The translations under genes and the position numbers were made by a program. A DNA stretch of 58,675 nucleotides from a virus. The notes under the pieces were generated by a model. That model ran no database searches and had not been told where the DNA came from. It saw only the letters and a program-made list of their open reading frames with translations. Below, one piece after another: positions 1-58,675 of this stretch (within the stretch, counting starts at the first letter, position 1; each line of letters starts with the position of its first letter). The stretch covers positions 1 to 58,675 of IMG/VR virus record IMGVR_UViG_3300024346_007222. One strand, 5' to 3'.

Positions 1-1539
1 TATTTAGGTAACGAAACATTTGGAAGTGCAGAATTTAGTGTAACGCCTGCAGGAGTTTTAAAAGCAACTTCTGGAACTATTGGTGGATGGACATTGGGTG
101 CAACTACTTTAACAGGTGGAGCAGCAACATTAGATAGTACAGGTGCGATTTCAATTGGTACTACAAATAATGTTTTTAAAGCAGATACTAATGGAATATG
201 GTTAGGAAATGCTATATTTGGTAATGCCCCATTTAGGGTAACTAATACCGGTGTATTATATGCAACCGGTGCTGATATTGCGGGTAAAATTACAGCCACT
301 ACCGGTAATATTGGTGGTTGGATTGTAACTTCTACAAGTATACGAGATTCAACTGAAAAATTAAGATTAAACGCAGCAAGACCTGCTATTGAAATTTATG
401 AAGGTAGTGCATTAAGGGTAGATATAAGTAACGCATCAACATTGAGTAGTTTAAGTGCTGGCAGTGTGACAATAAGCCCAACTTCAGTAACGAATTGGAA
501 TAGTCAACAAAAATATGCTAGTAACAATTCTCAATATATTACACAATTGACTGCTAATATGGACCCAACATATTTAGAATGGACTCCGGGTTCATCACCT
601 AGTTTTACTACAAGTGCTGGGACTACTGGAATTTATTCCATAAGTACAAATTTATGGCATGCTGCACTTTCATATTATAGTGTATATTTAGAACCGGGAG
701 CACAACCATTTGGCGGAGGTAATCCTTATATAAATTATGTACAACACTATTACACCATAGGGATTTCCGTTAGAGCAGGTGGTACTGGTATAGGTAATGA
801 AGTTTTAGACATATCAAAAGCAGTAAATTTTTCACAGGTATTTGGATATGGTAACACTATATTAGAAGAGCAATTTGGTTGGGCTTCAGGTGATGCTTTT
901 GGTACTTTAACCGGGACTATTACATTATTACCAAGCACAACATATTATTTTGTACCTTATATTAAAAATGGAGTGACTGCAGTCTATCGCGATTCAGGAA
1001 CAGTTTCAACTTTTGATGTTAATGTCACCTATGACACCCCAAAAATAAGTACTATATCGGTATCACAACAAGTATCAAAAACTGAATTAGTTGCGGGTGG
1101 TTTCCAAGTTGTAGCAAGTACTGATAGATATCTTAAAGTTGAAAGAAATGAGGCAAATACTAATTTCGTTGCGGTTGGTGGCGGTATTACTGCTACCGGA
1201 AATATAACTGCATTCGCTACTTCAGATAAAAGATTAAAAGAAAATATTATACCAATAGGAAATGCACTTAATAAAATAGAAAAATTAGATGGTGTAGAAT
1301 TTGATTGGACAGATGAATATATTCAAAAAGAAAGTGGTGGAAAGGGTGAAGATAATTACTTTATAAGAAAACACGATGTCGGTTTAATTGCTCAACAAGT
1401 AGAAAGTATTTTACCAGAAGTTGTTGCAACAAGAGACGATGGCTATCTTGCTATTAAATACGAAAAAATTGTACCTTTATTAGTTGAGTGTATTAAGGAA
1501 TTGAAAAAAGAAATTAACGAGTTAAAAGAGAATAAGTAA
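1..1539 (+). CDS. Tail fibre/spike protein, C-terminal part, with S74 self-cleaving chaperone domain (5' truncated)
   Basis: The frame is open from the first base, so the gene begins upstream of the window and 512 codons are visible. The N-terminal part holds Gly/Thr/Ser-rich beta repeats with recurring IGGW motifs, typical of trimeric fibre shafts. The last ~110 residues match the peptidase S74 intramolecular chaperone. Ser408 (counted from base 1) in TSDKRLKENI and Lys413 sit five residues apart, like the Ser/Lys dyad of the phage endosialidase chaperone. They are followed by the conserved HDVGLIAQQVESILPEVV stretch and a C-terminal coiled coil. By family knowledge this domain assembles the fibre trimer, then cuts itself off just before the serine. 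The next gene overlaps by one base (TAATG). The host receptor and any enzymatic head domain lie outside the window. Confidence 0.88.
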   Translation, partial: YLGNETFGSAEFSVTPAGVLKATSGTIGGWTLGATTLTGGAATLDSTGAISIGTTNNVFKADTNGIWLGNAIFGNAPFRVTNTGVLYATGADIAGKITATTGNIGGWIVTSTSIRDSTEKLRLNAARPAIEIYEGSALRVDISNASTLSSLSAGSVTISPTSVTNWNSQQKYASNNSQYITQLTANMDPTYLEWTPGSSPSFTTSAGTTGIYSISTNLWHAALSYYSVYLEPGAQPFGGGNPYINYVQHYYTIGISVRAGGTGIGNEVLDISKAVNFSQVFGYGNTILEEQFGWASGDAFGTLTGTITLLPSTTYYFVPYIKNGVTAVYRDSGTVSTFDVNVTYDTPKISTISVSQQVSKTELVAGGFQVVASTDRYLKVERNEANTNFVAVGGGITATGNITAFATSDKRLKENIIPIGNALNKIEKLDGVEFDWTDEYIQKESGGKGEDNYFIRKHDVGLIAQQVESILPEVVATRDDGYLAIKYEKIVPLLVECIKELKKEINELKENK

Positions 1540-3242
1540 TGGCACTATTACAAACAACAGGTCCTATTTCGCTGAATGATTTAAATACCAATCGGAATAT
1601 TCCATCTGGTACTCAAATAGATTTAGATACTGCTGCTATTGCTTATGGTATTCCTGCTAAACCACATGGGATGGATGAGTTTTATGGTAAAGGTCAAGGT
1701 GCACCAAGTCCAACTCCTGCTACAACACCGGCACCAACTCCTGCACCAACTCCGGCTCCAACACCTGCAGTTACTCCGGCACCAACTCCGGCACCAACTC
1801 CTGCACCAACTCCGGCTCCAACTCCAGCATCAACTACATTCACAGGATTTGTAAGTATAGAAAGTGATATAGCTGCATGTGCGGGGGGAGAGTATGGACT
1901 TGTTACAATTACTGTTTATGGAACAACCTTATGTAATGCAACATCAGTACGTGCATTAATATCTGAAGAATATGGTAATGTTTATAGTGATTTTACTCAT
2001 AATCAGACATTCTATATAGCTCGTCTAAGTAATGTTAGACACTTCCAACGTAATGGTTCTGCACAAACAGGTACACCACAAGCCGTTTGTGATTTTTGTC
2101 CAACCCCAACACCGACAGTTACTCCGGCACCAACTCCGGCTCCGAGTGTTACTCCGGCTCCAACACCTGCAGTTACTCCGGCACCAACTCCGGCTCCGAA
2201 TGTTACTCCGGCTCCAACACCTGCTCCAAACGTTACTCCTTCGGTAACTCCAGCATTTACTCCGGCGGTTACACCTGCTCCAAACGTTACTCCAGCAGCG
2301 TATTATTTATCAATGACACTTAATGTGGGTTGTTTTGGTTATGCAGGTAGTGGATATATTGATATAGTGTCAGTAAGTGGTGGTTCTGGAAATTATGTTT
2401 ATCATATTGGTAATCAAGCAATTAACTTCAATGACCCTAACGCATATAATTTAAATCAAAGTGCATATAATTTAGCAAATGGAAGTTATTATGTTGCTAC
2501 ATATGATAGTTCGTATAATATATCCGTAGTTCAAGTTAGAAATATAAATTGTGCTGCAGCACCTAGTCCAACCCCAACACCGACAGTTACTCCGGCACCA
2601 ACTCCGGCTCCGAGTGTTACTCCTGCTTATGTGGCTCCAAGTGTACCTACTTATTATCCACCTATTACAGATTTATATAGTTGTAATAATGGTGTATGTG
2701 AAATTGATAATCTAAATGGTATATACACGAGTTTATTAGAATGTCAGAATTCAGGTTGTGAAAGTCCGTGTTTAGCATACGGAAGTGAAATTTTAATGAG
2801 TGATGGTTCTACTAAATTAATTGAAAATTTAGAAATGGGAGATGTGGTAATGAGTCTTTCTATAATAGGATTAGATAAAGATATAGAACAAAATTGGGAA
2901 ACGTTTACAACTAACGATTTACAATATTCAAAATCAACTTCAGTAGTTAATAGATTAAATCGTGGTTCATATACTTGGTATTATTCTATAAATAATGGTT
3001 TACTAAAGGTAACATATGAACATCCAATTTTGGTTAAGAGAAATGGTGAAGTAATATTCTTACAAATGAAAAATTTAATAGAAGGTGATTTGTTATTAAA
3101 TAATAATGATGAATTCGTATTAATTGAAACTATTGATATAATAAACGAAAGTTTAAATACAGTTTCAATTGGAATCGAAGAAGATGATGTTTATTTTGGT
3201 AATGGAATATTAGTACACAATATAAGGGAAGAAAAGATATAA
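1539..3242 (+). CDS. Pro/Thr/Ala-repeat structural protein with C-terminal Hint (intein-like) domain
   Basis: This is a 567-residue protein. The N-terminus ([11 protein letters not shown], then IAYGIPA...MDEFYGKG) resembles the start of many phage fibre-associated proteins. Three low-complexity tracts of TPAP/TPTP/SVTP repeats (residues ~55-99, 188-254, 342-375) separate two small beta-like, Cys-containing domains (~100-187 and 255-340). Residues 411-561 look like a Hint fold. Cys411 opens block A ([20 protein letters not shown]), T492-x-x-H495 is block B (TYEH), and the domain ends in GNGILVHN with His560-Asn561. The residue after Asn561 is Ile, not Cys/Ser/Thr, so normal intein splicing is unlikely; cleavage or ligation in the manner of bacterial intein-like domains fits better. 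The Pro-rich tracts are candidate substrates for the prolyl-hydroxylase-like gene that starts four bases downstream. Confidence 0.85.
1701..1835 (+). repeat. Pro/Thr/Ala codon repeat tract 1
   Basis: Tandem copies of the hexamer family CCAACTCC(G/T)GCA encode (TPAP)n, residues ~55-99 of the gene starting at 1539. Related tracts at about 2100-2300 and 2562-2663 encode [12 protein letters not shown] and APNVTP variants. The AP/TP/SP dipeptide spacing is the type that plant prolyl hydroxylases and hydroxyproline glycosyltransferases act on (family knowledge). Overlapping frames through these tracts are shadows. Confidence 0.85.
2769..3221 (+). other. Hint/bacterial intein-like autoprocessing domain
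   Basis: This is the sub-domain of the preceding CDS from Cys411 to Asn561 (~151 residues, mini-intein size with no room for a homing endonuclease). Visible signatures are the N-terminal Cys, a TxxH block B motif, and a C-terminal His-Asn pair in an ILVHN context. Only six residues follow Asn561, so Asn cyclisation would release just a hexapeptide. The main effect of chemistry at Cys411 would be to free the upstream fibre segment or attach it to a nucleophile. Confidence 0.75.
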
Positions 3243-3245
3243 GTT

Positions 3246-4445
3246 ATGATAATACGACAAATTGATAATTTTTTATCCAAAGATGAATGTGCTGATTTAA
3301 TAAAACAAATTGATACAAATAACCAACCAAGTACTGTGGTGGGTAGTTATACTGGTATACTACATCATGCTAGAACAAGCTCAACTTCTAATATTAAAGA
3401 AGAACAATTTATTACACAAAAAATAAAACAAAAAGTTACAAAAGAGGTAGGATTACCTGCTAATCATATTGAAAATATTCAAGGACAAGTATATAAAAAA
3501 GGACAATTTTTTAGACAACATCACGATTGGTTTGATGAACATTCATATGAACAACATTGCTTACATTCAGGTAATAGATGTTGGACGGTTATGATTTATT
3601 TAAATGAGGATGTAGTTGGAGGTGAAACTAAATTTCATAATTTAGATTTAAAGTTTACACCAAAAATAGGTACTGCAATTGTGTGGCAAAATATGGTTGA
3701 TGGGATACCAACTCCAGATTCATTACACGAAGGTTGTGATGTAATAGATGGTTCTAAATATATTATAACAATCTGGGTTAGAGAAAAGCCGTGGAATTCA
3801 ATATTAGATTTAAAATTATACAATGAAAAATATCCAAAAATAAACCCAATAAAAAATAAATTTTCTACAAAAGATAGTTTACCAAAATTAAGTGAAAATG
3901 GGTTTTTATTAACCAAATTATCTACTGAGGATTTGGAATTGGTGAATATAATGTATGAATCGGTGAAGAATAATAAAGTAGAAGAAATATTTGACCATAA
4001 AAGTAGTATTATATTGGGTAATAACAATACATCTGATATAATGCCCTTAGATACGATTCCAGAGTTGAGAAGTAATTTACATAAAAAGTTAGAATCAATA
4101 CATAGTAATTGGTGTGGTGAAGAAATAGAACCAACTTACATTTATGGTATACGAAGTTATAATAAAGGTGCCAAATTAGCATCACATTACGATAAAATTG
4201 AAACACATCATATCTCATCTATTATCATGATAGATAAAAATTTAAACGATGGTAATGATTGGGGATTACAAATAAAAGACCATAGTGGAAACACTCATAC
4301 CGTTTACATGCAACCGGGAGATATATTATTATATGAATCCGCTGTTTGTTTACATGGGAGAAATGATGAATTTGAAGGTGAATATTATAGAAATATGTAT
4401 GTTCATTATAAATTAAAAAATTGGGAATATGAAAGTAACACCTAA
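3246..4445 (+). CDS. Two-domain 2-oxoglutarate/Fe(II) oxygenase, prolyl-4-hydroxylase-like
   Basis: This is a 399-residue protein with two oxygenase units. Domain 1 (~1-180) has the prolyl-4-hydroxylase signature: iron ligands H92-x-D94 in FRQHHDW, the core RCWTVMIYLNEDVVGGETKF, distal ligand H161, and the 2-oxoglutarate-binding K171 in LHEGCDVIDGSKY. Domain 2 (~290-399) has a second apparent site: H314-x-D316 (SHYDK), a PGDILLYES strand, then H370 and R372 (CLHGR). The enzyme would use O2 and 2-oxoglutarate to hydroxylate proline or a similar side chain in the cytoplasm. It lies directly between the Pro-rich structural gene and a run of glycosyltransferases, so that protein is the obvious substrate candidate. 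The two domains probably differ in substrate, because domain 2 has an Arg where domain 1 has a Lys. Confidence 0.85.
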   Translation: MIIRQIDNFLSKDECADLIKQIDTNNQPSTVVGSYTGILHHARTSSTSNIKEEQFITQKIKQKVTKEVGLPANHIENIQGQVYKKGQFFRQHHDWFDEHSYEQHCLHSGNRCWTVMIYLNEDVVGGETKFHNLDLKFTPKIGTAIVWQNMVDGIPTPDSLHEGCDVIDGSKYIITIWVREKPWNSILDLKLYNEKYPKINPIKNKFSTKDSLPKLSENGFLLTKLSTEDLELVNIMYESVKNNKVEEIFDHKSSIILGNNNTSDIMPLDTIPELRSNLHKKLESIHSNWCGEEIEPTYIYGIRSYNKGAKLASHYDKIETHHISSIIMIDKNLNDGNDWGLQIKDHSGNTHTVYMQPGDILLYESAVCLHGRNDEFEGEYYRNMYVHYKLKNWEYESNT

Positions 4446-5079
4446 TACAAGATTAATTACATTTGGAGACTCCTGGACACAAGGACATGGAGTTGAATTG
4501 GATATTCACTATAAAGAAGTTATTTCACCAAATGAATTTACAAATAAATTAAGAAATTCAAATGGTTGGCCAAGACATTTAGCTACATTATTAGATTTAC
4601 CATTTGTAAATTGTGGTTGGTGTAATTTTAGTAATAAAAACATCCTTGAAGAAATAAAAAAAAATATAGAATATTTACATAAAGATGATATTATTATTAT
4701 TATGCTTAGTTATCCATATAGAGATAGTGGAGACCCGATAAATGATATAAAAACTATAACAACCCTATTATCAGAATATAATTATTTTTTATTTAATTCA
4801 TTTGCAAAAACTTTTATGACTGAATTAAATTTAAATACAAATGATATTGATTTAAGTAGATTTATTGATAAAGAATTAACTATGAGTAGCTTATTAATAG
4901 ATTATGAAAAACAAAAAAATATTTCTGTTTGGGAATATAATTTTAGATACCCATATACTTGGCAAAATACTGATGGTGGGGATACTCATCCAAATTATTT
5001 AGGTTATAAAATAATTGCTAATAAAATATACGAATTATTAAAAAAATATGATAACGATTCCCGTAGCAGTATCAAATAA
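4429..5079 (+). CDS. SGNH/GDSL-family hydrolase
   Basis: This is a 216-residue protein. Block I is ITFGDSWTQGHG with Ser15 as candidate nucleophile. The C-terminal block has GGDTHPNYLGYKIIA with the Asp-x-x-His pair of the SGNH triad. Members are esterases, often sugar or peptidoglycan O-acetyl esterases. The start at 4429 overlaps the oxygenase gene by 17 bases, so translation is probably coupled. Within a glycan-modification run, O-acyl removal or transfer on a sugar is the likeliest role, but the substrate is not visible. A second, divergent SGNH-type gene lies at 47231. Confidence 0.72.
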   Translation: MKVTPNTRLITFGDSWTQGHGVELDIHYKEVISPNEFTNKLRNSNGWPRHLATLLDLPFVNCGWCNFSNKNILEEIKKNIEYLHKDDIIIIMLSYPYRDSGDPINDIKTITTLLSEYNYFLFNSFAKTFMTELNLNTNDIDLSRFIDKELTMSSLLIDYEKQKNISVWEYNFRYPYTWQNTDGGDTHPNYLGYKIIANKIYELLKKYDNDSRSSIK

Positions 5080-5881
5080 ATCATTTCAATGGCAAAGTAG
5101 TTTATTTCAATATGCACAAAAAAATGTATATGGAAATCTTGCCCTTTGGAATTCAATTGTATTAATTGCTGATAGGAATTCTCATGGGAAAATAATTAAA
5201 GATGTTGATTGGAATCTAAGTATACCATATAAAATTGTAGATGGAATACATACTATATTACCCCTATCAGATGAACATCCGTATTTCTCAGCAGGAAATT
5301 TATTTTTTGCAATTAAACAAATATTAAATGATTTAGATGATAATGAATGTATTTGTATTATTGATTGTGATGTAATTCCATTTAAAAAATATGATGGAAT
5401 ATTACCTAATGATAATGAAGTTATAACCTGCAATAAATATGAAGATTGGCATATGAGATGTAGTCGACCTGATAAGGAAAATTATAGAATAGTTGAACCA
5501 TATTTAAGACACGATACACATGAGTATATGGATGGTGGGTTTGTTCCTATTATTATAAAAGTTAACACTTTAAAAAGAATAGTAGATGAAGTTATTGAAA
5601 CCGGCATTGATATTGCTAGAAATCATTTAGATTCTTCATTTGGTTGGTGGCAACAAATGTGGTCTTTTCAAATTGCATGTCATAATAATCATATAAAATG
5701 TATAGGACAGGATAATACTTATTTTCCAAGTATAAATGAGTTTGATAAAGAAAAACACTACTTTGCACATTATTCGTGTGACCCCTTATTTAAAAAATCA
5801 ACATTCCCAAATCATAATATAGCTGGGTTTCCACATAATAATTTATTTTACGATACAATAAGGGATTGGTATTATAGATGA
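5048..5881 (+). CDS. GT-A-like glycosyltransferase resembling plant hydroxyproline O-arabinosyltransferases (GT95/GT96-like)
   Basis: This is a 277-residue protein. It starts with a beta strand and SFQWQSSLFQYAQKNV, which resembles the SQWQ-x-R-V-MYYWYK block recalled from plant hydroxyproline O-arabinosyltransferases. CIIDCDVIPF (D106-x-D108) is the metal-binding DxD equivalent. Residues 198-211 (FGWWQQMWSFQIAC) match the plant FGW-x-x-EMY-x-YAIA block. HYFAHYSCD (238-245) matches the plant IIHYTYGCD block. Position and spacing of all four agree. Adjacency to a prolyl hydroxylase-like gene and a Pro-rich substrate supports transfer of a sugar to hydroxyproline. The family resemblance is from memory and weaker than for GT60 next door; a generic GT-A enzyme is the alternative. 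Confidence 0.6.
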   Translation: MITIPVAVSNKSFQWQSSLFQYAQKNVYGNLALWNSIVLIADRNSHGKIIKDVDWNLSIPYKIVDGIHTILPLSDEHPYFSAGNLFFAIKQILNDLDDNECICIIDCDVIPFKKYDGILPNDNEVITCNKYEDWHMRCSRPDKENYRIVEPYLRHDTHEYMDGGFVPIIIKVNTLKRIVDEVIETGIDIARNHLDSSFGWWQQMWSFQIACHNNHIKCIGQDNTYFPSINEFDKEKHYFAHYSCDPLFKKSTFPNHNIAGFPHNNLFYDTIRDWYYR

Positions 5882-6663
5882 TATACGTTTTTATACCTTG
5901 CCGATTAGATAAGGAAGTAATTCCTACTTGTTTTGATTTGATATATAAAGCATCAAATCCAAATAATATCAAAATTATTGTCTTTAATCAAGATAGACAA
6001 TCTGATATGTTTTTTCAGGATTTATTTCCATCTCAAGTTACATTAATAAATGTTGATTATCAAAAATTTTCAAATATTTGTTGGATACGTTCCCTTGCTA
6101 ACTACTTTATAGAACCGGAATTTAAATATTTTTTATCAATTGATAGTCATATGAGATTTGATAAAAATTGGGATACGATATTAATTAATGCCCTATTACC
6201 AAATTCTATTTTATCTGCGTACCCACCTGCATATCCATTATATGGGACATTTGAAAAAAATAAATCACATCATACAAATGATTGGAATAGAGAAAAAATA
6301 GGTGGATTTCCATTTGTAATGAAACTAAATGATGATGGTGAAAATTATTGTAAATCAACTATTGCAGCAGGATTTCATTTTACTACAATTGATTGGTTAG
6401 AAAAGGTTGGGTATGATAAATTATTATGTTGGAAATATGAAGAAATAGATTTAACATATCGGAGTATTGGTATGGGATATTCAGTTATTAATTATAAACA
6501 TACCCCATTATATCATTTATATGATAGAAGTAATCGAAAACAAGTTGACCACGCTGAAATATTTCTTTCTGATTGTAATGAGTGGATGAAATCAAAATTA
6601 AATGATGAATATACGAAAAAAATAAATGAGTATTATAACATAAATTTTTTCGATTTTTTATAA
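5878..6663 (+). CDS. GT60-type (Skp1 hydroxyproline GlcNAc-transferase-like) glycosyltransferase
   Basis: This is a 261-residue protein. The region FKYFLSIDSHMRFDKNWD (82-99) carries the D-S-H-M-R-F motif characteristic of the Pfam GlcNAc (GT60) family. Further family features follow in order: AAGFHFT (163-169), CWKYEEIDLTYRSIGMGY (acidic EE pair 188-189), and YHLYDRSNR near the C-terminus. The best-known member is Dictyostelium Gnt1, which adds GlcNAc to a hydroxyproline on Skp1 made by a prolyl-4-hydroxylase; other members act elsewhere. The start overlaps the previous stop by four bases (ATGA). With the upstream oxygenase and the HPAT-like gene, this suggests hydroxyproline glycosylation. 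Confidence 0.75.
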   Translation: MIYVFIPCRLDKEVIPTCFDLIYKASNPNNIKIIVFNQDRQSDMFFQDLFPSQVTLINVDYQKFSNICWIRSLANYFIEPEFKYFLSIDSHMRFDKNWDTILINALLPNSILSAYPPAYPLYGTFEKNKSHHTNDWNREKIGGFPFVMKLNDDGENYCKSTIAAGFHFTTIDWLEKVGYDKLLCWKYEEIDLTYRSIGMGYSVINYKHTPLYHLYDRSNRKQVDHAEIFLSDCNEWMKSKLNDEYTKKINEYYNINFFDFL

Positions 6664-6670
6664 TTTTATA

Positions 6671-6678
6671 TATTTATA
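6671..6678 (+). promoter_or_regulatory. TATTTATA promoter-like element
   Basis: This is an octamer in an AT-only run, ending seven bases before the start codon at 6685. The same octamer or a one-base variant recurs at the head of many transcription units in the window. Here its closeness to the ATG would give an almost leaderless message if it is a -10 element. Confidence 0.4.
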
Positions 6679-6684
6679 TATAAT

Positions 6685-7722
6685 ATGAGTATAAAGGTTT
6701 TAGTTACAACTGGCTGTGGTAATACTGTTATGGGTGGTGCCGATATATGGACTAATTATTTTTTAGAATTAGTTTGGCCTTCTCTACCTGTCAAACGGGA
6801 TTGGAGGTTACTCATAGATTCCAAAAGACCCGCTTCATTTGAATCAAAATACTTACCGAAAGGATTGGTTCATCATTTTCATTACGATGACCCTGAAAAG
6901 ACTAGAATGTGGTTAGATGAGTGTGAGGAAATTCATGTTTTACATCCACATTATCATTTAAGACCACATATTTGGCATTTTGAAGATAAATTTAAAACTG
7001 TCTTTGTTCACGCATATGCTAGAGAGATGGATGCAACAATACAAGCAATACCGGAACTAAAAAGGTTACAATATAATACAGGCGTTGATTCAGAGTTTTA
7101 TGATGAGTATTTAGCAACATTTAATCGTAGAATTTGGGTAGGTAATAATACTACCACTATGATTGATGAACATCCAAACTATACCTACAACGTTCCAAAT
7201 TTTTATGAGTTTAAAAATAACTTACCACTCACCACTCACGTTGATAATGGTAAAATTGGGTTTGCTTCTCGTATTGAATCGAGAAAATGTGTACATTGGT
7301 TAAACGACCATACCGGATATATCCTAACAAATCAGTTTGATTTACAAAACCTTAAAGATAGTAGTACTTACTCATTAAAAGGAATGGAAGTTTTCCAATG
7401 GGATGTCAACCATCATCATTTTTTTATGATGAAGAATTTTGGTATATTTCATGCCGCATATTTTAAAGAACCATTTGGATATTCAATATTTCAAGCAGTA
7501 GATTATGGTAAGTTACCAATAATACATAAAGATTGGGCACCGGAGGTTGAATACAAATATAGGGTTTCAACTAAAAATGAATTTGATGAGTGTGTTAAAC
7601 AAATCCTCAAAGATTCATACGAAGAAAGAGTTGCAAACGTAAAAAATCTTAAAGATTATATGATACAATTTGATAATAAAGATGCATGGATTGATAAAAT
7701 CCGTACAGCAATTTTAGGATAA
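6685..7722 (+). CDS. GT-B fold glycosyltransferase (GT4-like)
   Basis: This is a 345-residue protein. It has an N-terminal Rossmann-like half (IKVLVTTGCGNTVMGGADIW, with a Gly-rich acceptor loop). The C-terminal half has KIGFASRIESRKCVHWL, equivalent to the K-R nucleotide-sugar binding segment of GT4 enzymes. It also has FHAAYFKEPFGYSIFQAVDYGKLPII, equivalent to the EPFG...E-A motif, except that Gln-Ala replaces Glu-Ala. Donor and acceptor cannot be read from sequence. It follows the GT60 gene after a 21-base AT-rich gap with its own promoter-like box. Confidence 0.8.
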   Translation: MSIKVLVTTGCGNTVMGGADIWTNYFLELVWPSLPVKRDWRLLIDSKRPASFESKYLPKGLVHHFHYDDPEKTRMWLDECEEIHVLHPHYHLRPHIWHFEDKFKTVFVHAYAREMDATIQAIPELKRLQYNTGVDSEFYDEYLATFNRRIWVGNNTTTMIDEHPNYTYNVPNFYEFKNNLPLTTHVDNGKIGFASRIESRKCVHWLNDHTGYILTNQFDLQNLKDSSTYSLKGMEVFQWDVNHHHFFMMKNFGIFHAAYFKEPFGYSIFQAVDYGKLPIIHKDWAPEVEYKYRVSTKNEFDECVKQILKDSYEERVANVKNLKDYMIQFDNKDAWIDKIRTAILG

Positions 7723-7912
7723 TTCCAAATATTTATTTTTATATATTTTTATATATTTATATACGTTTGGGAAAAAGTTGCATACTTATAATAAAGGGGG
7801 TAGGGGGATAAGCTACTAAGCTATTACACTATCACTTATACTATCTTAATTAACTTATATTACTATTAAGCTAATAGCATATTTCTAGCATTTCATTCAC
7901 ATTATTTAATGT
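7723..7912 (+). promoter_or_regulatory. 190-base intergenic leader with AT box, G-rich patch and small hairpin
   Basis: No ORF is seen. It contains repeated ATATTTATTTTTATATA boxes (TATTTATA at 7754-7761), a TTGGG...TATAAT-like stretch at about 7766-7790, and two GGGGG runs at 7796-7800 and 7803-7807. It also has a perfect hairpin CTATTA-AGC-TAATAG (7863-7877). The distance from the AT box to the next start (7913) is 152 bases, much longer than elsewhere, suggesting a long 5' leader or an untranslated small RNA. Confidence 0.4.
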
Positions 7913-8698
7913 ATGGGCAGTATTCTTAACTACAATATTTTAAAAGATTTTTTTACCAATAATAGAACTAAAAAAATAGATACAACGGGTAATGAGTATT
8001 TTGAATACCAACCCGTTGCATATCGATGGTCACATGGGGCTACTGATTTACATATTGGAGATGGTTTATTAATTTATGCAGTAATCCAATACCTCAGAGC
8101 AAAAATCTGTGTATGTTTGGGGAGTGGCGGTGGGTTTATTCCGCGATTAATGTCACAAGCTAGAATTGATTTACACGACCAACAACTATTTAGTGGAATT
8201 AAATCAATGGAGTGGGGGGATTGTGGCACTACAATTTTAGTAGATGCAGCAAATGGTATCGGTGGTCATACTGATTGGCAAAATGAAGATTCTTTTTTTA
8301 GAACCCATTTTTCTTGTAGATTTATTATAGATACGACTGAAAACGCATTTTATAATTATTTTGTTAAAGAGGATATTAAAATAGATTACCTACACATAGA
8401 TGCCGGCCATTCTTATGAAGATGTAAAAAATGATTTTGAATTATATTCACAAATTATTTCACCTTATGGTATCATATCAATCCACGATACTGATTCATCG
8501 TTTGAAAAGGAATTAATTGTTACCGATGATATAAAAACCAAAAATGATTTTCATGAATTCTCTCACGGCCCCTCTCAATTAATTAAAGAATTGAAAGAAA
8601 CGGGTGAGTGGGAGGTTTTTAACTTTTTCAATAATGGAATATTGAGAAGTAAACCCGCTTCTACTGGTTTGACATTTATCCAACGATGCAAAAAATAA
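7913..8698 (+). CDS. Class I SAM-dependent methyltransferase (Methyltransf_24-like)
   Basis: This is a 261-residue protein. The SAM-binding loop is CVCLGSGGGFIPRLM (~70-84). The core motif IDYLHIDAGHSYEDVKNDFELY, followed by SPYGIISIHDTD, is typical of the Methyltransf_24 family, where many members methylate sugars. The C-terminus ends within the next gene (13-base overlap), indicating coupled translation. In this setting O- or N-methylation of a glycan unit is the likeliest role. The ATG at 7909 is in another frame and is not the start. Confidence 0.82.
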   Translation: MGSILNYNILKDFFTNNRTKKIDTTGNEYFEYQPVAYRWSHGATDLHIGDGLLIYAVIQYLRAKICVCLGSGGGFIPRLMSQARIDLHDQQLFSGIKSMEWGDCGTTILVDAANGIGGHTDWQNEDSFFRTHFSCRFIIDTTENAFYNYFVKEDIKIDYLHIDAGHSYEDVKNDFELYSQIISPYGIISIHDTDSSFEKELIVTDDIKTKNDFHEFSHGPSQLIKELKETGEWEVFNFFNNGILRSKPASTGLTFIQRCKK

Positions 8699-9546
8699 GA
8701 TTAGTAACAGTTACGGGTAGTAGAACAAATACTCTACATCATATGTTAAATCACTACAATGATTTAGTTGATGAAATATGTATTATAGTATATGAATGGG
8801 ATAGATTTAGTACATATGATGATGTGTATGAAATAACAAAACAATTTCCAAAAGCTAAAATTGTAAAAAGAGAAATTGCTGAAAAATTTAATTGGGAAAA
8901 AGTAACCAATTTATATAATGAAGTAAAACAAATGTATCCCAACGATTGGTGGGTAGTTTCAGACGATGATGAATTCCACATTTATCCACGACCAATCAGA
9001 GAATTAATTTCTGAATGTGAAGAAAATGGGTGGGAGTTTATTACCGGCGGGTTTATTGATAGGATAGGAGAGAATGGAGATTTTCCTGAAATTAATGAAA
9101 ATACAAACATTTGGAAACAATTCCCACTTGCTGGATTTTTTAGATATCCAATGAGTGGGGCTTGTCCAAATAAAGTTTGCGTAATGAAGGGTTCGGTGAA
9201 TGTAACATCCGGCCAACATTATGTAGATTTTGGAAATGGTGAAAATAGTTGGGGGACATCACATCCACAACGATATCCAATCGGAAGAGGTGGGGGATTA
9301 ATACAGGTACATCATTTTAAATGGGATAGCACTTGTATGGATAGAATAAAAGATGTTGCTAATATAAAAAAAGAATATGCATTTTCAGATGAATATCAAT
9401 CAATGTACAACTCAATTCAATGGAATGATTTTAAGATTGATATTAATAATCCTAATTTTATGATAGAAAAATCACCATTGAAATTAAATAATTTTAGTGA
9501 TTATAGTAAATGGAATAGATTGAGTAAAATAATTACCAAAATTTAA
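8686..9546 (+). CDS. GT-A-like glycosyltransferase (family 2/92-like)
   Basis: This is a 286-residue protein. The N-terminal strand is IRLVTVTGSRTNTLHHMLNHY, then WWVVSDDDEFHIYP (~88-101) provides a DDD/DxD metal site. PRPIRELI follows, and IQVHHFKWDSTCMDRIKDV (~202-220) resembles the conserved HxxW/K block seen in Glyco_tranf_2_4 and GT92-like proteins. Acceptor and donor are unknown. The start overlaps the methyltransferase gene by 13 bases. Confidence 0.72.
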   Translation: MQKIRLVTVTGSRTNTLHHMLNHYNDLVDEICIIVYEWDRFSTYDDVYEITKQFPKAKIVKREIAEKFNWEKVTNLYNEVKQMYPNDWWVVSDDDEFHIYPRPIRELISECEENGWEFITGGFIDRIGENGDFPEINENTNIWKQFPLAGFFRYPMSGACPNKVCVMKGSVNVTSGQHYVDFGNGENSWGTSHPQRYPIGRGGGLIQVHHFKWDSTCMDRIKDVANIKKEYAFSDEYQSMYNSIQWNDFKIDINNPNFMIEKSPLKLNNFSDYSKWNRLSKIITKI

Positions 9547-9554
9547 AAAAAATA

Positions 9555-9562
9555 TATTTATA
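9555..9562 (+). promoter_or_regulatory. TATTTATA promoter-like element
   Basis: The octamer lies 25 bases upstream of the start at 9587. The following TATACAAA...GAAGAGTTATGGC leader closely resembles the leader before 12758, where the box is instead TATAAATA. Confidence 0.45.
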
Positions 9563-9586
9563 TATACAAACAAAAAACGAAGAGTT

Positions 9587-9838
9587 ATGGCTAAACAATT
9601 AATTAAAGCAACAGAAGAACCAATAAAATCAGTTGTTGCAGTAGAAAATTCACAACAAAATGAATTACTTTTATTAGAACAAAGAAAAGTAAAAGCATTA
9701 GAGAAAATTGCAAATTCAATAGATGCACTTACAATATGGGTGGAGGAAATTGATAAAGATGCATGGGGTCCACGCATTGAACATTATTTATACGAATGGT
9801 ATAAAACAAGTATTGAACCGAATAAATTAGATGATTAA
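9587..9838 (+). CDS. Small hypothetical protein with predicted coiled coil
   Basis: This is an 83-residue protein. The middle (NELLLLEQRKVKALEKIANSI, heptad-like) should form a helix or coiled coil, and the C-terminal half is rich in Trp and acidic residues (TIWVEEIDKDAWGPRIEHYL). No enzymatic motif is seen. It ends two bases before the first GT7-like gene, so it may be an accessory subunit of that enzyme. It is supported as a gene by its own promoter-like box and tight spacing. Confidence 0.65.
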   Translation: MAKQLIKATEEPIKSVVAVENSQQNELLLLEQRKVKALEKIANSIDALTIWVEEIDKDAWGPRIEHYLYEWYKTSIEPNKLDD

Positions 9839-9840
9839 TA

Positions 9841-11274
9841 ATGACTTTAGAAAAAGTTGGAATTATCGTTCCGTATAGAAACCGATACAAGCATTTAAAA
9901 AAATTTGTAGAACATCTTATCGATTATTTATGTGATAAAGATATTAACTATAAACTAATAATTGTAGAACAAGATGATGCTAAGTTATTCAATAGAGGAA
10001 TGCTTCTTAATATTGGATATACTTACGCAAAAAAACTACGTTGTGATTATCTAATATTTCACGATATAGATATGTTACCAGCTGATGTTGATTATTCATA
10101 TTGTGACCACCCAATTCACTTAGCAACAGAAATTATACCCGAAAAAAACGAAAGAAAACGAAATTTATATGATTATTATTTTGGAGGTGTAACCCTATTT
10201 CCAATTAACGATTTTGAAAAAATAAATGGATATTCAAATAAATATTGGGGATGGGGGTTTGAAGATGATGATTTACTTTTTAGATGTAAATTAAATGATA
10301 TACCCTTACAGACTAAAAAAATAAAAAATATATCTAAAAATACTCAAGTTTTAAAATTTAATGGTATTAATTCATATATATCATTTAATAATACAATAGA
10401 TTTAAGGAGAGATTTTTCTATAACAATAGCATTTAAACCAGATTCTATAAAATTAGACAAAGAAAAAACATCCGATGAATTTACTATTTTTAGTATTCCC
10501 GGATATGATTTTGCAATATCATATACCTCTTTTAATAGATATAATTTTTGTGTTTTTGATAATGATTTAAACGCAATTTATTTAAATAGTGAAATAAGTC
10601 CAAACTATTCAACTAATATAACACTTGTATACGACCACCAAAGACGTAAAATAAAAATGTATCAAGATGCTGTATTGGTAGGTGAAACAAAACTAATTAA
10701 AAAATTTTATAAAAATTATAGTCAAGAACCAAATATCTATTTAGGAGTCGGCCGACCTGAGAGGGAAGTAATACCCAATTGGTTTAAAGGTAATATTGAA
10801 TATTTTGCACATTACGATACAAAATTATCAGAACCCGCTATAATTGATATAGTAGAAAATACAGAAGAACTATTAAATAAAAATTTTAAAAACTACATTT
10901 ACGCCGATAATTTAAAAACCTATTATGATACTACATTTATACGAGATTATAAATTAATTGATTTATCACCTCATAATAATTTGGGTACTATAATAAATTG
11001 TGAAATAGCAAAACAAGAAATTATAACTGAAATTGAAACTAAAATACCATATAGAAGGGCCTCTACTTTTAATTCTATTAATCATAATTATCATGGATTT
11101 ACTGGTAATAGATGGAAAACTGATAATACAAGATGGAATCAACTTCGATTTATAAATGAAGTTAGCGAACATACTGAATTAACAAAAGAAGATGGGTTAT
11201 CTGATTTAGAATTTGTGGTACATAGAAAAACAAAATTAGATAAAGACGTGGAAATGATAACTGTTGGTATATAA
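9841..11274 (+). CDS. GT7 (beta-1,4-galactosyltransferase-like) enzyme with LamG domain inserted in the catalytic fold
   Basis: This is a 477-residue protein. N-terminal GT7 motifs appear in order: PYRNRYKHL (11-19), LFNRGMLLNIGY (49-60), FHDIDMLP (DxD at 75-77), YFGGVTLF (113-120), NGYSNKYWGWGFEDDD (129-144). After these, residues ~168-340 form a concanavalin/LamG-like beta domain (LKFNGINSYISF, then WFKGNIEYFAHYD...LSE). The ending NQLRFINEVSE...EDGLSDLEFVV returns to the C-terminal block of animal beta4-GalTs (QRFDRIAHT...DGLNSLTYQV). The LamG domain therefore interrupts the GT7 fold. It likely galactosylates, or adds a related sugar to, a glycan held by the lectin-like domain. Confidence 0.83.
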   Translation: MTLEKVGIIVPYRNRYKHLKKFVEHLIDYLCDKDINYKLIIVEQDDAKLFNRGMLLNIGYTYAKKLRCDYLIFHDIDMLPADVDYSYCDHPIHLATEIIPEKNERKRNLYDYYFGGVTLFPINDFEKINGYSNKYWGWGFEDDDLLFRCKLNDIPLQTKKIKNISKNTQVLKFNGINSYISFNNTIDLRRDFSITIAFKPDSIKLDKEKTSDEFTIFSIPGYDFAISYTSFNRYNFCVFDNDLNAIYLNSEISPNYSTNITLVYDHQRRKIKMYQDAVLVGETKLIKKFYKNYSQEPNIYLGVGRPEREVIPNWFKGNIEYFAHYDTKLSEPAIIDIVENTEELLNKNFKNYIYADNLKTYYDTTFIRDYKLIDLSPHNNLGTIINCEIAKQEIITEIETKIPYRRASTFNSINHNYHGFTGNRWKTDNTRWNQLRFINEVSEHTELTKEDGLSDLEFVVHRKTKLDKDVEMITVGI

Positions 11275-12731
11275 TGAAATTAGGAGTATGTGTACCATAT
11301 AGAAATAGAGAATCTCATTTAAAAGAGTTTATTCCTGCAATAGGAACGTATCTTGACCAACAAGGTATTGAATATTGTATTTATTTCGGCCACCAAGTTG
11401 ATGATAAATTATTTAATAGAGGTGCAATGAAAAATGTTGCAGCTAAACACGCATTTGAAGATGGCTGTGATTATATAGTTTGGCATGATATTGATATGAT
11501 ACCGGAAGAGGGGTGTGATTACTCATTTCCAACCGAACATCCAATTCATATTGCTACTAATATCTCTCAAATGGATTATCAATTAAAGTATGAAGAGTAC
11601 TTTGGTGGTGCAGTCATTTTTTCAAAGGAACAAGTGGAACGAACCAACGGATATTCAAACGATTATTGGGATTGGGGAATGGAAGATGACGACCTTTTTT
11701 GGAGATGTGTGTTAGAGGGATATGCTAATGATTCATATATGGATTATGATGATACTATTCAAAATTATTTGCATTTTAATGGTAAATTATCTCATATTAA
11801 AATTGAAAAAAATAATATACTTCGAAATTTAACATCACGTTCTCATACCATATCAGTTTTAGTTAGAGCAAATCAACAAGAAGAGAAAGTTCCAATTTGG
11901 TTGATAGGTGATGATGATAGAAGATTTTGTGAATATCCAATTATAAGACGACCTGGCTTTGATTATGGAATTTCTTATAATAATAGTAGGGCATACACTG
12001 CACAATTATGGGATAGTGAACAACATCATTTATACCAATGGATAAAACGTTATGAAAATCAATGGAGTTGGGTAACCCTAGCAGTTGATTCAGCAAATCA
12101 AAATATTCATTTCTATTTAAATGGAAAAGAATCAGATGCAAGACACGGAACAGGTACAACCTCACCACTTCATTATGAGAACCGCTTAAAGAGTTATGGT
12201 TTAGATGATTATTATATTGGAACAACTACTTCAGTTGGTAAAACCGAACCAAATAGGTGGTTTAAAGGTGATATAGCAAAGATTATGATGTGGAATCGTA
12301 AATTAGAAAAGGAAGAAGTTGAAAACTTGCAAAATGAATTACCAAAAACCGGTTTAGTGTTACATTATGATTTTAATATAGAACCTGATACCAGAGTAGC
12401 AATAGATTTATCAGAAAATGGTATAAATGGTGAAATAAAACGTTGCGAACCCAAATCAGACCAAATAAAAATCCCATATACAATTATTCCATTTAGAAGA
12501 CAAGGTAGATTACGTTGTTTACCACATCAAGATGAAGGATTGATTAAAGTTGGTGGGGTTGATAAATGGGCAAAGGGGGAAACTACGGCAAGAAATGAAA
12601 AAAGATATGTTTTACAAATGCAACAAGGTATTTGGGATTATAAATCAGATGGTATCGCTCAATTAAAATATGAGTTGGTAAGTATCGATGAAATATCCCC
12701 CAAAGCAAAGTTGATAAATGTAAAATTGTAA
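11274..12731 (+). CDS. Second GT7-like glycosyltransferase with inserted LamG domain (paralogue)
   Basis: This is a 485-residue protein with the same plan as its upstream neighbour. It has PYRNRESHL (8-16), LFNRGAMKN (47-55), HDIDMIP (71-77), YFGGAVIF (109-116) and NGYSNDYWDWGMEDDD (125-140). A LamG-like region follows (~165-345: LHFNGKLSHIKI, WVTLAVDSANQNIHFYLNG, WFKGDIAKIMMWNRKL). A degenerate GT7 tail closes the protein (NEKRYVLQ...DGIAQLKYELV). The neighbour's WGWG becomes WDWG, a change near the catalytic loop that could alter acceptor choice. Its start shares one base with the upstream stop (TAATG). The pair probably arose by tandem duplication and divergence. Confidence 0.82.
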   Translation: MKLGVCVPYRNRESHLKEFIPAIGTYLDQQGIEYCIYFGHQVDDKLFNRGAMKNVAAKHAFEDGCDYIVWHDIDMIPEEGCDYSFPTEHPIHIATNISQMDYQLKYEEYFGGAVIFSKEQVERTNGYSNDYWDWGMEDDDLFWRCVLEGYANDSYMDYDDTIQNYLHFNGKLSHIKIEKNNILRNLTSRSHTISVLVRANQQEEKVPIWLIGDDDRRFCEYPIIRRPGFDYGISYNNSRAYTAQLWDSEQHHLYQWIKRYENQWSWVTLAVDSANQNIHFYLNGKESDARHGTGTTSPLHYENRLKSYGLDDYYIGTTTSVGKTEPNRWFKGDIAKIMMWNRKLEKEEVENLQNELPKTGLVLHYDFNIEPDTRVAIDLSENGINGEIKRCEPKSDQIKIPYTIIPFRRQGRLRCLPHQDEGLIKVGGVDKWAKGETTARNEKRYVLQMQQGIWDYKSDGIAQLKYELVSIDEISPKAKLINVKL

Positions 12732-12735
12732 TACA

Positions 12736-12743
12736 TATAAATA
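12736..12743 (+). promoter_or_regulatory. TATAAATA (T4-late-type) promoter-like element
   Basis: This is a perfect match to the T4 late -10 octamer on the + strand, 14 bases before the start at 12758. Elsewhere in the window the reverse complement TATTTATA is used in the equivalent position. Confidence 0.45.
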
Positions 12744-12757
12744 TACAAAAAGAAGTT

Positions 12758-14203
12758 ATGGCAGACGAAGAGAATATAAAATCAAAAGAACTTAAAAATT
12801 CATTAACAGGTGAAAATCCATTTTATGTTGGTGTACGTGATTCACTAAATGAAAAGGGTAATGGAATGTGTTTAGCAAAATGGACACAAACCACATTACA
12901 CTTACAATTAGGACATACCCATTCATGTCACCATCCTCGCACCCACCCAATTCCTACAAAAGAAATTGCACGGAATCCATCCGCACTTCATAACACTCAA
13001 TATAAGAAACGAAGACGAAAAGAAATGCTAGAAGGTCAACGTCCTTCTGAGTGTGATTATTGTTGGGGAGTAGAAGACAACTCCGATAGATTTTCCGATA
13101 GAACCTTCAAATCAGCAGAAAGTTGGTCTTATCCATTTATGGAAGAAATCAAAAATTCTGATTGGAGAGATGATTATAATCCAAAATATGTGGAAGTAGC
13201 ATTCTCAAACGCATGCAATTTTAAATGTTCGTATTGTGCACCAGCATTTTCATCAAAATGGATGGAAGAAATTGAAGAATTTGGTGCATATCCAACAACT
13301 GATGGATTTAATTCATTAGAGTATAATAAATCAGAAAATAAAATGCCAATAAAGCATAGTGAATTAAATCCCTATGTTGATGCGTTTTGGAAATGGTGGC
13401 CGGATTTATATAAAGACCTACATACATTTAGAATTACCGGAGGTGAACCATTAATGTCAAAAGATACATGGGATGTATTAGATTATATAATAGACCACTC
13501 AGACCCAAATAGAAATTTACAACTTGCAATTAATTCAAATTTAGGTGTACCAGATAAATTAATAGATAAATTTATTGATAAGGTAAATAAAATTTGTGAT
13601 GAAAATAGAGTTAGAGAATTTATTATTTTTACATCATGTGATAGTTGGGGAGAACAAGCTGAATATATTAGACATGGATTAGAATTTAATAGATTTTGGG
13701 ATAATGTAAATAAAATATTGACTAAGTGTCCAAAGGTTAATTTAACATTTATGGTTACTTACAACGCGTTATCAGTACCAAATTACCATAAATTAATTAA
13801 TGGAATATATGATTTAAAAAAGAGTTATGGTTCATCGGATAGATATTGGCAATCTGCTGTATTTTTAGATACATCTTATTTAAGATATCCAACACACCAA
13901 ACAATTCAGGTTCTTCCGTATGATTTTGCTGATTTAATTTTTAAACAAGCACAACTAGCTGATTTTTTATCAGTACCTTTATTTGAAAATAAATATGTTG
14001 GATATTCTGATATTGAAATTCAAAAAATTAAAAGAACATACGATTGGATGATTTCACCAATTGATGATAAAAAACTATTTGAACAAAGATATAATTTTGG
14101 AAAATATTTTGAAGAACACGATAAACGCAGAGGAACAGATTTCAAAAAAGTATTTCCAGAATTAGCTGATTTTTATGAATTTACTAAACAAATTAAATTA
14201 TGA
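12758..14203 (+). CDS. Radical SAM protein with N-terminal Cys-rich (twitch/SPASM-like) region
   Basis: This is a 481-residue protein. The [4Fe-4S] motif is CNFKCSYC (C153, C157, C160), followed by FRITGGEPLM, the SAM-binding GGEP block. Before the radical SAM core, residues 1-120 hold cysteines C38, C57, C99 and C102, plus ERQRPSE-like spacing. This is the twitch/SPASM-like auxiliary cluster pattern, here placed N-terminal rather than C-terminal. Such phage proteins are known as twitch-domain radical SAM proteins with unknown substrate. Context suggests radical modification of a peptide or sugar in the same pathway. It ends with ATGA overlap into the next gene. Confidence 0.85.
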   Translation: MADEENIKSKELKNSLTGENPFYVGVRDSLNEKGNGMCLAKWTQTTLHLQLGHTHSCHHPRTHPIPTKEIARNPSALHNTQYKKRRRKEMLEGQRPSECDYCWGVEDNSDRFSDRTFKSAESWSYPFMEEIKNSDWRDDYNPKYVEVAFSNACNFKCSYCAPAFSSKWMEEIEEFGAYPTTDGFNSLEYNKSENKMPIKHSELNPYVDAFWKWWPDLYKDLHTFRITGGEPLMSKDTWDVLDYIIDHSDPNRNLQLAINSNLGVPDKLIDKFIDKVNKICDENRVREFIIFTSCDSWGEQAEYIRHGLEFNRFWDNVNKILTKCPKVNLTFMVTYNALSVPNYHKLINGIYDLKKSYGSSDRYWQSAVFLDTSYLRYPTHQTIQVLPYDFADLIFKQAQLADFLSVPLFENKYVGYSDIEIQKIKRTYDWMISPIDDKKLFEQRYNFGKYFEEHDKRRGTDFKKVFPELADFYEFTKQIKL

Positions 14204-14922
14204 TTTTAAATGGCGATTCCGCTTGGTTTGTTCCACCTACAAGTAGATATGGTTTAAGTAAAGTTTCATCTAGAGAACTTACTAATAGTAGTTTTACATT
14301 TTTATGTCAAGTAAAAATAGATTGGAGTAAAATGATAGAAGGTTCACATACTCAAGAAGCTGCAATTATGATAAAAAATGGAAAACATTTAGGAATTACA
14401 GTAATGAAAACCGGAGAGAATTTTAGAGTAGCTAAAGGTGCGGTTTGGGTTGAATCCAATATACTTGAAGAAAAAGGTATACGTGAAATTATCATACCAT
14501 TAAACGATGCCATAAATACACCTGATATTAGTGATGAATATCTTAATTTAGTTTTTTCATATGATATTATTAATAAAAAATTACAATTAATTGTAAATAA
14601 TCGTAAAAAAATAATCGATGTTCCAAATGAATTAATAGATTATACTCCATCCTGGTTATGGATTGGATGTGCAAATCCATTGGAAAGTGAAACAAATTAT
14701 CATCAACATTATTTTTTTGGTGAATATAAGTTAGTTGGAATATATCAAAAATACCTAACAGATGATGAAATTATAGATGCATTTGCTAAAATAATAAACC
14801 CAGAACATAAACCTGTTGCTTATTATAATTTCAAAGAAACAACTCCATATAAAGTGTTGGATATTACATTAAATGGTAATAATTTAAATAAATACGATAA
14901 AAAATGGATGGACGCCAGTTAA
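14200..14922 (+). CDS. Stand-alone LamG/concanavalin-like beta-sandwich protein
   Basis: This is a 240-residue protein. It opens with ILNGDSAWFVPPTS, has FTFLCQVKIDW, a central LNLVFSYDIINKKLQLIVNN strand pair, and ends with FFGEYKLVGIYQKYLTDDEIIDAF...AYYNFKE. This is the order of LamG-type domains, including the final KLVGIY...LTDDEI helix like that in the two GT7-inserted domains. There is no catalytic motif. It could bind glycans or scaffold the modification enzymes. It overlaps both neighbours, by 4 and 19 bases. Confidence 0.6.
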   Translation: MILNGDSAWFVPPTSRYGLSKVSSRELTNSSFTFLCQVKIDWSKMIEGSHTQEAAIMIKNGKHLGITVMKTGENFRVAKGAVWVESNILEEKGIREIIIPLNDAINTPDISDEYLNLVFSYDIINKKLQLIVNNRKKIIDVPNELIDYTPSWLWIGCANPLESETNYHQHYFFGEYKLVGIYQKYLTDDEIIDAFAKIINPEHKPVAYYNFKETTPYKVLDITLNGNNLNKYDKKWMDAS

Positions 14923-16331
14923 CAAGAACAAATATTAATTTTGTATATGAGTTTAAAACTCCAAATGGATTTTTACCATTGGGTTATAACAAATATACAT
15001 TTCCAGTTAATGCGTTTGATAGTATAGAAACTATTAGAGAAGACGATTATGTCATTATAATTAATTCATCTAACGAACCGGCAGTTTATCATAAAAGAAA
15101 CAGTAGTTATCCAATTAAATTATATGAAAGAGGTAGAAATCTAAATCATATAATGGTTAATGATTTAAATGATGAAAATATAAATAAAGATGAAATTTAT
15201 TTATTATGTTTTGAATCATTTTCAACTCAAGTTTTATTTGAGTACTATGGAAACGAAAGTAATAAAATTGAAAATATGATATCTTCAAAATTATTAAAAC
15301 TTGTTAAAGAATATCCAAATTTTAAAATAATGTTTGTTGATATATGGGAGGGTTCATATGAACATAATATTGAATTTTTTAAAAAAATAAACGAATTTTT
15401 AGATAGGAACTCAATATCAGATACAAATAAAATTATAATAAGCACAGTCAATGGTTTAATTGAAAAATTTGATAATAAAATATTAAATCCAACAGGTATT
15501 AACCGAATTACTACATTTTGTAACGATAGTTATATAAACGAATCCGGTAAGTTTATCTCAGAATTAAGGGCATCAAAAAATAAAGAAATAGTTTCAAAAG
15601 AATATATCTATTCATTACAATCTGAATTAAAATTAGAACCAAAACCTAAACGATTCTTAATGTATAATAGAAACACATCAAGATTACACCGTCCCTGGTT
15701 TGTAAAATTATTATTTGAAAACAATTTATTAGATAGTGGGTATGTTTCTTTAATTAAAAATGAAGAGTTTGAAGAATATATTAAAAAATCTGATGAATCA
15801 GTATCAGAATTAGATTTAACTAAATCAGATTTTAATGATTTAAAGACAACATATAAAGAATACTATCCATTAACAATTGATGAAGAAGATGGTGATACGA
15901 TTGCTTGGTTTCATAATTATTTAAGTAGAAAAAAAGAATATGAAGAAACTTTTTTTTCAATTGTAGGTGAAACTAACGCAGAAAAGAATTATTTATTTAT
16001 AACAGAAAAGACTACAAAACCAATTATGAATTTACATCCATTTTTTATTGTAGGTTCACCTTATACTTTAAAATATTTACAAGGGTTAGGATTTAAAACT
16101 TTTTCTGATTTTTGGGATGAAAGTTATGATACTGAACCCAATTTTAAATTAAGATGTAATATGATTATAAACGAAGTTAAAAAACTTTGTAATAAATCAC
16201 AAGAAGAAATGATTGAAATAATTAAAAGTATGGAAGATATATTAATTCATAATAAAAAATTATTACATTCTTTTTATACTAATAATAGAAATGAAAATAT
16301 GTTTAGAAATAGTTTAAATGATATAATATGA
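14904..16331 (+). CDS. GT-B-like putative glycosyltransferase, paralogue A of three
   Basis: This is a 475-residue protein. The C-terminal third has FFSIVGET, then LFITEKTTKPIMNLHPFFIV and GFKTFSDFWDESYD. The arrangement (E-T, then T/S-EK-x-x-KP-I, then HPF) resembles the nucleotide-sugar binding half of fucosyltransferase/exostosin-type GT-B enzymes (YxTEKxxxA pattern). Residues ~250-270 (KPKRFLMYNRNTSRLHRPW) look like the inter-domain strand with basic residues. The donor is unknown. Two diverged paralogues lie at 18480 and 23298, with an identical 39-base stretch. Confidence 0.6.
   Translation: MDGRQLTRTNINFVYEFKTPNGFLPLGYNKYTFPVNAFDSIETIREDDYVIIINSSNEPAVYHKRNSSYPIKLYERGRNLNHIMVNDLNDENINKDEIYLLCFESFSTQVLFEYYGNESNKIENMISSKLLKLVKEYPNFKIMFVDIWEGSYEHNIEFFKKINEFLDRNSISDTNKIIISTVNGLIEKFDNKILNPTGINRITTFCNDSYINESGKFISELRASKNKEIVSKEYIYSLQSELKLEPKPKRFLMYNRNTSRLHRPWFVKLLFENNLLDSGYVSLIKNEEFEEYIKKSDESVSELDLTKSDFNDLKTTYKEYYPLTIDEEDGDTIAWFHNYLSRKKEYEETFFSIVGETNAEKNYLFITEKTTKPIMNLHPFFIVGSPYTLKYLQGLGFKTFSDFWDESYDTEPNFKLRCNMIINEVKKLCNKSQEEMIEIIKSMEDILIHNKKLLHSFYTNNRNENMFRNSLNDII
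16092..16130 (+). repeat. 39-base identical stretch shared by three paralogues (copy 1)
   Basis: It encodes the core of FKTFSDFWDESYD. The same 39 bases occur at 19404-19442 and 24486-24524, although the surrounding genes are strongly diverged. Identity at synonymous positions suggests recent exchange or gene conversion. Confidence 0.85.
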
Positions 16332-17299
16332 ATATTTTAATTACAGGTGGTGCAGGTTATTTAGGTTCAGTTTTAATTGAACGACTATTTAATAATGGTG
16401 GTGTTACAAAACTTACAGTTTACGATAATTTAATGTATAATCAAACATCATTAATACATTATAGCTGGAGAAAGAATTTTGAATTCGTTTATGGTGATGT
16501 TAGAGACCAGGAAAAACTTTCAAAATATGTAGATGAGGCAGATGTAATAATTCCTCTAGCAGCAATTGTAGGATTTCCTGCGTGTGATAGAGATAAAGAC
16601 CTTGCAACTGCAGTAAATTATACTCATGTAAAATTTATTTGTGATAGAATAAAAGATAGTAATAAAAAGATTATATACCCCAACACAAATAGTGGGTATG
16701 GGATAGGAGAGAATGGTGAGTGTACTGAAGAGAGTCCACTAAACCCCATTTCTCATTATGGTGTAACCAAAGTTAATGCTGAGAGAGAAGTATTAAACTA
16801 TGGTGGTATTTCAATTAGACTGGCCACCGTCTTTGGTTCATCACCACGTATGAGAATGGACTTACTTGTTAATGAATTTGTTTACAAAGCATTAACTGAT
16901 AAGTACATCACCATTTTTGAGAAAAATTTTATAAGAAACTATATTCATATTAGAGATGTTGCAAATACATTTGTGTATATGATAGAAAATTATGAAAAAT
17001 TAAAAGGAGACGTATTTAATGTAGGTCTTTCAAATGCTAATTTATCAAAGCAACAATTGGTAGAAAAAATTAAAGAATATGTACCTGATTTCGCAATCAC
17101 ATATTCGGATTATTATGAAGACCCCGATAAAAGAGATTATATTGTTTCTAATGCTAAATTAGAATCATTAGGTTGGACTCCACAATATAGTTTAGATGAT
17201 GGAATCGTAGAATTAATAAAAACATATAAAATTTTAATCCAAGACTTATCTTCAAAGTATAGAAATGGATTCCCTTTAAGTTATGGCACAAGGACGTAG
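16328..17299 (+). CDS. NAD-dependent sugar epimerase/dehydratase (extended SDR)
   Basis: This is a 323-residue protein of normal size for extended SDR enzymes. The NAD-binding motif is ITGGAGYLG near the N-terminus. The active-site region is YPNTNSGYGIGENGECTEESP, followed by SHYGVTKVNAE (Y-x-x-x-K). An RLATVFG strand and the NYIHIRDVANTFVYMIEN substrate block follow. It most resembles nucleotide-sugar 4-epimerases or 4,6-dehydratase-type enzymes. It overlaps neighbours by 4 and 17 bases. It would feed a modified NDP-sugar to the cluster's transferases. Confidence 0.85.
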   Translation: MNILITGGAGYLGSVLIERLFNNGGVTKLTVYDNLMYNQTSLIHYSWRKNFEFVYGDVRDQEKLSKYVDEADVIIPLAAIVGFPACDRDKDLATAVNYTHVKFICDRIKDSNKKIIYPNTNSGYGIGENGECTEESPLNPISHYGVTKVNAEREVLNYGGISIRLATVFGSSPRMRMDLLVNEFVYKALTDKYITIFEKNFIRNYIHIRDVANTFVYMIENYEKLKGDVFNVGLSNANLSKQQLVEKIKEYVPDFAITYSDYYEDPDKRDYIVSNAKLESLGWTPQYSLDDGIVELIKTYKILIQDLSSKYRNGFPLSYGTRT

Positions 17300-17867
17300 T
17301 ATATTTTACAAAGAAAGAGGGTGGAATGATTTTCACTACTATAATGGGTTGGTATTACCAGAGGTAAAAATCGTACAACCATCCACTTACTATGAGTATA
17401 GAGGTTCAATCTCTACAACGTATCACTCAGAGTATTACGACCGTTTGTTGCCCGCCGCTGAACGCAACAATGGGTTAGAATTTAAGCATGATAGGTTTTC
17501 AAAATCAAAGGTAGGGGTATTAAGAGGAATGCACTATGATGAAAAGACTTGGAAATTAGTAAGTTGTCTGCATGGTCGTATATATTTGGTTGTAATGGAT
17601 GTCCGACCGAACTCACCAACCTATGGTAAATGGGAATCTTTTATAATTTCTCCGGAAACAGGTACACAAGTCTTAATTCCACCAATGTTTGCTAATGGCC
17701 ATTATGTGATGGAGGATGATTCTATCTTTTTTTATAAAATGGCGTATGAAGGTGAATACAACGATGAAAATAAACAAAAAACAATAGTATATAACGATAA
17801 ACGATTTAATGTTGAATGGCCCGTAGCACAACCAATACTTTCAAATAGAGATAAAAATGGAAATTAA
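17283..17867 (+). CDS. RmlC-like dTDP-4-dehydrorhamnose 3,5-epimerase family protein
   Basis: This is a 194-residue cupin-type protein. Key RmlC motifs are FKHDRFSKSKVGVLRGMHYD (His84 as the base in RGMH), KLVSCLHGRIYLVVMDVRPNSPTYGKW, VLIPPMFANGHYVMED and FFYKMAYEGEYN (Tyr/Lys of the active site). The length fits the family (~180-190). RmlC acts on 4-keto-6-deoxy sugars, so a matching dehydratase should exist, perhaps encoded by the host or elsewhere in the phage. It lies between an SDR gene and a thiamine-diphosphate enzyme in a tightly overlapped run. Confidence 0.85.
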   Translation: MAQGRSIFYKERGWNDFHYYNGLVLPEVKIVQPSTYYEYRGSISTTYHSEYYDRLLPAAERNNGLEFKHDRFSKSKVGVLRGMHYDEKTWKLVSCLHGRIYLVVMDVRPNSPTYGKWESFIISPETGTQVLIPPMFANGHYVMEDDSIFFYKMAYEGEYNDENKQKTIVYNDKRFNVEWPVAQPILSNRDKNGN

Positions 17868-18495
17868 AAATTTAGATTATCATGAAGACCGCTGGCCCGA
17901 TGGTAATCTTACAAAAGAAGAACTCATTGGATTTGAAGATGAAGTCATTCAACATTGGGAAAATGGAGATATCCACGGCCCAATACACTTATCAAATGGA
18001 AATGAGAATGAGTTAATAGAAATATTTAAAAAAGTAGGTATAGATGATTGGGTGTTTTCCACTTGGAGGTCTCATTATCACGCCCTTTTACATGGAATTG
18101 ATAAATCCTGGTTAAAGGATGAGATTTTAGATGGTCGAAGTATAACCATTGTCAATAAAAAATGTAATTTTTACTCATCAGCAATTGTAACAGGTATACT
18201 ACCTATTGCATTGGGTGTTGCTAAAGCAATTAAACTAAAAGGTGAAGATAAAAAAGTATGGTGTTTTATTGGTGATATGACTTTTGAGACTGGAATTTTT
18301 TATGAGGTACATAAATACGCTAGAAATCACAACTTACCTCTTTATTTTGTAGTAGAGGATAACGAAGTTTCTACAAATACACCGACATCACACACTTGGG
18401 GAGAAATTCAGAGAGAAATACCAGAAGATGTCATCTATTATAAATATAAATCAAAATATCCGCATTATGGAACAGGAAAATGGGTAGTCTTTTAA
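17857..18495 (+). CDS. Thiamine-diphosphate-dependent E1-alpha/transketolase-N-like subunit
   Basis: This is a 212-residue protein. WVFSTWRSHYHALLHG (66-80) matches the R-x-H-x-x-x-x-x-G segment of E1-alpha subunits. GDMTFETGIFYEVHKYARN then LYFVVEDN (G139-D140 to N169) is the GD...N thiamine-diphosphate/Mg motif at normal spacing. It is shorter than true E1-alpha (~330-360), so this is a minimal cofactor-binding subunit. The partner carrying the activating Glu is probably the gene at 22760, about 4.3 kb downstream. The pair may add or remove a two-carbon unit on a sugar; the reaction is inferred only. Confidence 0.75.
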   Translation: MEIKNLDYHEDRWPDGNLTKEELIGFEDEVIQHWENGDIHGPIHLSNGNENELIEIFKKVGIDDWVFSTWRSHYHALLHGIDKSWLKDEILDGRSITIVNKKCNFYSSAIVTGILPIALGVAKAIKLKGEDKKVWCFIGDMTFETGIFYEVHKYARNHNLPLYFVVEDNEVSTNTPTSHTWGEIQREIPEDVIYYKYKSKYPHYGTGKWVVF

Positions 18496-19661
18496 ACTTT
18501 GTATTCTTAAAGGATACACACGAATATAATGGAGATGAGACCTATGCAATGCAGGGGCCTATATTTTACTATTTAATAAAAAATGAATACTCATACACAT
18601 TAAATGGTCAACTAAAACCTGGTTATAAAAATTTATTATTAATAGAATCTAGTCATAAATTGCAAAGTCTATTAAATATACCAAATGATGTATATGATTT
18701 TATAAAAAATAATGATATAAAATTATTATTTACAAGTATACCAGACCCGTGTAATAGACCCACCTATGATTTAGGAATTAGCTATATTCAAACAAAATTA
18801 TCTAATACAAAATATTATATAATAGATAGTAATAGAAGATTGGAAGGTATATTATCATTTGATTTTTTCTTAGAAGAATCTATTTGGAATAGAAACCAAT
18901 TTTTTGGTAAAGAAATAACTGATTTAGGATATGTGAGTGAAGAAATTCAATTAAATGAGTTAGATAGTTATAGAAATAAAAAATTTATTTGTTTTAATAG
19001 GGCATTAGATAAAGAACATAGAATATCTTTGTTAAATGAATATCTTACAGGTAATTACTCTGATTCATATTTTACATTTTTATTAAAAACAGAAGGTTTT
19101 GCTAGAATTTATGATAATAAACTAAATAATAATCAAAAACAACAAATAGATGTTGATTTTTTTAATAGCAAACTTCCAATTGAATTAGATACACATTCTA
19201 TATCAGATAAATCCCACTTTAGGGTAAATAATACATTTAAAAAAGAATTATTTTTAAATTCATGTATAAATTTAGTAACAGAATCCTCATTTCAACAAAA
19301 TGAATTATTTGTTTCTGAAAAAATATTAAAACCAATACTAAATTATCAACCATTTATAGTTTTTGCAGGATATGGATATTTAAAACATTTAAAAACTTAT
19401 GGTTTTAAAACTTTTTCTGATTTTTGGGATGAAAGTTATGATGAAATAGTAAATCCAGAAGAAAGATTTTTTGCTTTACTAAAATTAGTAAGAATGTTGA
19501 ATAAAAAAAGTATTGATGAATTAAATGAGTTATATAAAAACTTAAAACATATATGTATATATAATAAACATATTTGGGATAATTTGGAAATTAATACTTT
19601 TGAAAAAATATTAAAAAATATAGAAAACGAATGGATACAGAAAATAAAGAAGATATTTTAA
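18480..19661 (+). CDS. GT-B-like putative glycosyltransferase, paralogue B of three
   Basis: This is a 393-residue protein, shorter than paralogues A (475) and C (482) mainly in the N-terminal half. The C-terminal block is NLVTESSFQQNELFVSEK, then ILKPILNYQPFIVFAGYGYL and GFKTFSDFWDESYDEI, aligning with the others. FICFNRALDKEHRI (~167-180) is equivalent to the FLMYNRN segment of A and the ALMLNRRLRPHR segment of C. The position usually held by His-Pro-Phe is Gln-Pro-Phe here. Overlaps of 16 and 31 bases with neighbours imply coupled translation. Confidence 0.58.
   Translation: MGSLLNFVFLKDTHEYNGDETYAMQGPIFYYLIKNEYSYTLNGQLKPGYKNLLLIESSHKLQSLLNIPNDVYDFIKNNDIKLLFTSIPDPCNRPTYDLGISYIQTKLSNTKYYIIDSNRRLEGILSFDFFLEESIWNRNQFFGKEITDLGYVSEEIQLNELDSYRNKKFICFNRALDKEHRISLLNEYLTGNYSDSYFTFLLKTEGFARIYDNKLNNNQKQQIDVDFFNSKLPIELDTHSISDKSHFRVNNTFKKELFLNSCINLVTESSFQQNELFVSEKILKPILNYQPFIVFAGYGYLKHLKTYGFKTFSDFWDESYDEIVNPEERFFALLKLVRMLNKKSIDELNELYKNLKHICIYNKHIWDNLEINTFEKILKNIENEWIQKIKKIF
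19404..19442 (+). repeat. 39-base identical stretch shared by three paralogues (copy 2)
   Basis: Identical to 16092-16130 and 24486-24524, within paralogue B. Confidence 0.85.
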
Positions 19662-20773
19662 AAAAATATATTTGTATTCAACCGTTTAAACATGTTGAGT
19701 TTTTTCATCAAGAAATAACTCTTTGTTGCCCAACTTGGTTAGATACTAAAATAAAATTTGATAAAAAAGATGGTGAATATGATTATGATGTTTGGAATTC
19801 CGAATTAGTACAAGATATACGAAAATCTATATTAGATGGAACATATTCATATTGTAATAAAACTACGTGTCCTCATTTAAGTACTCTTATTAATACTCAA
19901 ATTCCCAGTGGGTATTTTATTAAAAAAGATTATTTACCATATATTGATACCGAAGGGTATTGGATTGAAAATAAAACATATAATGAACAAACTCCGGCAT
20001 CTATAAATTTTACATATGATAGAAGCTGTAATTTAAAATGTCCATCATGTAGAGTTGATACCATAATGGCTAAACCAGATGAGGTATTAGAAATAGATAA
20101 AATAACTAATTTTATAAAAAGTAAGTATTCAAAAAATGTAAGAAAACTTGCTATTACTGGAAGTGGAGACCCATTTGCATCAAAATCATTTAGAAAATTT
20201 TTAATAGAATTTGAACCAAAATTATGGCCAAATTTAAATGAAATATATATTACTACAAATGGTATTTTATTTAATAAAGAAAATTGGAATTTAATAAAAA
20301 ATGTTCAACCATATATACAAATGGTAGAAATATCAATGGATGCCGCAACAAAAGATACCTATGAAAATATAGTTAGATTAAATGGCAAATGGGATGTATT
20401 AATGGAAAATTTAGTGTTCATTTCACAAATTAATACTATTAATACTTTACGATGTTCATTTGTTGTTCAAAATAATAATTATAAAGAAATGTTAGCTTTT
20501 GCAAAATTAATTTATGAAAAAACAATTGAAAGAACTGAAAATCAAACACACCCACATTCCACTTGGGTATATTTTGCTAAAATAGCACAATGGCCGCATA
20601 TAACAGATGCTAAATTTAAAGAGTTATCAGTATGGGAACCCGACCATGCAAATTATAATGATTTTGTAGAACAAGTAAATGAGTTATATGAGTATGAAAA
20701 AAGTTTTGACAATATGGGTTTTGGTGGTATAAATATAATGAGTAATTTTACTGATTTAATAATTCAAAAATAA
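19631..20773 (+). CDS. Radical SAM protein with N-terminal SPASM-like cluster region
   Basis: This is a 380-residue protein. The radical SAM motif is CNLKCPSC (C133, C137, C140), with KLAITGSGDPFAS as the GGEP-equivalent and MVEISMDAAT as a later core strand. The first ~85 residues show ICIQPFKHVEF, CC (32-33), a Trp, ILDGTYSYC and CPH. This is the pattern of an auxiliary-cluster SPASM/twitch domain (C-x-PF...CC...W...I-x-x-G...C...C), again placed before the core. Enzymes of this type modify peptides or sugars. It overlaps paralogue B by 31 bases and ends before a short AT-only gap. Confidence 0.82.
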   Translation: MDTENKEDILKKYICIQPFKHVEFFHQEITLCCPTWLDTKIKFDKKDGEYDYDVWNSELVQDIRKSILDGTYSYCNKTTCPHLSTLINTQIPSGYFIKKDYLPYIDTEGYWIENKTYNEQTPASINFTYDRSCNLKCPSCRVDTIMAKPDEVLEIDKITNFIKSKYSKNVRKLAITGSGDPFASKSFRKFLIEFEPKLWPNLNEIYITTNGILFNKENWNLIKNVQPYIQMVEISMDAATKDTYENIVRLNGKWDVLMENLVFISQINTINTLRCSFVVQNNNYKEMLAFAKLIYEKTIERTENQTHPHSTWVYFAKIAQWPHITDAKFKELSVWEPDHANYNDFVEQVNELYEYEKSFDNMGFGGINIMSNFTDLIIQK

Positions 20774-20797
20774 TATATATATATAAAACAACACAAG

Positions 20798-21763
20798 ATG
20801 AATGGTAAAAAGGTTTTGATAACAGGTGCCAACGGATTAGTTGGTAATTATATGGTTGATAAATGTATCCAAAGAGGAGCATTTGTAACTGCAGTGGATA
20901 TTCACACTCCAGAAAATCAATTAGAAAAATACAATGTGGATAACTATCAGTTTATTAAAGCTGATTTACGTGAATTCAAAAATTGTAAAAGAGTAGTTGA
21001 AGGACAGGATATAATTTTTCATATTGCAGGCGTAAAGGGTTCTCCAAAAAGAGCAGCAGAACAACCCGCAGATTATTTTGTACCAATGTTGCAGTTTAAC
21101 ACCAATATGATGGAAGCTGCACGTTTAGAAGACGTAGAATGGTATGTTTACACATCAACAGTTGGAGTATACCAACCGGCGGAAGTATTTTATGAAGATG
21201 ATGTTTGGAAAACCTTCCCATCGGAAAAAGATAAATACGCCGGATGGGCTAAAAGACTTGGAGAACTCCAAGCAGAAGTATATTCAGTATCGTACAATTG
21301 GAATCGGGCATCGATTGTAAGACCGGCAAATATTTATGGTAGACATGATAACTTTAGTCCAGAATCTACCGTCATCGCATCCCTAATCAAAAGATTATTC
21401 GGTGAGAAAGAACATCCATTAGTATGTTGGGGAGATGGTTCTCCAATTAGAGATTTTATCTACGCGGGAGATGTTGCTGATGGTATTATTCAGGCATATG
21501 AACAAAAATTAACACAACCAATAAATTTAGGTAGTGGAACGGGTGTAACAATTAAAGAACTTGCAGAAACTCTTGTAGAAATATACGAAGAAATGTATGG
21601 AGAAAAAGTTGAAATAAATTGGGACCCAACAAAACCAAATGGTGATGAGAAACGATTGATGAGTACTGAAAGGGCAGAATCGTTTGGAATTAAACAAAAA
21701 ATATCCTTAAAGACAGGATTAAGACATACAATTGATTATTATTTAAACGAATACAAAAAATAG
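20798..21763 (+). CDS. NAD-dependent nucleotide-sugar epimerase (extended SDR)
   Basis: This is a 321-residue protein. The NAD motif is VLITGANGLVG. The catalytic part is VYTSTVGVYQPAEVFYEDD, then DKYAGWAKRLGE (Y-x-x-x-K). IVRPANIYGRHDNFSPES and the PIRDFIYAGDVADGI substrate block follow. It resembles GDP-fucose synthase/UDP-glucose 4-epimerase relatives. Upstream (20771-20797) is a TATATATATATAAAA run that may be a promoter. It is followed four bases later by a related SDR. Confidence 0.85.
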   Translation: MNGKKVLITGANGLVGNYMVDKCIQRGAFVTAVDIHTPENQLEKYNVDNYQFIKADLREFKNCKRVVEGQDIIFHIAGVKGSPKRAAEQPADYFVPMLQFNTNMMEAARLEDVEWYVYTSTVGVYQPAEVFYEDDVWKTFPSEKDKYAGWAKRLGELQAEVYSVSYNWNRASIVRPANIYGRHDNFSPESTVIASLIKRLFGEKEHPLVCWGDGSPIRDFIYAGDVADGIIQAYEQKLTQPINLGSGTGVTIKELAETLVEIYEEMYGEKVEINWDPTKPNGDEKRLMSTERAESFGIKQKISLKTGLRHTIDYYLNEYKK

Positions 21764-21767
21764 AAAT

Positions 21768-22760
21768 ATGAAAAAAACAGACAAAATTTTAGTAACTGGT
21801 GCAAGTGGATTTATTGGTTCTAGATTATTAAAAAGTTTATACGAAGCAGGTTATACAAATTTGAGAGCAACTGCAAATTCCAGAAAATTAAGAAATGATT
21901 TTGAAGGTTCTGAAAATATAGAATTTATCAAAGGAGATTTACGAAATGATGGATTTTGTAAACAACTCACCAGAGAAATTGATGTCATATTCCATTGTGC
22001 AGCAAATACATCTAATGCATTAGATACTAAATTTAATCCCCTATTACATGTTACTCCAAACATTGAAATGAATGTTAACTTAATGGAACAATCGTGGATT
22101 AATTCAGTAAAGAAATTTATTTTTATATCATCAAATACAACATATCCTGATATGGGAGATGTACCTTGTACCGAAGATATGGAAATTCAAACCCCATCAA
22201 TTGTACCAGTATACAAAGCAGTTGGTTGGATGAAGCGTTATTGTGAAACACTTTGTGATTTCTTTTCAAATCAAATTCATAATCCAATGCAATGTATTAT
22301 CATTAGACCTTCAAATGCGTTTGGACCAAATGATAAATTTGATTACGAAAAATGTCACGTTACCCCTGCAAATATTAGAAAGGTAGCAGATAATCTAAAC
22401 CCAATACCAGTATGGGGTGATGGAACTGAAGTTAGAGATGTTATTCACGTAGATGATATGGTTAGTGGGTTTATATGTGTAGCAGAAAATGTTCATACAC
22501 ATGATGTATATAATGTATCATATGGTGAGGGGTATACTGTAAATGAAGTTTTAGATACGATTAAAGAGATAGAAGGTAATACTAACCCAATTGAGTATGT
22601 AAATAACAAAGCTCCTATGATTCCCGTTAGATTACTTGATAACACTAAATTAAAAGCATTAGGTTGGAAACCAAAATACAATTTACGAAGTGGATTAACC
22701 GATGCCCTTAAATGGTATAAAGAAAACAAAAATCAATTTAATCCAAATTCAAAACCATAA
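21768..22760 (+). CDS. GDP-L-fucose synthase-like SDR epimerase/reductase
   Basis: This is a 330-residue protein. The NAD motif is ILVTGASGFIGSRLL. FISSNTTYPDMGDVPCTEDM is followed by VPVYKAVGWMKRYCE with the Y-x-x-x-x-G-x-x-K-like catalytic segment. The segment IIIRPSNAFGPNDKFDYEKCHVTPANIRKV matches the LRPTNLYGPNDNFD..SHVIPALI block of GDP-fucose synthases well. VWGDGTEVRDVIHVDDM is the usual substrate loop. It would make GDP-fucose or a related 6-deoxy sugar. The stop overlaps the next start by one base (TAATG). Confidence 0.82.
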   Translation: MKKTDKILVTGASGFIGSRLLKSLYEAGYTNLRATANSRKLRNDFEGSENIEFIKGDLRNDGFCKQLTREIDVIFHCAANTSNALDTKFNPLLHVTPNIEMNVNLMEQSWINSVKKFIFISSNTTYPDMGDVPCTEDMEIQTPSIVPVYKAVGWMKRYCETLCDFFSNQIHNPMQCIIIRPSNAFGPNDKFDYEKCHVTPANIRKVADNLNPIPVWGDGTEVRDVIHVDDMVSGFICVAENVHTHDVYNVSYGEGYTVNEVLDTIKEIEGNTNPIEYVNNKAPMIPVRLLDNTKLKALGWKPKYNLRSGLTDALKWYKENKNQFNPNSKP

Positions 22761-23308
22761 TGAGTACACCCCAATTTACACCATATGTTGATGCATTAAC
22801 AAATGCTATGAAAACATTGATGGCAGATGAAAGTATAATCCTAATTGGACAACAAATTGTTTATTATGGAAATCCAATGTCAAAAACAATTGATGGGTTG
22901 CCAAAAGAAAGAATGATTGAAACTCCCGTTATGGAAGAAACTCAAATGGGAATGAGTTTAGGATTGGCAATGGCAGGTCATAAAGTAGTTTCATTTTACC
23001 CTCGTTGGGATTTTGTAATATGTGCAGGTAATCAATTGGTAAACCATTTAGATAAAATCAAAAAAATGTCAAATGGTCAATGGAATCCACACATTCTAAT
23101 CAGAGTTGGAAAGGGTTCAGATAAACCATTAGACCCAGGTCATCAACATAAAGGAAATTATATAGAGGAATTTAAATCAATGTGTCCTAACATAGAATTT
23201 CATGATTTAAAGACTTGGCAAGATATTGAATTGGCTTACAAATACGCAACTGATAATGTTGGTATCCATATACTAGCAGAATATCCAGAATTATACTATG
23301 CAAATTAA
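22760..23308 (+). CDS. Thiamine-diphosphate-dependent E1-beta/transketolase pyrimidine-domain-like subunit
   Basis: This is a 182-residue protein. YVDALTNAMKTLMADESIILIGQQI at the start and RMIETPVMEETQMGMSLGLAMAG with the conserved Glu (likely E of METQ-like MEET) match E1-beta/transketolase-Pyr domains. In these, Glu activates the cofactor's aminopyrimidine. HKVVSFYPRWDFVICAGNQLVNH and HQHKGNYIEEF follow as in E1-beta. The C-terminal transketolase_C domain is missing (E1-beta is normally ~325). It pairs naturally with the alpha-like gene at 17857. The separation suggests insertion of other cassette genes between them. Confidence 0.75.
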   Translation: MSTPQFTPYVDALTNAMKTLMADESIILIGQQIVYYGNPMSKTIDGLPKERMIETPVMEETQMGMSLGLAMAGHKVVSFYPRWDFVICAGNQLVNHLDKIKKMSNGQWNPHILIRVGKGSDKPLDPGHQHKGNYIEEFKSMCPNIEFHDLKTWQDIELAYKYATDNVGIHILAEYPELYYAN

Positions 23309-24746
23309 TAGAATATTTGATTTCCTTGGTCCATCTGGTTTTATACCAAATGGAATAAACTATAATTTTACAAGTGATTTGTGGGATAATAATTTTTATA
23401 TTGATAATGATTATATCAATATAATTGCAAAAAAATACCTACAAATTTCAGTCTACGATTGTTTTTTAAATATTGGTGATTATTGTATACGGGATTATCA
23501 TATTAGTGATTTACGTTATGATGATGAAACTAATACAGTAGGAGTTCCAACTGAAAATTATTATTACACCATTGCACCATTTGGAAATGTATTAGTTTCT
23601 ACTGGACAAGATTTTACATACCATCAAAATAAACATACATTTGATTTTATATCATCTAAAACTAAAAAGTTTTTAAATGCTAAAAATTTTTATTTAATTT
23701 TTGATTATAGTAGTGAAGGTGATATTAAACCTGAGTTATTTGATAATATTCACGAGGCGTGTGAAAAAAATAATATTAATCCATCTAAAGTATTGATAAT
23801 AACTGCAGCTGCAAATACTACTCAACTATATAATGATAATTATGTTAAAAATAACAACCCAACTTCATTATTAAAAACAGCATGTTACCCATGGGCTGTT
23901 TTTGCAAAAAGTAAAGAAACTGATGAATTATTAAAAGGTAAATCTGAAATGTATTTTAATGGTCATACAAATATGAATTCAATTACAAAAATGCATGATT
24001 TACCAAAATTAAAAAATAGAGAAAAGAAAGCATTAATGTTAAATCGTAGATTACGACCACATCGATTAATTATTTTATCTTTATTACAAAATGATAAATT
24101 ATTAGATGATACTCTTTCATCATTTGATATGAGTGAGATGTTATATACACCCGATGCAGGATTAGATTTAGTTAGTGGTGGTGGGTATGATAACACACCA
24201 TATATTTTAGACCAAAATTACAAAAATAAAATGAGTACAGGGTTTCATAATTTAACAAAAATTAAAAAAAGAGTGCTAGATTATGAAGATTTTGAATCTA
24301 TATGGGGTTTTGCTTTTGAAACTAAAGATATTTATGAAAAAACGTATTTTAGTATAGTACCAGAAACTCTTTTTTATGAAATTGGAGTTTATATATCAGA
24401 AAAAGCATTAAAACCAATAGCTCATTTACATCCATTTGTTATGGTTGGTAGACCGGGTATACTAAAAACACTTAAAAGAATTGGGTTTAAAACTTTTTCT
24501 GATTTTTGGGATGAAAGTTATGATGAAATTGAAAATAACGGTGATAGAATTGTAGCAGTATATGAAGTTATAAAAAAATTAATTTTATTAACAAACGAAG
24601 AGTGGGATGAAATGATGAAAAAAATGTTTTATATTTTGGAATATAATAGAAATCATTTACTAAAATATAATCACAAATATGTAGCAAATATGTATATGAA
24701 AAATTTAAATAAAATAATTAACGGAGAATTAGTAGATTTACTTTAA
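23298..24746 (+). CDS. GT-B-like putative glycosyltransferase, paralogue C of three
   Basis: This is a 482-residue protein. The C-terminal block FSIVPETLFYEIGVYISEKALKPIAHLHPFVMVGRPGIL then GFKTFSDFWDESYDEI aligns with paralogues A and B. KALMLNRRLRPHRLIILSLLQ (~245-265) is the mid-protein basic strand. The ETLF...SEKALKPIA pattern is the closest of the three to fucosyltransferase/exostosin C-terminal halves. The adjacent GDP-fucose-synthase-like gene makes fucosyl transfer a reasonable guess, though unproven. It is the last gene of the modification run and overlaps the E1-beta gene by 11 bases. Confidence 0.6.
   Translation: MQINRIFDFLGPSGFIPNGINYNFTSDLWDNNFYIDNDYINIIAKKYLQISVYDCFLNIGDYCIRDYHISDLRYDDETNTVGVPTENYYYTIAPFGNVLVSTGQDFTYHQNKHTFDFISSKTKKFLNAKNFYLIFDYSSEGDIKPELFDNIHEACEKNNINPSKVLIITAAANTTQLYNDNYVKNNNPTSLLKTACYPWAVFAKSKETDELLKGKSEMYFNGHTNMNSITKMHDLPKLKNREKKALMLNRRLRPHRLIILSLLQNDKLLDDTLSSFDMSEMLYTPDAGLDLVSGGGYDNTPYILDQNYKNKMSTGFHNLTKIKKRVLDYEDFESIWGFAFETKDIYEKTYFSIVPETLFYEIGVYISEKALKPIAHLHPFVMVGRPGILKTLKRIGFKTFSDFWDESYDEIENNGDRIVAVYEVIKKLILLTNEEWDEMMKKMFYILEYNRNHLLKYNHKYVANMYMKNLNKIINGELVDLL
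24486..24524 (+). repeat. 39-base identical stretch shared by three paralogues (copy 3)
   Basis: Identical to 16092-16130 and 19404-19442, within paralogue C. Confidence 0.85.
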
Positions 24747-24759
24747 TAAAAATAACATT

Positions 24760-24888
24760 ATGAATATTATACAAAAAATAATTTCTTATTTTACTAAAAA
24801 AAGAAATAAAAAGAAACAAACTGAATTGTACAAAAAAAAATTAGAAGAACTCCGTAAACGAGACCCATTTGTTTATAAAAATCACTAA
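24760..24888 (+). CDS. Very small basic protein (42 residues)
   Basis: ATG at 24760, stop TAA at 24886-24888. The product is a Lys/Arg-rich helix (TKKRNKKKQTELYKKK, then LEELRKRDPFVYKNH). It fills most of the gap between the modification run and the giant gene. The KLEELRKRDPF-type ending recurs in small phage proteins as I recall them. Function is unknown; nucleic-acid binding is possible because of its charge. It is too short to be certain it is translated. Confidence 0.5.
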   Translation: MNIIQKIISYFTKKRNKKKQTELYKKKLEELRKRDPFVYKNH

Positions 24889-24903
24889 TTATTGAATCAT
24901 TCA

Positions 24904-24911
24904 TATTTATA
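24904..24911 (+). promoter_or_regulatory. TATTTATA promoter-like element
   Basis: This box sits 21 bases upstream of the start at 24933, at the change from the modification run to the head genes. Its context (ATTCATATTTATAGA) is shared with the box at 32659 (CAACATATTTATAGT). Confidence 0.5.
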
Positions 24912-24932
24912 GACTATTAGAGCACTGCATAT

Positions 24933-27900
24933 ATGAATGAACTAAGTCAATATCTTGTCAATCAAATTTTATTAGAAGAAACTGAATTACGCAATTTTGT
25001 TGTAGTATATTCTGGTAGATTCCAACCTTTTCATAAAGGTCATTACGCAACTTATCAAAATCTTTGTAAGAAATTTGGTAAGGACAAAGTGTTTATTGGA
25101 ACATCTAATAAAACTGACAATCAAAAATCTCCATTTAATTTTAAGGAAAAGAAAATAATCATGACTAAAATGTTTGGTATTCCATCAAACAAAATAGTTG
25201 AGATTAAAAATCCTTATGCACCAACTGAAATCTTAAAAAACTTTGATGAAACTACAACTGGTTATATAAGTGTTGTTGGTGAAAAAGATGAAATGAGATT
25301 AGGTGGAAAGTATTTTGAGAAATATAAAGGTAAGATAGAACAAGGATATAAGGAAAAAGGTTATGTGTATGTTTCACCCTCGCAATCAAACCCAATATCA
25401 GGTACTAATGTACGAAATTGGTTGAGTAAAGGGGATGAAGAACAACAAAGGGCTGGATTCTTAAAAGCATATCCAAAGTTTGATGAAAAAATATTCAAAC
25501 TAATTACTCTTAAACTTAAAACTATGAGTGAAGGAATGCCAGGTGGAACGGGTATCGGATTGTCGTTTCCAAACGGAACAATTAATGGTGCACCGAAACC
25601 TGAAGATGTGAAAAAGATGCGTAAGAAGTTAGATGATGAAGATGAGGTAAACGAAGAGATTAAATTAGATGTTAATATTGGTGATACCATATTAATGGGT
25701 AAATTTAAAAATAAAAAAACAGTAGTTAAGACGATTGGTAAAGATGAACATGGAATGCCAACGATTAATGGTAAAAAAGTGGCTACATTTAGAATTCTAC
25801 CAAAACAAAATATTTTTAAAGAGGCGGCAACTGTTTCCGGTGGTGATGATTCACAACCTGATGGTGGATATCTACCAAAAGGTAAAGCAAGAGTATTAGG
25901 TGGTGATGATGGGGTTAATAGTAGTGATGATTGGTTTGTTAGAGGAGGATATACCCAAACTGATTTTCCAAAAGCAGATGCAATATATGCAGCAGATGAT
26001 GAAAACCAAATAACATTTAAGATTAAATCAAAAAACAACGCAAGAAGTTTGAATAAACCAACCACTTACCCACTTGGGTTTGATGATATTGATGTCACTC
26101 AAGAAATTGAAAAAATTGAAAAGGCAGAAAAGAGATTGAAAAAGAAAACAAAACAAAAAGATTCTATTTCAGAATTAATAACTGATTACTCTGATTTATT
26201 AGATTCATTATTTGAATCAGATGGCGAAGATGATAAATATGTGCATGTAGGAAATGGCAAGTATAAAGAAAAAACTAAAAAAGATGTAGATGGTGCACCA
26301 TTATTCAAAAAAGATGATAATGGTAAATATAGTCCAATTAAAGGAGATGACGAGGGTGGGGCTGATAAACCGGTTGGTCAAGCAATACAAGGTGCCGATA
26401 TGTTTAAACACGATAAAAGTGTTAAACAACCAAATGATTCTGATAAAGATTTTAAAGCACAAGCAGATAAAGCACAGTCAGATTTTAAAGCACAATCTGA
26501 TAAAGCAAAAAGTGATTTTAAAACACAATCAGATAAAGCACAAGCAGATTTTAAAGCACAAGCAGGTGATAATGTTCAAAAAGCTAAAGCCAAAGGATAT
26601 GATTTTTATAAATTATCTTTAGATGATAAAGAATTAAAAGCAGAAGAAGATAAAGAAAGACAAGCGGTTGCAGATGCAAAAGAAAAGGGAGATGACAAGG
26701 GAGTAGCAGCAAATACATTAAAATATATTCAAACACGAATTGCTAAAGCTAAAAAAGCTGGAGATAAAGAATCGGAACAAATGTGGTCCGATGATTATAC
26801 TAATAAAAGAAAAGATTACGAATCTCAATATGGTAAACCAGAAGATGAATTTGATTTAAAAAATACAAAATCAGAACCAAAAAACCCAAAAGAGGCATCG
26901 ACCGAAGTAGCAAATAAATTAAAGAATAGAAAAACAAAAAATGGTGAAGAATTAGATATTGATGTAACCCCAAATGGTTCATTGATTATTGGAGTTGAGC
27001 ATGGGAAAAGAAAGAAAAGTAATAAACAAACAATAGAACAAATAAAAACTTTACCTAAAGATACAAAAGTAATGTTTGTAGGTGAAGGTGGTATGAGTAA
27101 AGATAAGAATGGTAATATTGAGTTTGCTGGAGAACAAGATGAAATCAGAAATGCTGTAAAAGGACATTTTAATAATTCAGAAGAAAGTAGTTGGGATGAA
27201 AATGCAGACGTATTGGATGATAAATCACCTGTATTTGATGAAGTAGCAAAGGTATTAGGTGGAAGTAAATCTAAAGCTAAAGCAGCATTGTGGTCAAATA
27301 TGTATGGACAAGATGGTCCTGATGAAAATATGTCACCTGAAGATTATTTAGATGATGAAGGTAAAGCGTGGTTAGTAGACCAGGCACAAAAAGGAGGAGT
27401 AACATCAATAACTAAGGATACGGATTTTAATAATTTATCAGATGAACAAAAAGATGATTTGTATCAATTAAATTATAGAGATGATGATGGGTATGGTGAA
27501 ACTGAAATAAGTAAAGCACAAGAAGAATATAATGGATTTCGTCAAAGGGAATTAGATAGAAAAATAAAAGAGGCAGAGGATAACGGATATACAGTAATTG
27601 CACCCGTTGGTAATTCGCACGTTGATATGCGTAGACAACGAACCAAAAAGAAAGATGCAGAAGATGCTCCAAAGGTGGATGTAAATAAAAATGCACCAAT
27701 TGCTCTCCAAAAAATTAAAGATGGTGTAAAGAATTGGAGTGTGCAAGAAAAAGAATTTTTTACAAAAAAAGTACACAAAGGTAACTCACCGGAACGAAGA
27801 AGTTTTGCGGAAGCGGTTAAACATAAAGCTAAAGGTGCGTTGGAAGCAATTAAACATGGTGCCAAACACGAAGTTCATTTGTTTAAAGAAGCCGGTAGTG

Positions 27901-30338
27901 GGGTTAAAAACTTTTTTAGTGGTAAAGAGGTATCAAAAGAAGAAAAGAAAGCACTAATTGGAGTTGCTAAAAAAGTTGCATTAGCAGCAGCATTTGGTGC
28001 AGCTGGAGGTGGATTGGCGCATGGAGCTTTTGCTTTTGGTAAACACGTAATGATGGAATTTATTCCTCACGTAGTTGTTGAAACTCTTGCAGTAGGTGCG
28101 GGTAAAGCAGCACTATTTGCAGGAGAGGAAGAACCAGATGCGGATATGTTAAAATTCATAGATATCATAAGTAAGAAATTAGAAAGTGCAAAAATACCAA
28201 ATGATGTAATGGCTTCTGCAATAGAATCGTTTAATTCTAATAAAGATGAAAAGGGTGATATTAAAGAAAATTATTACTATGATGGAACAGTTGATAATTA
28301 CGCAGATTGGGCAAGAACCCATCCGAGAAAATACGATAATAAGAAAGCTAATTTTAAAGTAAAAGATTCAGGTCAAGATGATTTAGAGGAAATAGCGGTA
28401 CAAATTGATAATATACCTAGTGAACCATTAACCGAAGTTAAAAAAGAAAGTGTTGTAAATTACTACAAAGAAATTTGTAAAGATTTAAAGATAAAACCTA
28501 TTGCAGTTAAATTCGGTTCAGTTGGTCACGCAGGTGCAGCAACTACATTTGATTCTAACACATTTATACCAGAATACATTACTTTTGATTTGAGTAAGGT
28601 TACTGATATAGAAAGGGCAATATTACACGAGATAACACATCAAATACTTTTAGTGAAACAACAAAATCCATTCCATAATTGTCATAAGAGTGCAGGATTT
28701 AAAAAAGTAGAAAATAAATTAATAGATAAATACTTTTATTCATCACAGAGTGCAGTATTAAGAGAAAGAGTTAAAGTTGAAATGGCTAAGACTGATATGG
28801 ATTCAGTTGAAAAATATGCCGATTCACAAATGAGTCCAACTGATGTTGATTTAGGAAAAGAAACTGACCATTTCTTTCAAAGGTTAAACGACCCACGAAA
28901 TGGTAAAGAAATATCACCTGCAGAATTAACAGGTTTATTCAAAAGATTGGCTAGAAACAAAAAGAAATTTTTAGAGTTCCTAAAACAATATAAAGAGTTT
29001 GTAGTTAAAGATAGAGTATCGAATATTAATATAGCATTTATTAAAGTGGCTGATAGATTAATTGCTAAGACGGTAATGAGAAAAGCTGATTTCAAATCAT
29101 CTACTCCTGTATTTACAACCGAATCCCTAATAATGGAAGGTGGTGCATATGGACATATGAATCATCCATTTGATACTGAAATCAATTTAACCTTTGGCCA
29201 ACTTAAAGATATTGTAAATCGTGCATTGGATGGTAACTTAGAATTTGCTAGAGAGAAAACTGATGGTCAAGCCTTGGCTATAAGTTGGATAGATGGTAGA
29301 TTAGTAGCAGCAAGAAACAAATCACATTTGAAAAACAAAGGTGCTGGGGCGTTAGATATCAACGGAGTAGCAGATAAGTTTGCGGGTAGAGGTGAATTAA
29401 CCGATGCCTATAACTTCGCTATGAAAGACCTATCTAACGCCATAAAATCATTATCCCAAGCACAAAAAGATAAAGTATTTAAGAATGGTTCATGTTTTAT
29501 GAACATAGAGGTGATATATCCTACCTCAGTCAACGTTATTCCTTACGGTCAACCACTATTAGTATTTCACGGAACAATGGAATACGATGAGAATGGTGAT
29601 GCGATAGGGGAATCAGCAGAAGCAGGTAGAGTATTGGGTGGAATGCTTAAACAAGTAAACGCCGATGTTCAATCAAAGTATACACTGCAAGGGCCACCGG
29701 TATTAAAGTTACCAAAATCACAAGACCTATCATCTAAGAAAGGTAAGTATCTTGCTATGATATCTAAATTGCAAAAAGAATTTGGATTAGGAGATACCGC
29801 AGGTGTTGCTAATTACCATCAAGCATGGTGGGAGAACTTCGTAGATAAGAAATCACCAACTACATTAGATAACGCCACTAAAATGGGGTTAGTTAAGAGA
29901 TGGGCGTTTGTTGAAAAGGGATTCCGTATTGATAAGAACTCAATTAAGGATGAAAAGACCCTTGCATGGGCTACCAAAATAGATAAGGAAGACCATAAGG
30001 GTATTTCAAAAGATAATTTAATGAAATTTGAAGATATTTTCTTAGGAGTTGGTGCAGATGTATTGGAATTTACCGCATCGGTATTAACAGTTAACCCAGA
30101 TTCTGCTCTTAGGGATATGAAGAAACGTTTAGAACAAACTATAAAGGATGTTCAGGCAAGTGGAGACCCTAAAAAGATAGATAAACTAAAATTAGAACTT
30201 AAAAGATTAAATGCAATTGGTGGTGCTAAAAGAATTGTACCAATCGAAGGAATTGTATTTGTATATAACGGACAAACATTCAAATTAACAGGAGCGTTCG
30301 CTTCTCTCAATCAATTATTAGGTATTTTTTACGCATAA
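24933..30338 (+). CDS. Giant multidomain protein: HxGH nucleotidyltransferase, HExxH zincin, and DNA/RNA-ligase-like domain
   Basis: This is an 1801-residue protein. Residues 1-16 look like a capsid-targeting leader (MNELSQYLVNQILLEE). Residues ~21-195 form a cytidylyltransferase/NMNAT-like domain: VVYSGRFQPFHKGH with H34-x-x-H37, and ISGTNVR (155-161) as the ISSTxxR equivalent. A long charged region includes DFKAQ(S/A)DKAQ repeats (~505-550). Around 1010-1070 is an Ala/Gly-rich hydrophobic stretch (VAKKVALAAAFGAAGGGLAHGAF). H1232-E-I-T-H1236, with H1251 in CHKSAGF, is a SprT/WLM-like zinc protease site. Residues ~1403-1801 resemble ATP-dependent ligases: K1442-T-D-G1445 (motif I), NIE1526 (III), E1772-G-I-V-F (IV), K1784 (V). 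It directly precedes terminase and portal genes, so packaging and injection in the manner of T4 Alt is proposed. Confidence 0.8.
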   Translation: MNELSQYLVNQILLEETELRNFVVVYSGRFQPFHKGHYATYQNLCKKFGKDKVFIGTSNKTDNQKSPFNFKEKKIIMTKMFGIPSNKIVEIKNPYAPTEILKNFDETTTGYISVVGEKDEMRLGGKYFEKYKGKIEQGYKEKGYVYVSPSQSNPISGTNVRNWLSKGDEEQQRAGFLKAYPKFDEKIFKLITLKLKTMSEGMPGGTGIGLSFPNGTINGAPKPEDVKKMRKKLDDEDEVNEEIKLDVNIGDTILMGKFKNKKTVVKTIGKDEHGMPTINGKKVATFRILPKQNIFKEAATVSGGDDSQPDGGYLPKGKARVLGGDDGVNSSDDWFVRGGYTQTDFPKADAIYAADDENQITFKIKSKNNARSLNKPTTYPLGFDDIDVTQEIEKIEKAEKRLKKKTKQKDSISELITDYSDLLDSLFESDGEDDKYVHVGNGKYKEKTKKDVDGAPLFKKDDNGKYSPIKGDDEGGADKPVGQAIQGADMFKHDKSVKQPNDSDKDFKAQADKAQSDFKAQSDKAKSDFKTQSDKAQADFKAQAGDNVQKAKAKGYDFYKLSLDDKELKAEEDKERQAVADAKEKGDDKGVAANTLKYIQTRIAKAKKAGDKESEQMWSDDYTNKRKDYESQYGKPEDEFDLKNTKSEPKNPKEASTEVANKLKNRKTKNGEELDIDVTPNGSLIIGVEHGKRKKSNKQTIEQIKTLPKDTKVMFVGEGGMSKDKNGNIEFAGEQDEIRNAVKGHFNNSEESSWDENADVLDDKSPVFDEVAKVLGGSKSKAKAALWSNMYGQDGPDENMSPEDYLDDEGKAWLVDQAQKGGVTSITKDTDFNNLSDEQKDDLYQLNYRDDDGYGETEISKAQEEYNGFRQRELDRKIKEAEDNGYTVIAPVGNSHVDMRRQRTKKKDAEDAPKVDVNKNAPIALQKIKDGVKNWSVQEKEFFTKKVHKGNSPERRSFAEAVKHKAKGALEAIKHGAKHEVHLFKEAGSGVKNFFSGKEVSKEEKKALIGVAKKVALAAAFGAAGGGLAHGAFAFGKHVMMEFIPHVVVETLAVGAGKAALFAGEEEPDADMLKFIDIISKKLESAKIPNDVMASAIESFNSNKDEKGDIKENYYYDGTVDNYADWARTHPRKYDNKKANFKVKDSGQDDLEEIAVQIDNIPSEPLTEVKKESVVNYYKEICKDLKIKPIAVKFGSVGHAGAATTFDSNTFIPEYITFDLSKVTDIERAILHEITHQILLVKQQNPFHNCHKSAGFKKVENKLIDKYFYSSQSAVLRERVKVEMAKTDMDSVEKYADSQMSPTDVDLGKETDHFFQRLNDPRNGKEISPAELTGLFKRLARNKKKFLEFLKQYKEFVVKDRVSNINIAFIKVADRLIAKTVMRKADFKSSTPVFTTESLIMEGGAYGHMNHPFDTEINLTFGQLKDIVNRALDGNLEFAREKTDGQALAISWIDGRLVAARNKSHLKNKGAGALDINGVADKFAGRGELTDAYNFAMKDLSNAIKSLSQAQKDKVFKNGSCFMNIEVIYPTSVNVIPYGQPLLVFHGTMEYDENGDAIGESAEAGRVLGGMLKQVNADVQSKYTLQGPPVLKLPKSQDLSSKKGKYLAMISKLQKEFGLGDTAGVANYHQAWWENFVDKKSPTTLDNATKMGLVKRWAFVEKGFRIDKNSIKDEKTLAWATKIDKEDHKGISKDNLMKFEDIFLGVGADVLEFTASVLTVNPDSALRDMKKRLEQTIKDVQASGDPKKIDKLKLELKRLNAIGGAKRIVPIEGIVFVYNGQTFKLTGAFASLNQLLGIFYA

Positions 30339-30351
30339 TTTATTTTATATA

Positions 30352-30359
30352 TACTTATA
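30352..30359 (+). promoter_or_regulatory. TACTTATA variant promoter-like element
   Basis: A one-base variant of the recurrent octamer within TATATATACTTATATATG, 32 bases upstream of the gene at 30392. The same C variant occurs at 48011-48018. Confidence 0.4.
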
Positions 30360-30391
30360 TATGTATTAAAATAAAAACCTAATATAGAATA

Positions 30392-31051
30392 ATGGCAAAG
30401 GAATTTAACAAAAAGTTTATGCATCCAACTCGTAGGAAGTTGGTGGATATGGTTATGACAGGTGGTGAATATGCTAAAAGCACCACAGTTGGATGGGAAA
30501 CCGCTAACGTAGAACGACAGGTTGGTGATGTTTGGGAAGATGAACATCATAGATATGAGAAAAAAGAAGGATTCACAATGAAAACCTCAAAAAACTCTGA
30601 AGCATTTGACGAAATCAGAAAATATATAGCAGAATTAGAAAGATGTTCTAATCCAGATTGCACTACAATAAAGATTAATAGTAATCACAAGAAAGTTATT
30701 AAAAAAACTGGATATTGTATCAATTGTTTAGCTGAAAGAGAACATAAAGTACGAGTTGCAGGAGTATGGGAACAATATGAGGATTATAAAATATACACTC
30801 GTATGATAATCGATGGTAAAATAAAATTAGAAGAACTTCAACAAGCACACGATGATGTGAAACCTTATTATGAATATATTAATGAGGATGGAACTACGGA
30901 AAAATGGGAATTACCCAATTCAGTAGAGGAAACCCAAAAAGAAATAATGGAAATCATTACAAATGGTAAGGAGGAGTTGCAAAAAATAGAAGAGTTCCGT
31001 AATAAAGCGTTCGAAATTTTAAAAGAACATAATTGTGAACATTACGTTTAA
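30392..31051 (+). CDS. Hypothetical zinc-ribbon protein upstream of terminase; possible small terminase
   Basis: This is a 219-residue protein. Four cysteines, CSNPDC (~85-90) and CINC (~108-111), form a likely zinc ribbon. The N-terminus is basic (KEFNKKFMHPTRRKL), and the C-terminal 40 residues form a charged helix. It stands 12 bases before the large terminase, where T4-like phages often carry the small subunit (gp16). I cannot match its sequence to known small terminases, so that role is positional inference only. Confidence 0.62.
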   Translation: MAKEFNKKFMHPTRRKLVDMVMTGGEYAKSTTVGWETANVERQVGDVWEDEHHRYEKKEGFTMKTSKNSEAFDEIRKYIAELERCSNPDCTTIKINSNHKKVIKKTGYCINCLAEREHKVRVAGVWEQYEDYKIYTRMIIDGKIKLEELQQAHDDVKPYYEYINEDGTTEKWELPNSVEETQKEIMEIITNGKEELQKIEEFRNKAFEILKEHNCEHYV

Positions 31052-31063
31052 TACAAAACAATA

Positions 31064-32647
31064 ATGGCAGGAACTTCTTTAAAAGATATAATAAAATTAG
31101 AATACCAAAAGTGTGCAGGTGACCCCGTATACTTTATGAAGAAGTATTGCATGATTCAACACCCGGTTAGGGGTAAGATACCTTTTCATTTATATCCATT
31201 TCAGGAAAACACCCTAACCCAATTCAAAGATAATCGATATAACATCATTTTGAAATCTCGCCAGACGGGTATCTCAACTCTAACTGCAGGATTTGCGTTA
31301 TGGAAGATGTTATTTAATCAGGACTTCAACGTATTAGTAATTGCAACGAAACAAGAGGTTGCAAAAAACTTAGTAACTAAAGTAAGGGTAATGAATCAAT
31401 ACTTACCGAGTTGGTTAAAACAAACAACAGTCGAAGATAATAAATTATCCCTTAGATACTCAAATGGTTCACAAATTAAAGCAACTTCTGCAGCATCTGA
31501 TGCTGGACGTTCTGAAGCCTTATCCCTTTTAGTATTTGATGAGGCGGCATTCATTGATAACATTGAAGATATATGGGTATCTGCACAATCTACTCTATCA
31601 ACGGGTGGTAACGCAATTATTCTTTCTACTCCTAATGGTGTGGGTAATTTCTTTCATAGAACATGGGTTAGTGCAGAGGACGGAACTAATGGATTCAATA
31701 CAATCCGTTTACATTGGACGGTACATCCAGAAAGAGACCAAATTTGGAGAGATGAACAGCAAATACTTTTAGGAGCAAAGGGTGCAGCACAGGAATGTGA
31801 TTGTGATTTCGTATCATCAGGTGATAGTGTCATAGACCCACAACTTCTAATGTTTTATAGGGAAACTTTTGTACAAGAACCATTAGAAAAAACTGGCTTT
31901 GATGGAAATCTTTGGAAATGGGAATATCCCGATTATCAAAAATCATATATGGTTGTTGCGGACGTTGCACGTGGAGATTCTACGGATTACTCCGCCGCAC
32001 AAGTGATTGATATTGTTAATTCGGTACAAGTAGCAGAATACAAAGGAAAATTAGATACAAAAGATTTTGGAAATTTCTTAGTTTCCTTAGCAACCGATTA
32101 CAACGAAGCACTTTTAGTAATAGAGAACGCAAATATTGGTTGGGCAGTTATCCAACAGGTAATTGATAGGGGATATAAAAACTTATTCTATATGAGTAAG
32201 GATTTAAAGTATGTAGATGTTGAACATCAAATGCATAATAAATTTAGGGCGGAAGAAAGGGGTATGGTTGCAGGATTTTCAACAACCTCTAAAACAAGAC
32301 CTCTAATTATTTCAAAATTGGATGATTATTTCAGAGAGAAATCTATCACCATACGTTCTAATAGGTTGATAGAGGAGCTTTTTACCTTTATATGGAATAA
32401 TAATCGTGCGGAAGCAATGAGGGGATACAACGATGACTTAGTGATGGCGTTATCAATTGCTCTATGGGTGAGAGATACCGCATTGAGATTAAGACAGGAA
32501 GGAATTGATTTAACTATCAAATCATTAGGTGGAATTCAACAACAAGTACAAGAATCTGGCTTCTATGGCGGTAGTTCAATGGATGATAATCCGTGGTCAA
32601 TGAAAGTGGGTAATCAAGACGAAGATTTGACTTGGTTGATTAAATAA
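31064..32647 (+). CDS. Terminase large subunit (gp17-like)
   Basis: This is a 527-residue protein. The N-terminal ATPase has Walker A ILKSRQTGIST (K64-T72), Walker B LLVFDEAAF (D159-E160) and coupling motif ILSTP (187-191). The C-terminal RNase-H-like nuclease has VVADVARGDSTDYSAA with the first catalytic Asp, LLVIENANIG with a Glu, and YNDDLVMALSIALW with the last Asp residues. Size and motif order fit T4 gp17. It is the motor that cuts concatemers and packages DNA into the prohead through the portal encoded just downstream. Confidence 0.97.
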   Translation: MAGTSLKDIIKLEYQKCAGDPVYFMKKYCMIQHPVRGKIPFHLYPFQENTLTQFKDNRYNIILKSRQTGISTLTAGFALWKMLFNQDFNVLVIATKQEVAKNLVTKVRVMNQYLPSWLKQTTVEDNKLSLRYSNGSQIKATSAASDAGRSEALSLLVFDEAAFIDNIEDIWVSAQSTLSTGGNAIILSTPNGVGNFFHRTWVSAEDGTNGFNTIRLHWTVHPERDQIWRDEQQILLGAKGAAQECDCDFVSSGDSVIDPQLLMFYRETFVQEPLEKTGFDGNLWKWEYPDYQKSYMVVADVARGDSTDYSAAQVIDIVNSVQVAEYKGKLDTKDFGNFLVSLATDYNEALLVIENANIGWAVIQQVIDRGYKNLFYMSKDLKYVDVEHQMHNKFRAEERGMVAGFSTTSKTRPLIISKLDDYFREKSITIRSNRLIEELFTFIWNNNRAEAMRGYNDDLVMALSIALWVRDTALRLRQEGIDLTIKSLGGIQQQVQESGFYGGSSMDDNPWSMKVGNQDEDLTWLIK

Positions 32648-32658
32648 TAAATTCAACA

Positions 32659-32666
32659 TATTTATA
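32659..32666 (+). promoter_or_regulatory. TATTTATA promoter-like element
   Basis: It lies 54 bases upstream of the portal gene start, in the 73-base gap after the terminase. Confidence 0.5.
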
Positions 32667-32720
32667 GTGTATAATAAGATGCACTATTAAATAATATAAT
32701 TTTAATATAAAAAATAAAAT

Positions 32721-34451
32721 ATGGCAGATACTACATTTTTCAATCGGTTAAAAAAACTTTTCTCGACAAAGGCAATTGTTACTGTTGATGCTAGTGGAAA
32801 ACGAAAAGTTTTTGATGCGGATGAAAGACAACAAACAAACCTATCTTCATTAAAAGATAGATACACAAAAATACAAAAATCTTTTTATGAACAAGCGGGT
32901 GGTGCACAATCAATGGCATACGCTCAAGTTCGTAGAGAAGTATTTAGAGATTTCGATGCAATGGACCAAGACCCAATTATAGCATCTGCATTAGATATTT
33001 ACGCTGATGAATCTACCCTTAAAAACGAATTTGGTGATATCATAACAATACGTTCAGATAACCCTCGTGTTCAAGAATTATTAGAAAACCTTTTTTATGA
33101 TATTCTTAATATTGAATTTACTTTATGGCCGTGGGTTCGTAATATGTGTAAATATGGTGATTTCTTTTTAGGACTTGAAATTGCTGAAGGTAAAGGTATA
33201 GTAAACGTTACTCCCCACTCACAATATAATACCGAAAGATTAGAAGGGTTTGACCCGACTAATGCTTCTCTTGTTAAATTCAAAGTACAAGAAGACCCAA
33301 TCGGTAAAGTAGAGTATGATAATTTTGAAATGGCACATTTCCGTTTATTATCTGATACCAACTGGTTACCTTATGGTAAATCAATGATTGAGAATGGCAG
33401 AAGGTTATGGAAACAATTATCTCTAATGGAAGATGCGATGTTAATCCATCGTATTATGAGAGCACCTGAAAAAAGGGTATTCAAAATTGATATTGGTAAT
33501 ATTCCACCTACCGAAGTTGATAACTACATGCAAAAGATTATCAATAAGATGAAAAAAGTTCCATTCTTAGATAAGACAAGCGGTGATTACAATTTAAAGT
33601 ATAATATGCAAAACCTTACGGAAGATTTTTATCTACCGGTAAGAGGTGGTGATAGTGGAACTGCTATTGAAAACTTAGCAGGATTAGAATATGCTTCGAT
33701 TGAAGATATTGATTACCTAAAAGCTAAATTATTTGCTGCATTAAAAATTCCTAAAGCATATTTGGGATATGATGAAAATGTAAATGGTAAAGCAACCCTA
33801 GCAGCAGAAGATGTTCGTTTTGCAAGAACAATTGAAAGAATCCAAAGAACAGTTACCTCAGAATTATCTAAAATAGCAGTTATCCACTTATATGGTAATG
33901 GTATACAAGATTTTGAAATGACTAATTTTGAAATTGGATTAGTTAACCCATCTACAATCTACGAACAAGAGAAAGTAAACCTATGGAGTGAAAAAATCCG
34001 TTTAGCAACTGATATGGCTGCATTGAAGATGTTATCTAAGGATTGGATATATGAAAATATATTTAAATTATCAGAAACCGAACAAACCGAACAAAGAGGC
34101 AAAGTGGTTGAGGACCTAAAGGATGTATTCCGTTACAACTCAATAGAAAACGATGGTAATGACCCTGCAAATCCTCCAAAACCAACCGATGTTGAAGAAA
34201 GTTTGGAAAATCTTAAAACAGAATTGAAAGATAAAGGTGGTAGACCCCGCGAAGGTAATACTTATGGTAAAGACAAGCATCCTTATGGAAGAGACCCATT
34301 GGGTGATGATGAAAGAACTTCAAAGAGAAGTAGAACATCTGAAACAAAAGCAATGAATTATATCAATGGGATTTCATCAAAAAAGAAATATTTACACGAA
34401 ACTAAAGATATGTTAGATGAAACTAATATTATCGATGATACGGAAAATTAA
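32721..34451 (+). CDS. Portal protein (gp20-like)
   Basis: This is a 576-residue protein. The diagnostic T4-type block is EVFRDFDAMDQDPIIASALDIYADEST (~70-97). It is followed by FTLWPWVRNMCKYGDFFLGL, FRLLSDTNWLPYGKSMIENGRRLWKQ, LEYASIEDIDYLKAKLFAALKIPKAYLGY, and FARTIERIQRTVTSEL. The C-terminal ~80 residues are charged and repetitive (GKDKHPYGRDPLGDDERTSK), probably disordered. It forms the dodecameric DNA gate at the capsid vertex and starts head assembly. Length is close to T4 gp20 (524). Confidence 0.97.
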   Translation: MADTTFFNRLKKLFSTKAIVTVDASGKRKVFDADERQQTNLSSLKDRYTKIQKSFYEQAGGAQSMAYAQVRREVFRDFDAMDQDPIIASALDIYADESTLKNEFGDIITIRSDNPRVQELLENLFYDILNIEFTLWPWVRNMCKYGDFFLGLEIAEGKGIVNVTPHSQYNTERLEGFDPTNASLVKFKVQEDPIGKVEYDNFEMAHFRLLSDTNWLPYGKSMIENGRRLWKQLSLMEDAMLIHRIMRAPEKRVFKIDIGNIPPTEVDNYMQKIINKMKKVPFLDKTSGDYNLKYNMQNLTEDFYLPVRGGDSGTAIENLAGLEYASIEDIDYLKAKLFAALKIPKAYLGYDENVNGKATLAAEDVRFARTIERIQRTVTSELSKIAVIHLYGNGIQDFEMTNFEIGLVNPSTIYEQEKVNLWSEKIRLATDMAALKMLSKDWIYENIFKLSETEQTEQRGKVVEDLKDVFRYNSIENDGNDPANPPKPTDVEESLENLKTELKDKGGRPREGNTYGKDKHPYGRDPLGDDERTSKRSRTSETKAMNYINGISSKKKYLHETKDMLDETNIIDDTEN

Positions 34452-34470
34452 TCTAACTTCTAATTTTTTA

Positions 34471-34478
34471 TATTTATA
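34471..34478 (+). promoter_or_regulatory. TATTTATA promoter-like element
   Basis: It is embedded in TTTTTTATATTTATATATAG, 40 bases upstream of the gene at 34519 and just after the portal stop. Confidence 0.45.
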
Positions 34479-34518
34479 TATAGAAATTTGAGTCTATCAA
34501 AATAAGGATTTAAAAACA

Positions 34519-35388
34519 ATGAAAAAAATTAAACATTCGAAATTTAAAAATACTGGGTTTTTATTTGAACTCTTAACTCGTCAAATCACGTTGGAGATTT
34601 TAAATAATGCTCCAGTAGAAAAGGCTAAAAAAATAGTACAAGAATTTTTTGGTGGTAAAACCGAATTAGCAAAGGAATTGCGTTTATTCAATTTACTTAC
34701 AACTGAAAAATATAATTCAGAAAGTAAAGCAGAAAAATTTATTGATGCTATTATCGAAACTCGTACTAAATTAGATGAAACTAAATTATTAAGAGAAAAG
34801 TATAACTTAGTAAAGGCTATTAAAGAAAATTTTGATATTGAAGAATTTGTTGCTTCTCCTGTTTCTAATTATAGAGTATTGGCATCGGTTCATAAGATTT
34901 TTGAAGCAAAGATACAAGATGTAACTAATGTTAAGGATGTATTTGATGCTAAGATTACATTAGTAGAACACGTATCTACCACCCAAACATCTATTAAGAA
35001 GATTGAAGATAAATTAATGGAAACATATAAGAATCAAGAAAAGGATTTGAGATTGTTGACATACAAAATACTAGTTGAAACATTTAATAGTAAATACACT
35101 AACTTAAACGACGACCAAAAAGGTCTTTTAAGAGAATTTATTAATAATGTTAATAATACATCTAAATTCGGTGAATACTACGATTCACAATTAAAGAAAG
35201 TAGTAACTGAACTTCACAAATTACATTCCGAAGTTAATGATAAAATCACAAAAATTAAATTAAAAGAAACTATCAATGTTTTAAAAACACAAAAGATAGG
35301 AAAGAAAATTACGGATGAACAGGTTTCAGCGTTGATGATATCATATGAATTAATAAAGGAAATAACCAATGTCAGAAAAAAATATTAA
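34519..35388 (+). CDS. Conserved hypothetical helical head-region protein
   Basis: This is a 289-residue protein starting MKKIKHSKFKNTGFLFELLTRQIT. It is almost entirely helical and Lys/Glu-rich (KTQKIGKKITDEQVSALMISYELIKEI at the end). No enzymatic motif is seen. Location between portal and protease suggests a prohead core or assembly role, but this is positional. It overlaps the next gene by 20 bases. Confidence 0.7.
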   Translation: MKKIKHSKFKNTGFLFELLTRQITLEILNNAPVEKAKKIVQEFFGGKTELAKELRLFNLLTTEKYNSESKAEKFIDAIIETRTKLDETKLLREKYNLVKAIKENFDIEEFVASPVSNYRVLASVHKIFEAKIQDVTNVKDVFDAKITLVEHVSTTQTSIKKIEDKLMETYKNQEKDLRLLTYKILVETFNSKYTNLNDDQKGLLREFINNVNNTSKFGEYYDSQLKKVVTELHKLHSEVNDKITKIKLKETINVLKTQKIGKKITDEQVSALMISYELIKEITNVRKKY

Positions 35389-36862
35389 ATCTTTTATAGA
35401 CGAACTTATTAAGGAAGTCGAAGATGAATTAGATGAAGCCAATGTGACAGGTAATGTTGATGGCTACGATACTCCTCATGCCTTTTCTGGTAAAAATTCT
35501 GATAAAAAAAGAAAAAAAACTGCAACACAATTCGGTTATACATTAGTAAATAATGATATTAACAATATTGATGAATCTATAAACGAAGATACTAAACGTG
35601 TAAATATATTAGGTATAGATTTTAATATAAGTGAAATGAATGGTAGAATATTCTTTTCTTTTATAGATAAAAAAGCAGCAAGTATTAAAATTAGAGAAAT
35701 AGGAACTAATAAAATAGTAAATCTTATACAAAATAGTTTAGATAAAGCATATGGTAAGGGCGAGTTTTTCTTTAAAGGTGGAGACCATGCTGAATTTCAA
35801 AATGGATATTTATTCCAACGAAGTATTGGTAATATAAAACTTAATAAACTCAAATTTGAATCCATAAACGAAGCATTAAAACATCTTATCCACGTAGAAA
35901 CTCCAACACAAATAGTATCAAAACCAGTGGCAAAACAAATTCTTGCATTAGCTAAGAAAGGTGTTCGTTCATATGAGATTGGACTGAATATGGGATTTGT
36001 AGGTAATCAAAAAGCTGCAGTAGATGCATTTCAAAAAGTTAAGAATAAAATATATTTTGAATTAGATAAAAGAGAAGGTGTTAATGAAGCATTAGACCCT
36101 AAAGCAGAAAAATTCTTAGATGCTATTCAAGTTAATGATAGAAGTATAAAGGATTTAAAGAATATTACTGTCGATGCAACCCCACAAGGTAATTGGTCGG
36201 TTTATTATAAAGGTAAACGTATGTTTACTCTTAATGGTAAGATGTTGGATGATAAAACTATTATGAAATATGGTTTAGAGCATATGGATGAGAGTATTAA
36301 TGAACTAACTAATAACGAAAGGCAAATTAAAAACGGAAATCCGGATAATATATTTTATATATTCTATAAAGGGCAATTTGCAGCAGTTTATTGGGCAATG
36401 AATCCTAGTGATTTGTTTAAGATATATTGGGATGAATTTAAAGTAAGAAGGCCAGCTGGTTCTCAATTCAAATTAAATCCAGAATTTATCATTGTCCCTA
36501 AAAAAGAGTATGATAAGAGTACATCAAATCGTTACGCAAAATTAAAACCATATGTAGATAAGTTTTGGGATAAATTACAAAACGAATCGGTAAACGAAGG
36601 TAAAACACATAAACCAGTAAATCGTTGGTTAGAATTGAAAAATGATGAATCAATGCATGCTAATAAGAAGTTAGCAACTGGTTTGAGAGAATTAAAATAT
36701 CAATTAAAAGAGGTTGAAACTTTTTTCCGTTGGTATAATCAAATTAAGACTATGAATGAATTGAGTTCCGATACATTTTGGAAAAGAACGCACGGACATA
36801 TTTATAAGATAAAGGAACGATTAATCAACATAGCGAAAACAATACAGGAGATAGAAAAATAA
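35369..36862 (+). CDS. Candidate internal head polyprotein with five ES[IV]NE/GVNE sites
   Basis: This is a 497-residue protein. The leader SFIDELIKEVEDELDEANV is amphipathic and acidic, followed by VDGYDTPHAFS and a basic stretch. Putative prohead-protease sites recur: ESINE 69-73, ESINE 164-168, GVNE 237-240, ESINE 308-312, ESVNE 406-410. They divide the protein into modules of about 70-100 residues. Module 169-240 (KPVAKQILALAKKGVRSYEIG) looks like a helix-turn-helix fold. Module 411-497 is helical. T4 gp21 cuts after Glu in (L/I)-x-E contexts, which these resemble. The gene is two genes upstream of the protease. Individual module functions are unknown. Confidence 0.68.
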   Translation: MSEKNIKSFIDELIKEVEDELDEANVTGNVDGYDTPHAFSGKNSDKKRKKTATQFGYTLVNNDINNIDESINEDTKRVNILGIDFNISEMNGRIFFSFIDKKAASIKIREIGTNKIVNLIQNSLDKAYGKGEFFFKGGDHAEFQNGYLFQRSIGNIKLNKLKFESINEALKHLIHVETPTQIVSKPVAKQILALAKKGVRSYEIGLNMGFVGNQKAAVDAFQKVKNKIYFELDKREGVNEALDPKAEKFLDAIQVNDRSIKDLKNITVDATPQGNWSVYYKGKRMFTLNGKMLDDKTIMKYGLEHMDESINELTNNERQIKNGNPDNIFYIFYKGQFAAVYWAMNPSDLFKIYWDEFKVRRPAGSQFKLNPEFIIVPKKEYDKSTSNRYAKLKPYVDKFWDKLQNESVNEGKTHKPVNRWLELKNDESMHANKKLATGLRELKYQLKEVETFFRWYNQIKTMNELSSDTFWKRTHGHIYKIKERLINIAKTIQEIEK

Positions 36863-37578
36863 TGAAAATATCACGTACACGATTAAAAGAAATCATCAAA
36901 GGAGTAATGACTGAAGAAAATGAATATCAGGCATTCTTTCAAAAAGCATTAGATAAAGCTGGAAAATCAATTCCATCTATGTCAGATGAGGAAAAGAAAG
37001 CATTCTTTGATAAAATTGATGCAGCATGGAATGGTAAGGGTGAGAAGAATGAAGAATTAGTGGGTGGCCAAAAGAAATTAGATGTTGATAAAGATGGTGA
37101 TATCGGTAGTGATGATTTAGCAGATTTAAGAGCTGGTAAAAAAGCAAACGAATCAGTAAACGAAGAAGTTAAAGATTGGGATACTATTCATAACGTATTT
37201 GTTAAATTTTTAAAAGCAAACACTAAGGAATTAGAGAAAAGAGTTCTTTCTAAAGACGAAGATGCAACTAAAAAAGCTATCAAATCCATCGTTAGTGGTT
37301 TAACTAATGCACAGAGAAATTTGAAAATGGAATCGGTGAATGAAGGAAAATACGATGCTGATTTAGATAAGATAGAAGCAGCTGTTAAAAAGGCATCTTC
37401 TTTTATGAGTGTTGGTACTGAATTGAAAAAAATAGGTATTAAATATGATTTTACAACATCGATGATGCCAATGTATATGATTAAAGTATCTGGTAATACC
37501 ATTGCTATTGTAAATAAGAAATACGCTACAGATTCGGAAAGAATAGTAGGCGATATTGCAATTGGTTTATTAAACTAA
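36862..37578 (+). CDS. Candidate internal head protein with EF-hand-like loop and two ESVNE sites
   Basis: This is a 238-residue protein. The leader is MKISRTRLKEIIKGVMTEE. Residues 20-65 (EYQAFFQKALDKAGKSIPSM, ending GKGEKNE) form a small helical module. D74-V-D-K-D-G-D-I-G-S-D-D85 fits the 12-residue EF-hand/dockerin calcium loop. ESVNE sites at 97-101 and 157-161 then separate two further modules. The start overlaps the previous stop (TAATG). The ESVNE sites match those of the upstream protein, suggesting shared processing by the prohead protease. Confidence 0.66.
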   Translation: MKISRTRLKEIIKGVMTEENEYQAFFQKALDKAGKSIPSMSDEEKKAFFDKIDAAWNGKGEKNEELVGGQKKLDVDKDGDIGSDDLADLRAGKKANESVNEEVKDWDTIHNVFVKFLKANTKELEKRVLSKDEDATKKAIKSIVSGLTNAQRNLKMESVNEGKYDADLDKIEAAVKKASSFMSVGTELKKIGIKYDFTTSMMPMYMIKVSGNTIAIVNKKYATDSERIVGDIAIGLLN

Positions 37579-37587
37579 ATAATAACA

Positions 37588-37764
37588 ATGACACGAAAAA
37601 GATTGTTAGATATTATTAACGAAGAGATAACCAAAGTAAAATGGGGTATCGTCAAAGAAGAAATCACAACTGAAGATGAAAAACTTATTCGTGATATTAT
37701 TCGTAAAGAAGTATCTGCAATATTTTTTGACCTCTTTAAAAAGAGAAAAACGTGGGGAGCATAA
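37588..37764 (+). CDS. Small helical protein next to the prohead protease
   Basis: ATG at 37588, stop at 37762-37764, 58 residues: MTRKRLLDIINEEITKVKWG, then a second amphipathic helix (LIRDIIRKEVSAIFFDLF) and a basic end. The N-terminus again has an IIxEE leader. The stop overlaps the protease start (TAATG), so the two should be translated together. T4 has small prohead-core proteins (gp67, gp68) just before gp21, so this is a positional candidate for such a core protein. Confidence 0.62.
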   Translation: MTRKRLLDIINEEITKVKWGIVKEEITTEDEKLIRDIIRKEVSAIFFDLFKKRKTWGA

Positions 37765-38363
37765 TGAAAAATTTATTAATAGAAACAACATTATTTGAAG
37801 GAAAATTGAATGAAGATTCAAGTGGTAGAACCTTAGTTAAAGGTATTCTTCAAAGAGCGGTTGCAGAAAACCAAAATGGTCGTATATACCCTAAAGAAAT
37901 CCTAATGCGTGAAGCAAAGAAATACGAAGTTCTTATTAAAGAAAGACGTGCATTAGGGGAATTAGACCATCCAGATTCTGGTATTATCAACTTAAAGAAC
38001 GTTTCTCATAATGTCAAAGAAATTCATTGGGAAGGCGATGACCTTTGTGGGACAGTAGAAATTTTACCAACTCCATCAGGTAACATCTTAAAAGAATTAT
38101 TAAGAGCAGGAATCCTTTTAGGTATTTCATCTCGTGGTATGGGTTCGGTAGTTAATATTGGCGAAGGTAAAGTTAAAGTGGGTGATGATTTTGAACTGAT
38201 TGGTTGGGATTTTGTTTCTAACCCATCTACACATGGTGCATTTATGACACCGGTTACGATGAACGAATCAGTAAATAGACAATTAAAAGAACAAGCTATA
38301 GTTTGTGGTGAGTATTGTAAGGCACAAGACCTTATGAGAGAAATCATTACTGAATTAGCATAA
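37764..38363 (+). CDS. Prohead core protease (gp21-like)
   Basis: This is a 199-residue protein. The catalytic histidine is H69 in GELDHPDS, and the serine is in GISSRGMGS (S122/S123), as in T4 gp21-type herpes-assemblin-like proteases. GRIYPKEILMRE and FVSNPSTHGAF are further family blocks. An in-frame GTG at 37752 would add four residues, but the ATG at 37764 overlaps the preceding stop (TAATG) and gives MKNLLIETTLFEG, a self-leader with likely cleavage sites. The enzyme matures scaffold, capsid and internal proteins after cutting after Glu. Confidence 0.95.
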   Translation: MKNLLIETTLFEGKLNEDSSGRTLVKGILQRAVAENQNGRIYPKEILMREAKKYEVLIKERRALGELDHPDSGIINLKNVSHNVKEIHWEGDDLCGTVEILPTPSGNILKELLRAGILLGISSRGMGSVVNIGEGKVKVGDDFELIGWDFVSNPSTHGAFMTPVTMNESVNRQLKEQAIVCGEYCKAQDLMREIITELA

Positions 38364-38379
38364 ACATAAAGGATAAAAT

Positions 38380-38820
38380 ATGGCATTTTCAATACAAGAT
38401 TATCTAAGAGATAACAAAATAGAAATGGGTAGTATTAAGAAAGAAGTTGGTGATACACCTTTTAAGGGTGGTCATAACGATATTCGTAAGACTAACTATG
38501 AGGTTAAGATTAAAGCAGATGGTAAGTTAGACCTTTATACACATAAAACTGTATTAACTGAAAGTAAAAGGGTAATTAAAGAAGCAGAAAAAATTAAATT
38601 AGGTGAATTGAGTTCTACTAAACAAAAACAAGTTGAAGAACTTCAAAAGCTTTTTGGTGGTAAAATTATTACAATTTGGGATAGTGTACATGGTAATATC
38701 GTTGATATAAAAGTGACAGAAAAAAATGGAAGACTTATTGCATCAGATTTAAAAGATTTAATTGCATTAAAAATACGTTGGATAGAATTTGAAAACCAAA
38801 CGGTCTCAATAGGATTTTAA
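38380..38820 (+). CDS. Hypothetical head-region protein
   Basis: This is a 146-residue protein. The N-terminal half is charged (KTNYEVKIKADGKLDLYTHKTVLTESKRVIKEAEK). The second half is a compact alpha/beta module (KIITIWDSVHGNIVDIKVTEKNGRLIASDL). AAAGGAT upstream gives a modest ribosome site. No family is recognised. The TESKRVIKEAE segment could hold protease sites. It lies between protease and ParB-like genes. Confidence 0.68.
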   Translation: MAFSIQDYLRDNKIEMGSIKKEVGDTPFKGGHNDIRKTNYEVKIKADGKLDLYTHKTVLTESKRVIKEAEKIKLGELSSTKQKQVEELQKLFGGKIITIWDSVHGNIVDIKVTEKNGRLIASDLKDLIALKIRWIEFENQTVSIGF

Positions 38821-38839
38821 AATATAGGAACATCAACTA

Positions 38840-40606
38840 ATGATTAAATTAAATAATTTACTTATTGAAGCAGAAACTTTTACCGCTGTAAATAAAAAGA
38901 CAGGTAAAACATCAATATTTAGGTCAAAAGCCAGTAAAGCTGATGCAATTAAAGCTGGAACACATACTAATCCAGAAGACAAAAAATCAGATAAACCTGA
39001 TACAAAAACTCCAACAGTAAATATTTTTGACAAACCAGCAAAAAATACATCTGCTAAATCAGATAAAAGTGGTGATAAATCATCAACAGAATTTGATACC
39101 CCAAAAATACAATCTACTAAGATTAAAGATATAATGCCTAAGGCAGATAAAAAAACTTTTAATGCACCATCCGATATAAATAAAATATCAGATAGTGATA
39201 AGAGAGAAATTTCTATGAAAATTGATGAGTTAGATAAAATAACTAGTGATGCAAAGGCTAAAGGTGAAGAAGCTCCTAACTATAATTTATGTAAAATAAC
39301 TGTAGCTGGAACAAACTTATATTGTGCTGGTAACGCTGGTATTCCTCGTGAAGAAATGCCACAATTTAAAGGAAAACCAACTCCCGGTTCACCTGCCGAC
39401 AAATTACCTAAAGATGCAAAGGGTGAAGTGGACACTGAACCAATGTTTCAGCAAATGTTAAAGGACGGTAAAATAAAAACAGTAGAAACCGAAATACCAT
39501 CAGATAGATTAAAAGCTACACAATCAGAATTAGTGGGTTCAAAAGTAGCAGGCATGGCCAAAGCTTTAGAAAAAGACCCAAATCATCCTGGTATTACGGC
39601 ACCAATTTATGTAAGTAGAGATGGATATGTAATTGATGGTCATCATAGATGGGCAGCAGTAACATCAGCAGCAATTGCATCAGGTAAACCTGCAAATATG
39701 AAAGTAATTGTAATTGATATGGATATCAAAGATGCAATTCCTATGTGTAATAAATTTGCTGAAGACCAAGGAGTTGCTGCTAAAAAGGCAGATGCTAATC
39801 AAGAAGGGCCTAAAGCGGATAAACCAACATCAGAACCTAAAAAGAAAAGACCAGGTAACCCATCAGTAAATAAAGATGCTAAGAAATTAGCTGAGAAATC
39901 AGGAATTACTCCACAAAAGTTGGGTAATGAAAAATATAAAGAAGCAATGTTTCAAGCAGCAGTTTCTGCATTAACCGATTCAAACTTCCATAGTGAAGCA
40001 AGAGAATTAGTTGCAGCAATTGAAGGAAAACCTGAGTTTGCAAAGAAACCTGAATATCCATCAATTAAAGACCCTAAGTATAAAGAGAAAATGGATGATA
40101 TTCGTAAGAATTCTGCAGATGGTTCGGTTTATATGAACGGAACTGGTGAGATTGATGATTATGGTACGGATGTATCACAAGCATCAGGGTGGGACGGAGT
40201 CGATGCAGCAGATGGTATAGCATTTACATTGAGAATGAATGGTTTCCATAAAGAAGCGGATTTAATTCAGTCAGTATTTGATAATAAACCATATATGAAG
40301 AATGAAGGTAGAATTTCTTTAACTAAAATGGTAAAGGAAGGTAAATTCAAAGAAGACGATTTAGTTTATAATAAAAGAACAAAGACAGTTGGTATTGTAA
40401 GAATGGGTGATGATAAATATGGCGAGGTTAAAACCGATGCAGATGGTAATGTTAATGTTGATGAATTGGAAAAATATAATCCAATAAAGAACAAACACCA
40501 ACAAAATGCAAAAGTTGCACCATCTACTGAAAAGGAAGTGAATAGTAGAGGATTATTTAATCCATTTAAATCAGAATCTATAAAATTAGCAAAATTAGTA
40601 AAATAG
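38840..40606 (+). CDS. Candidate internal head protein with ParB/sulfiredoxin-like domain
   Basis: This is a 588-residue protein. The leader MIKLNNLLIEAET resembles a capsid-targeting sequence with a likely cut after Glu10. FTAVNKKTGKTSIFRSKASK and AIKAGTH follow. Residues ~222-295 match the ParB/Srx fold: SDRLKATQSELVGSKVAGMA, then GITAPIYVSRDGYVIDGHHR (H268-H269-R270) and WAAV. Such domains bind nucleotides or act as nucleases. The rest is Lys/Asp-rich and disordered, plus helical modules (~350-400 and 440-500). Its place between protease and scaffold fits an internal protein, perhaps binding packaged or injected DNA. Confidence 0.72.
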   Translation: MIKLNNLLIEAETFTAVNKKTGKTSIFRSKASKADAIKAGTHTNPEDKKSDKPDTKTPTVNIFDKPAKNTSAKSDKSGDKSSTEFDTPKIQSTKIKDIMPKADKKTFNAPSDINKISDSDKREISMKIDELDKITSDAKAKGEEAPNYNLCKITVAGTNLYCAGNAGIPREEMPQFKGKPTPGSPADKLPKDAKGEVDTEPMFQQMLKDGKIKTVETEIPSDRLKATQSELVGSKVAGMAKALEKDPNHPGITAPIYVSRDGYVIDGHHRWAAVTSAAIASGKPANMKVIVIDMDIKDAIPMCNKFAEDQGVAAKKADANQEGPKADKPTSEPKKKRPGNPSVNKDAKKLAEKSGITPQKLGNEKYKEAMFQAAVSALTDSNFHSEARELVAAIEGKPEFAKKPEYPSIKDPKYKEKMDDIRKNSADGSVYMNGTGEIDDYGTDVSQASGWDGVDAADGIAFTLRMNGFHKEADLIQSVFDNKPYMKNEGRISLTKMVKEGKFKEDDLVYNKRTKTVGIVRMGDDKYGEVKTDADGNVNVDELEKYNPIKNKHQQNAKVAPSTEKEVNSRGLFNPFKSESIKLAKLVK

Positions 40607-40616
40607 GAGATATTAA

Positions 40617-41684
40617 ATGATACGTTTATCAAAGATAGTTAAAGAAGGTGAAGAACCAAAAAGATTTTCTAACGAAGTAAAAAAACATTTCTTAGAAATC
40701 GTTTCTACATACAACAAGTATCAAGAAATGATGGATAGAAAATCAGATATTACTGAGATAGCAGAAACTTTGGGTGGTATTACTGATGCAGCTAGAGAAT
40801 TGGCGGTAAACGAAGCAGATGATTGGTTTGATGCACATACTGTTAAACGTAATATGAATGAATTAACTAAATTAGGTAAATCATTTGACCAAGTTGCAGT
40901 AGAAGCAAAGAATTTAGACCAAAGATTACATGGATTATACGAAGATATGGGTCATATCCTATCTCGTTACTATAAAATAGGTGAAATTTCTGAAGAACAA
41001 ATGAAAGAACGTTTGGGATTGAGAGAAGCGTTAGGTAATGATAAAGCAATGTTAGCATTAGTAGATATGTTATCTAACTCAATGGAACATTACGCTAGTG
41101 CAAATGAATTTGTAAACGTTACCTCTAAGATACCCGGTTTTGCTAATAACAAAGCGGAATTAAGAGATGTATTTACAAAATACTACAAAGTAGGGGCAAG
41201 AGAAAGAAACGATTGGAATACTAAAGATTGGTTGAAGTGGTTAAAACAATGGCCATTGGAAGAATCTAAAACTAATTGTGTTGAATGTGATAAAGTAAAC
41301 GAAAAAAACCCCGGCCTATGGGCTAATATTAACGCAAAAAAAGCTAGAGGTGAGAAATCATCACCTAAAAATTCTCAAGCATATAAAGATGCAGTTGCAG
41401 CAGGTAAGCAAATAAATAAAGAAGCAGCATATGGATATAAAGATTCAACTGCATCATATATTGATAAACATAAAGAAGAATTCAAAGCAGCAGAAAAAAT
41501 GAATAAAGGAAATGAGCAATCATTCTATGATTCACTTTCTACATTAGAAGAAAAATTAGGACATCCTAAGTATATGATATTCTTATCAAATGCTTTGAGA
41601 GGATATAAAGTAGATATGTATAAAGACCCAAAGATTAAAAATCAACAAGAAGCTGAAGAAGCATTGTTCCTTTTAAGCAAATAA
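40617..41684 (+). CDS. Candidate internal head protein with GLWANINAKKARGEK motif
   Basis: This is a 355-residue protein. The leader MIRLSKIVKEGEE matches the last residues of the preceding protein (SIKLAKLVK) and looks like a targeting sequence. LAVNEADDW is another possible protease site. The middle is helical. Residues ~245-280 contain KNPGLWANINAKKARGEK, a basic motif that recurs in phage internal proteins as I recall them. The C-terminal ~75 residues are helical. A clear ribosome site TAGGAGA lies seven bases before the start. Function unknown. Confidence 0.68.
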   Translation: MIRLSKIVKEGEEPKRFSNEVKKHFLEIVSTYNKYQEMMDRKSDITEIAETLGGITDAARELAVNEADDWFDAHTVKRNMNELTKLGKSFDQVAVEAKNLDQRLHGLYEDMGHILSRYYKIGEISEEQMKERLGLREALGNDKAMLALVDMLSNSMEHYASANEFVNVTSKIPGFANNKAELRDVFTKYYKVGARERNDWNTKDWLKWLKQWPLEESKTNCVECDKVNEKNPGLWANINAKKARGEKSSPKNSQAYKDAVAAGKQINKEAAYGYKDSTASYIDKHKEEFKAAEKMNKGNEQSFYDSLSTLEEKLGHPKYMIFLSNALRGYKVDMYKDPKIKNQQEAEEALFLLSK

Positions 41685-41697
41685 TCTATAAAAGACA

Positions 41698-41705
41698 TAT
41701 TTATT
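41698..41705 (+). promoter_or_regulatory. TATTTATT promoter-like element
   Basis: One-base variant of the recurrent octamer, 36 bases upstream of the bS21-like gene, in a CATATTTATTACC context resembling those at 24904 and 32659. Confidence 0.42.
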
Positions 41706-41741
41706 ACCAAATAAGTTACAAACACAATTTAAATACAATTA

Positions 41742-42044
41742 ATGAGCGGATTATCAAGAGTTACAGTCGAAGTTCGTAATGGAGACATTGCAAAGGCTTT
41801 AAAGAAATTCAAAAAAAAGGTTATGGAATCTGGACACCTCTTAGAACTAAGAGAAAGAAAGGAATACGTTAAACCTACTACAAAAAGACGATTACAAAAA
41901 CAAAAGGCAATCAGAGAAGAGCAAAAAAGAGTTGCTCTCAGTAAGATTGCAGATGGTGATAGAACGATTAGGTTTTTTACTAAAAAGAAAAAGAAAGTTA
42001 GTAAAAAAACACCTCAATCAGATAAAGACACCGCAAGAGATTAA
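41742..42044 (+). CDS. rpsU: Ribosomal protein bS21 homologue
   Basis: This is a 100-residue basic protein. VTVEVRNGDIAKALKKFKKK and then LRERKEYVKPTTKRRLQKQK correspond to the bS21 core (VRENEPFDVALRRFKRS... RRREFYEKPTTERKRAK). The C-terminal 40 residues form a Lys-rich extension not found in E. coli S21. bS21 sits on the 30S platform near the 3' end of 16S rRNA and affects mRNA selection. Phage copies have been reported. Here it lies between internal head proteins and the scaffold, so it should be made late and could replace the host copy. It lacks a strong Shine-Dalgarno site. Confidence 0.92.
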   Translation: MSGLSRVTVEVRNGDIAKALKKFKKKVMESGHLLELRERKEYVKPTTKRRLQKQKAIREEQKRVALSKIADGDRTIRFFTKKKKKVSKKTPQSDKDTARD

Positions 42045-42242
42045 AAATATTTTACATAAATTTTGCGGTTTCGTAAACATTTATATATTTATTTCTATAA
42101 TAACCTACTTAATGTAGGTTTAATTTTATCCCGTTGGTTAATGAATACCCACCCTTATGTGAGGTCACCGAACAACTAACTTAATCAATTCGATTGAAAA
42201 TCACTCAATATTTTCAGAAAAAAAAGTAAAGGAAGAAAACAA
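42045..42242 (+). promoter_or_regulatory. 198-base leader of the scaffold-capsid unit with AT box and hairpins
   Basis: No ORF is seen. It contains TATTTATT at 42086-42093. A 7-bp hairpin AACCTAC-TTAAT-GTAGGTT (42102-42120) follows, then a weak T-rich run. The patch 42129-42171 is richer in GC than the rest. GTTGGTT (42133-42139) could pair with AACTAAC (42174-42180) around it with one G-U pair. AAAGGAAG before the scaffold start is the ribosome site. The hairpin may be a weak terminator after bS21 or part of a regulatory leader. Confidence 0.45.
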
Positions 42243-43355
42243 ATGGCAAATTCAAAATTGTTGAAAGATGCAATTGCTGATGCTAAAGCCGTACGTGAAA
42301 CTGCAATCGCTAATGCTAAAATCGCATTAGAGGAAGCTTTTACTCCAAGATTACAATCTATCTTATCTAAGAAACTTACCGCTGAAATGGAAGAAGAAGA
42401 AGAGACAGCAGATGTAACTGAAGAGTATGGTGCAGATGACACATCGGATGCAGACAGCACAAAATTTGACGATGTTGAGAACAAAGACCCACAGGGTATC
42501 TCAACTGACGCACACACAGAATTAGGTGATACTGACAAAGAAACAGCAGAACCAGGTAAAGAAGACGAAAACATGCCATTAGCAGAAGGCGATGACGATG
42601 CTAATGAAGATGGTGTTAACGACGACCCAACTGGAGCAATTTCTGAAGAAGAAAAAGCAGAACCTATGGATGAAGATGATTTCGATTTAGAAGAAATTAT
42701 CAGAGAACTAGAACAAGAGTTAGATGGTAAAAACGACCCAATGACAGAAGAAGGTGAAGAAAAAGGCGAAGCAAAATTCGAATCTGAAAAACCTGAGTAT
42801 GTTGAAGAGGAAGAAAAACCAGAAGCTGTTGCAGAAGGTGACGAAAAAGCAGAACCAGTATCCGAAGAAGACGAAGAAATCGACTTAGACGAAATCTTAC
42901 GTGAAATGGGTTATGGTGATGACGAAAAAATGGAAGGTGAAGAAGAGGAAATGAAAGAAGGTGCTGATGAAGAAAAAGCTGAATTACAAGCTGATTTAGA
43001 AGAAGCATACAAAGTTATCAAATCTTTGAAATCTACAATCAACGAAGTAAACTTGTTAAATGCAAAATTATTGTATACTAACAAATTATTCCGTTCTTAT
43101 GATTTAACTAATGAGCAAAAACATAAAGTTGTTGAAACTTTAGATAGAACTCAAAACGTTAGAGAAGTAAAATTAGTTTTCTCTACATTAGCTGAATCAA
43201 TGAAAATTGGTGGAACTGCTAAGAAAGTAAAACAACAAACTAAAATGAATGAATCATTCGCATCGAAAAAAGTTGCTTCAACTGCTCCAAAAACAATTAT
43301 AGCAGAAAGCAATTCTATGGCAGAACGTTTCAAGAAATTAGCAAATATTAAATAA
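42243..43355 (+). CDS. Prohead core scaffold protein (gp22-like)
   Basis: This is a 370-residue very acidic protein. The middle (residues ~50-240) is a Glu/Asp-rich low-complexity region (EEEEETADVTEE, EEDEEIDLDEILREM). The C-terminal block INEVNLLNAKLLYTNKLFRS, then NVREVKLVFSTLAES, is the conserved end of T4-like scaffold proteins. Likely protease sites include LAE-S, IAE-S and MAE-R near the C-terminus. It fills the prohead and is degraded by the protease before DNA packaging. It directly precedes the capsid gene, as in T4. Confidence 0.92.
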   Translation: MANSKLLKDAIADAKAVRETAIANAKIALEEAFTPRLQSILSKKLTAEMEEEEETADVTEEYGADDTSDADSTKFDDVENKDPQGISTDAHTELGDTDKETAEPGKEDENMPLAEGDDDANEDGVNDDPTGAISEEEKAEPMDEDDFDLEEIIRELEQELDGKNDPMTEEGEEKGEAKFESEKPEYVEEEEKPEAVAEGDEKAEPVSEEDEEIDLDEILREMGYGDDEKMEGEEEEMKEGADEEKAELQADLEEAYKVIKSLKSTINEVNLLNAKLLYTNKLFRSYDLTNEQKHKVVETLDRTQNVREVKLVFSTLAESMKIGGTAKKVKQQTKMNESFASKKVASTAPKTIIAESNSMAERFKKLANIK

Positions 43356-43370
43356 ACAAAAAACAACCCC

Positions 43371-43377
43371 AAAGGAG
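43371..43377 (+). promoter_or_regulatory. Strong Shine-Dalgarno site of the major capsid gene
   Basis: AAAGGAG ends ten bases before the ATG at 43388. Most genes in the window have no recognisable Shine-Dalgarno sequence; the other clear ones precede 40617 (TAGGAGA) and 48508 (AAGGAG). A strong site at the most heavily expressed gene is therefore notable. Confidence 0.75.
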
Positions 43378-43387
43378 AAAAAATAAA

Positions 43388-45016
43388 ATGGCAAATTTTA
43401 ATTTATCTAAACTTATGGAAGGCAGAAACCCACAAGCGGTAATGTTGGCTGAAACACGTCAATTGAAAAGCAAATGGGAAGCAACTGGTCTTTTAGAAGG
43501 TTTAAAAGAAAGAGAGCAATCTCAAATCGCAGTTCTATTAGAGAACCAAGCGAAACAATTATTGGATGAAGCTACCGCAACTGGTACTTCAGCAGGTTCT
43601 GAAGAATGGTCTGGCGTAGCTTTACCATTAGTAAGAAGAATCTTTGGTGAAATTGCAGCGAAAGAATTCGTTTCAGTTCAACCAATGAACTTACCTTCAG
43701 GTCTTATATTCTATCTAGATTTCAAATACGGAACAGCAGTAGCAGGTGCTACTAAATTTGATGGTAAATCATTATTTGGTGGAGCTGGTACTTCAACTTT
43801 TGATGGTGATTTCGGTAGAACTAAATCAGCTGTAAATGGTCTTTATGGTGAAGGAAGATATTCTTACACAATTAACGACCAATCAATTTCAGTAGTTGCA
43901 GCTAATGCTGTAACTGCTTCAGCAAACTGGCAAGAAGTTGGATATGATTCAGCTTTATCATCATCAGTAGCAGCAGGTACTTTGAAAAGAGTAACTATTG
44001 CAAAATCAAACATTTCAACTGCAGCAGATTTTGACGCAGCACGTTCATTCCATATCTCATCTTCAGGTTTTTCTGCATTAGATGCATTCTACCCTGCAAA
44101 TACTAAAGTATCAGGTTCAAACGTAGTATTCTATGCTAACTATAGCGGTACTGCTGCTGGTGCAACTGCAAACAATGTAACAGTTAAATATTCATTGGCT
44201 CCAACTTCTACAACTCGTGGTGATTTCGAAGATGGTAACCCAACTGAACCAGCAACTGATTTAGGTATTCCAGAAGTTGACTTAGAATTACGTTCTGAGG
44301 CAATTGTTGCTAAGACTCGTAAGTTGAAAGCAGTGTGGACACCAGAATTGGCACAAGATTTGAATGCATACCATTCAATCGATGCTGAAGCTGAATTAAC
44401 TTCTATGTTATCTGAATACATCTCTTTAGAGATTGATTTAGAAATCTTAGATATGTTAAAGTCTAACGCGTTAACAACTGAATATTGGTCAGCAACAATC
44501 GGTGAAGAGTTTAACTCTGCAAACGGTACTTGGTCTGCTGGTAACAATTCATTAGCTTACCAAAAAAATACATGGTTCCAAACATTAGGTGTTAAATTGA
44601 ATAAAGTTTCTAACAAGATTCATCAATTAACTCTTCGTGGTGGTGCTAACTTCATTGTTGCATCTCCAGATGTTTGTACTATCTTAGAATCAATTCCTGG
44701 TTTCTCAGTTAACGCGGATAAAGATGCTACATCTTTCGCAGCTGGTGTATCTCAAGTAGGTTCTTTGGCATCTCGTTACACAGTTTACAAGAACCCTTAT
44801 ATGACTTCTAACGAAATCTTATTAGGATTCAAAGGAAGTAACTTCCTTGAGACTGGTGCGGTTTATGCTCCATATGTACCATTGATTATGACTCCATTAG
44901 TGTACGACCCATCTAACTTCACGCCTCGTCGTGGTGTTATGACTCGTTACGCTAAGAAGATGGTTCGCCCAGAATTTTACGGCAAGGTTTACGTTAAAGA
45001 TTTGGCTTCAATCTAA
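43388..45016 (+). CDS. Major capsid protein (gp23-like)
   Basis: This is a 542-residue protein. FVSVQPMNLPSGLIFYLDFKYG (94-115) matches the T4 gp23 GVQPMNSPTGQVF block. LRSEAIVAKTRKLKAVWTPE, LISEYISLEIDLEIL-type helices and the C-terminal TPRRGVMTRYAKKMVRPEFYG follow the family. The N-terminal ~61 residues form a helical propeptide ending QLLDE-ATATG, matching the gp21 rule, so mature protein should begin at Ala62. It has a strong ribosome site upstream and a strong terminator downstream, as expected for the most abundant protein. Confidence 0.96.
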   Translation: MANFNLSKLMEGRNPQAVMLAETRQLKSKWEATGLLEGLKEREQSQIAVLLENQAKQLLDEATATGTSAGSEEWSGVALPLVRRIFGEIAAKEFVSVQPMNLPSGLIFYLDFKYGTAVAGATKFDGKSLFGGAGTSTFDGDFGRTKSAVNGLYGEGRYSYTINDQSISVVAANAVTASANWQEVGYDSALSSSVAAGTLKRVTIAKSNISTAADFDAARSFHISSSGFSALDAFYPANTKVSGSNVVFYANYSGTAAGATANNVTVKYSLAPTSTTRGDFEDGNPTEPATDLGIPEVDLELRSEAIVAKTRKLKAVWTPELAQDLNAYHSIDAEAELTSMLSEYISLEIDLEILDMLKSNALTTEYWSATIGEEFNSANGTWSAGNNSLAYQKNTWFQTLGVKLNKVSNKIHQLTLRGGANFIVASPDVCTILESIPGFSVNADKDATSFAAGVSQVGSLASRYTVYKNPYMTSNEILLGFKGSNFLETGAVYAPYVPLIMTPLVYDPSNFTPRRGVMTRYAKKMVRPEFYGKVYVKDLASI

Positions 45017-45047
45017 TCTTAAACGAATCTTACAACGATTCAATATG

Positions 45048-45077
45048 AAAAAGGGAAACTTCGGTTTCCCTTTTTTT
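45048..45077 (+). terminator. Rho-independent terminator after the capsid gene
   Basis: Stem GGGAAAC / GTTTCCC (45053-45059 with 45064-45070), loop TTCG, extended by five A-T pairs, then seven T residues (45071-45077). It is the strongest terminator in the window and closes the head operon. Confidence 0.93.
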
Positions 45078-45096
45078 ATGCATTTTAGACGAATGG

Positions 45097-45129
45097 TTGA
45101 ATTCATGAGATAAGTGGTATATAAATTTG
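45097..45129 (+). promoter_or_regulatory. Bacteroidota-type promoter of the secreted-protein gene
   Basis: TTG at 45097-45099 and TAAATTTG at 45122-45129 fit the TTG / TAnnTTTG (-33/-7) pattern of Bacteroidota housekeeping promoters, with a spacer of 22 bases (slightly long). It stands between a terminator and the gene at 45177. Confidence 0.5.
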
Positions 45130-45176
45130 AGTATATATAATATTAAAATACTATTTATAATAAAGAAATAAATTTT

Positions 45177-45557
45177 ATGAAAAAACTACTATTTGCAACC
45201 TTATTGATGATTACATCTATTGTTGCGTTCTCACAAGAACAATCAAGTCCTAATTCTTATTTTCCAAAAGAGGAAATAAAACAAATCCAAAATAATCAAT
45301 TCAGAGATTATGTAGATTTTAGAAAAGACCACCAAAGACATAACTTTGGACGTAACCAAAGACCACAATTCGGTCCTCAAACATTCCCAATGTTCCCAAA
45401 ACCTGAAAGAGTAATTGTTAAAGGGGATAAAGTAATTGTAATCTTTGATAAATCAGATTTTGAAAAATTAAGACCAATGGTTAGAGAACGCGTAATGTGG
45501 AAAGAAAGACCACACACAAGACCACACCAACTATTTATTGATAAATTCACTAAATAA
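45177..45557 (+). CDS. Small secreted protein with Sec signal peptide (moron-like)
   Basis: This is a 126-residue protein. Residues 1-19 (MKKLLFATLLMITSIVAFS) form a classic signal peptide with basic start, hydrophobic core and likely cut near AFS-QEQ. The mature part is Arg/His/Pro-rich (HNFGRNQRPQFGPQTFPMFP) with a short beta segment (RVIVKGDKVIVIFDKSDFEKL). No cysteines or enzyme motifs. It has its own TAnnTTTG promoter and lies between two terminators, i.e. a self-contained unit that may be expressed apart from the late genes. It would act in the periplasm or outside the cell. Confidence 0.75.
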   Translation: MKKLLFATLLMITSIVAFSQEQSSPNSYFPKEEIKQIQNNQFRDYVDFRKDHQRHNFGRNQRPQFGPQTFPMFPKPERVIVKGDKVIVIFDKSDFEKLRPMVRERVMWKERPHTRPHQLFIDKFTK

Positions 45558-45560
45558 ATT

Positions 45561-45587
45561 TAAATCCCTTGTAATGAGGGATTTTTT
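45561..45587 (+). terminator. Rho-independent terminator after the secreted-protein gene
   Basis: Stem AAATCCCT / AGGGATTT (45562-45569 with 45577-45584), seven-base loop, followed by Ts to 45587. Confidence 0.88.
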
Positions 45588-45678
45588 ATGCCCATAACTT
45601 ATTGATAGTCAACCCATTATAACTCGTTGATAATCAATGAAAAATTTTACAAAAAAAGTGAAAATAAATGGGAAATAA

Positions 45679-45731
45679 TTTGGAAATGTGATAAATAATG
45701 TGTAGTTTAGCTTTATAAGATTAGGAGATAA
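45679..45731 (+). promoter_or_regulatory. Duplicated promoter element, copy 1
   Basis: TTTGGAAATGTG (from 45679) and TGTAGTTTAGCTTTATAAGA (from 45701) recur in copy 2 (46320-46372) with the same 26-base distance between the TTTG G and the TAGCTTTA box. TAGCTTTA (45708-45715) is one base from TAnnTTTG. GGAG follows at 45724. It precedes the small gene at 45752. Confidence 0.6.
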
Positions 45732-45751
45732 ACAAATAAAATATAAAAGAT

Positions 45752-45982
45752 ATGAACACAATTAAAGAGTATTATGTAGAAAACTTCCCAACCGATGATT
45801 TGGGATTAGAATTGAATGAAACCCCAACGTTTCCCGGCCTATTAAATAAACTGATTGTTGGTGAGGATGTTTACCGATACATTGGTGTTACCGATAGTGT
45901 AATCAGAGAGAGATTGTTTGAGAAACTTGCAGAGACTTTGAATGTAAAGTATGATTATGTTTACAATTTATGGTTAAAATAA
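45752..45982 (+). CDS. Small hypothetical protein
   Basis: This is a 76-residue acidic protein beginning MNTIKEYYVENFPTDDLGLE and ending DYVYNLWLK, with a helical core (DSVIRERLFEKLAETL). The compact, folded-looking sequence and its own promoter support it as a gene. Small proteins of this style are common in phages as host-takeover factors. No function is recognised. Confidence 0.7.
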   Translation: MNTIKEYYVENFPTDDLGLELNETPTFPGLLNKLIVGEDVYRYIGVTDSVIRERLFEKLAETLNVKYDYVYNLWLK

Positions 45983-45994
45983 AATATAAGATAT

Positions 45995-46303
45995 ATGAAA
46001 ACGCAATTTGAAATTTGGTTAGGAAAGGTTGATTCAGAACGTAAAAAAAGACATGAATCGGGTGATTATTATAGTGATTATACCCCTTTAAAGGTTAAAA
46101 AGGGTTCTAAGTTTATGAAAATTATGGATTCAACCCACGTATGGGCGTTCGTTTCAATGTTTGATGGTTACCATATGGGAGTTCCGGTTAAGAAAGGTGA
46201 TTTAATGAAACCAGCCAGTTGGAGAGCCCCGGCTAAACATAGTAGAGGAAACATATTTGAGGGAACTGCTAAATGGTCTCATTATGGCCCAACTTATTTG
46301 TAA
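45995..46303 (+). CDS. Small hypothetical basic protein
   Basis: This is a 102-residue protein with many Lys, Trp and His residues (DSTHVWAFVSMFDGYHMGVP, then KPASWRAPAKHSRGN). It probably folds as a small beta domain. It lies 12 bases after the previous gene in the same unit. No family is recognised. Confidence 0.7.
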   Translation: MKTQFEIWLGKVDSERKKRHESGDYYSDYTPLKVKKGSKFMKIMDSTHVWAFVSMFDGYHMGVPVKKGDLMKPASWRAPAKHSRGNIFEGTAKWSHYGPTYL

Positions 46304-46319
46304 AATAAGTCCTAAAATA

Positions 46320-46372
46320 TTTGGAAATGTGGAAAAAAAGTTGTAGATTAGCTTTATAAGATTGAGAGATAA
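46320..46372 (+). promoter_or_regulatory. Duplicated promoter element, copy 2
   Basis: TTTGGAAATGTG and TGTAGATTAGCTTTATAAGA repeat copy 1 almost exactly (box TAGCTTTA at 46349-46356). The sequences between and around diverge, so conservation is confined to promoter-like parts. It precedes the gene at 46394. Confidence 0.6.
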
Positions 46373-46393
46373 TAAACTATAAAATTTAAAATT

Positions 46394-46636
46394 ATGAAAC
46401 ACAGAGCAAAGTATGAAAGATTGTTAAAGAATTCAAAAGGTGAATACCGATACCAATTCAATTGGGCAAGTGGTGGGTTCAATGATATTTGGGCTAAGAA
46501 CCTTACAGAATTCAAATCAGAACTTAAACGCCAGTTCGGTAATTCCAACTTAGATGTGGATTACAATACACTTCACAAAGCCACCGAAAGTGGTGCTAGA
46601 AGTTGGGATAAGGCAGGAGATATGTTGTGTTGGTAA
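46394..46636 (+). CDS. Small hypothetical protein
   Basis: This is an 80-residue protein, basic and rich in Trp/Asn: HRAKYERLLKNSKGEYRYQF, then FNDIWAKNLTEFKSELKRQF. First gene after promoter copy 2. The plan suggests a small alpha/beta domain. No function is recognised. Confidence 0.68.
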   Translation: MKHRAKYERLLKNSKGEYRYQFNWASGGFNDIWAKNLTEFKSELKRQFGNSNLDVDYNTLHKATESGARSWDKAGDMLCW

Positions 46637-46653
46637 CCCTTAAAATATAAAAT

Positions 46654-46866
46654 ATGAATATTACAAAAATCAGCAGTTTAACCGGTATTGAACATACATT
46701 GAATATCAATATCACCGAAGATGAGTTATTAAGAGTAGAGAATCGTCGTAATTCAACGGAATTGATACAAAATATCGTTCCAAACTTAACAATGGACGAA
46801 AGGGAGTTCCTTATGACGGGAATCACTAATGAGGAATGGATTAGAGTATTTGGCGAAATAGATTAA
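46654..46866 (+). CDS. Small acidic hypothetical protein
   Basis: This is a 70-residue protein: beta start (NITKISSLTGIEHTLNINIT), then an acidic helical end with MDEREFLMTGITNEEWIRVF. Acidic small proteins in such units can be inhibitors or DNA mimics, but nothing here proves that. Spaced 17 bases after the previous gene. Confidence 0.65.
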   Translation: MNITKISSLTGIEHTLNINITEDELLRVENRRNSTELIQNIVPNLTMDEREFLMTGITNEEWIRVFGEID

Positions 46867-46889
46867 TTAAAACTTAAAACATAAAAGAC

Positions 46890-47156
46890 ATGAATTATTC
46901 AGAATTATCAAAATTATCAGTAGCAGAATTGCGTAACGTTAACCAAATGGTTATCGAACTGATTAAACAAAAACGTACAATAGAATCGTTAGAAAAGAAA
47001 TTGTCATTACAAGTAGGTATGACGGTTAAAGTAAATCACCCCAAATTAATAGGTAGAGAGTTAGAGGTTATTAAAATCAACCGAACTAAAGCCAATTTGA
47101 GAGTAAAAGGTGGATTTGCTTCATACAACGTACCGGTATCAATGATTGAATATTAA
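46890..47156 (+). CDS. Small hypothetical protein with helix plus SH3/KOW-like beta part
   Basis: This is an 88-residue protein. The N-terminal helix (SELSKLSVAELRNVNQMVIE) leads to a beta part (LQVGMTVKVNHPKLIGRELE, VIKINRTKANLRVKGGF) resembling KOW/SH3-like nucleic-acid binding folds. It closes the unit before a terminator. Binding of RNA or DNA is a guess. Confidence 0.68.
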   Translation: MNYSELSKLSVAELRNVNQMVIELIKQKRTIESLEKKLSLQVGMTVKVNHPKLIGRELEVIKINRTKANLRVKGGFASYNVPVSMIEY

Positions 47157-47187
47157 GATATTAGTTTTGTTTATTTGTTCATTTGTT

Positions 47188-47211
47188 AAAGGGAGATTTC
47201 TCCCTTTTTTT
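47188..47211 (+). terminator. Rho-independent terminator of the small-gene unit
   Basis: Stem AAAGGGAG / CTCCCTTT (47188-47195 with 47200-47207), loop ATTT, then a T run to 47211. Confidence 0.9.
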
Positions 47212-47230
47212 ATGTCTAATATTTATGATA

Positions 47231-47995
47231 ATGAAAGAAAAGAGATTGTATACATTTGGATGTAGTTACACAAAATACGTTTGGCCAACTTGGGCTAACA
47301 TAATTGCAACAGGGTTTGAACAACATTATAATTGTGCACAACAGGGGGCTGGTAATTATTATGCTTCTGAAAAATTATATGAAATGCATTTAAAGACAAC
47401 CATAACTAAAAATGATGTGGTGTTAATAATGTTAAGTAGTTTCAATAGAATTGATATATACAATCCGAAATACAAAGCATTTAATTTAAATGGAAACATA
47501 TATAACTCAGAACATATTTATGGTGAAAAATTTGTAAGAGACGTGTGGAATGATGAACATTCAATATATAACACGTGGTTTATGGTTAAGAGTATGAAGG
47601 CTCTATTAGATGGAATTGGTTGTGAGTATAAAATTCTTCAAGCATTTGATTTATTACAAACCGATACCGGTAATAAATTAAAAACTGATGATAATGTAAC
47701 CCTACTTCTTAATGATTATAAAAAAAATGTATATATGGGTGAAAGTTTACAATCATATTCTATAAAAAGTACCCCGCAATCATATGGGTTTAAAGATACT
47801 CCAATTCCATATGAATTAGATGGGCACCCTACCATAATGTGTCATCATGATTTTGTAAAAGACCATCTACCGGAATATTATGATACTGCTATGTTAAAAA
47901 TAGCACAAATATGGGAATCTGAATTACCAAATACTAAAACGGAATGTATATTCTATTCATTTTCCAAACAAAAAATAAATCCAAAAATTATTTAA
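47231..47995 (+). CDS. SGNH-hydrolase-like protein
   Basis: Starting at ATG 47231 the product is 255 residues: MKEKRLYTFGCSYTKYVWPTW carries the block I equivalent (FGCSYT), with Ser as candidate nucleophile. NDVVLIMLSSFNRID is block III-like. LDGHPTIMCHHDFVKDHLPE provides the Asp/His region. The upstream in-frame TTG at 47183 lies inside the terminator and is rejected; ATG 47225 is an alternative. TATTTATG at 47220-47227 may be the promoter, giving a nearly leaderless message. Related in type, not closely in sequence, to the gene at 4429. Confidence 0.7.
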   Translation: MKEKRLYTFGCSYTKYVWPTWANIIATGFEQHYNCAQQGAGNYYASEKLYEMHLKTTITKNDVVLIMLSSFNRIDIYNPKYKAFNLNGNIYNSEHIYGEKFVRDVWNDEHSIYNTWFMVKSMKALLDGIGCEYKILQAFDLLQTDTGNKLKTDDNVTLLLNDYKKNVYMGESLQSYSIKSTPQSYGFKDTPIPYELDGHPTIMCHHDFVKDHLPEYYDTAMLKIAQIWESELPNTKTECIFYSFSKQKINPKII

Positions 47996-48036
47996 ATTAA
48001 CCTTTTTATATACTTATTATCAAACGAATATCTTAC

Positions 48037-48408
48037 ATGGAACAATTAGCTTCAATTTTTTTTCATAGTAGAACACAAACACATCAATTCCACACAGGAG
48101 TTAATGGACCGGGTTCTCTTGCAATACATTTAGCGTTAGAAACCTACTATACAGAACTTCTACCCCTATTAGATGGATTAATTGAAGCATATCAAGGTAA
48201 ATATGGTTTAATAACTTATAAACAAGTAAACGGAATAGATACTGATTCATCAAAAGAAAACATAATCGCATATTTTGATAAACTGATTAAATTTTTAGAA
48301 AATGAAAGACAACAAGATAAATTAAAGGTAAGCTGGATTCAGAATGAATTAGATAATATTGCTAAACTATTATATTCAACAAAATATAAATTAGTAAACT
48401 TAGGATAA
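48037..48408 (+). CDS. Helical hypothetical protein, possibly Dps/ferritin-like
   Basis: This is a 123-residue protein: MEQLASIFFHSRTQTHQFHT, then LAIHLALETYYTELLPLLDG and LIEAYQGKYG, ending in another long helix. The His-rich first helix followed by TYYTELLPLLDGLIE resembles the helix order of small Dps/ferritin-like four-helix proteins found in phages. The metal ligands cannot be confirmed. TACTTATT (48011-48018) is a promoter-like box upstream; a strong terminator follows. Confidence 0.65.
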   Translation: MEQLASIFFHSRTQTHQFHTGVNGPGSLAIHLALETYYTELLPLLDGLIEAYQGKYGLITYKQVNGIDTDSSKENIIAYFDKLIKFLENERQQDKLKVSWIQNELDNIAKLLYSTKYKLVNLG

Positions 48409-48430
48409 TAGGTATAAAACATAAGATTTG

Positions 48431-48461
48431 AAAGGGAGTGGATTTATTCACTCCCTTTTTT
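48431..48461 (+). terminator. Rho-independent terminator before the neck genes
   Basis: Stem GGGAGTG / CACTCCC (48434-48440 with 48449-48455), eight-base loop, extended by A-T pairs, then a T run to 48461. Confidence 0.92.
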
Positions 48462-48470
48462 GTTATTTTA

Positions 48471-48478
48471 TATTTATA
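48471..48478 (+). promoter_or_regulatory. TATTTATA promoter-like element of the neck/tail unit
   Basis: It lies ten bases after the terminator and 29 bases before the start at 48508; the ribosome site AAGGAG is at 48495-48500. Its position directly after a terminator is among the best evidence that this octamer is a promoter. Confidence 0.6.
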
Positions 48479-48507
48479 TAAGAATAAATGTATTAAGGAG
48501 AATAAAT

Positions 48508-49659
48508 ATGTCGCAATCAAGAGTATGGACAGGTACGGCAACCTTCGTTTCCAGTTCATCTACCCCATTCGGATTATATGATGGTGATTCAAACTTCCGA
48601 TTGGATGCCCCTAAAGTTGCATCGTGGTGTGCACAAAGGTTAGGCTATCCAATTGTAGACGTAGAATTAATATCAAGTAGTTTCTTTGCGGTATTTGAAG
48701 AATCAGTAAGTGAGTATTCCGCACAAGTTAACCAATTTAACATACGAAATAATATGGGTGCCCTTGAAGGTCAACCCACAAGTTCAAATTTCACCAACAA
48801 ATCGGTATTAGGAAGTGAATTAAACAATGTAATTACTATTGCCGAAGGTTATGGTACTCAAGCAAATGTTGGTGGTAGAATTGATATTAAAAGGGGAAGT
48901 ATCCTTGCATCTGCAGGTACTCAAAGTTATGATTTACAAGAATTATGGGGTGATGTAAGTGAAAGCGGTGAAAGACTTGATATAACTAAAGTATTTTACG
49001 AAGCCACTCCAGCAATCTCTCGTTTCTTTGACCCTTATTCAGTTTCTGGACAAGGTACATTGAACTTAATTGATGAATTTGGGTTTGGTTCATTCTCACC
49101 CGCCGCACAATTCATTCTAATGCCAATGTATGAGGATATGTTAAGAATTCAAGCAATTGAATTTAATGACCAATTCCGTAAATCGGCATTTACATTCAAT
49201 ATTGTAAATAATAAAATACAAATATTCCCAATACCAACTAAAACTGAAAGGTTGTGGTTTGAGTATATGTTAAAAAAGGATTTCCGAGAAGGAAATACTA
49301 TAATAACACCAAATGTTGTAAGTGATTATTCAAATGTTGGATATCAGTTTCAAGATTACTCAAAAATTAATGATGTTGGTAAACAATGGATTAGAAAATA
49401 CACACTTGCACTTGCTAAAGAATTATTAGGTGCGATTAGAGAAAAATATTCTACTATACCAATTCCTGGTTCAGATGTTTCATTAGACGGTGCAGCATTA
49501 AGAGCAGAAGCACAAACTGAAAAGGAAGCATTAGTAACTCAATTAAGAGAAAACTTAGAAGAGGTTAGTAAAAAGACCAGAATGGAAAATGAATCCAATA
49601 TGGTTGAACAACAACAAAAAATTATTAAATCAGTTCCATTAGCAATATACATAGGATAA
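48508..49659 (+). CDS. Neck protein, gp13-like head completion protein
   Basis: This is a 383-residue protein starting MSQSRVWTGTATFVSSS. The upstream start at 48460 overlaps the terminator; ATG 48508 has AAGGAG seven bases before it and is preferred. The C-terminal part QDYSKINDVGKQWIRKYTLA, then LAKELLGAIREKYSTIPIPG and SDVSLDGAALRAEAQTEKEA, is the conserved end of T4-like gp13 proteins. It joins the packaged head to the tail with gp14, encoded next. Confidence 0.88.
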   Translation: MSQSRVWTGTATFVSSSSTPFGLYDGDSNFRLDAPKVASWCAQRLGYPIVDVELISSSFFAVFEESVSEYSAQVNQFNIRNNMGALEGQPTSSNFTNKSVLGSELNNVITIAEGYGTQANVGGRIDIKRGSILASAGTQSYDLQELWGDVSESGERLDITKVFYEATPAISRFFDPYSVSGQGTLNLIDEFGFGSFSPAAQFILMPMYEDMLRIQAIEFNDQFRKSAFTFNIVNNKIQIFPIPTKTERLWFEYMLKKDFREGNTIITPNVVSDYSNVGYQFQDYSKINDVGKQWIRKYTLALAKELLGAIREKYSTIPIPGSDVSLDGAALRAEAQTEKEALVTQLRENLEEVSKKTRMENESNMVEQQQKIIKSVPLAIYIG

Positions 49660-49665
49660 TAACAT

Positions 49666-50220
49666 ATGCCAAAGTTTTTTCACGCAAGGGATTTAGATTT
49701 TATAAAAACTATCGCTGAAGAAGTGGTGGATTATGTAGTGCAACAAAGTATTACCCTATTCAAAATATCAGTTGGCGAAACAAAAACTAATTTATATGGT
49801 GAATCATTAGGTAAGATATACCATGCACCTGCTAATTTGATGTGTATTATTGAAAGAGAGAATACTACATCTAATTATGATGAATTTGGACCGGATTCGC
49901 AAGGTAATGTAGAATTCCGTTTTAATAAAGAAAGATTAAGAACACATGAGATACCAAAGATACGAGATATCAATGGTAATGAAATTCCGGCAGATGCAAT
50001 ACAAAATACACAATATGGATATCCTGAAATTGGAGATATTATTTTGTTTGATGAGTATTATTATGAATTAAATAATGTTGTAGATACGGTATTAATAGGA
50101 GGTTCACCGAAAGTATATGACCCAACTACAAACACATTCTCAGATGCTAGTATGCAACTTATTGCTACTGGTATGATGGTAAAACGTTCACAAGTACAAA
50201 TTGAGGAGAGAACATACTAA
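49666..50220 (+). CDS. Neck protein, gp14-like
   Basis: This is a 184-residue protein. LFKISVGETKTNLYGESLGK, then VEFRFNKERLR and YGYPEIGDIILFDEYYYELN, are typical T4-like gp14 blocks. Size is somewhat smaller than T4 gp14 (256). It directly follows gp13 and overlaps the next start by one base. Confidence 0.85.
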   Translation: MPKFFHARDLDFIKTIAEEVVDYVVQQSITLFKISVGETKTNLYGESLGKIYHAPANLMCIIERENTTSNYDEFGPDSQGNVEFRFNKERLRTHEIPKIRDINGNEIPADAIQNTQYGYPEIGDIILFDEYYYELNNVVDTVLIGGSPKVYDPTTNTFSDASMQLIATGMMVKRSQVQIEERTY

Positions 50221-51365
50221 TGGCAGTAGACCCACTAAAAAAACCACTAAATAGAGCCGAACAACTTAAAACTGAACCTAAAAATCAGTACAAAGGAGTA
50301 AAGTTATATGATGTTGATTTAGCAATTGCTGAACATATGGTAGATACTGTCGTTCCTACATTAGAAATTTTAGGGGAATCAATAAAAGTACCTGTAATAT
50401 ATGGTAATCCAGAAAGATGGAAAGCTATAAAAAGAGATGGGTTTTTAAGAGATAAAAATGGTCAAGTTCAAACACCCATAGTTGTATTCAAAAGAAATTC
50501 AATTGCAAGAGATGAATCATTGGCAAATACAATGAATCGTCACGTATCATATCCTACCATATCTATGTATTCTAAAAAACATAAGTATGATAAGTTTAGT
50601 CTGATGACCGATACTAAAAGACCAGTTGAACAATACAATATAACCATGCCGGATTATGTTAGTGTAACCTATGATGTTATTATATGGACAGATTTTACTG
50701 AACATATGAATAAAATCGTTGAAGCATTTCAATATGCAACGGATGAATATTGGGGAGACCAATCTGGTTTTAAATTTCGTACAAAAATAGATTCATTTGA
50801 GAATCAACAGGAAGTTGGTGATGGTGCACAAAGAATTGTAAGAACTACATTTACAATGACAGTCAATGCGTATTTATTACCTGAAAAATTTGATAATCAA
50901 CCAACTACTAAAAAATCACTATCTCCTAAAAAAGTAGTGTGGGGAATAGAGACCGATTTATCTGGCGGTAATATAAATTATACAAAACAACAAATGTATA
51001 ATGAGTATTCAGACCTAATTGATTTTATTACTATTAGAGGAGCACAGGGAGGGATATTAGGAAGTACCCTAGCACCTGTCTTTGTAAACTCATCTACTAT
51101 TAAGTTAACTAACGTAAAACTACCTATATGCCCGCCAGAATTAAGAAATACCTATGTTACGGGAGGAGAGTGGTTTAATGTTTATGTAAATGGAGTATTG
51201 ATACCATTTGCAAAGTATAGTTATTCATATAATTCAGCAACAAATGAAATTCAATTTGTTTTTAATGGTGCAGAAATTATAGAAAATCCAAACGCGAATC
51301 AATTAGGATACCCAATAGAAACTACTGATGAAATAGCAGTAACAGGAAAATTTATTGAATTATGA
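50220..51365 (+). CDS. Tail completion/sheath stabiliser protein (gp15- or gp3-like)
   Basis: This is a 381-residue protein. The block VPVIYGNPERWKAIKRDGFL, then RDKNGQVQTPIVVFKR, and later YVSVTYDVIIWTDFTEHMNK IVEAF, match tail terminator/sheath stabiliser proteins of T4-like phages. The C-terminal ~110 residues (from ~265) are a beta-rich extension absent from T4 gp15 (272 residues). gp15 and gp3 are related; the position right after gp14 favours gp15. Confidence 0.8.
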   Translation: MAVDPLKKPLNRAEQLKTEPKNQYKGVKLYDVDLAIAEHMVDTVVPTLEILGESIKVPVIYGNPERWKAIKRDGFLRDKNGQVQTPIVVFKRNSIARDESLANTMNRHVSYPTISMYSKKHKYDKFSLMTDTKRPVEQYNITMPDYVSVTYDVIIWTDFTEHMNKIVEAFQYATDEYWGDQSGFKFRTKIDSFENQQEVGDGAQRIVRTTFTMTVNAYLLPEKFDNQPTTKKSLSPKKVVWGIETDLSGGNINYTKQQMYNEYSDLIDFITIRGAQGGILGSTLAPVFVNSSTIKLTNVKLPICPPELRNTYVTGGEWFNVYVNGVLIPFAKYSYSYNSATNEIQFVFNGAEIIENPNANQLGYPIETTDEIAVTGKFIEL

Positions 51366-51694
51366 TATATGATTTAAATAAAATATTGAAACAAATTGAA
51401 GAACAAAATGAGTATACATTGACCCCAAAGGATATGAATCACCCATTGTATTGGATATGGGTCGCAACAAATACTAAACTTAAAGATTTAGAATCATTTC
51501 TTAGGCCATTACGTCGCGAACATGCACGTTTTGATATATTTATTAACGGACAATACATATCTGAAAAAGATTATGTAATGGAAGGGTATAATGCAGATAT
51601 TTTAATTAAATTTAAAAAAGAAAATTTTATAAACGCATACAATATTACGATAAACGATAATATAGTAATGAAGGGAGATTTTGAAATACTATGA
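51362..51694 (+). CDS. Hypothetical small virion-region protein
   Basis: This is a 110-residue protein starting MIYDLNKILKQIEEQNEYTL. The second half is beta-rich (RFDIFINGQYISEKDYVMEG). It overlaps both neighbours by four bases (ATGA type), pointing to linked function with the tail-completion protein. No family is recognised. Confidence 0.7.
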   Translation: MIYDLNKILKQIEEQNEYTLTPKDMNHPLYWIWVATNTKLKDLESFLRPLRREHARFDIFINGQYISEKDYVMEGYNADILIKFKKENFINAYNITINDNIVMKGDFEIL

Positions 51695-52068
51695 AAGTAG
51701 CACCAAAAATAAAAAAAGTTCCCTTTAATGATAGAAGTCGTATAAAGGCATTGGTACACGAAGTGTTCGAAGATACTTTAAAAACATCATATAGTTTAAG
51801 GGCGGGGTTTGATACCATGCAATTAAATGGTGTGTTATTTACGTTAACTTTGGGTAATAAAAAATTTGAATTTGAAGAAATAAAAATAGATAACAATAAA
51901 GATTATATGGATGTGTATTTGCAAGGTTTGTTAAAAGACCCAGATGCATATGATGTTACAACAAATGGTAATAATATAATAATAACATTTAATCAATCAA
52001 TAACCTTTAGCCCAGCAGATATTATTATAAGTGAATTTTTGGTTAAAGGAAAAATAGTGGATATTTAA
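51691..52068 (+). CDS. Hypothetical small virion-region protein
   Basis: This is a 125-residue protein. Basic N-terminal helix (KIKKVPFNDRSRIKALVHEV), then beta strands ending ADIIISEFLVKGKIVDI. The beta C-terminus resembles that of the preceding small protein and of the gp15-like extension, so these may be related add-on domains. No family is recognised. Confidence 0.7.
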   Translation: MKVAPKIKKVPFNDRSRIKALVHEVFEDTLKTSYSLRAGFDTMQLNGVLFTLTLGNKKFEFEEIKIDNNKDYMDVYLQGLLKDPDAYDVTTNGNNIIITFNQSITFSPADIIISEFLVKGKIVDI

Positions 52069-52073
52069 GAATT

Positions 52074-55000
52074 ATGGCTACACTTATTAAAAGTAAACAA
52101 ATACAGGGGGTTGTAACCGCTTCAGTAATTGAAGGAGTATTCACAGTAAGTGGGTCTTTAATTACTACGGATATAACCGCATCTGGTAATGTAACTGCTA
52201 ATACCTTTACGGGTAATGGTGGCGGATTAACTAATATCAATTTTGGTAGTATTGTTAACGCACCAACATTAGTTAGTGGGTCATCCCAAATAGTTGGTAT
52301 ATTATCGGATTTAAATACTTTTAGTGGTTCACAAAATACTAAGGATTCAACCCTTGCAACTTATACGGCATCGGTTACTTCACAACTTTCAAACTTAACT
52401 CAAGCAACTTCATCTTACGAAACAAAGGGTAGAGGAATTGTTAGTGGTAGTTCACAAATATTGGGTGGAACTAATATTATCAGTTCATCTGCACAAATTA
52501 GTGCATTAGGATATGTAGTAGGTGGAGGTGGAGGCGGTACAAGTGATTATACTCAACTTACAAACGTACCAACTAGTATTATTAGTGGTTCTGCACAAAT
52601 TACTGCATTAGGATTTGTTAGTTCATCCACTTCAGTACCTACGGGAACAATTAGTGGAAGTTCACAAATTACAGCGTTAGGATTTGTTAGTTCTTCAACT
52701 AATATATCTTCATTAAACGCATTTACATCATCAATAAACCAAAAATTTGATACTCTTGCTACTCAATCAGGTAGTTGGGGTATGGTTAGTGGTTCAGTAC
52801 CTAATGGAACTATTAGTTCTTCTGCACAAATTAGTGCATTGGGTTATGTAACGGCATCAACCTCAGTACCAGCCGGAACTATAAGTGGTTCGGCACAAAT
52901 AACAACATTAGGATTTGTGAGTGGTTCATATTTGACAAGTTTAAGTGGAGCAATAAGTTCTTCATCACAATTGACAAGTTCGTATGATAGTAGATACTCT
53001 TTGAGTGGTAGTGTTTTAACTTCATTCTCTTCTTCGGTAGATACTAGATTAGATACATTAGAAGCATCAATCATAACTGGAAGTGTAAATTATGTACAAG
53101 TATTAGGAAATAGAAGAACCGGAATTACATCAGTAGGTACATCGATAATAAGTGGAAGTATTACTACGACAGGTAATCCCGTTCAAATTATGGTAACGGG
53201 TGATGCAAATCCAATAACAACGGCTTGGGCTAGATTACAAATTTATAGAGATGGTAATGCGATTGGTGGCATTGTTCAAGTTGAAAATAGTTCAAATCTA
53301 AATGTTCCATATTGTGTAAATGTAATAGATACTCCATCAGCAGGAACTTATGTATATAGCATGAGACTTGTGGACACAATGTCGGGTACTTTTGATTTCG
53401 GTGAAGCATCTGGTCCTCTTTTAACGGCAGTAGAATTAAACTCAAAAACATCGTTTCAAGGAATAACTTTAATTAGTGGTTCTTCACAATTGACATCATC
53501 ATACGATACAAGATATACCCTAAGTGGTAGTGTTCAACCATTACCTTCAAATATAGTTAGTGGTTCATCTCAAATATCATATACAGGTCTTTCAAACATT
53601 CCTGCAGGTATTATAAGTTCATCACAACAATTACCACAAGGATTAGTTAGTGGTAGTTCACAAGTATTGGGTGGAAGTGGTGTATTGAGTGGTTCTATAC
53701 AATTACCACAAGGATTGGTTAGTGGTAGTTCACAAATATTGGGTGGTAGTGGTGTAATTAGTGGTTCTTCACAATTAACCGCATCATACGATAGTAGATA
53801 TACCCTAAGTGGTAGTGTTCAAAACGTAATACTACCCTCAGATTTAATAAGTTCATCAGCACAAATAACTGCATTAGGATTTGTAAGTGGAAGTTACGCT
53901 ACAAGTCAATCAGTAGCTGAATTAACGATATCATCATCTCAAATGACTGCATCAATTGCAGGACTTAGAGCAGATGTAACCTCATTAACTACATCAGGAG
54001 TTCCTTCTGGTACAATAAGTGGTTCTTTACAAATTCAAAGGGCAGGATTCCTTTTATCAAGTTCATTTAATTCGTTTACACAATCACTTGCTGCAGCAAT
54101 TACTGCAAGTGGTACAAATGTAACAATTAATGGTAATTTAACAGTAAAGGGAACAACCACTACCATTAATTCAACTACAATTCAATTAGGTGATAATATT
54201 ATCGAACTGAATGGTACAAATGCTTCATATGGGGGATTGGTAGTTAAAGATTCAAACGGGGCTTCAACTATTTCTGGTTCTTTATTATGGGATGCACAAA
54301 ATGATAGATGGATTGCTGGCCCTAAAGGTTCTGAAGAAAATATATTATTGGCTGGAAGTGATGGAGTGATATCTGGTTCATCACAAATTTCATTTACTGA
54401 TTTAAGTAATCTTCCAAGTGGTATTGTAAGTAGTTCTGACCAAATAACATCATCTTTGGATACCAAATATGTGTTAAGTGGAAGTATTACTCAAACGACT
54501 TGGGATAATATAGGAAGTAAACCAGGTGGAATCGTAAGTGGTAGTTCACAAATAACTGCTTTAGGATTTATCTCATCATCTCAAACATTAGATACGGGTT
54601 CATTAGCAACTACTGGCTCAAATACCTTTATTGGTACACAAGTTATAAGTGGTTCGTTAAATGTAAGTGGTACAATTAATCCAGATAACGTAACGGTTGG
54701 TATTCCAACTTCAAACGCATGGCAAAGTAGTTTGAATGGTTCTTATTTTAATAACTTTACATCCGAAACGAATGTATCAGAAATACTTCGTTTTGTAGCA
54801 GGATTATTATCAGCATCAGCACCGGATGCATCACCAAATACAAGAACATTAAGTTCAGTAACCGCAACGGCACAAAACACAACAACGGGTACGGCATTAA
54901 CAGGTAGAATTCCACAAACTTCTACCAATACAACAATTACTTATTTAAATAGTAAAGGATTTGCAACTGCAGGTTCAACTATGTTTAGTGGTATTACTAT

Positions 55001-56639
55001 TAATACAGCAAACTACGGATATAATTATACATCAGTAGCAGGGGGTTCAACCACTGCAACCTCATCATTAGATTCACAATTATTTGGATTGGGTAATTTA
55101 AGTAGTGGAGCAGCAACAAACTTTAAAGTAAGCGGTTCATTTACATTTAGATTTAAAGATAATAGTGCAAAAACTGATACGGCAACTTCATCTTCGGTTG
55201 TAACTATAACACAAACTGGTGCAGGAACAACAAGTGGTGTAACATTGGCATTAATTCCAACTGCAAATTCAGCGGTAATACCTGCTGGATATCAAGATGG
55301 AAAATTTGCATCGGCATTAGGTCAAACTCTTTATAGTGGTTCTGCAACGGCAGTAAGTGCAAGTGGATATTATCATATATCAGCATCTATTCAAATAGCA
55401 AGTGGTAGTAGTGGATATTCAACTCCAATAGCAGCAAATGGTTCGGAAGTATTTTGGGCACCATTGAGTACAATCTCAACAAACGTTCCTACACAAACAC
55501 CAACATTAGTTGTTAGTACTTATGTACCATTAACTGCAACATCTCGTTCATTAAGTGGTGCACCATATTTAACAGGTGCAACTTATGAAATCAGTGCATC
55601 AGTTTCAGGTACATTTAATCCATTATTTTACAATGGAACTATCGCATCAATAACTGAAGCGGATTCATTAGTAACATCAACCGGTACATCAACAGTTGCT
55701 ACATCTGGTGGTACAATATCAACTGCAAATGCGGTTTATGGTCTTGATAATACATTAAGAAGTACTTCAACTATACCATATGAAACGGATACTATTAGAT
55801 TAAATTCTAAATTTACATTCACACCATCAACAAATGAGAATATTAACCAAACAGGATTAGGTACAACTTCATTTAATGCAACTATTAGTGGATATAACTT
55901 TGCAGGAACACAAACATCGACTACTGCAACGATACTATATCATTCCGGTAGTACTTTTGGACAACCATTAAGTAGTGGTTCAATGGCGTATTATGGTGCT
56001 TCACAAGTATCCGATGCATCGGCAACTACTTTATATGAACCATTCTTAGGTGAAAACTATCGTATTCAATTAGCAGATAACGTTTTGGCATTTAACGGAA
56101 CTGCATGGACAACTTCATTTGGATTATATAATTTAGGAGTAAAAGACCTTCAAGTTAAACCAGGACATTTAGTTAAACCCGGTGGTACTTATGCTTATTG
56201 GTTGGGTAACCCATCAACTGCAAGTGATTACAAATATTATATTCGTAAGTTTACAACATCAGGTGTAAAAACCTCTATGACTTTAAATTTAGGACAAACA
56301 TTGGTAGAATGGGATGCAACAACTAATAACTCTGCAGCAGCAGTTATTCTATTTGAATCATCTAAGAATACAATTTATACTCCAGCAAGAGTATATGACC
56401 CAACAAAAACCCTATCTAACTTTGTATCAACAATCTCTGCAAATACTGATGGTCAAAACCCATTCGGTAGTAGTATAGATTTATATGGTAATACTGGAGG
56501 TAGTGTATCGTCAACAACTTATACAATTCCTTTAAGAAATGGTGACGGTATGTTCTTAAATGCAACATATACGAATATTTATGTAATAGTACGTTACAAA
56601 GGAGACCCAACACCAATAGCATCAATAACAATAGTTTAA
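52074..56639 (+). CDS. Very long repeat-built tail fibre/structural protein
   Basis: This is a 1521-residue protein. Residues 1-~870 contain many copies of a [IV]SGS[SA]QI(T/S)ALGFVSGS-type repeat (also YDSRY-LSGSV units), typical of elongated beta fibres. A block at ~690-770 (GNLTVKGTTTTINSTTIQLG, DNIIELNGTNASYGGLVVKD) is the phage fibre motif common before receptor-binding parts. The rest (~870-1521) is Thr/Ser/Ala-rich beta structure without obvious enzyme motifs. It has no S74 domain. A related repeat protein begins at 57769. Confidence 0.87.
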   Translation: MATLIKSKQIQGVVTASVIEGVFTVSGSLITTDITASGNVTANTFTGNGGGLTNINFGSIVNAPTLVSGSSQIVGILSDLNTFSGSQNTKDSTLATYTASVTSQLSNLTQATSSYETKGRGIVSGSSQILGGTNIISSSAQISALGYVVGGGGGGTSDYTQLTNVPTSIISGSAQITALGFVSSSTSVPTGTISGSSQITALGFVSSSTNISSLNAFTSSINQKFDTLATQSGSWGMVSGSVPNGTISSSAQISALGYVTASTSVPAGTISGSAQITTLGFVSGSYLTSLSGAISSSSQLTSSYDSRYSLSGSVLTSFSSSVDTRLDTLEASIITGSVNYVQVLGNRRTGITSVGTSIISGSITTTGNPVQIMVTGDANPITTAWARLQIYRDGNAIGGIVQVENSSNLNVPYCVNVIDTPSAGTYVYSMRLVDTMSGTFDFGEASGPLLTAVELNSKTSFQGITLISGSSQLTSSYDTRYTLSGSVQPLPSNIVSGSSQISYTGLSNIPAGIISSSQQLPQGLVSGSSQVLGGSGVLSGSIQLPQGLVSGSSQILGGSGVISGSSQLTASYDSRYTLSGSVQNVILPSDLISSSAQITALGFVSGSYATSQSVAELTISSSQMTASIAGLRADVTSLTTSGVPSGTISGSLQIQRAGFLLSSSFNSFTQSLAAAITASGTNVTINGNLTVKGTTTTINSTTIQLGDNIIELNGTNASYGGLVVKDSNGASTISGSLLWDAQNDRWIAGPKGSEENILLAGSDGVISGSSQISFTDLSNLPSGIVSSSDQITSSLDTKYVLSGSITQTTWDNIGSKPGGIVSGSSQITALGFISSSQTLDTGSLATTGSNTFIGTQVISGSLNVSGTINPDNVTVGIPTSNAWQSSLNGSYFNNFTSETNVSEILRFVAGLLSASAPDASPNTRTLSSVTATAQNTTTGTALTGRIPQTSTNTTITYLNSKGFATAGSTMFSGITINTANYGYNYTSVAGGSTTATSSLDSQLFGLGNLSSGAATNFKVSGSFTFRFKDNSAKTDTATSSSVVTITQTGAGTTSGVTLALIPTANSAVIPAGYQDGKFASALGQTLYSGSATAVSASGYYHISASIQIASGSSGYSTPIAANGSEVFWAPLSTISTNVPTQTPTLVVSTYVPLTATSRSLSGAPYLTGATYEISASVSGTFNPLFYNGTIASITEADSLVTSTGTSTVATSGGTISTANAVYGLDNTLRSTSTIPYETDTIRLNSKFTFTPSTNENINQTGLGTTSFNATISGYNFAGTQTSTTATILYHSGSTFGQPLSSGSMAYYGASQVSDASATTLYEPFLGENYRIQLADNVLAFNGTAWTTSFGLYNLGVKDLQVKPGHLVKPGGTYAYWLGNPSTASDYKYYIRKFTTSGVKTSMTLNLGQTLVEWDATTNNSAAAVILFESSKNTIYTPARVYDPTKTLSNFVSTISANTDGQNPFGSSIDLYGNTGGSVSSTTYTIPLRNGDGMFLNATYTNIYVIVRYKGDPTPIASITIV
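53628..53771 (+). repeat. Two tandem 72-base repeats inside the long fibre gene
   Basis: The unit beginning CAATTACCACAAGGATT is repeated after exactly 72 bases, with a few changes, encoding (Q)LPQGLVSGSSQ(VI)LGGSGV(LI)SGS. This is recent duplication of a 24-residue shaft unit. Confidence 0.85.
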
Positions 56640-56665
56640 TAATTAAAGAATAGCAAAGATATAAA

Positions 56666-57640
56666 ATGGCAGTAGATAAATTATCCAAATCGAACAGGTT
56701 ACTTCAAAGTAGAAGATACACTCATGACAGTTTTACTGACTCTCAAGAGGCGTTCACTTCTACATTGGATATTAACGCCGGAGAAGTTTATGTAGACCAT
56801 GCATTGATACCTTCAAGTGGATTACCATATAGTGGAAGTGCACAAAGTGGTTCGGTATACTCAGTCAACGGACAGAGTGTAATGAAATACTATTATAGAG
56901 CAGGTTTAACTCGTTCGGATTTAGCAACTGGTTCTAAAAGTGAGGTTTGGTTTTTATTATCTAATGCAACTGCATCTTTAGCAGGTATTGGTGGTCAGTT
57001 GATTGATGGTAATCAACAAACAAATTTTATATCTCCAAAATATAGTGCAGTATCATTAGCAAATGCTAACGCAGAAGATACAACACCGGGTTATGGTGCA
57101 AAGGTATTCGTATCTTCCGCTACCTCATCAGTAGGAGTTGCAGCAGGAGACCAAGTTTCGGTAAATAATTATACTTTTGATTATAAGACGGGTGTTTTAC
57201 AATTTGCTACTACTGCATTAGCACCAACTACTACTCAGTATGTTTATGTTTCTGCTTATCAATATGTTGGTAGAAAATTAATAGATACTCTAACTGATTT
57301 AAAAGGTACGTTTAGAGTATTTGCAACTTATAGTGCATTATCTACCTCTCCGGTAAATAATTTTACGGATAATCAGATAGTGTATGTAGCAAATACTGAT
57401 ACTCTATATAAAGCAACAATTACCTACGCTGATTTTATAACTACATATAGTGATTCTATTACTTGGAACACTTACACTTTTGGTGGTGGTAACACATACG
57501 AAGCATCTAATGGATTAACTGGTTCATTATCAGGTAGTACAATTTCATTTTCATTGAATACTGGCTCTTTACATTTCCAAAGTGGAGTAGAATATGTAAT
57601 TTCTTCGGGTTCTTTTACAATTGACTGCGGTAGAATTTAA
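56666..57640 (+). CDS. Virion structural protein, hypothetical
   Basis: This is a 324-residue protein, beginning MAVDKLSKSNRLLQSRRYTH and rich in Ser/Thr/Tyr/Val beta segments (YSGSAQSGSVYSVNG, VAAGDQVSVNNYTFDYKTG, QYVYVSAYQYVG). A collar/fibre-connector role fits its place between two fibre genes but is not shown. No enzyme motif. Preceded by a 26-base gap. Confidence 0.72.
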   Translation: MAVDKLSKSNRLLQSRRYTHDSFTDSQEAFTSTLDINAGEVYVDHALIPSSGLPYSGSAQSGSVYSVNGQSVMKYYYRAGLTRSDLATGSKSEVWFLLSNATASLAGIGGQLIDGNQQTNFISPKYSAVSLANANAEDTTPGYGAKVFVSSATSSVGVAAGDQVSVNNYTFDYKTGVLQFATTALAPTTTQYVYVSAYQYVGRKLIDTLTDLKGTFRVFATYSALSTSPVNNFTDNQIVYVANTDTLYKATITYADFITTYSDSITWNTYTFGGGNTYEASNGLTGSLSGSTISFSLNTGSLHFQSGVEYVISSGSFTIDCGRI

Positions 57641-57674
57641 TAAATCTCAAATATCTTAATACTTATACATAACT

Positions 57675-57688
57675 ACACTATATAGTGT
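57675..57688 (+). terminator. Perfect 14-base palindrome, weak terminator or operator candidate
   Basis: ACACTATATAGTGT is followed by TTTATTATTT. As RNA it gives only a 5-bp stem with a 4-base loop, so termination would be weak. As DNA it is a two-fold symmetrical site of the type bound by a dimeric protein. It is in the 128-base gap between structural genes. Confidence 0.35.
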
Positions 57689-57768
57689 TTTATTATTTAG
57701 GCATATGTCCTTACAACCAAAAAAATAAAGGTTATCATTTAAATTAAAAAAAACAAAGAAGGAAAACA

Positions 57769-58675
57769 ATGGCACAAATAATTAAACATAGGAGGGGTTC
57801 GTTAGAAGCCGTATCAAGTGCTACAAAAAGAGCAGGTGAATTATTAGTTGTAACGGGTTCAGCAGGAATCTCAGCAGCTAATGGTAACACAATCTTATTT
57901 GTAGGTATTGATGGTTCAACAGTAACACCCGCAAATAAAATATTACAGGGAACTACAACCCCTGATTTAACAGGAGCAACATATGATACCTCAATAGATG
58001 GTATCCCATACTATAACACAGCACAAGAAAAATTATTCATCGTTAATAAAGGTGGTAACGTTGAAGTAAAAGCAAGTGCACAAACCGGTGGAACAGGAAT
58101 CGTTTCAGGTTCATCACAAATAACTTATGCAAGTATATCTTCAATCTCTGCAGGAATTATTTCGAGTTCAGCACAGGTAAACGCAGATTCAATTACTAAT
58201 TTTGATGCAAACGTTAAAGAAAAATTAAACGCGGACGGAGTAATCTCAGGTTCAGCAGGTATTATCCCATTATTACCAACCGGAACAGTTTCAGGTTCTT
58301 CACAAATTACTTATGCAAGTATCTCTTCAATCCCAGCAGGAATTGTTAGTGGTTCATCTCAAGTAGTTAGTATATTGGGTGCATTAAATACATTTAGTGC
58401 TTCTCAAGAAACAAAAAATTCTACCTTAGCAACTTATACCTCAAGTTTAGAAACTAAAAATTCAACTCTTGCTACTTATACTGCATCATTAGATACTAAG
58501 AACTCAACTCTTGCTACATACACTGCATCTTTAGAAACTAAAAATTCTACTCTTGCTAGTTATACCGCTTCGGTTGATACTCTTAATACTACTCAAACTT
58601 CTAGATTAGACCAATTATCTACATTTAGCGGTTCTGAGCAAACTAAAAATTCAACTTTAGCAAGTTATACAGCTT
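57769..58675 (+). CDS. Second repeat-built tail fibre protein (3' truncated by window end)
   Basis: ATG at 57769, open to the last base (302 codons). MAQIIKHRRGSLEAVSSATKRAGE is a common phage fibre N-terminus. SGSSQITYASISSI and IISSSAQVNADS repeats then match those of the gene at 52074. Near the window end there are 14-residue repeats (TLATYTASLETKNS) likely forming a coiled-coil or beta shaft. AGAAGGAA precedes the start. It may continue with receptor-binding domains outside the window. Confidence 0.85.
   Translation, partial: MAQIIKHRRGSLEAVSSATKRAGELLVVTGSAGISAANGNTILFVGIDGSTVTPANKILQGTTTPDLTGATYDTSIDGIPYYNTAQEKLFIVNKGGNVEVKASAQTGGTGIVSGSSQITYASISSISAGIISSSAQVNADSITNFDANVKEKLNADGVISGSAGIIPLLPTGTVSGSSQITYASISSIPAGIVSGSSQVVSILGALNTFSASQETKNSTLATYTSSLETKNSTLATYTASLDTKNSTLATYTASLETKNSTLASYTASVDTLNTTQTSRLDQLSTFSGSEQTKNSTLASYTA
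58423..58590 (+). repeat. Four tandem 42-base repeats in the second fibre gene
   Basis: Units start at 58423, 58465, 58507 and 58549, encoding TLATYTxSLxTKNS. A related single unit (STLATYTASV) is in the gene at 52074, so the two fibres share shaft modules. Confidence 0.85.

Follow-up and report, generated by a model that had tools for sequence, protein, structure and literature searches.

The virus whose DNA is analyzed here probably encodes a hydroxyproline-glycosylation cassette together with its own substrate, in which X-Pro tracts of a particle protein would be hydroxylated and then glycosylated. The window is a stretch of 58,675 nucleotides (IMG/VR record IMGVR_UViG_3300024346_007222, positions 1 to 58,675), with the cassette at 1539-6663. 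The core of the original prediction was that hydroxylation and glycosylation are directed by the phage at a Pro-rich protein of its own. It is supported by genomic evidence: synteny, a fusion of the two transferases, conserved active sites, a lack of tracts in sampled relatives that lack the hydroxylase, a prediction that was met, and a related gene set in bacteria.

Gene order of the cassette

In the window, the gene for a Pro-rich protein is followed by those for a two-domain prolyl 4-hydroxylase (P4H), an SGNH hydrolase, a glycosyltransferase of the hydroxyproline O-arabinosyltransferase family (HPAT, PF23452) and a glycosyltransferase of family GT60 (PF11397), the cassette genes touching or overlapping one another (Table 1). 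HPAT membership was defined by a PF23452 match above the gathering score, and GT60 membership by a PF11397 match plus the DSH motif. Gene coordinates and family matches agree with the five genes originally named, including the hydrolase, though its GDSL/SGNH match is below the Pfam cut-off. This hydrolase is retained in two other loci (L015 and L262) and is possibly a glycan O-acyl esterase. Judged by its family matches, the tail-fibre-like gene directly upstream of the Pro-rich gene places the cassette inside a structural module.

Table 1. Features of the window relevant to the cassette.
Feature	Position	Strand	Evidence
Tail-fibre-like protein with C-terminal S74 chaperone domain	94..1539	+	PF13884 E 1e-15; phrog_8215 baseplate/tail fibre E 6e-42
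Pro-rich protein, putative cassette substrate	1539..3242	+	Translation, tract map; phrog_15511 E 5e-8
X-Pro tract 1	1698..1832	+	Tract map; mixed synonymous codons
X-Pro tract 2	~2100..2297	+	Tract map
X-Pro tract 3	2550..2654	+	Tract map
Hint (hedgehog/intein-like) domain, residues 411-567	2769..3239	+	PF05203 E 0.0016, PF07591 E 0.009 (both below cut-off); phrog_38766 E 3e-9
Two-domain 2OG-Fe(II) oxygenase	3246..4445	+	PF13640 E 1.4e-17; PDB matches; AlphaFold2 pLDDT 91
SGNH/GDSL hydrolase	4429..5079	+	PF13472 E 6e-5; 24.1 bits, below Pfam cut-off of 32.9
HPAT-family glycosyltransferase, GT-A fold, D106xD108	5048..5881	+	PF23452 39.5 bits, cut-off 23.9; AlphaFold2 pLDDT 95, pTM 0.93
GT60-family glycosyltransferase, D89-S-H91 motif	5878..6663	+	PF11397 76.3 bits, cut-off 21
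Conserved gene after GT60	6685..7722	+	No family match; similar start in same-position gene of L015
Methyltransferase (7913) and GT2-like (8686)	within 7913..12731	+	PF13578 E 1e-9; PF13704 E 6e-4
Two GT7 galactosyltransferases (9841, 11274), each LamG-fused	within 7913..12731	+	PF13733/PF02709/PF13385
Sugar-nucleotide genes	16328..23308	+	Pfam matches; phrog_540 E 9e-61

Further downstream, the genes from 7913 to 12731 may lengthen this glycan or belong to the synthesis of a different one. The sugar-nucleotide genes comprise epimerases (16328, 20798 and 21768), a dTDP-sugar isomerase (17283), a radical SAM protein (19631) and, by Pfam, two thiamine-enzyme halves (17857 and 22760), and possibly function in sugar donor synthesis.

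The Pro-rich protein

The product of the Pro-rich gene has 567 amino acids, including 64 prolines and 64 threonines, and contains alternating X-Pro (TP, AP, SP) tracts of the TPAP/VTP type. The tract map located the three TPAP/SVTP repeat tracts that had been noticed in the sequence. A collagen reading was rejected, as the tracts lack Gly-X-Y, and the contiguous Ser-Pro(3-5) motif of plant extensins is also absent from these alternating tracts; contiguous prolines do occur in some relatives (for example, L036 and L046).

Tracts of this kind are repetitive and variable in length, as would be expected of meaningless simple DNA repeat expansions. This explanation has a negligible probability in our view: synonymous codons are mixed within the tracts (24 CCA, 19 CCG and 11 CCT for proline in the window), which also rejects an origin by DNA slippage, and beside the same kind of enzyme the tract is retained yet spelled in various ways (TPAP, VPVP, SPSP, PPPVTPPPAT).

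The C-terminal Hint domain has the motifs N-terminal Cys411, TYEH and C-terminal HN, which suggest possible self-cleavage of the Pro-rich protein. The match of the window protein to phrog_38766 ('virion structural protein') covers the Hint domain only. Pro-rich partners in other cassettes also match phrog_15511, and those in L193 and L259 match the virion structural family phrog_14478 (E < 1e-200). In light of these partners and the tail-fibre upstream neighbour, it is plausible that the window protein is a fibre protein, as earlier designated.

The two-domain prolyl 4-hydroxylase

In the PDB, every top match of the N-domain is a prolyl 4-hydroxylase, among them those of B. anthracis (E 4e-21) and of Chlamydomonas (P4H1, E 1.7e-13). 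One of the structures matched is 3gze, in which the algal P4H1 is accompanied by the substrate (Ser-Pro)5. The N-domain has the residues H92xD94, H161 and K171, the latter ten past the distal His, and the C-domain is a second oxygenase with H314xD316, H370 and R372. Scans of viral contigs identified 75 distinct two-domain P4Hs, which form 20 clusters at 70% identity; both Fe-binding triads are kept in all 75, with the HxD...H...K(+10) signature in the N-domain. By family criteria, the N-domain is a canonical prolyl 4-hydroxylase, and the PF13640 match, the PDB hits and the two triads bear out the two-domain P4H-like oxygenase that had been proposed.

Association of P4H and X-Pro tracts in viruses

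A Pro-rich gene is found directly upstream of the two-domain P4H in 55 of 71 cases, compared to 18 of 297 background genes (Fisher p 5e-35). Counted by cluster, the arrangement is present in 13 of 20 (binomial p 8e-12) and missing in 7, some of which have a Pro-rich gene nearby. Downstream of the P4H, viral loci contain HPAT, GT60, a GT60-HPAT fusion (joined in one protein in L002) or a protein O-fucosyltransferase (O-FucT). The order of Pro-rich gene, two-domain P4H and transferases recurs in unrelated lineages (the window, L015, L240, L002 and many others). The survey suggested earlier, of whether these genes co-occur with Pro-rich genes in other phages, thus found many such cases. The L017 lineage has P4H, HPAT and GT60 with no X-Pro tract nearby, its sole Pro-rich gene being about 31 kb away. 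Among cultured phages (50,697 records), we found neither a nucleotide match to the window nor any HPAT or complete two-domain P4H.

Within the virion structural family phrog_14478, X-Pro runs were present in 41 of 42 relatives with P4H and in 0 of 8 sampled relatives that lack it; counted by cluster, the figures are 9/9 versus 0/6 (p 2e-4). The tract on one fragment (L096), which ends in the tract, correctly predicted a P4H further along the same contig: besides the P4H itself (E 1.6e-193), the rest of the contig has another Pro-rich gene and one that is HPAT-like. In the converse test, which started from phage X-Pro tracts found by pattern, a P4H match turned up in only 3 of 35 whole contigs. 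As most X-Pro tracts occur without P4H, the tract alone is not diagnostic of the enzyme. Together, sequence comparison supports the family assignments, the active-site residues, the synteny and the link between P4H and tracts in a virion protein family.

A related gene set in bacteria

A few Acidimicrobiia chromosomes have a related set of two-domain P4H, HPAT and GT60. In 248 genomes of the order, a strong P4H was found in 4, HPAT in 3 (all with P4H) and GT60 over the cut-off in 5 (4 of these with P4H); p values for co-occurrence were 1.6e-6 for HPAT and 3e-8 for GT60. The bacterial P4H N-domains differ near the distal residues. In three genomes (G054, G056 and G114), Pro/Thr-rich proteins with Tat signals adjoin the P4H. 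A first HPAT scan of the bacterial genomes found none, probably because its patterns were derived from phage sequences; the PF23452 Pfam model finds HPAT in the P4H-bearing genomes.

These data bear on the notion that the phage merely carries one more auxiliary oxygenase, directed at DNA or at a protein of the host such as EF-Tu or a ribosomal protein, with an incidental Pro-rich neighbour. 2OG oxygenases are indeed frequent in phages, and PDB structures include bacterial P4Hs that modify EF-Tu and the two-domain Tpa1/OGFOD1 that modifies a ribosomal protein. Nevertheless, we consider this very improbable, given the adjacency statistics, the phrog_14478 control, the successful L096 prediction and the fact that a Pro-rich partner adjoins the P4H in bacteria too.

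Transferases and the sugar acceptor

The window HPAT scores above the PF23452 cut-off, as anticipated for an arabinosyltransferase-like GT-A protein, with a partial domain coverage (residues 140-251). Among phage HPAT members, 24 of 31 match PF23452 at E <= 0.001, and D106 and D108 are invariant. A Foldseek search with the AlphaFold2 model, as originally suggested, returned only general GT-A relatives at a loose similarity (TM 0.45-0.55), an outcome that speaks neither for nor against the HPAT assignment. The predicted GT60 protein with its DSHMRF motif was also recovered by its Pfam family, which all 23 GT60 relatives match, with D89, H91, R93 and F94 invariant; the window GT60 had no match among PDB sequences.

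HPAT is also found in contigs without P4H in view. GT60 occurs by itself in the jumbo phages XacN1 and RAS14, or as doublets without P4H. These GT60 cases, together with the many other sugar genes in the window (GT7, epimerases, radical SAM), would fit a P4H that acts on the tract beside transferases that are mere neighbours and act on something else, for example host surface polysaccharide. This is improbable, since the transferases that recur beside the P4H (HPAT, GT60 and O-FucT) all come from families whose names refer to protein O-glycosylation, since GT60 and HPAT are fused, and since P4H, HPAT and GT60 co-occur in bacterial genomes.

The main rival to hydroxyproline as the acceptor is that the tract protein is hydroxylated and glycosylated, with the sugars on Thr/Ser of the tract and hydroxylation separately affecting backbone stiffness. 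The GT60 family has both Skp1 hydroxyproline and mucin Thr as acceptors, the latter for the T. cruzi polypeptide alpha-GlcNAc transferase (PMC6939170, PMC3769586), and GT95 is related to GT96, a Ser galactosyltransferase (PMC8012813), so HPAT family membership alone leaves the acceptor undecided. GT60 lineages have tracts rich in Thr/Ser (about 46-93% of X positions), and GT60 is found near TP-rich genes without P4H in L061, L082 and L147. On the other hand, tracts of several HPAT-only and O-FucT-only lineages have just 8-30% Thr plus Ser (VPVPVP/APAP types, for example long VPVPVP runs in which every other residue is Pro), which hints at hydroxyproline, and HPAT, GT60 and O-FucT are tightly associated with P4H. 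Acceptance by Thr/Ser is unlikely, though less so than the other alternatives, and attachment to hydroxyproline is the likely case.

Proposed mechanism

The Pro-rich protein would be synthesised in the host cytoplasm, where the P4H N-domain, using O2 and 2-oxoglutarate, would convert X-Pro tract prolines to 4-hydroxyproline, and the second oxygenase domain may perform some further oxidation of the same tract. Cytoplasmic transferases would then add sugars: HPAT and GT60 in the window phage, and in relatives a GT60-HPAT fusion, either of the two by itself, or O-FucT. Genes nearby may have roles in trimming the glycan, lengthening it or supplying its sugars. Once decorated, the tracts would form stiff stalks or linkers with a coat of sugar on the particle. 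We infer the tract as substrate, hydroxyproline as acceptor, which sugars are added and in what order the steps occur, as well as the benefit, which may lie in stiffness, host binding or defence evasion.

Relation to known systems and significance

The cassette resembles the Skp1 hydroxyproline glycosylation of Dictyostelium and Toxoplasma (P4H, then GT60 Gnt1) in its 2OG P4H, its GT60 enzyme and its cytosolic setting; in Toxoplasma, the hydroxylase is required first (PMC6939170). In contrast to that route, the phage set is viral and has a Pro-rich, virion-type neighbour in place of Skp1, with X-Pro tracts that are repeated where Skp1 offers a single proline; it also has an additional HPAT or O-FucT, and two oxygenase domains. 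T. cruzi mucin modification shares GT60 and a mucin-type Thr-rich acceptor, but is eukaryotic and without hydroxylase. Hydroxyproline O-arabinosylation of plant extensins and peptide hormones (P4H, then HPAT, GT95, with UDP-Araf as the donor of Araf) shares P4H, a PF23452 enzyme and a Pro-rich substrate, whereas the phage tracts are mostly alternating X-Pro rather than Ser-Pro4, no Golgi is involved and the HPAT match is distant.

Among viruses, Mimivirus L230 is a collagen lysyl hydroxylase and glucosyltransferase, and the virus's own structural protein is hydroxylated and then glycosylated; this differs in concerning lysine, collagen Gly-X-Y, other enzymes and a virus of amoebae. Chlorovirus PBCV-1 likewise has its own P4H, but is a virus of algae, and we know of no HPAT or GT60 linked to it. 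Evidence for hydroxyproline in PBCV-1 proteins is credited to Eriksson 1999 in PMC9301287. Mycobacteriophages have glycans on particle proteins, at capsid and tail-tube C-termini (Freeman 2023, cited in PMC12619734); neither P4H nor X-Pro tract is mentioned there.

We found no report of hydroxyproline-linked glycosylation in bacteria or phages in the open-access literature, and the cassette, if confirmed, would be the first as far as that literature shows. On balance, we lean towards hydroxyproline-linked glycosylation being a native process of prokaryotes and phages, in which a modular two-domain P4H with HPAT, GT60 or O-FucT acts on X-Pro tracts, in many aquatic phages on particles and in some Actinomycetota on exported proteins with a PqqD-like leader and Tat signal; the eukaryotic Skp1 and HPAT enzymes may share ancestry with it. 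The enzymes, working in bacterial cytoplasm, would be on offer for producing plant-type hydroxyproline glycoproteins. For the phages, this would be a new kind of coat chemistry, with a bearing on how they adsorb and on host defence. Viral prolyl 4-hydroxylases have been classed as auxiliary metabolic genes whose use by viruses 'remains cryptic' (PMC9301287), and for a large group of them, modification of the virus's own particle would answer this question in a concrete way that can be tested.

Gene row and its neighbourhood in relatives

The window (58,675 bases) is a single virus record from IMG/VR and possibly a fragment. Its major capsid protein shares about 52% identity with the counterpart in Flavobacterium phage immuto, which points to a likely Bacteroidota host; Microcystis phage Mel-JY01 scores about equally for this protein. 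The six genes at its start all abut or overlap. Each part named in the original prediction found a profile match, that of the SGNH hydrolase falling below the Pfam cut-off and that of the putative Hyp (hydroxyproline) O-arabinosyltransferase (HPAT) covering residues 140-251 only. The Pro-rich protein ends in a Hint domain, which may serve stalk release or ligation.

Coordinates of the features discussed
Sequence	Position	Strand	Feature
Window	94-6663	+	S74-chaperone tail fibre, Pro-rich protein, two-domain oxygenase, SGNH hydrolase, HPAT-family and GT60-family transferases, in this order
Window	2769-3239		Hint (intein-like) domain; other match among fetched loci in L109 only
Window	9841-12731		Pair of GT7 galactosyltransferases, both carrying a fused LamG lectin domain
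Window	24933-30338		1801-aa protein; cytidylyltransferase-like N-terminal domain, remainder without match
G005 (L017 contig)	87229-87996		Sole Pro-rich gene of the lineage, IPNPIPKIPNP repeats, ~31 kb from cassette
L318 (Synechococcus phage S-SCSM1)	4117-12215		O-FucT between two 2OG oxygenases, then carbamoyltransferase and GDP-fucose genes; X-Pro tract absent

Relatives at 41% identity (L002) have a Pro-rich gene, a two-domain prolyl 4-hydroxylase (P4H) and a single GT60-HPAT fusion protein. Wider alignment-based scans yielded 35 GT60 loci, 74 HPAT loci and, for the two-domain P4H, 80 of 144 loci; genes with at least nine prolines within 30 residues were scored as Pro-rich, and genes at least four places from the P4H served as background. 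A Pro-rich gene lay directly upstream of P4H in 55/71 cases (75 distinct P4Hs) versus 18/297 for background (Fisher p 5e-35), in a sample that is not random because loci were collected by similarity. Since kinship among sequences inflates this comparison, we also counted by 70% clusters, of which 13/20 had such a gene (binomial p 8e-12); among the seven exceptions, L198, L262 and L279 have one close by. The L017 lineage is an exception to local synteny. Downstream of P4H, clusters carry HPAT, GT60, both, their fusion, or a protein O-fucosyltransferase (O-FucT, PF10250), which is followed by a carbamoyltransferase in two (L259, L282) of three tested loci (the third being L260); a different transferase family takes this place in L298.

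Most phage X-Pro tracts (alternating repeats such as TPAP) occur without P4H, tests of the converse, from tract to P4H, were weak, and some HPAT loci have no P4H in view. A search of cultured phages did not find the whole cassette; S-SCSM1 holds a cousin of the O-FucT branch. GT60 and a single oxygenase lie near extensin-like PPPVTPPPAT or TPTPTP proteins, with HPAT absent, in L036, L038, L045, L046 and L048. GT60 doublets without P4H occur in many large phage contigs (L023-L032, L034, L037, L039-L043, L047), and GT60 stands alone in jumbo phages XacN1 and RAS14 (L007, L008).

Control within one virion protein family

The large protein upstream in many cassettes matches phrog_14478, a virion structural protein (E < 1e-200), with relatives in Cellulophaga, Flavobacterium and Tenacibaculum phages. 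Eight distinct relatives, seven of them from cultured phages and one from a complete uncultured genome, served as control. The P4H model found no match in these records, and X-Pro runs were present in 0/8 of the proteins, as against 41/42 relatives with P4H in view; by cluster, the figures are 9/9 with P4H versus 0/6 without (p 2e-4). In a seeming exception, L096, the fragment stopped at the tract protein. A P4H was predicted from its tract, and the remainder of the contig indeed carries P4H, an HPAT-like gene and a second Pro-rich gene.

The two-domain oxygenase and the sugar acceptor

The best PDB matches of the N-domain were P4Hs, with none better from other families, and its residues follow the P4H layout (HxD, His and, ten positions later, Lys). 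A second oxygenase fold, which has a separate HxD...H, forms the C-domain. Both triads are intact in 75/75 distinct relatives, which suggests that both domains are probably active, whereas in Tpa1/OGFOD1 the second domain is inactive. The AlphaFold2 model (pLDDT 91) is confident inside domains and not in their arrangement (pTM 0.55); its Foldseek matches include an algal P4H with bound (Ser-Pro)5. In L173, L174 and L181 a solitary C-type domain adjoins HPAT and a TPTPTP gene.

Known GT60 acceptors are Hyp and Thr (PMC6939170), and a sister family of HPAT acts on Ser (PMC8012813). Thr or Ser precedes Pro in 46-93% of cases in tracts of GT60 lineages, and in 8-30% in several HPAT-only and O-FucT-only lineages, which have VPVPVP or APAP runs. 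As Pro is the constant residue in the Thr/Ser-poor tracts, composition favours Hyp as acceptor, a suggestive and not decisive argument; the lineages compared are not independent.

Bacterial counterparts and known systems

A scan of genome contigs detected two-domain P4H relatives in Acidimicrobiia MAGs, with N-domains diverging around distal residues. The neighbouring genes encode HPAT, GT60, an HPr-kinase-like product and a protein that joins a PqqD-like N-domain to a Tat signal and a Pro/Thr-rich tail, and whose leader logic is RiPP-like. In G114, on a 141-kb contig, GT60 and P4H flank such a protein with a (TPAP)n tail. Exported proteins of this type lie beside chromosomal P4H-HPAT-GT60 sets in the Acidimicrobiia MAG contigs L342-L346 and L365. 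In 248 genomes from this order, strong P4H hits occurred in 4, HPAT in 3 (all with P4H) and GT60 over cut-off in 5 (including all 4 with P4H), giving hypergeometric p values of 1.6e-6 for HPAT and 3e-8 for GT60, with kinship of genomes ignored and binning errors possible because the genomes are MAGs.

The phage cassette would work as a combination of two known routes, that of Skp1 (P4H followed by GT60) and that of extensin (P4H followed by HPAT). It failed the substrate test of each and is therefore a member of neither. Viral precedents are the P4H of PBCV-1, for the hydroxylase, and mimivirus, which glycosylates hydroxylysine. On a stronger reading, the cassette may represent a hydroxyproline-glycosylation system native to prokaryotes.

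Follow-up and report, generated by a model that had tools for sequence, protein, structure and literature searches.

A putative capsid-targeted mosaic polyprotein encoded upstream of the terminase gene in a phage of the T4 superfamily

The stretch of DNA analyzed here (hereafter, the window) is a 58.7-kb virus record that represents a phage of the T4 superfamily. The 1801-aa protein encoded at positions 24933-30338 (plus strand) of the window is probably a capsid-targeted mosaic polyprotein that is packed into the head, cut by the prohead protease and injected in pieces. In the proposed scheme, an N-terminal leader would carry the chain into the prohead core, and a gp21-type protease would cut after Glu at [I/L]-x-E, behind the leader and at several joints, as suggested by the conserved sites and by natural variants; the products would be an NMNAT-like enzyme, an RNA-ligase-like enzyme from the C-terminus and, from the region between these two, a set of modules that varies among phages. 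Once mature, the pieces would accompany the DNA out of the head and act at the onset of infection, with the nucleotidyltransferase domain contributing to NAD+ supply and the ligase resealing RNA cut by host defenses, both before phage gene expression, and the middle modules might serve as accessory effectors. Short protease-site linkers would allow cassettes to be gained, lost and swapped among related phages, an exchange that is itself seen in the comparison of sequences; the cassettes appear to be exchangeable because the pieces are joined at such linkers. The modules, the conserved sites, the exchange of cassettes and the alternative starts of the ligase are all demonstrated by comparison of the related loci.

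The gene, its neighborhood and the proposed protease

The ORF starts with ATG and is intact; it overlaps a minus-strand ORF of 234 aa (25361-26065), presumably a by-product of the plus frame. The original prediction placed the gene beside those for terminase and portal, and this placement is borne out by the order of the genes downstream:

31064..32647, plus strand: terminase large subunit (TerL), a fixed neighbor (PHROG 2; synteny)
32721..34451, plus strand: portal protein (PHROG 213)
37752..38363, plus strand: gp21-type prohead protease, the proposed cutter (PHROG 207, E 1e-48; 36% identity to T4 gp21 over 151 aa)
43388..45016, plus strand: gp23-type major capsid protein, with LLDE61↓AT (the arrow marks the predicted cut) at the T4 gp23 cut position (PHROG 138; alignment with T4 gp23)

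The capsid protein is closest to those of Flavobacterium immuto phages, Microcystis phage Mel-JY01 and an uncultured 484-kb phage. In T4, gp21 cleaves L/I-X-E sites behind the Glu, and the capsid-targeting propeptides are 10-19 residues long (PMC9026906). The site LLDE61↓AT of the window capsid protein aligns to FLTE65↓A of T4 gp23; given the gp21 homologue and this alignment, the same cutting rule, that is, specificity for Glu in L/I-X-E, is likely to hold for the protease of the window phage.

A location in the head gene region and multiple predicted sites would also be expected of a prohead core or scaffold protein that is cut up and mostly discarded, like gp22 or gp67 of T4, rather than delivered as cargo; the core proteins of T4 are cut into fragments, most of which leave the head (PMC9026906). 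This is the least probable of the alternatives considered here, as neither the conserved enzyme active sites of the nucleotidyltransferase and the ligase nor the strongly variable middle of the protein fits a scaffold, and a scaffold candidate is encoded by a separate gene at 42243-43355.

Relatives of the ligase module were found in at least 593 IMG/VR stretches, with more distant sets added later. Among 164 ligase-bearing ORFs, the complete ones range from 413 to 1999 aa; TerL and/or portal were found in 161 of the 164 loci, with TerL 0.5-2.5 kb downstream. The relative from Microcystis phage Mel-JY01 consists of leader, nucleotidyltransferase and ligase only. A longer relative (L089, 1-7284) has an ORF of at least 2428 aa that is open at the start and ends in the ligase module. 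In a collection of bacterial genomes, relatives are carried by seven loci, which lie on short contigs of metagenome-assembled genomes and are probably phage sequence. PADLOC returned no match for the window protein or for its close relative in locus L012.

The leader and the nucleotidyltransferase domain

The N-terminal part of the protein comprises two features:

24933..24977, plus strand: leader, residues 1-15 (MNELSQYLVNQILLE), a predicted capsid-targeting propeptide cut after E15 (leader conservation)
24999..25502, plus strand: nucleotidyltransferase (NMNAT/cytidyltransferase-like), residues 23-190, with HxGH and SGTxxR (PF01467, PHROG 395, TIGR00125)

The leader ends in I-L-L-E15, so that residues 1-15 have the form of a propeptide of 10-19 residues that ends in L/I-x-E. 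In the alignment of N-termini, M1, L4, L8 and E15 are nearly invariant, and of 40 leaders, 39 contain [ILVMF]xE; two of the leaders appear to have a misassigned start. A capsid-targeting leader had been proposed from the window alone, with the mature protein starting at residue 17; the leader is indeed a conserved feature, and its placement is to be corrected, the conserved residue being E15 and the predicted mature start 16.

The domain that follows scores above the cut-off of Pfam CTP_transf_like (PF01467; E 9.7e-8, 32.7 bits against a cut-off of 21) and of NCBIfam TIGR00125. The NMNAT models of NCBIfam match it best but stay below their cut-offs (TIGR01527, 29.4 bits against 181). The domain contains the NMNAT motifs H34-x-G-H37 and S156-G-T-x-x-R161; GRFQP, H37, SGT and R161 are invariant in the alignment, and the first His is lost in the most distant relatives. 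The signature originally read as HFKGH has its two histidines at the right positions, and the actual letters are F33-H34-K35-G36-H37 (FHKGH), that is, an H-x-G-H motif. By these profiles, the domain is NMNAT-like, passing the general families and none of the NMNAT equivalog cut-offs. It belongs to the same nucleotidyltransferase superfamily as the phage NMNAT/cytidyltransferase proteins (PHROG 395; PMC10665884) and differs from them in that the window protein has no visible Nudix or kinase partner and equivalog cut-offs are unreached. The experimental finding that comes closest to packaging is a cytidylyltransferase detected by mass spectrometry in S-CREM2 virions, by 3 peptides for which the authors allow carry-over (PMC10665884); unlike the window protein, it has only 287 aa and consists of a nucleotidyltransferase without a ligase.

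The C-terminal RNA-ligase-like domain

29139..30335, plus strand: RNA-ligase-like domain, residues 1403-1801, with the predicted nucleotidyl-accepting Lys K1442 (invariant motifs; AlphaFold2 and Foldseek; separate gene in relatives)

The C-terminal domain contains ligase motifs in order: KTDG at 1442-1445, motif III as FMNIE to E1526, motif IV as EGIVF at 1772-1776 and motif V as F-K1784-L. Across 40 homologues (to 37% identity), E1441, K1442, D1444, G1445, R1461-N1462-K1463, E1526, E1772-G1773 and K1784 are invariant, and the homologues accordingly keep EKxDG, ARNK, the motif III Glu, EGxVF and the motif V Lys. The covalent nucleotidyltransferase RNA ligases (Rnl1, Rnl2 and the archaeal enzymes) have the same motifs I (EKxDG), III, IV (EGxV) and V (FKLT) in the same order; the window domain differs from them in a long helical insert that is predicted by the model between motifs III and IV.

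The AlphaFold2 model of the domain has a pLDDT of 72.8 and a pTM of 0.63. The first 13 PDB matches of this model in Foldseek are ligases, nearly all of them RNA ligases, with a Palaeococcus RNA ligase at the top (E 3.9e-3) and low TM-scores; among viral structures, the matches are proteins named cytidyltransferases (S-PM2, uncultured phages) and RNA ligases. VIA-align places ligases at Z 3-5, mixed with unrelated entries and not above them. No family cut-off of Pfam or NCBIfam is reached by the C-terminal 400 residues; PF09414 was hit in one relative only, at 14.8 bits against a cut-off of 27. Comparison of the alignment profile with PDB sequences gave chance-like ribosomal and other matches only, and hhalign against the T4 Rnl2 family alignment placed motif I in register without reaching significance. 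Thus, the reading of the C-terminus as ligase-like is upheld by the invariant KTDG and motifs III-V and by the Foldseek matches and lacks a family assignment above cut-off; support for the ligase fold falls short of proof. The domain agrees better with an RNA than with a DNA ligase, and it is denoted RNA-ligase-like rather than RNA ligase.

The ligase joint and alternative ways to start the ligase

29127..29144, plus strand: predicted cut site SLIME1402↓GG, L1399-G1404 (P1/P3 conservation at the joint)

At the joint in front of the ligase, P1 is Glu in 90 and P3 is Leu or Ile in all 92 of 92 distinct contexts, while the sequence further upstream differs between phages and P2 and P1' are free. 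The tail of the joint has low confidence in the AlphaFold2 model and is missing from one distant relative (L002), so the fold does not seem to depend on it.

The ligase is encoded separately in seven relatives, by an ORF located between a 3 bp overlap with, and 15 bp behind, the polyprotein ORF. These separate genes have a leader of their own, with a start like MIRLHKILNEVLLKE↓GGAYGH and an ending LLKE↓GG, and the same leader, Met included, is embedded within fused proteins of other loci. The two exceptional contexts at the joint represent seven loci (L112, L123, L126, L136, L137, L138 and L141), in which Met replaces the P1 Glu and the DNA reads AAGGAG, 9 nt, ATG, GGN, GGA. With a Shine-Dalgarno sequence and ATG at this position, translation would give the same GGAYGH N-terminus; this clade has apparently switched from proteolysis to an internal translation start. 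The suggestion that LIME-GGAYG (E1402) is a protease cut freeing the ligase-like part thus gains support from the conserved site, the gp21 and gp23 homologues and the separate-gene versions, as well as from cassette insertions bounded by sites and from the internal-start variant with the same N-terminus.

The middle modules and a zinc-peptidase-like domain

Between the two terminal domains, comparison of relatives delineates the following modules:

25638..25832, plus strand: module A, residues 236-300, small; recurs at other positions in many relatives
26208..26513, plus strand: module B, residues 426-527; behind different modules in relatives
26937..27629, plus strand: module C, residues 669-899; replaced by a ParB-like module in L009 (comparison of relatives)
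27663..28283, plus strand: module D, residues 911-1117, with a Gly/Ala-rich hydrophobic stretch seen in the sequence; recurs in relatives
28425..28733, plus strand: zinc-peptidase-like module, residues 1165-1267, with HEITH at 1232-1236 and PLTE before it (free-standing homologue; SprT-like Pfam)
28779..29123, plus strand: further module, residues 1283-1397; common in relatives, with free-standing homologues

Modules A-D are found in relatives in other arrangements. By eye, and as guesses only, module A could be KOW/SH3-like, module C TraB/ChaN-like and the module at residues 1283-1397 a BECR-type RNase; the latter occurs free-standing in the Flavobacterium immuto and Methylophilales Melnitz phages. 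Short degenerate repeats (DFKAQADKAQS and variants) at about residues 500-550 (nt ~26430-26580) are absent from L009, L010 and L012.

The zinc-peptidase-like module is related to a free-standing 109-aa protein of Bacteroides phage EMB2, with which it has in common HExxH and a following His (of FHN). Its similarity to the SprT-like Pfam family is weak (E 0.029, below cut-off), and an AlphaFold2 model of residues 1165-1397, which include the next module, has a pLDDT of 37.8, too low to assign a fold to either module. The module was found in the closest relatives only and, judged by this distribution, is not a general feature of the family; for the same reason, a role of the HExxH domain as a general polyprotein processor was rejected. 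The protein had been described as joining three catalytic signatures, and these are present where they were placed, HEITH at 1232-1236 included; however, there are at least seven modules, and the middle is mostly exchangeable. A single three-enzyme protein was rejected as the middle modules come and go among near-identical relatives.

The HExxH module bears on another explanation, namely that the gene encodes a conventional 'polyvalent' injected protein which remains intact or relies for its processing on its own zinc peptidase instead of the prohead protease. A multi-domain chain encoded beside virion genes, with an HExxH module, agrees with this possibility, and zincin-type peptidases are thought to process polyvalent chains (PMC5512222). 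We nevertheless consider it unlikely: HExxH was found in the closest relatives only, in contrast to the [IL]xE joint, which nearly all relatives share, and both the separate-gene ligases and the internal-start clade point to a ligase that is free.

Exchange of cassettes at predicted protease sites

The window protein and its relatives in L009, L010 and L012 have shared segments that are mostly 82-99% identical, yet whole inserts differ. At the ligase joint, L012 carries an additional 102 residues between TESINE↓A and NESLIME↓GG. Before module A, it carries about 230 residues that end in RESVSE↓DI; the corresponding place reads EVNE↓EI in the window and ESIKE↓EI in L009. L010 has about 85 extra residues at NIFKE↓, ending in NRIKE↓AA. 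With the ligase joint excluded, [IL]xE lies within 4 residues at 15 of 27 distinct junctions compared with 7.5% at same-protein controls. In local shuffles, 17 occurrences of [IL]xE against 8.8 expected were reached in 0 of 2000 trials and reversed or shifted motifs were not clearly enriched; for all these counts, the junction definition and thresholds were our own choice and were loosened once, the phages are related so that p-values are approximate, and [IL]xE is a short motif. Ten of the 27 junctions have no nearby site, including the swap in the B-C-D region in which module C gives way to the ParB-like module of L009, and modules B-C-D may therefore stay one piece.

Relationship to known systems

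With two or more unrelated activities in one chain (the nucleotidyltransferase domain, the ligase motifs and the modules) and a gene located among those for virion proteins, the window protein resembles the polyvalent proteins (PMC5512222), which likewise combine several unrelated enzyme domains per chain in a virion gene neighborhood, show strong mosaicism, are presumed to be injected with the DNA and in some members include a zincin-type peptidase. It differs from them in having prohead-protease-type sites and a leader like a capsid-targeting sequence (CTS) rather than a general built-in peptidase, in the pairing of NMNAT-like and RNA-ligase-like domains, and in its T4-superfamily setting. 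With IPI-III and Alt of T4, it would share a short propeptide ending in [L/I]-x-E, a gp21-type protease, variable cargo and presumed injection (PMC9026906, PMC12373910); in T4, however, there is one gene per cargo, whereas in the window a single ORF with a single leader would encode several cargoes. The analogy to T4 Alt that was drawn in the original prediction extends only to the leader, the location and the inferred delivery; Pfam reports no ADP-ribosyltransferase (ART) domain in the 1801-aa protein, several modules of which lack an assigned fold. No report of the combination of prohead-protease joints with many cargoes in one ORF was found in the open-access literature.

If the polyprotein scheme is correct, several proteins that are encoded as a single chain behind one packing tag would be separated by the head protease and delivered at DNA entry. 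Through the linkers, cargo could be exchanged, and the variable cassettes would constitute a large pool of candidate anti-defense proteins with a role comparable to that of T4 Ip1-3, which are injected anti-restriction proteins (PMC12373910). The NMNAT-like and RNA-ligase-like enzymes would acquire testable roles before any phage gene is expressed.

Neighboring cassette arrays

Two genes between portal and protease encode arrays of small cassettes:

35369..36862, plus strand: second polyprotein, a cassette array with 5 E[SG][IV]NE linkers (linker count; locus comparison)
36862..37578, plus strand: third polyprotein, a cassette array with 2 ESVNE linkers (linker count; locus comparison)

In shuffled sequences, 0.10 and 0.04 linkers, respectively, are expected in these two genes under the wider pattern. 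Across loci, the density of ES[IV]NE is 3.3-3.8 per 1000 aa in both array families and 0-0.06 elsewhere. The ends of the array genes are constant, and the cassettes between them vary from phage to phage, down to none. When all loci are pooled, 144 distinct cassettes with a median length of 74 aa are found inside the arrays and fall into 69 families; members of the common families lie next to several different neighbors, and two families are found in both array genes. A search of the array-gene sequences in the family of the 1801-aa protein yielded one shared cassette type only, and therefore the array loci appear to exchange little with that family.

The DNA of the linker, GAATCAGTAAACGAA, is conserved beyond codon usage and could possibly serve as recombination homology. 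In the window, it occurs exactly at 37150-37164 and with 1-2 mismatches at 35573, 35858 and 36584; 71 IMG/VR stretches carry two exact copies spaced 186-216 nt. Conservation of the array linker at the DNA level is what a recombination site would show, and it is in line with yet another explanation of the 1801-aa protein, that of an intracellular multidomain enzyme that is never packed, with Glu-rich joints that are flexible linkers or recombination sites and nothing else. Phage NMNATs (PMC9503650) and RNA ligases (PMC7824862) are, moreover, usually discussed as intracellular enzymes. Nevertheless, the leader similar to the CTS of T4, the fixed position by the terminase gene, the preferential occurrence of [IL]xE at junctions relative to its reversed or shifted versions and the internal-start exception render this explanation quite improbable.

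Taking the packed and processed polyprotein as the preferred reading, a broader scheme can be put forward tentatively, at somewhat less than an even chance. Under this scheme, T4-superfamily phages of marine and fresh water would possess three in-frame, integron-like polyprotein loci with prohead-protease sites between the cassettes (a few enzymes in one locus and dozens of ~74-aa mini-protein families in the other two), the products of which would be packaged as a single chain, processed inside the head and then injected to serve as a plug-in anti-defense set, with exchange by recombination at the conserved ~15-nt linker.

Several other genes of the window deserve mention. A 1521-aa ORF at 52074-56639 has no PHROG match. 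The N-termini of the products encoded at 16328, 20798 and 21768, in the region upstream of the polyprotein gene (16328-22760), look by eye like epimerases/dehydratases (nucleotide-sugar). Within the head gene cluster, a 588-aa protein (38840-40606) has weak ParB-like matches and a leader, MIKLNNLLIE, that resembles the leader of the separate ligase genes, and the product of the gene at 40617-41684 begins with MIRLSKIVKE, in the same style.

Follow-up and report, generated by a model that had tools for sequence, protein, structure and literature searches.

Candidate head-packaged polyproteins of a T4-like phage clade: exchangeable modules joined at a conserved protease-type linker

Introduction

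In the leader of the phage T4 internal proteins, residues 4 and 7 act in capsid targeting and residues 8 and 10 in processing, and the prohead protease gp21 cuts after L/I-x-E (PMC9026906). The three internal proteins (IPs) of T4 are separately encoded and block different type IV restriction enzymes (PMC12373910). A gp21-related protease also cuts after Glu in the inner-body and ejection proteins of phiKZ, 201phi2-1 and SPN3US (PMC9026906, PMC7411985), where many head proteins are cut at a short motif. A further group, the polyvalent proteins, are multidomain and encoded near virion genes, and injection and processing have been predicted for them (Iyer et al. 2017, PMC5512222).

Here we describe a 58,675-base virus contig, analysed over its whole length and called the window below, which carries the head genes of a T4-like myovirus, with a T4-type large terminase, portal, protease and major capsid protein (MCP) in order. 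Its leader and protease are of the known T4 kind. The likeness to T4 IPI-IPIII and Alt extends to the leader hydrophobics at 4, 7 and 8 and the Glu at 10, which 38840 and 40617 reproduce exactly, to a gp21-type protease with hydrophobic-x-Glu sites, and to cargo that is variable and non-homologous among related phages (PMC9026906, PMC12373910). However, each T4 IP is a single protein with a leader of its own, whereas here several modules, which would be packaged together, stand behind a shared leader and are connected by repeated cut-type linkers whose DNA is conserved. The phiKZ, 201phi2-1 and SPN3US proteins differ in their motif (S/A-x-E or A-x-E) and mostly lose long propeptides, rather than forming strings of exchangeable modules. 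As for the polyvalent proteins, 24933 (NMNAT-like domain, HEITH motif, KTDG module) and the ParB-like 38840 resemble them; but polyvalent proteins have an internal metallopeptidase and known enzymatic domains, whereas the modules of 35369 and 36862 gave no match to a known domain and their cutter is probably the prohead protease. The cultured relative Flavobacterium phage vB_FspM_immuto (MW353176), with a 52% identical protease and the same head-gene order, carries MNESVNE, followed by GRVLKG, and ESLNE, followed by DDYLQP, in one 841-aa protein, QQO92109.1 (codons GAATCAGTAAATGAA and GAATCATTAAACGAA); it differs in having few linkers and in encoding the first module alone, as a separate 73-aa protein. 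A literature search found no phage paper among the 10 of 16 matches listed for the ESVNE linker peptide and no virion proteomics of immuto; among the open-licence papers searched, none described exchangeable modules strung together at a cut-site joint with conserved DNA.

We propose, with a probability of about 0.68, that these genes encode head-packaged polyproteins which the gp21-type protease would cut, and that the linker DNA may double as a recombination joint.

Results

The head-gene region

The features of the region are collected in Table 1. The initial annotation had named seven genes (24933, 35369, 36862, 37588, 37764, 38840 and 40617) as a family of internal head proteins; all are present with starts as it described, they surround the S77 protease 37764, and the leader-bearing genes share one head cluster with a gp21-type protease. 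The 43388 protein aligns with annotated MCPs of the two cultured phages whose proteases are closest to that of the window, Microcystis phage Mel-JY01 (56% identity) and Flavobacterium phage immuto (52%). A DNA search found no near-identical DNA among phage records, and a protein search of these records with 35369 and 36862 gave one weak match each, in an unannotated 484-kb record. At 16328-22760, ORFs 16328, 20798 and 21768 open with Rossmann-type GxxGxxG motifs, suggesting sugar-nucleotide genes adjoining the head region.

Table 1. Head-gene features of the window, with module borders and putative cut sites
Feature	Position	Strand	Basis
1801-aa polyprotein, leader MNELSQYLVNQILLEE	24933..30338	+	phrog_395 3.8e-13
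EVNE border in 24933 (residues 238-241), GAGGTAAACGAA	25644..25655	+	
T4-type large terminase	31064		profile search
T4-type portal	32721		profile search, PF07230 E 5.5e-68
Conserved 289-aa protein between portal and cassette 1, without leader or linker	34519..35388	+	
Cassette protein 1, 497 aa	35369..36862	+	
Linker 1 of 35369, ESINE, GAATCTATAAACGAA	35573..35587	+	
Linker 2 of 35369, ESINE, GAATCCATAAACGAA	35858..35872	+	
Linker 3 of 35369, GVNE (residues 237-240), degenerate, GGTGTTAATGAA	36077..36088	+	border in relatives
Linker 4 of 35369, ESINE, GAGAGTATTAATGAA	36290..36304	+	
Linker 5 of 35369, ESVNE, GAATCGGTAAACGAA	36584..36598	+	
Cassette protein 2, 238 aa: leader and EYQ..F module, then two modules	36862..37578	+	
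First linker of 36862, ESVNE, GAATCAGTAAACGAA (consensus)	37150..37164	+	
Second linker of 36862, ESVNE, GAATCGGTGAATGAA	37330..37344	+	
55-aa ORF starting MTRKRLLDIINEE	37588..37752	+	kept in relatives (59 matches)
gp21-type prohead protease (S77)	37764..38363	+	PF03420 9.4e-27; phrog_207
Putative N-terminal self-cut sites of protease, LLIE/KLNE	37803-37814	+	
Putative C-terminal self-cut site of protease, TMNE-SVNR	38256-38267	+	flank conservation
588-aa protein, exact T4-register leader MIKLNNLLIE-A, ParB-like domain	38840..40606	+	
Cassette protein 3, 355 aa, exact T4-register leader MIRLSKIVKE-G	40617..41684	+	
KVNE border in 40617 (residues 226-229)	41292-41303	+	recurs in relatives
Acidic scaffold, gp22-like position directly before MCP	42243..43355	+	position and relatives
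gp23-type major capsid protein	43388..45016	+	annotated MCP relatives in L120 and L121

The 24933 polyprotein holds an NMNAT-like domain (PF01467, 9.7e-8; NMN adenylyltransferases) and, by motif only, a metalloprotease-like HEITH motif in its middle region and nucleotidyltransferase/ligase-like motifs (KTDG...EGIVF..KLTG) in its C-terminal module; a profile search of the PDB gave no support to the ligase-like reading. The related locus L099 encodes this last module separately, in a gene that has a leader of its own. The VNE reported earlier in 24933 lies at a border that recurs in relatives, and the sequence after it, EIKLDVNIGDTILMGKFKNKK, is a module start there. The 40617 protein consists of a conserved core and exchangeable C-terminal modules; of its VNE occurrences, that at the KVNE border falls on a recurring boundary, while that at residues 64-66 is probably no module border because it lies inside the conserved core domain. 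The ORF 37588, although real and conserved, is without modules. Two further motifs were seen: a DGHHRW motif in the ParB-like domain behind the leader of 38840, whose FTAVNKKTGKTS start recurs in many relatives, and, in the first module of 36862 (36862-37164), DVDKDGDIGSDD, an acidic DxDxD loop that is EF-hand-like.

ES[IV]NE occurs six times in the proteins of the window, all in 35369 (four) and 36862 (two), against 0.04 in within-protein shuffles. Two occurrences in 36862 had been reported, as found here, and five in 35369; the additional one there is the GVNE of linker 3, yet it too is a border in relatives. Within the seven genes, [IV]NE is seen 11 times against 2.3 expected, and plain [ILV]xE 67 times against 53; the latter is not special to these genes, and the signal thus lies in ES[IV]NE and its placement.

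Modules and their exchange

Comparison covered 119 related loci, with breakpoint statistics drawn from 128 ORFs that carry the motif; these clade statistics count related genomes, and the independent set is the 55 flank-free junctions described below. The 35369 protein has a conserved first module (1-73), four variable modules and a conserved last module (411-497), and viral contigs encode relatives that align with it in separate segments (1-75, 164-240, 235-312 and 406-497) at 75-95% identity. Homology breakpoints, defined as the ends of local alignments that stop inside both proteins, cluster around S[IVL]NE: 56% of the left ones and 73% of the right ones are no more than 8 residues away from it, compared with 20% of random positions. 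Across the 119 loci, modules are gained, lost and exchanged between genes, with protein similarity stopping at the motif. Nearly all 35369 orthologs share the first and last modules, with zero to four differing interior modules between them, and Mel-JY01 has a short form of these two modules only. The ends of 35369 are 91-100% identical in DNA to those of relatives whose interiors differ; in the two relatives L002 and L008 they are 100% and 99.6%, and 100% and 97.9%, identical to the window, again with a different interior. A third relative, L007, is without the module following linker 4, and the gap begins inside that linker. An interior module of 35369 (residues 169-240) is shared across genes, standing behind at least four different first modules.

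The median length of a linker-bounded module is 80 residues (quartiles 69-107), and the modules of 125 loci fall into 83 single-linkage families, a count that is still rising and not saturating. Pfam searches with 81 representative modules gave no convincing match (best E 9.7e-5), and nearly all PHROG matches were to families without a named function. In an AlphaFold2 model of 36862 the third module is confident (pLDDT about 85) and the second moderately so, and the second linker (157-161) lies in a dip below 50 between them. The model of 35369 is poor (mean pLDDT 51), with one confident module at 169-234, and it neither supports nor refutes folded beads. Foldseek returned no match at E <=0.001. 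VIA matches of 36862 and 35369 were distrusted as helical hairpins or weak resemblance, among them the weak resemblance of 36862 residues 162-224 to a TUTase (Z 6.0, 63 residues, 2.3 A).

These data bear on one alternative, that the proteins are a consumable inner-core scaffold like T4 gp67, gp68 and gp22, in which the linkers are cut, the fragments exit before packaging and the modules are only spacers. In T4, the core genes 67 and 68 lie between portal and protease. 35369 and 36862 hold the same position, 35369 has a conserved, helical module at either end, and T4 core proteins are cut into many fragments, most of which exit (PMC9026906). Against this, the interior modules are extremely diverse, as the unsaturated family count indicates, some are confidently predicted alpha/beta domains, enzymes (NMNAT-like) bear the same kind of leader, and exchange of this kind would not be required by a scaffold function alone. 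We consider a pure scaffold unlikely; a mixture, with the conserved end modules as core and the variable modules as cargo, is possible.

The linker as DNA

Two features go beyond the earlier description: the modules behave as cassettes that are shuffled, and the conservation of the linker extends to its DNA. At loci found by protein similarity, the linker Ser is TCN in 126/126, Val is GTA in 92/98 and Asn is AAC in 88/126. At the 55 junctions that share neither flank, Asn is AAC in 42 (76%) versus 28% in the flanks (binomial 1e-13). Of the 43 ESVNE junctions in this independent set, 23 carry the exact 15-mer GAATCAGTAAACGAA, against an expectation of about 2. A scan of viral contigs with this 15-mer found at least 79 new loci, 71 in frame; among the 79 listed, 34 ORFs are multi-motif and 46 lie with head genes of this clade, against 1/80 and 6/80 among the matches listed for a synonymous control, GAAAGTGTTAATGAA. 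The linker is 15 bp long and, in comparison with integron attC, is without an evident inverted repeat.

It could be argued that ES[IV]NE is a protease site only and plays no part in recombination, with codon choice and common descent accounting for its DNA similarity. Indeed, orthologous linker codons drift nearly as fast as their flanks (0.077 versus 0.122 synonymous differences per codon), and because codons drift between close relatives the linker DNA is not strictly frozen. However, junctions with unrelated flanks have codons far more alike in the linker than in the flank for Val (0.875 versus 0.414) and Ser (0.464 versus 0.301), while Asn codons compared pairwise are not more alike (0.546 versus 0.596); the excess of AAC at flank-free junctions and the breakpoints at the linker between near-identical genomes also speak against it. 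A protease site alone leaves the conservation of linker DNA unexplained, and we regard this account as rather unlikely. Drift between orthologs, together with likeness between unrelated junctions, suggests instead spread or homogenisation of the linker along with the modules. In the reading that we prefer, packaged polyproteins whose linkers are cut, the linker DNA would in addition serve as a recombination joint.

Leaders and cut-type sites

The exact register M..h..hh.E opens 111 of 1629 distinct clade ORFs, 28-fold more than in shuffled N-termini (3.9), and 4 of 848 ORFs at control loci (Fisher 3e-16). A typical clade leader is MIKLKNLLNE, with N or K at position 9 in 71%, and the pattern precedes NMNAT-like, ParB-like and many other proteins. 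The T4-like leaders claimed for this gene family match the 10-residue T4 leader in register in 38840 and 40617, but are longer and off the exact register in 24933, 35369 and 36862; relatives of 24933 (MGELSKFLVESILLEA) do match, and the leaders of 35369 and 36862 count against the preferred reading.

The same module occurs behind either ES[IV]NE or an N-terminal leader in 29 pairs (27 without two self-matches); 25 of these 29 have a leader whose hydrophobic-x-Glu end lies no more than three residues from the junction. Examples are ESVNE|AKFKSPDYI in L003 versus MIKLKDLLNE|VKFKSPDYI in L103, ESVNE|ASLQKGKTYGG versus MIKLKDIINE|VKLQKGKTYGG, and ESVNE|SLIMEGGAYG versus MIRLRKILNE|ILLKEGGAYG. Since at least 25 modules occur behind either one, the linker and the leader end ([LI]NE/KE) look interchangeable. 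Leader Asn codons are AAT in 17 cases and AAC in 15, so that leaders end without the linker DNA motif.

Sites of the same form are found on other head proteins. The protease domain is flanked by [VIL][NKQ]E and [VM]NE, and the propeptide of the MCP 43388 is predicted to be cut after E61 (QLLDE-ATATG); MCP and protease sites thus share the hydrophobic-x-Glu form of the linkers, and an [LI]xE-type form is present in LLIE-A (38840), IVKE-G (40617) and the [IV]NE linkers. Judged from these motifs, one protease cutting leaders, linkers, protease flanks and MCP would be the simplest common cause. As [ILV]xE is free inside modules and not depleted, the specificity of such cutting would have to come from accessibility. 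The NESVN noted near the protease end is there, and relatives keep [VM]NE-SVN[RK]; this tail (38256-38280) is nearly invariant, with R/K replacing the second Glu of the linker motif. We set aside the idea that NESVN[RK] is an uncut decoy, because it is immediately preceded by [VM]NE, a site of the normal form.

The conservation of linker DNA beyond protein needs, together with module shuffling, would also fit a linker that is a recombination joint only, the modules being fused like beads on a string in one uncut protein, in the head or elsewhere. Yet linker and leader ends are equivalent as protein while leaders have no DNA motif, the [LIV]NE form is common to the protease flanks, and the linker fits the T4 rule of L/I-x-E (PMC9026906), which makes an uncut string very unlikely.

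Discussion

The initial annotation had proposed packaged proteins with T4-like leaders and with cut-type sites at the borders of 60-100-residue modules. The leaders and borders are strongly backed by comparison, through breakpoints at the motif, linker/leader interchange, the leader register and the same-form sites on MCP and protease, and comparison adds the shuffling of modules and the conservation of linker DNA; packaging and cutting, as well as injection, a part played by the linker in recombination, and a function in anti-defence or host takeover, are what we infer.

We propose the following mechanism. The products of 24933, 35369, 36862, 38840 and 40617 would be precursors that enter the prohead by means of a T4-type capsid-targeting leader at the N terminus. 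The S77 protease would then remove the leader and cut after Glu at [LIV]NE within the probably flexible ES[IV]NE linkers, thus freeing modules of 50-110 residues, which would be retained in the head until infection and then injected together with the DNA, as precedent in T4 (Alt and IPs) suggests. At the same time, the linker DNA GAATCAGTAAACGAA could act as a short shared homology for in-frame exchange, loss and addition of modules between phages and genes, so that each phage would carry its own set. An anti-defence role of the modules is plausible, as T4 IPs block different type IV restriction enzymes.

A more far-reaching proposal, which we offer tentatively and at somewhat less than even odds, is that of combinatorial cassettes, in which a 15-bp in-frame recombination joint that is also a protease site would let phages assemble changing sets of injected mini-proteins; if true, this would allow quick turnover of an injected anti-defence arsenal. 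A whole T4-like clade seems to string IP-type proteins together and to trade them at one conserved joint. If so, the joint alone would find a large library of uncharacterised, probably injected phage proteins in metagenomes, and it would provide a rule for naming phage-delivered effectors from sequence.

In two contigs of about 288 kb (L122 and L123), linker-bearing genes and a leader-bearing HAD-like protein lie far from the head cluster; the cassettes are thus not confined to that cluster.
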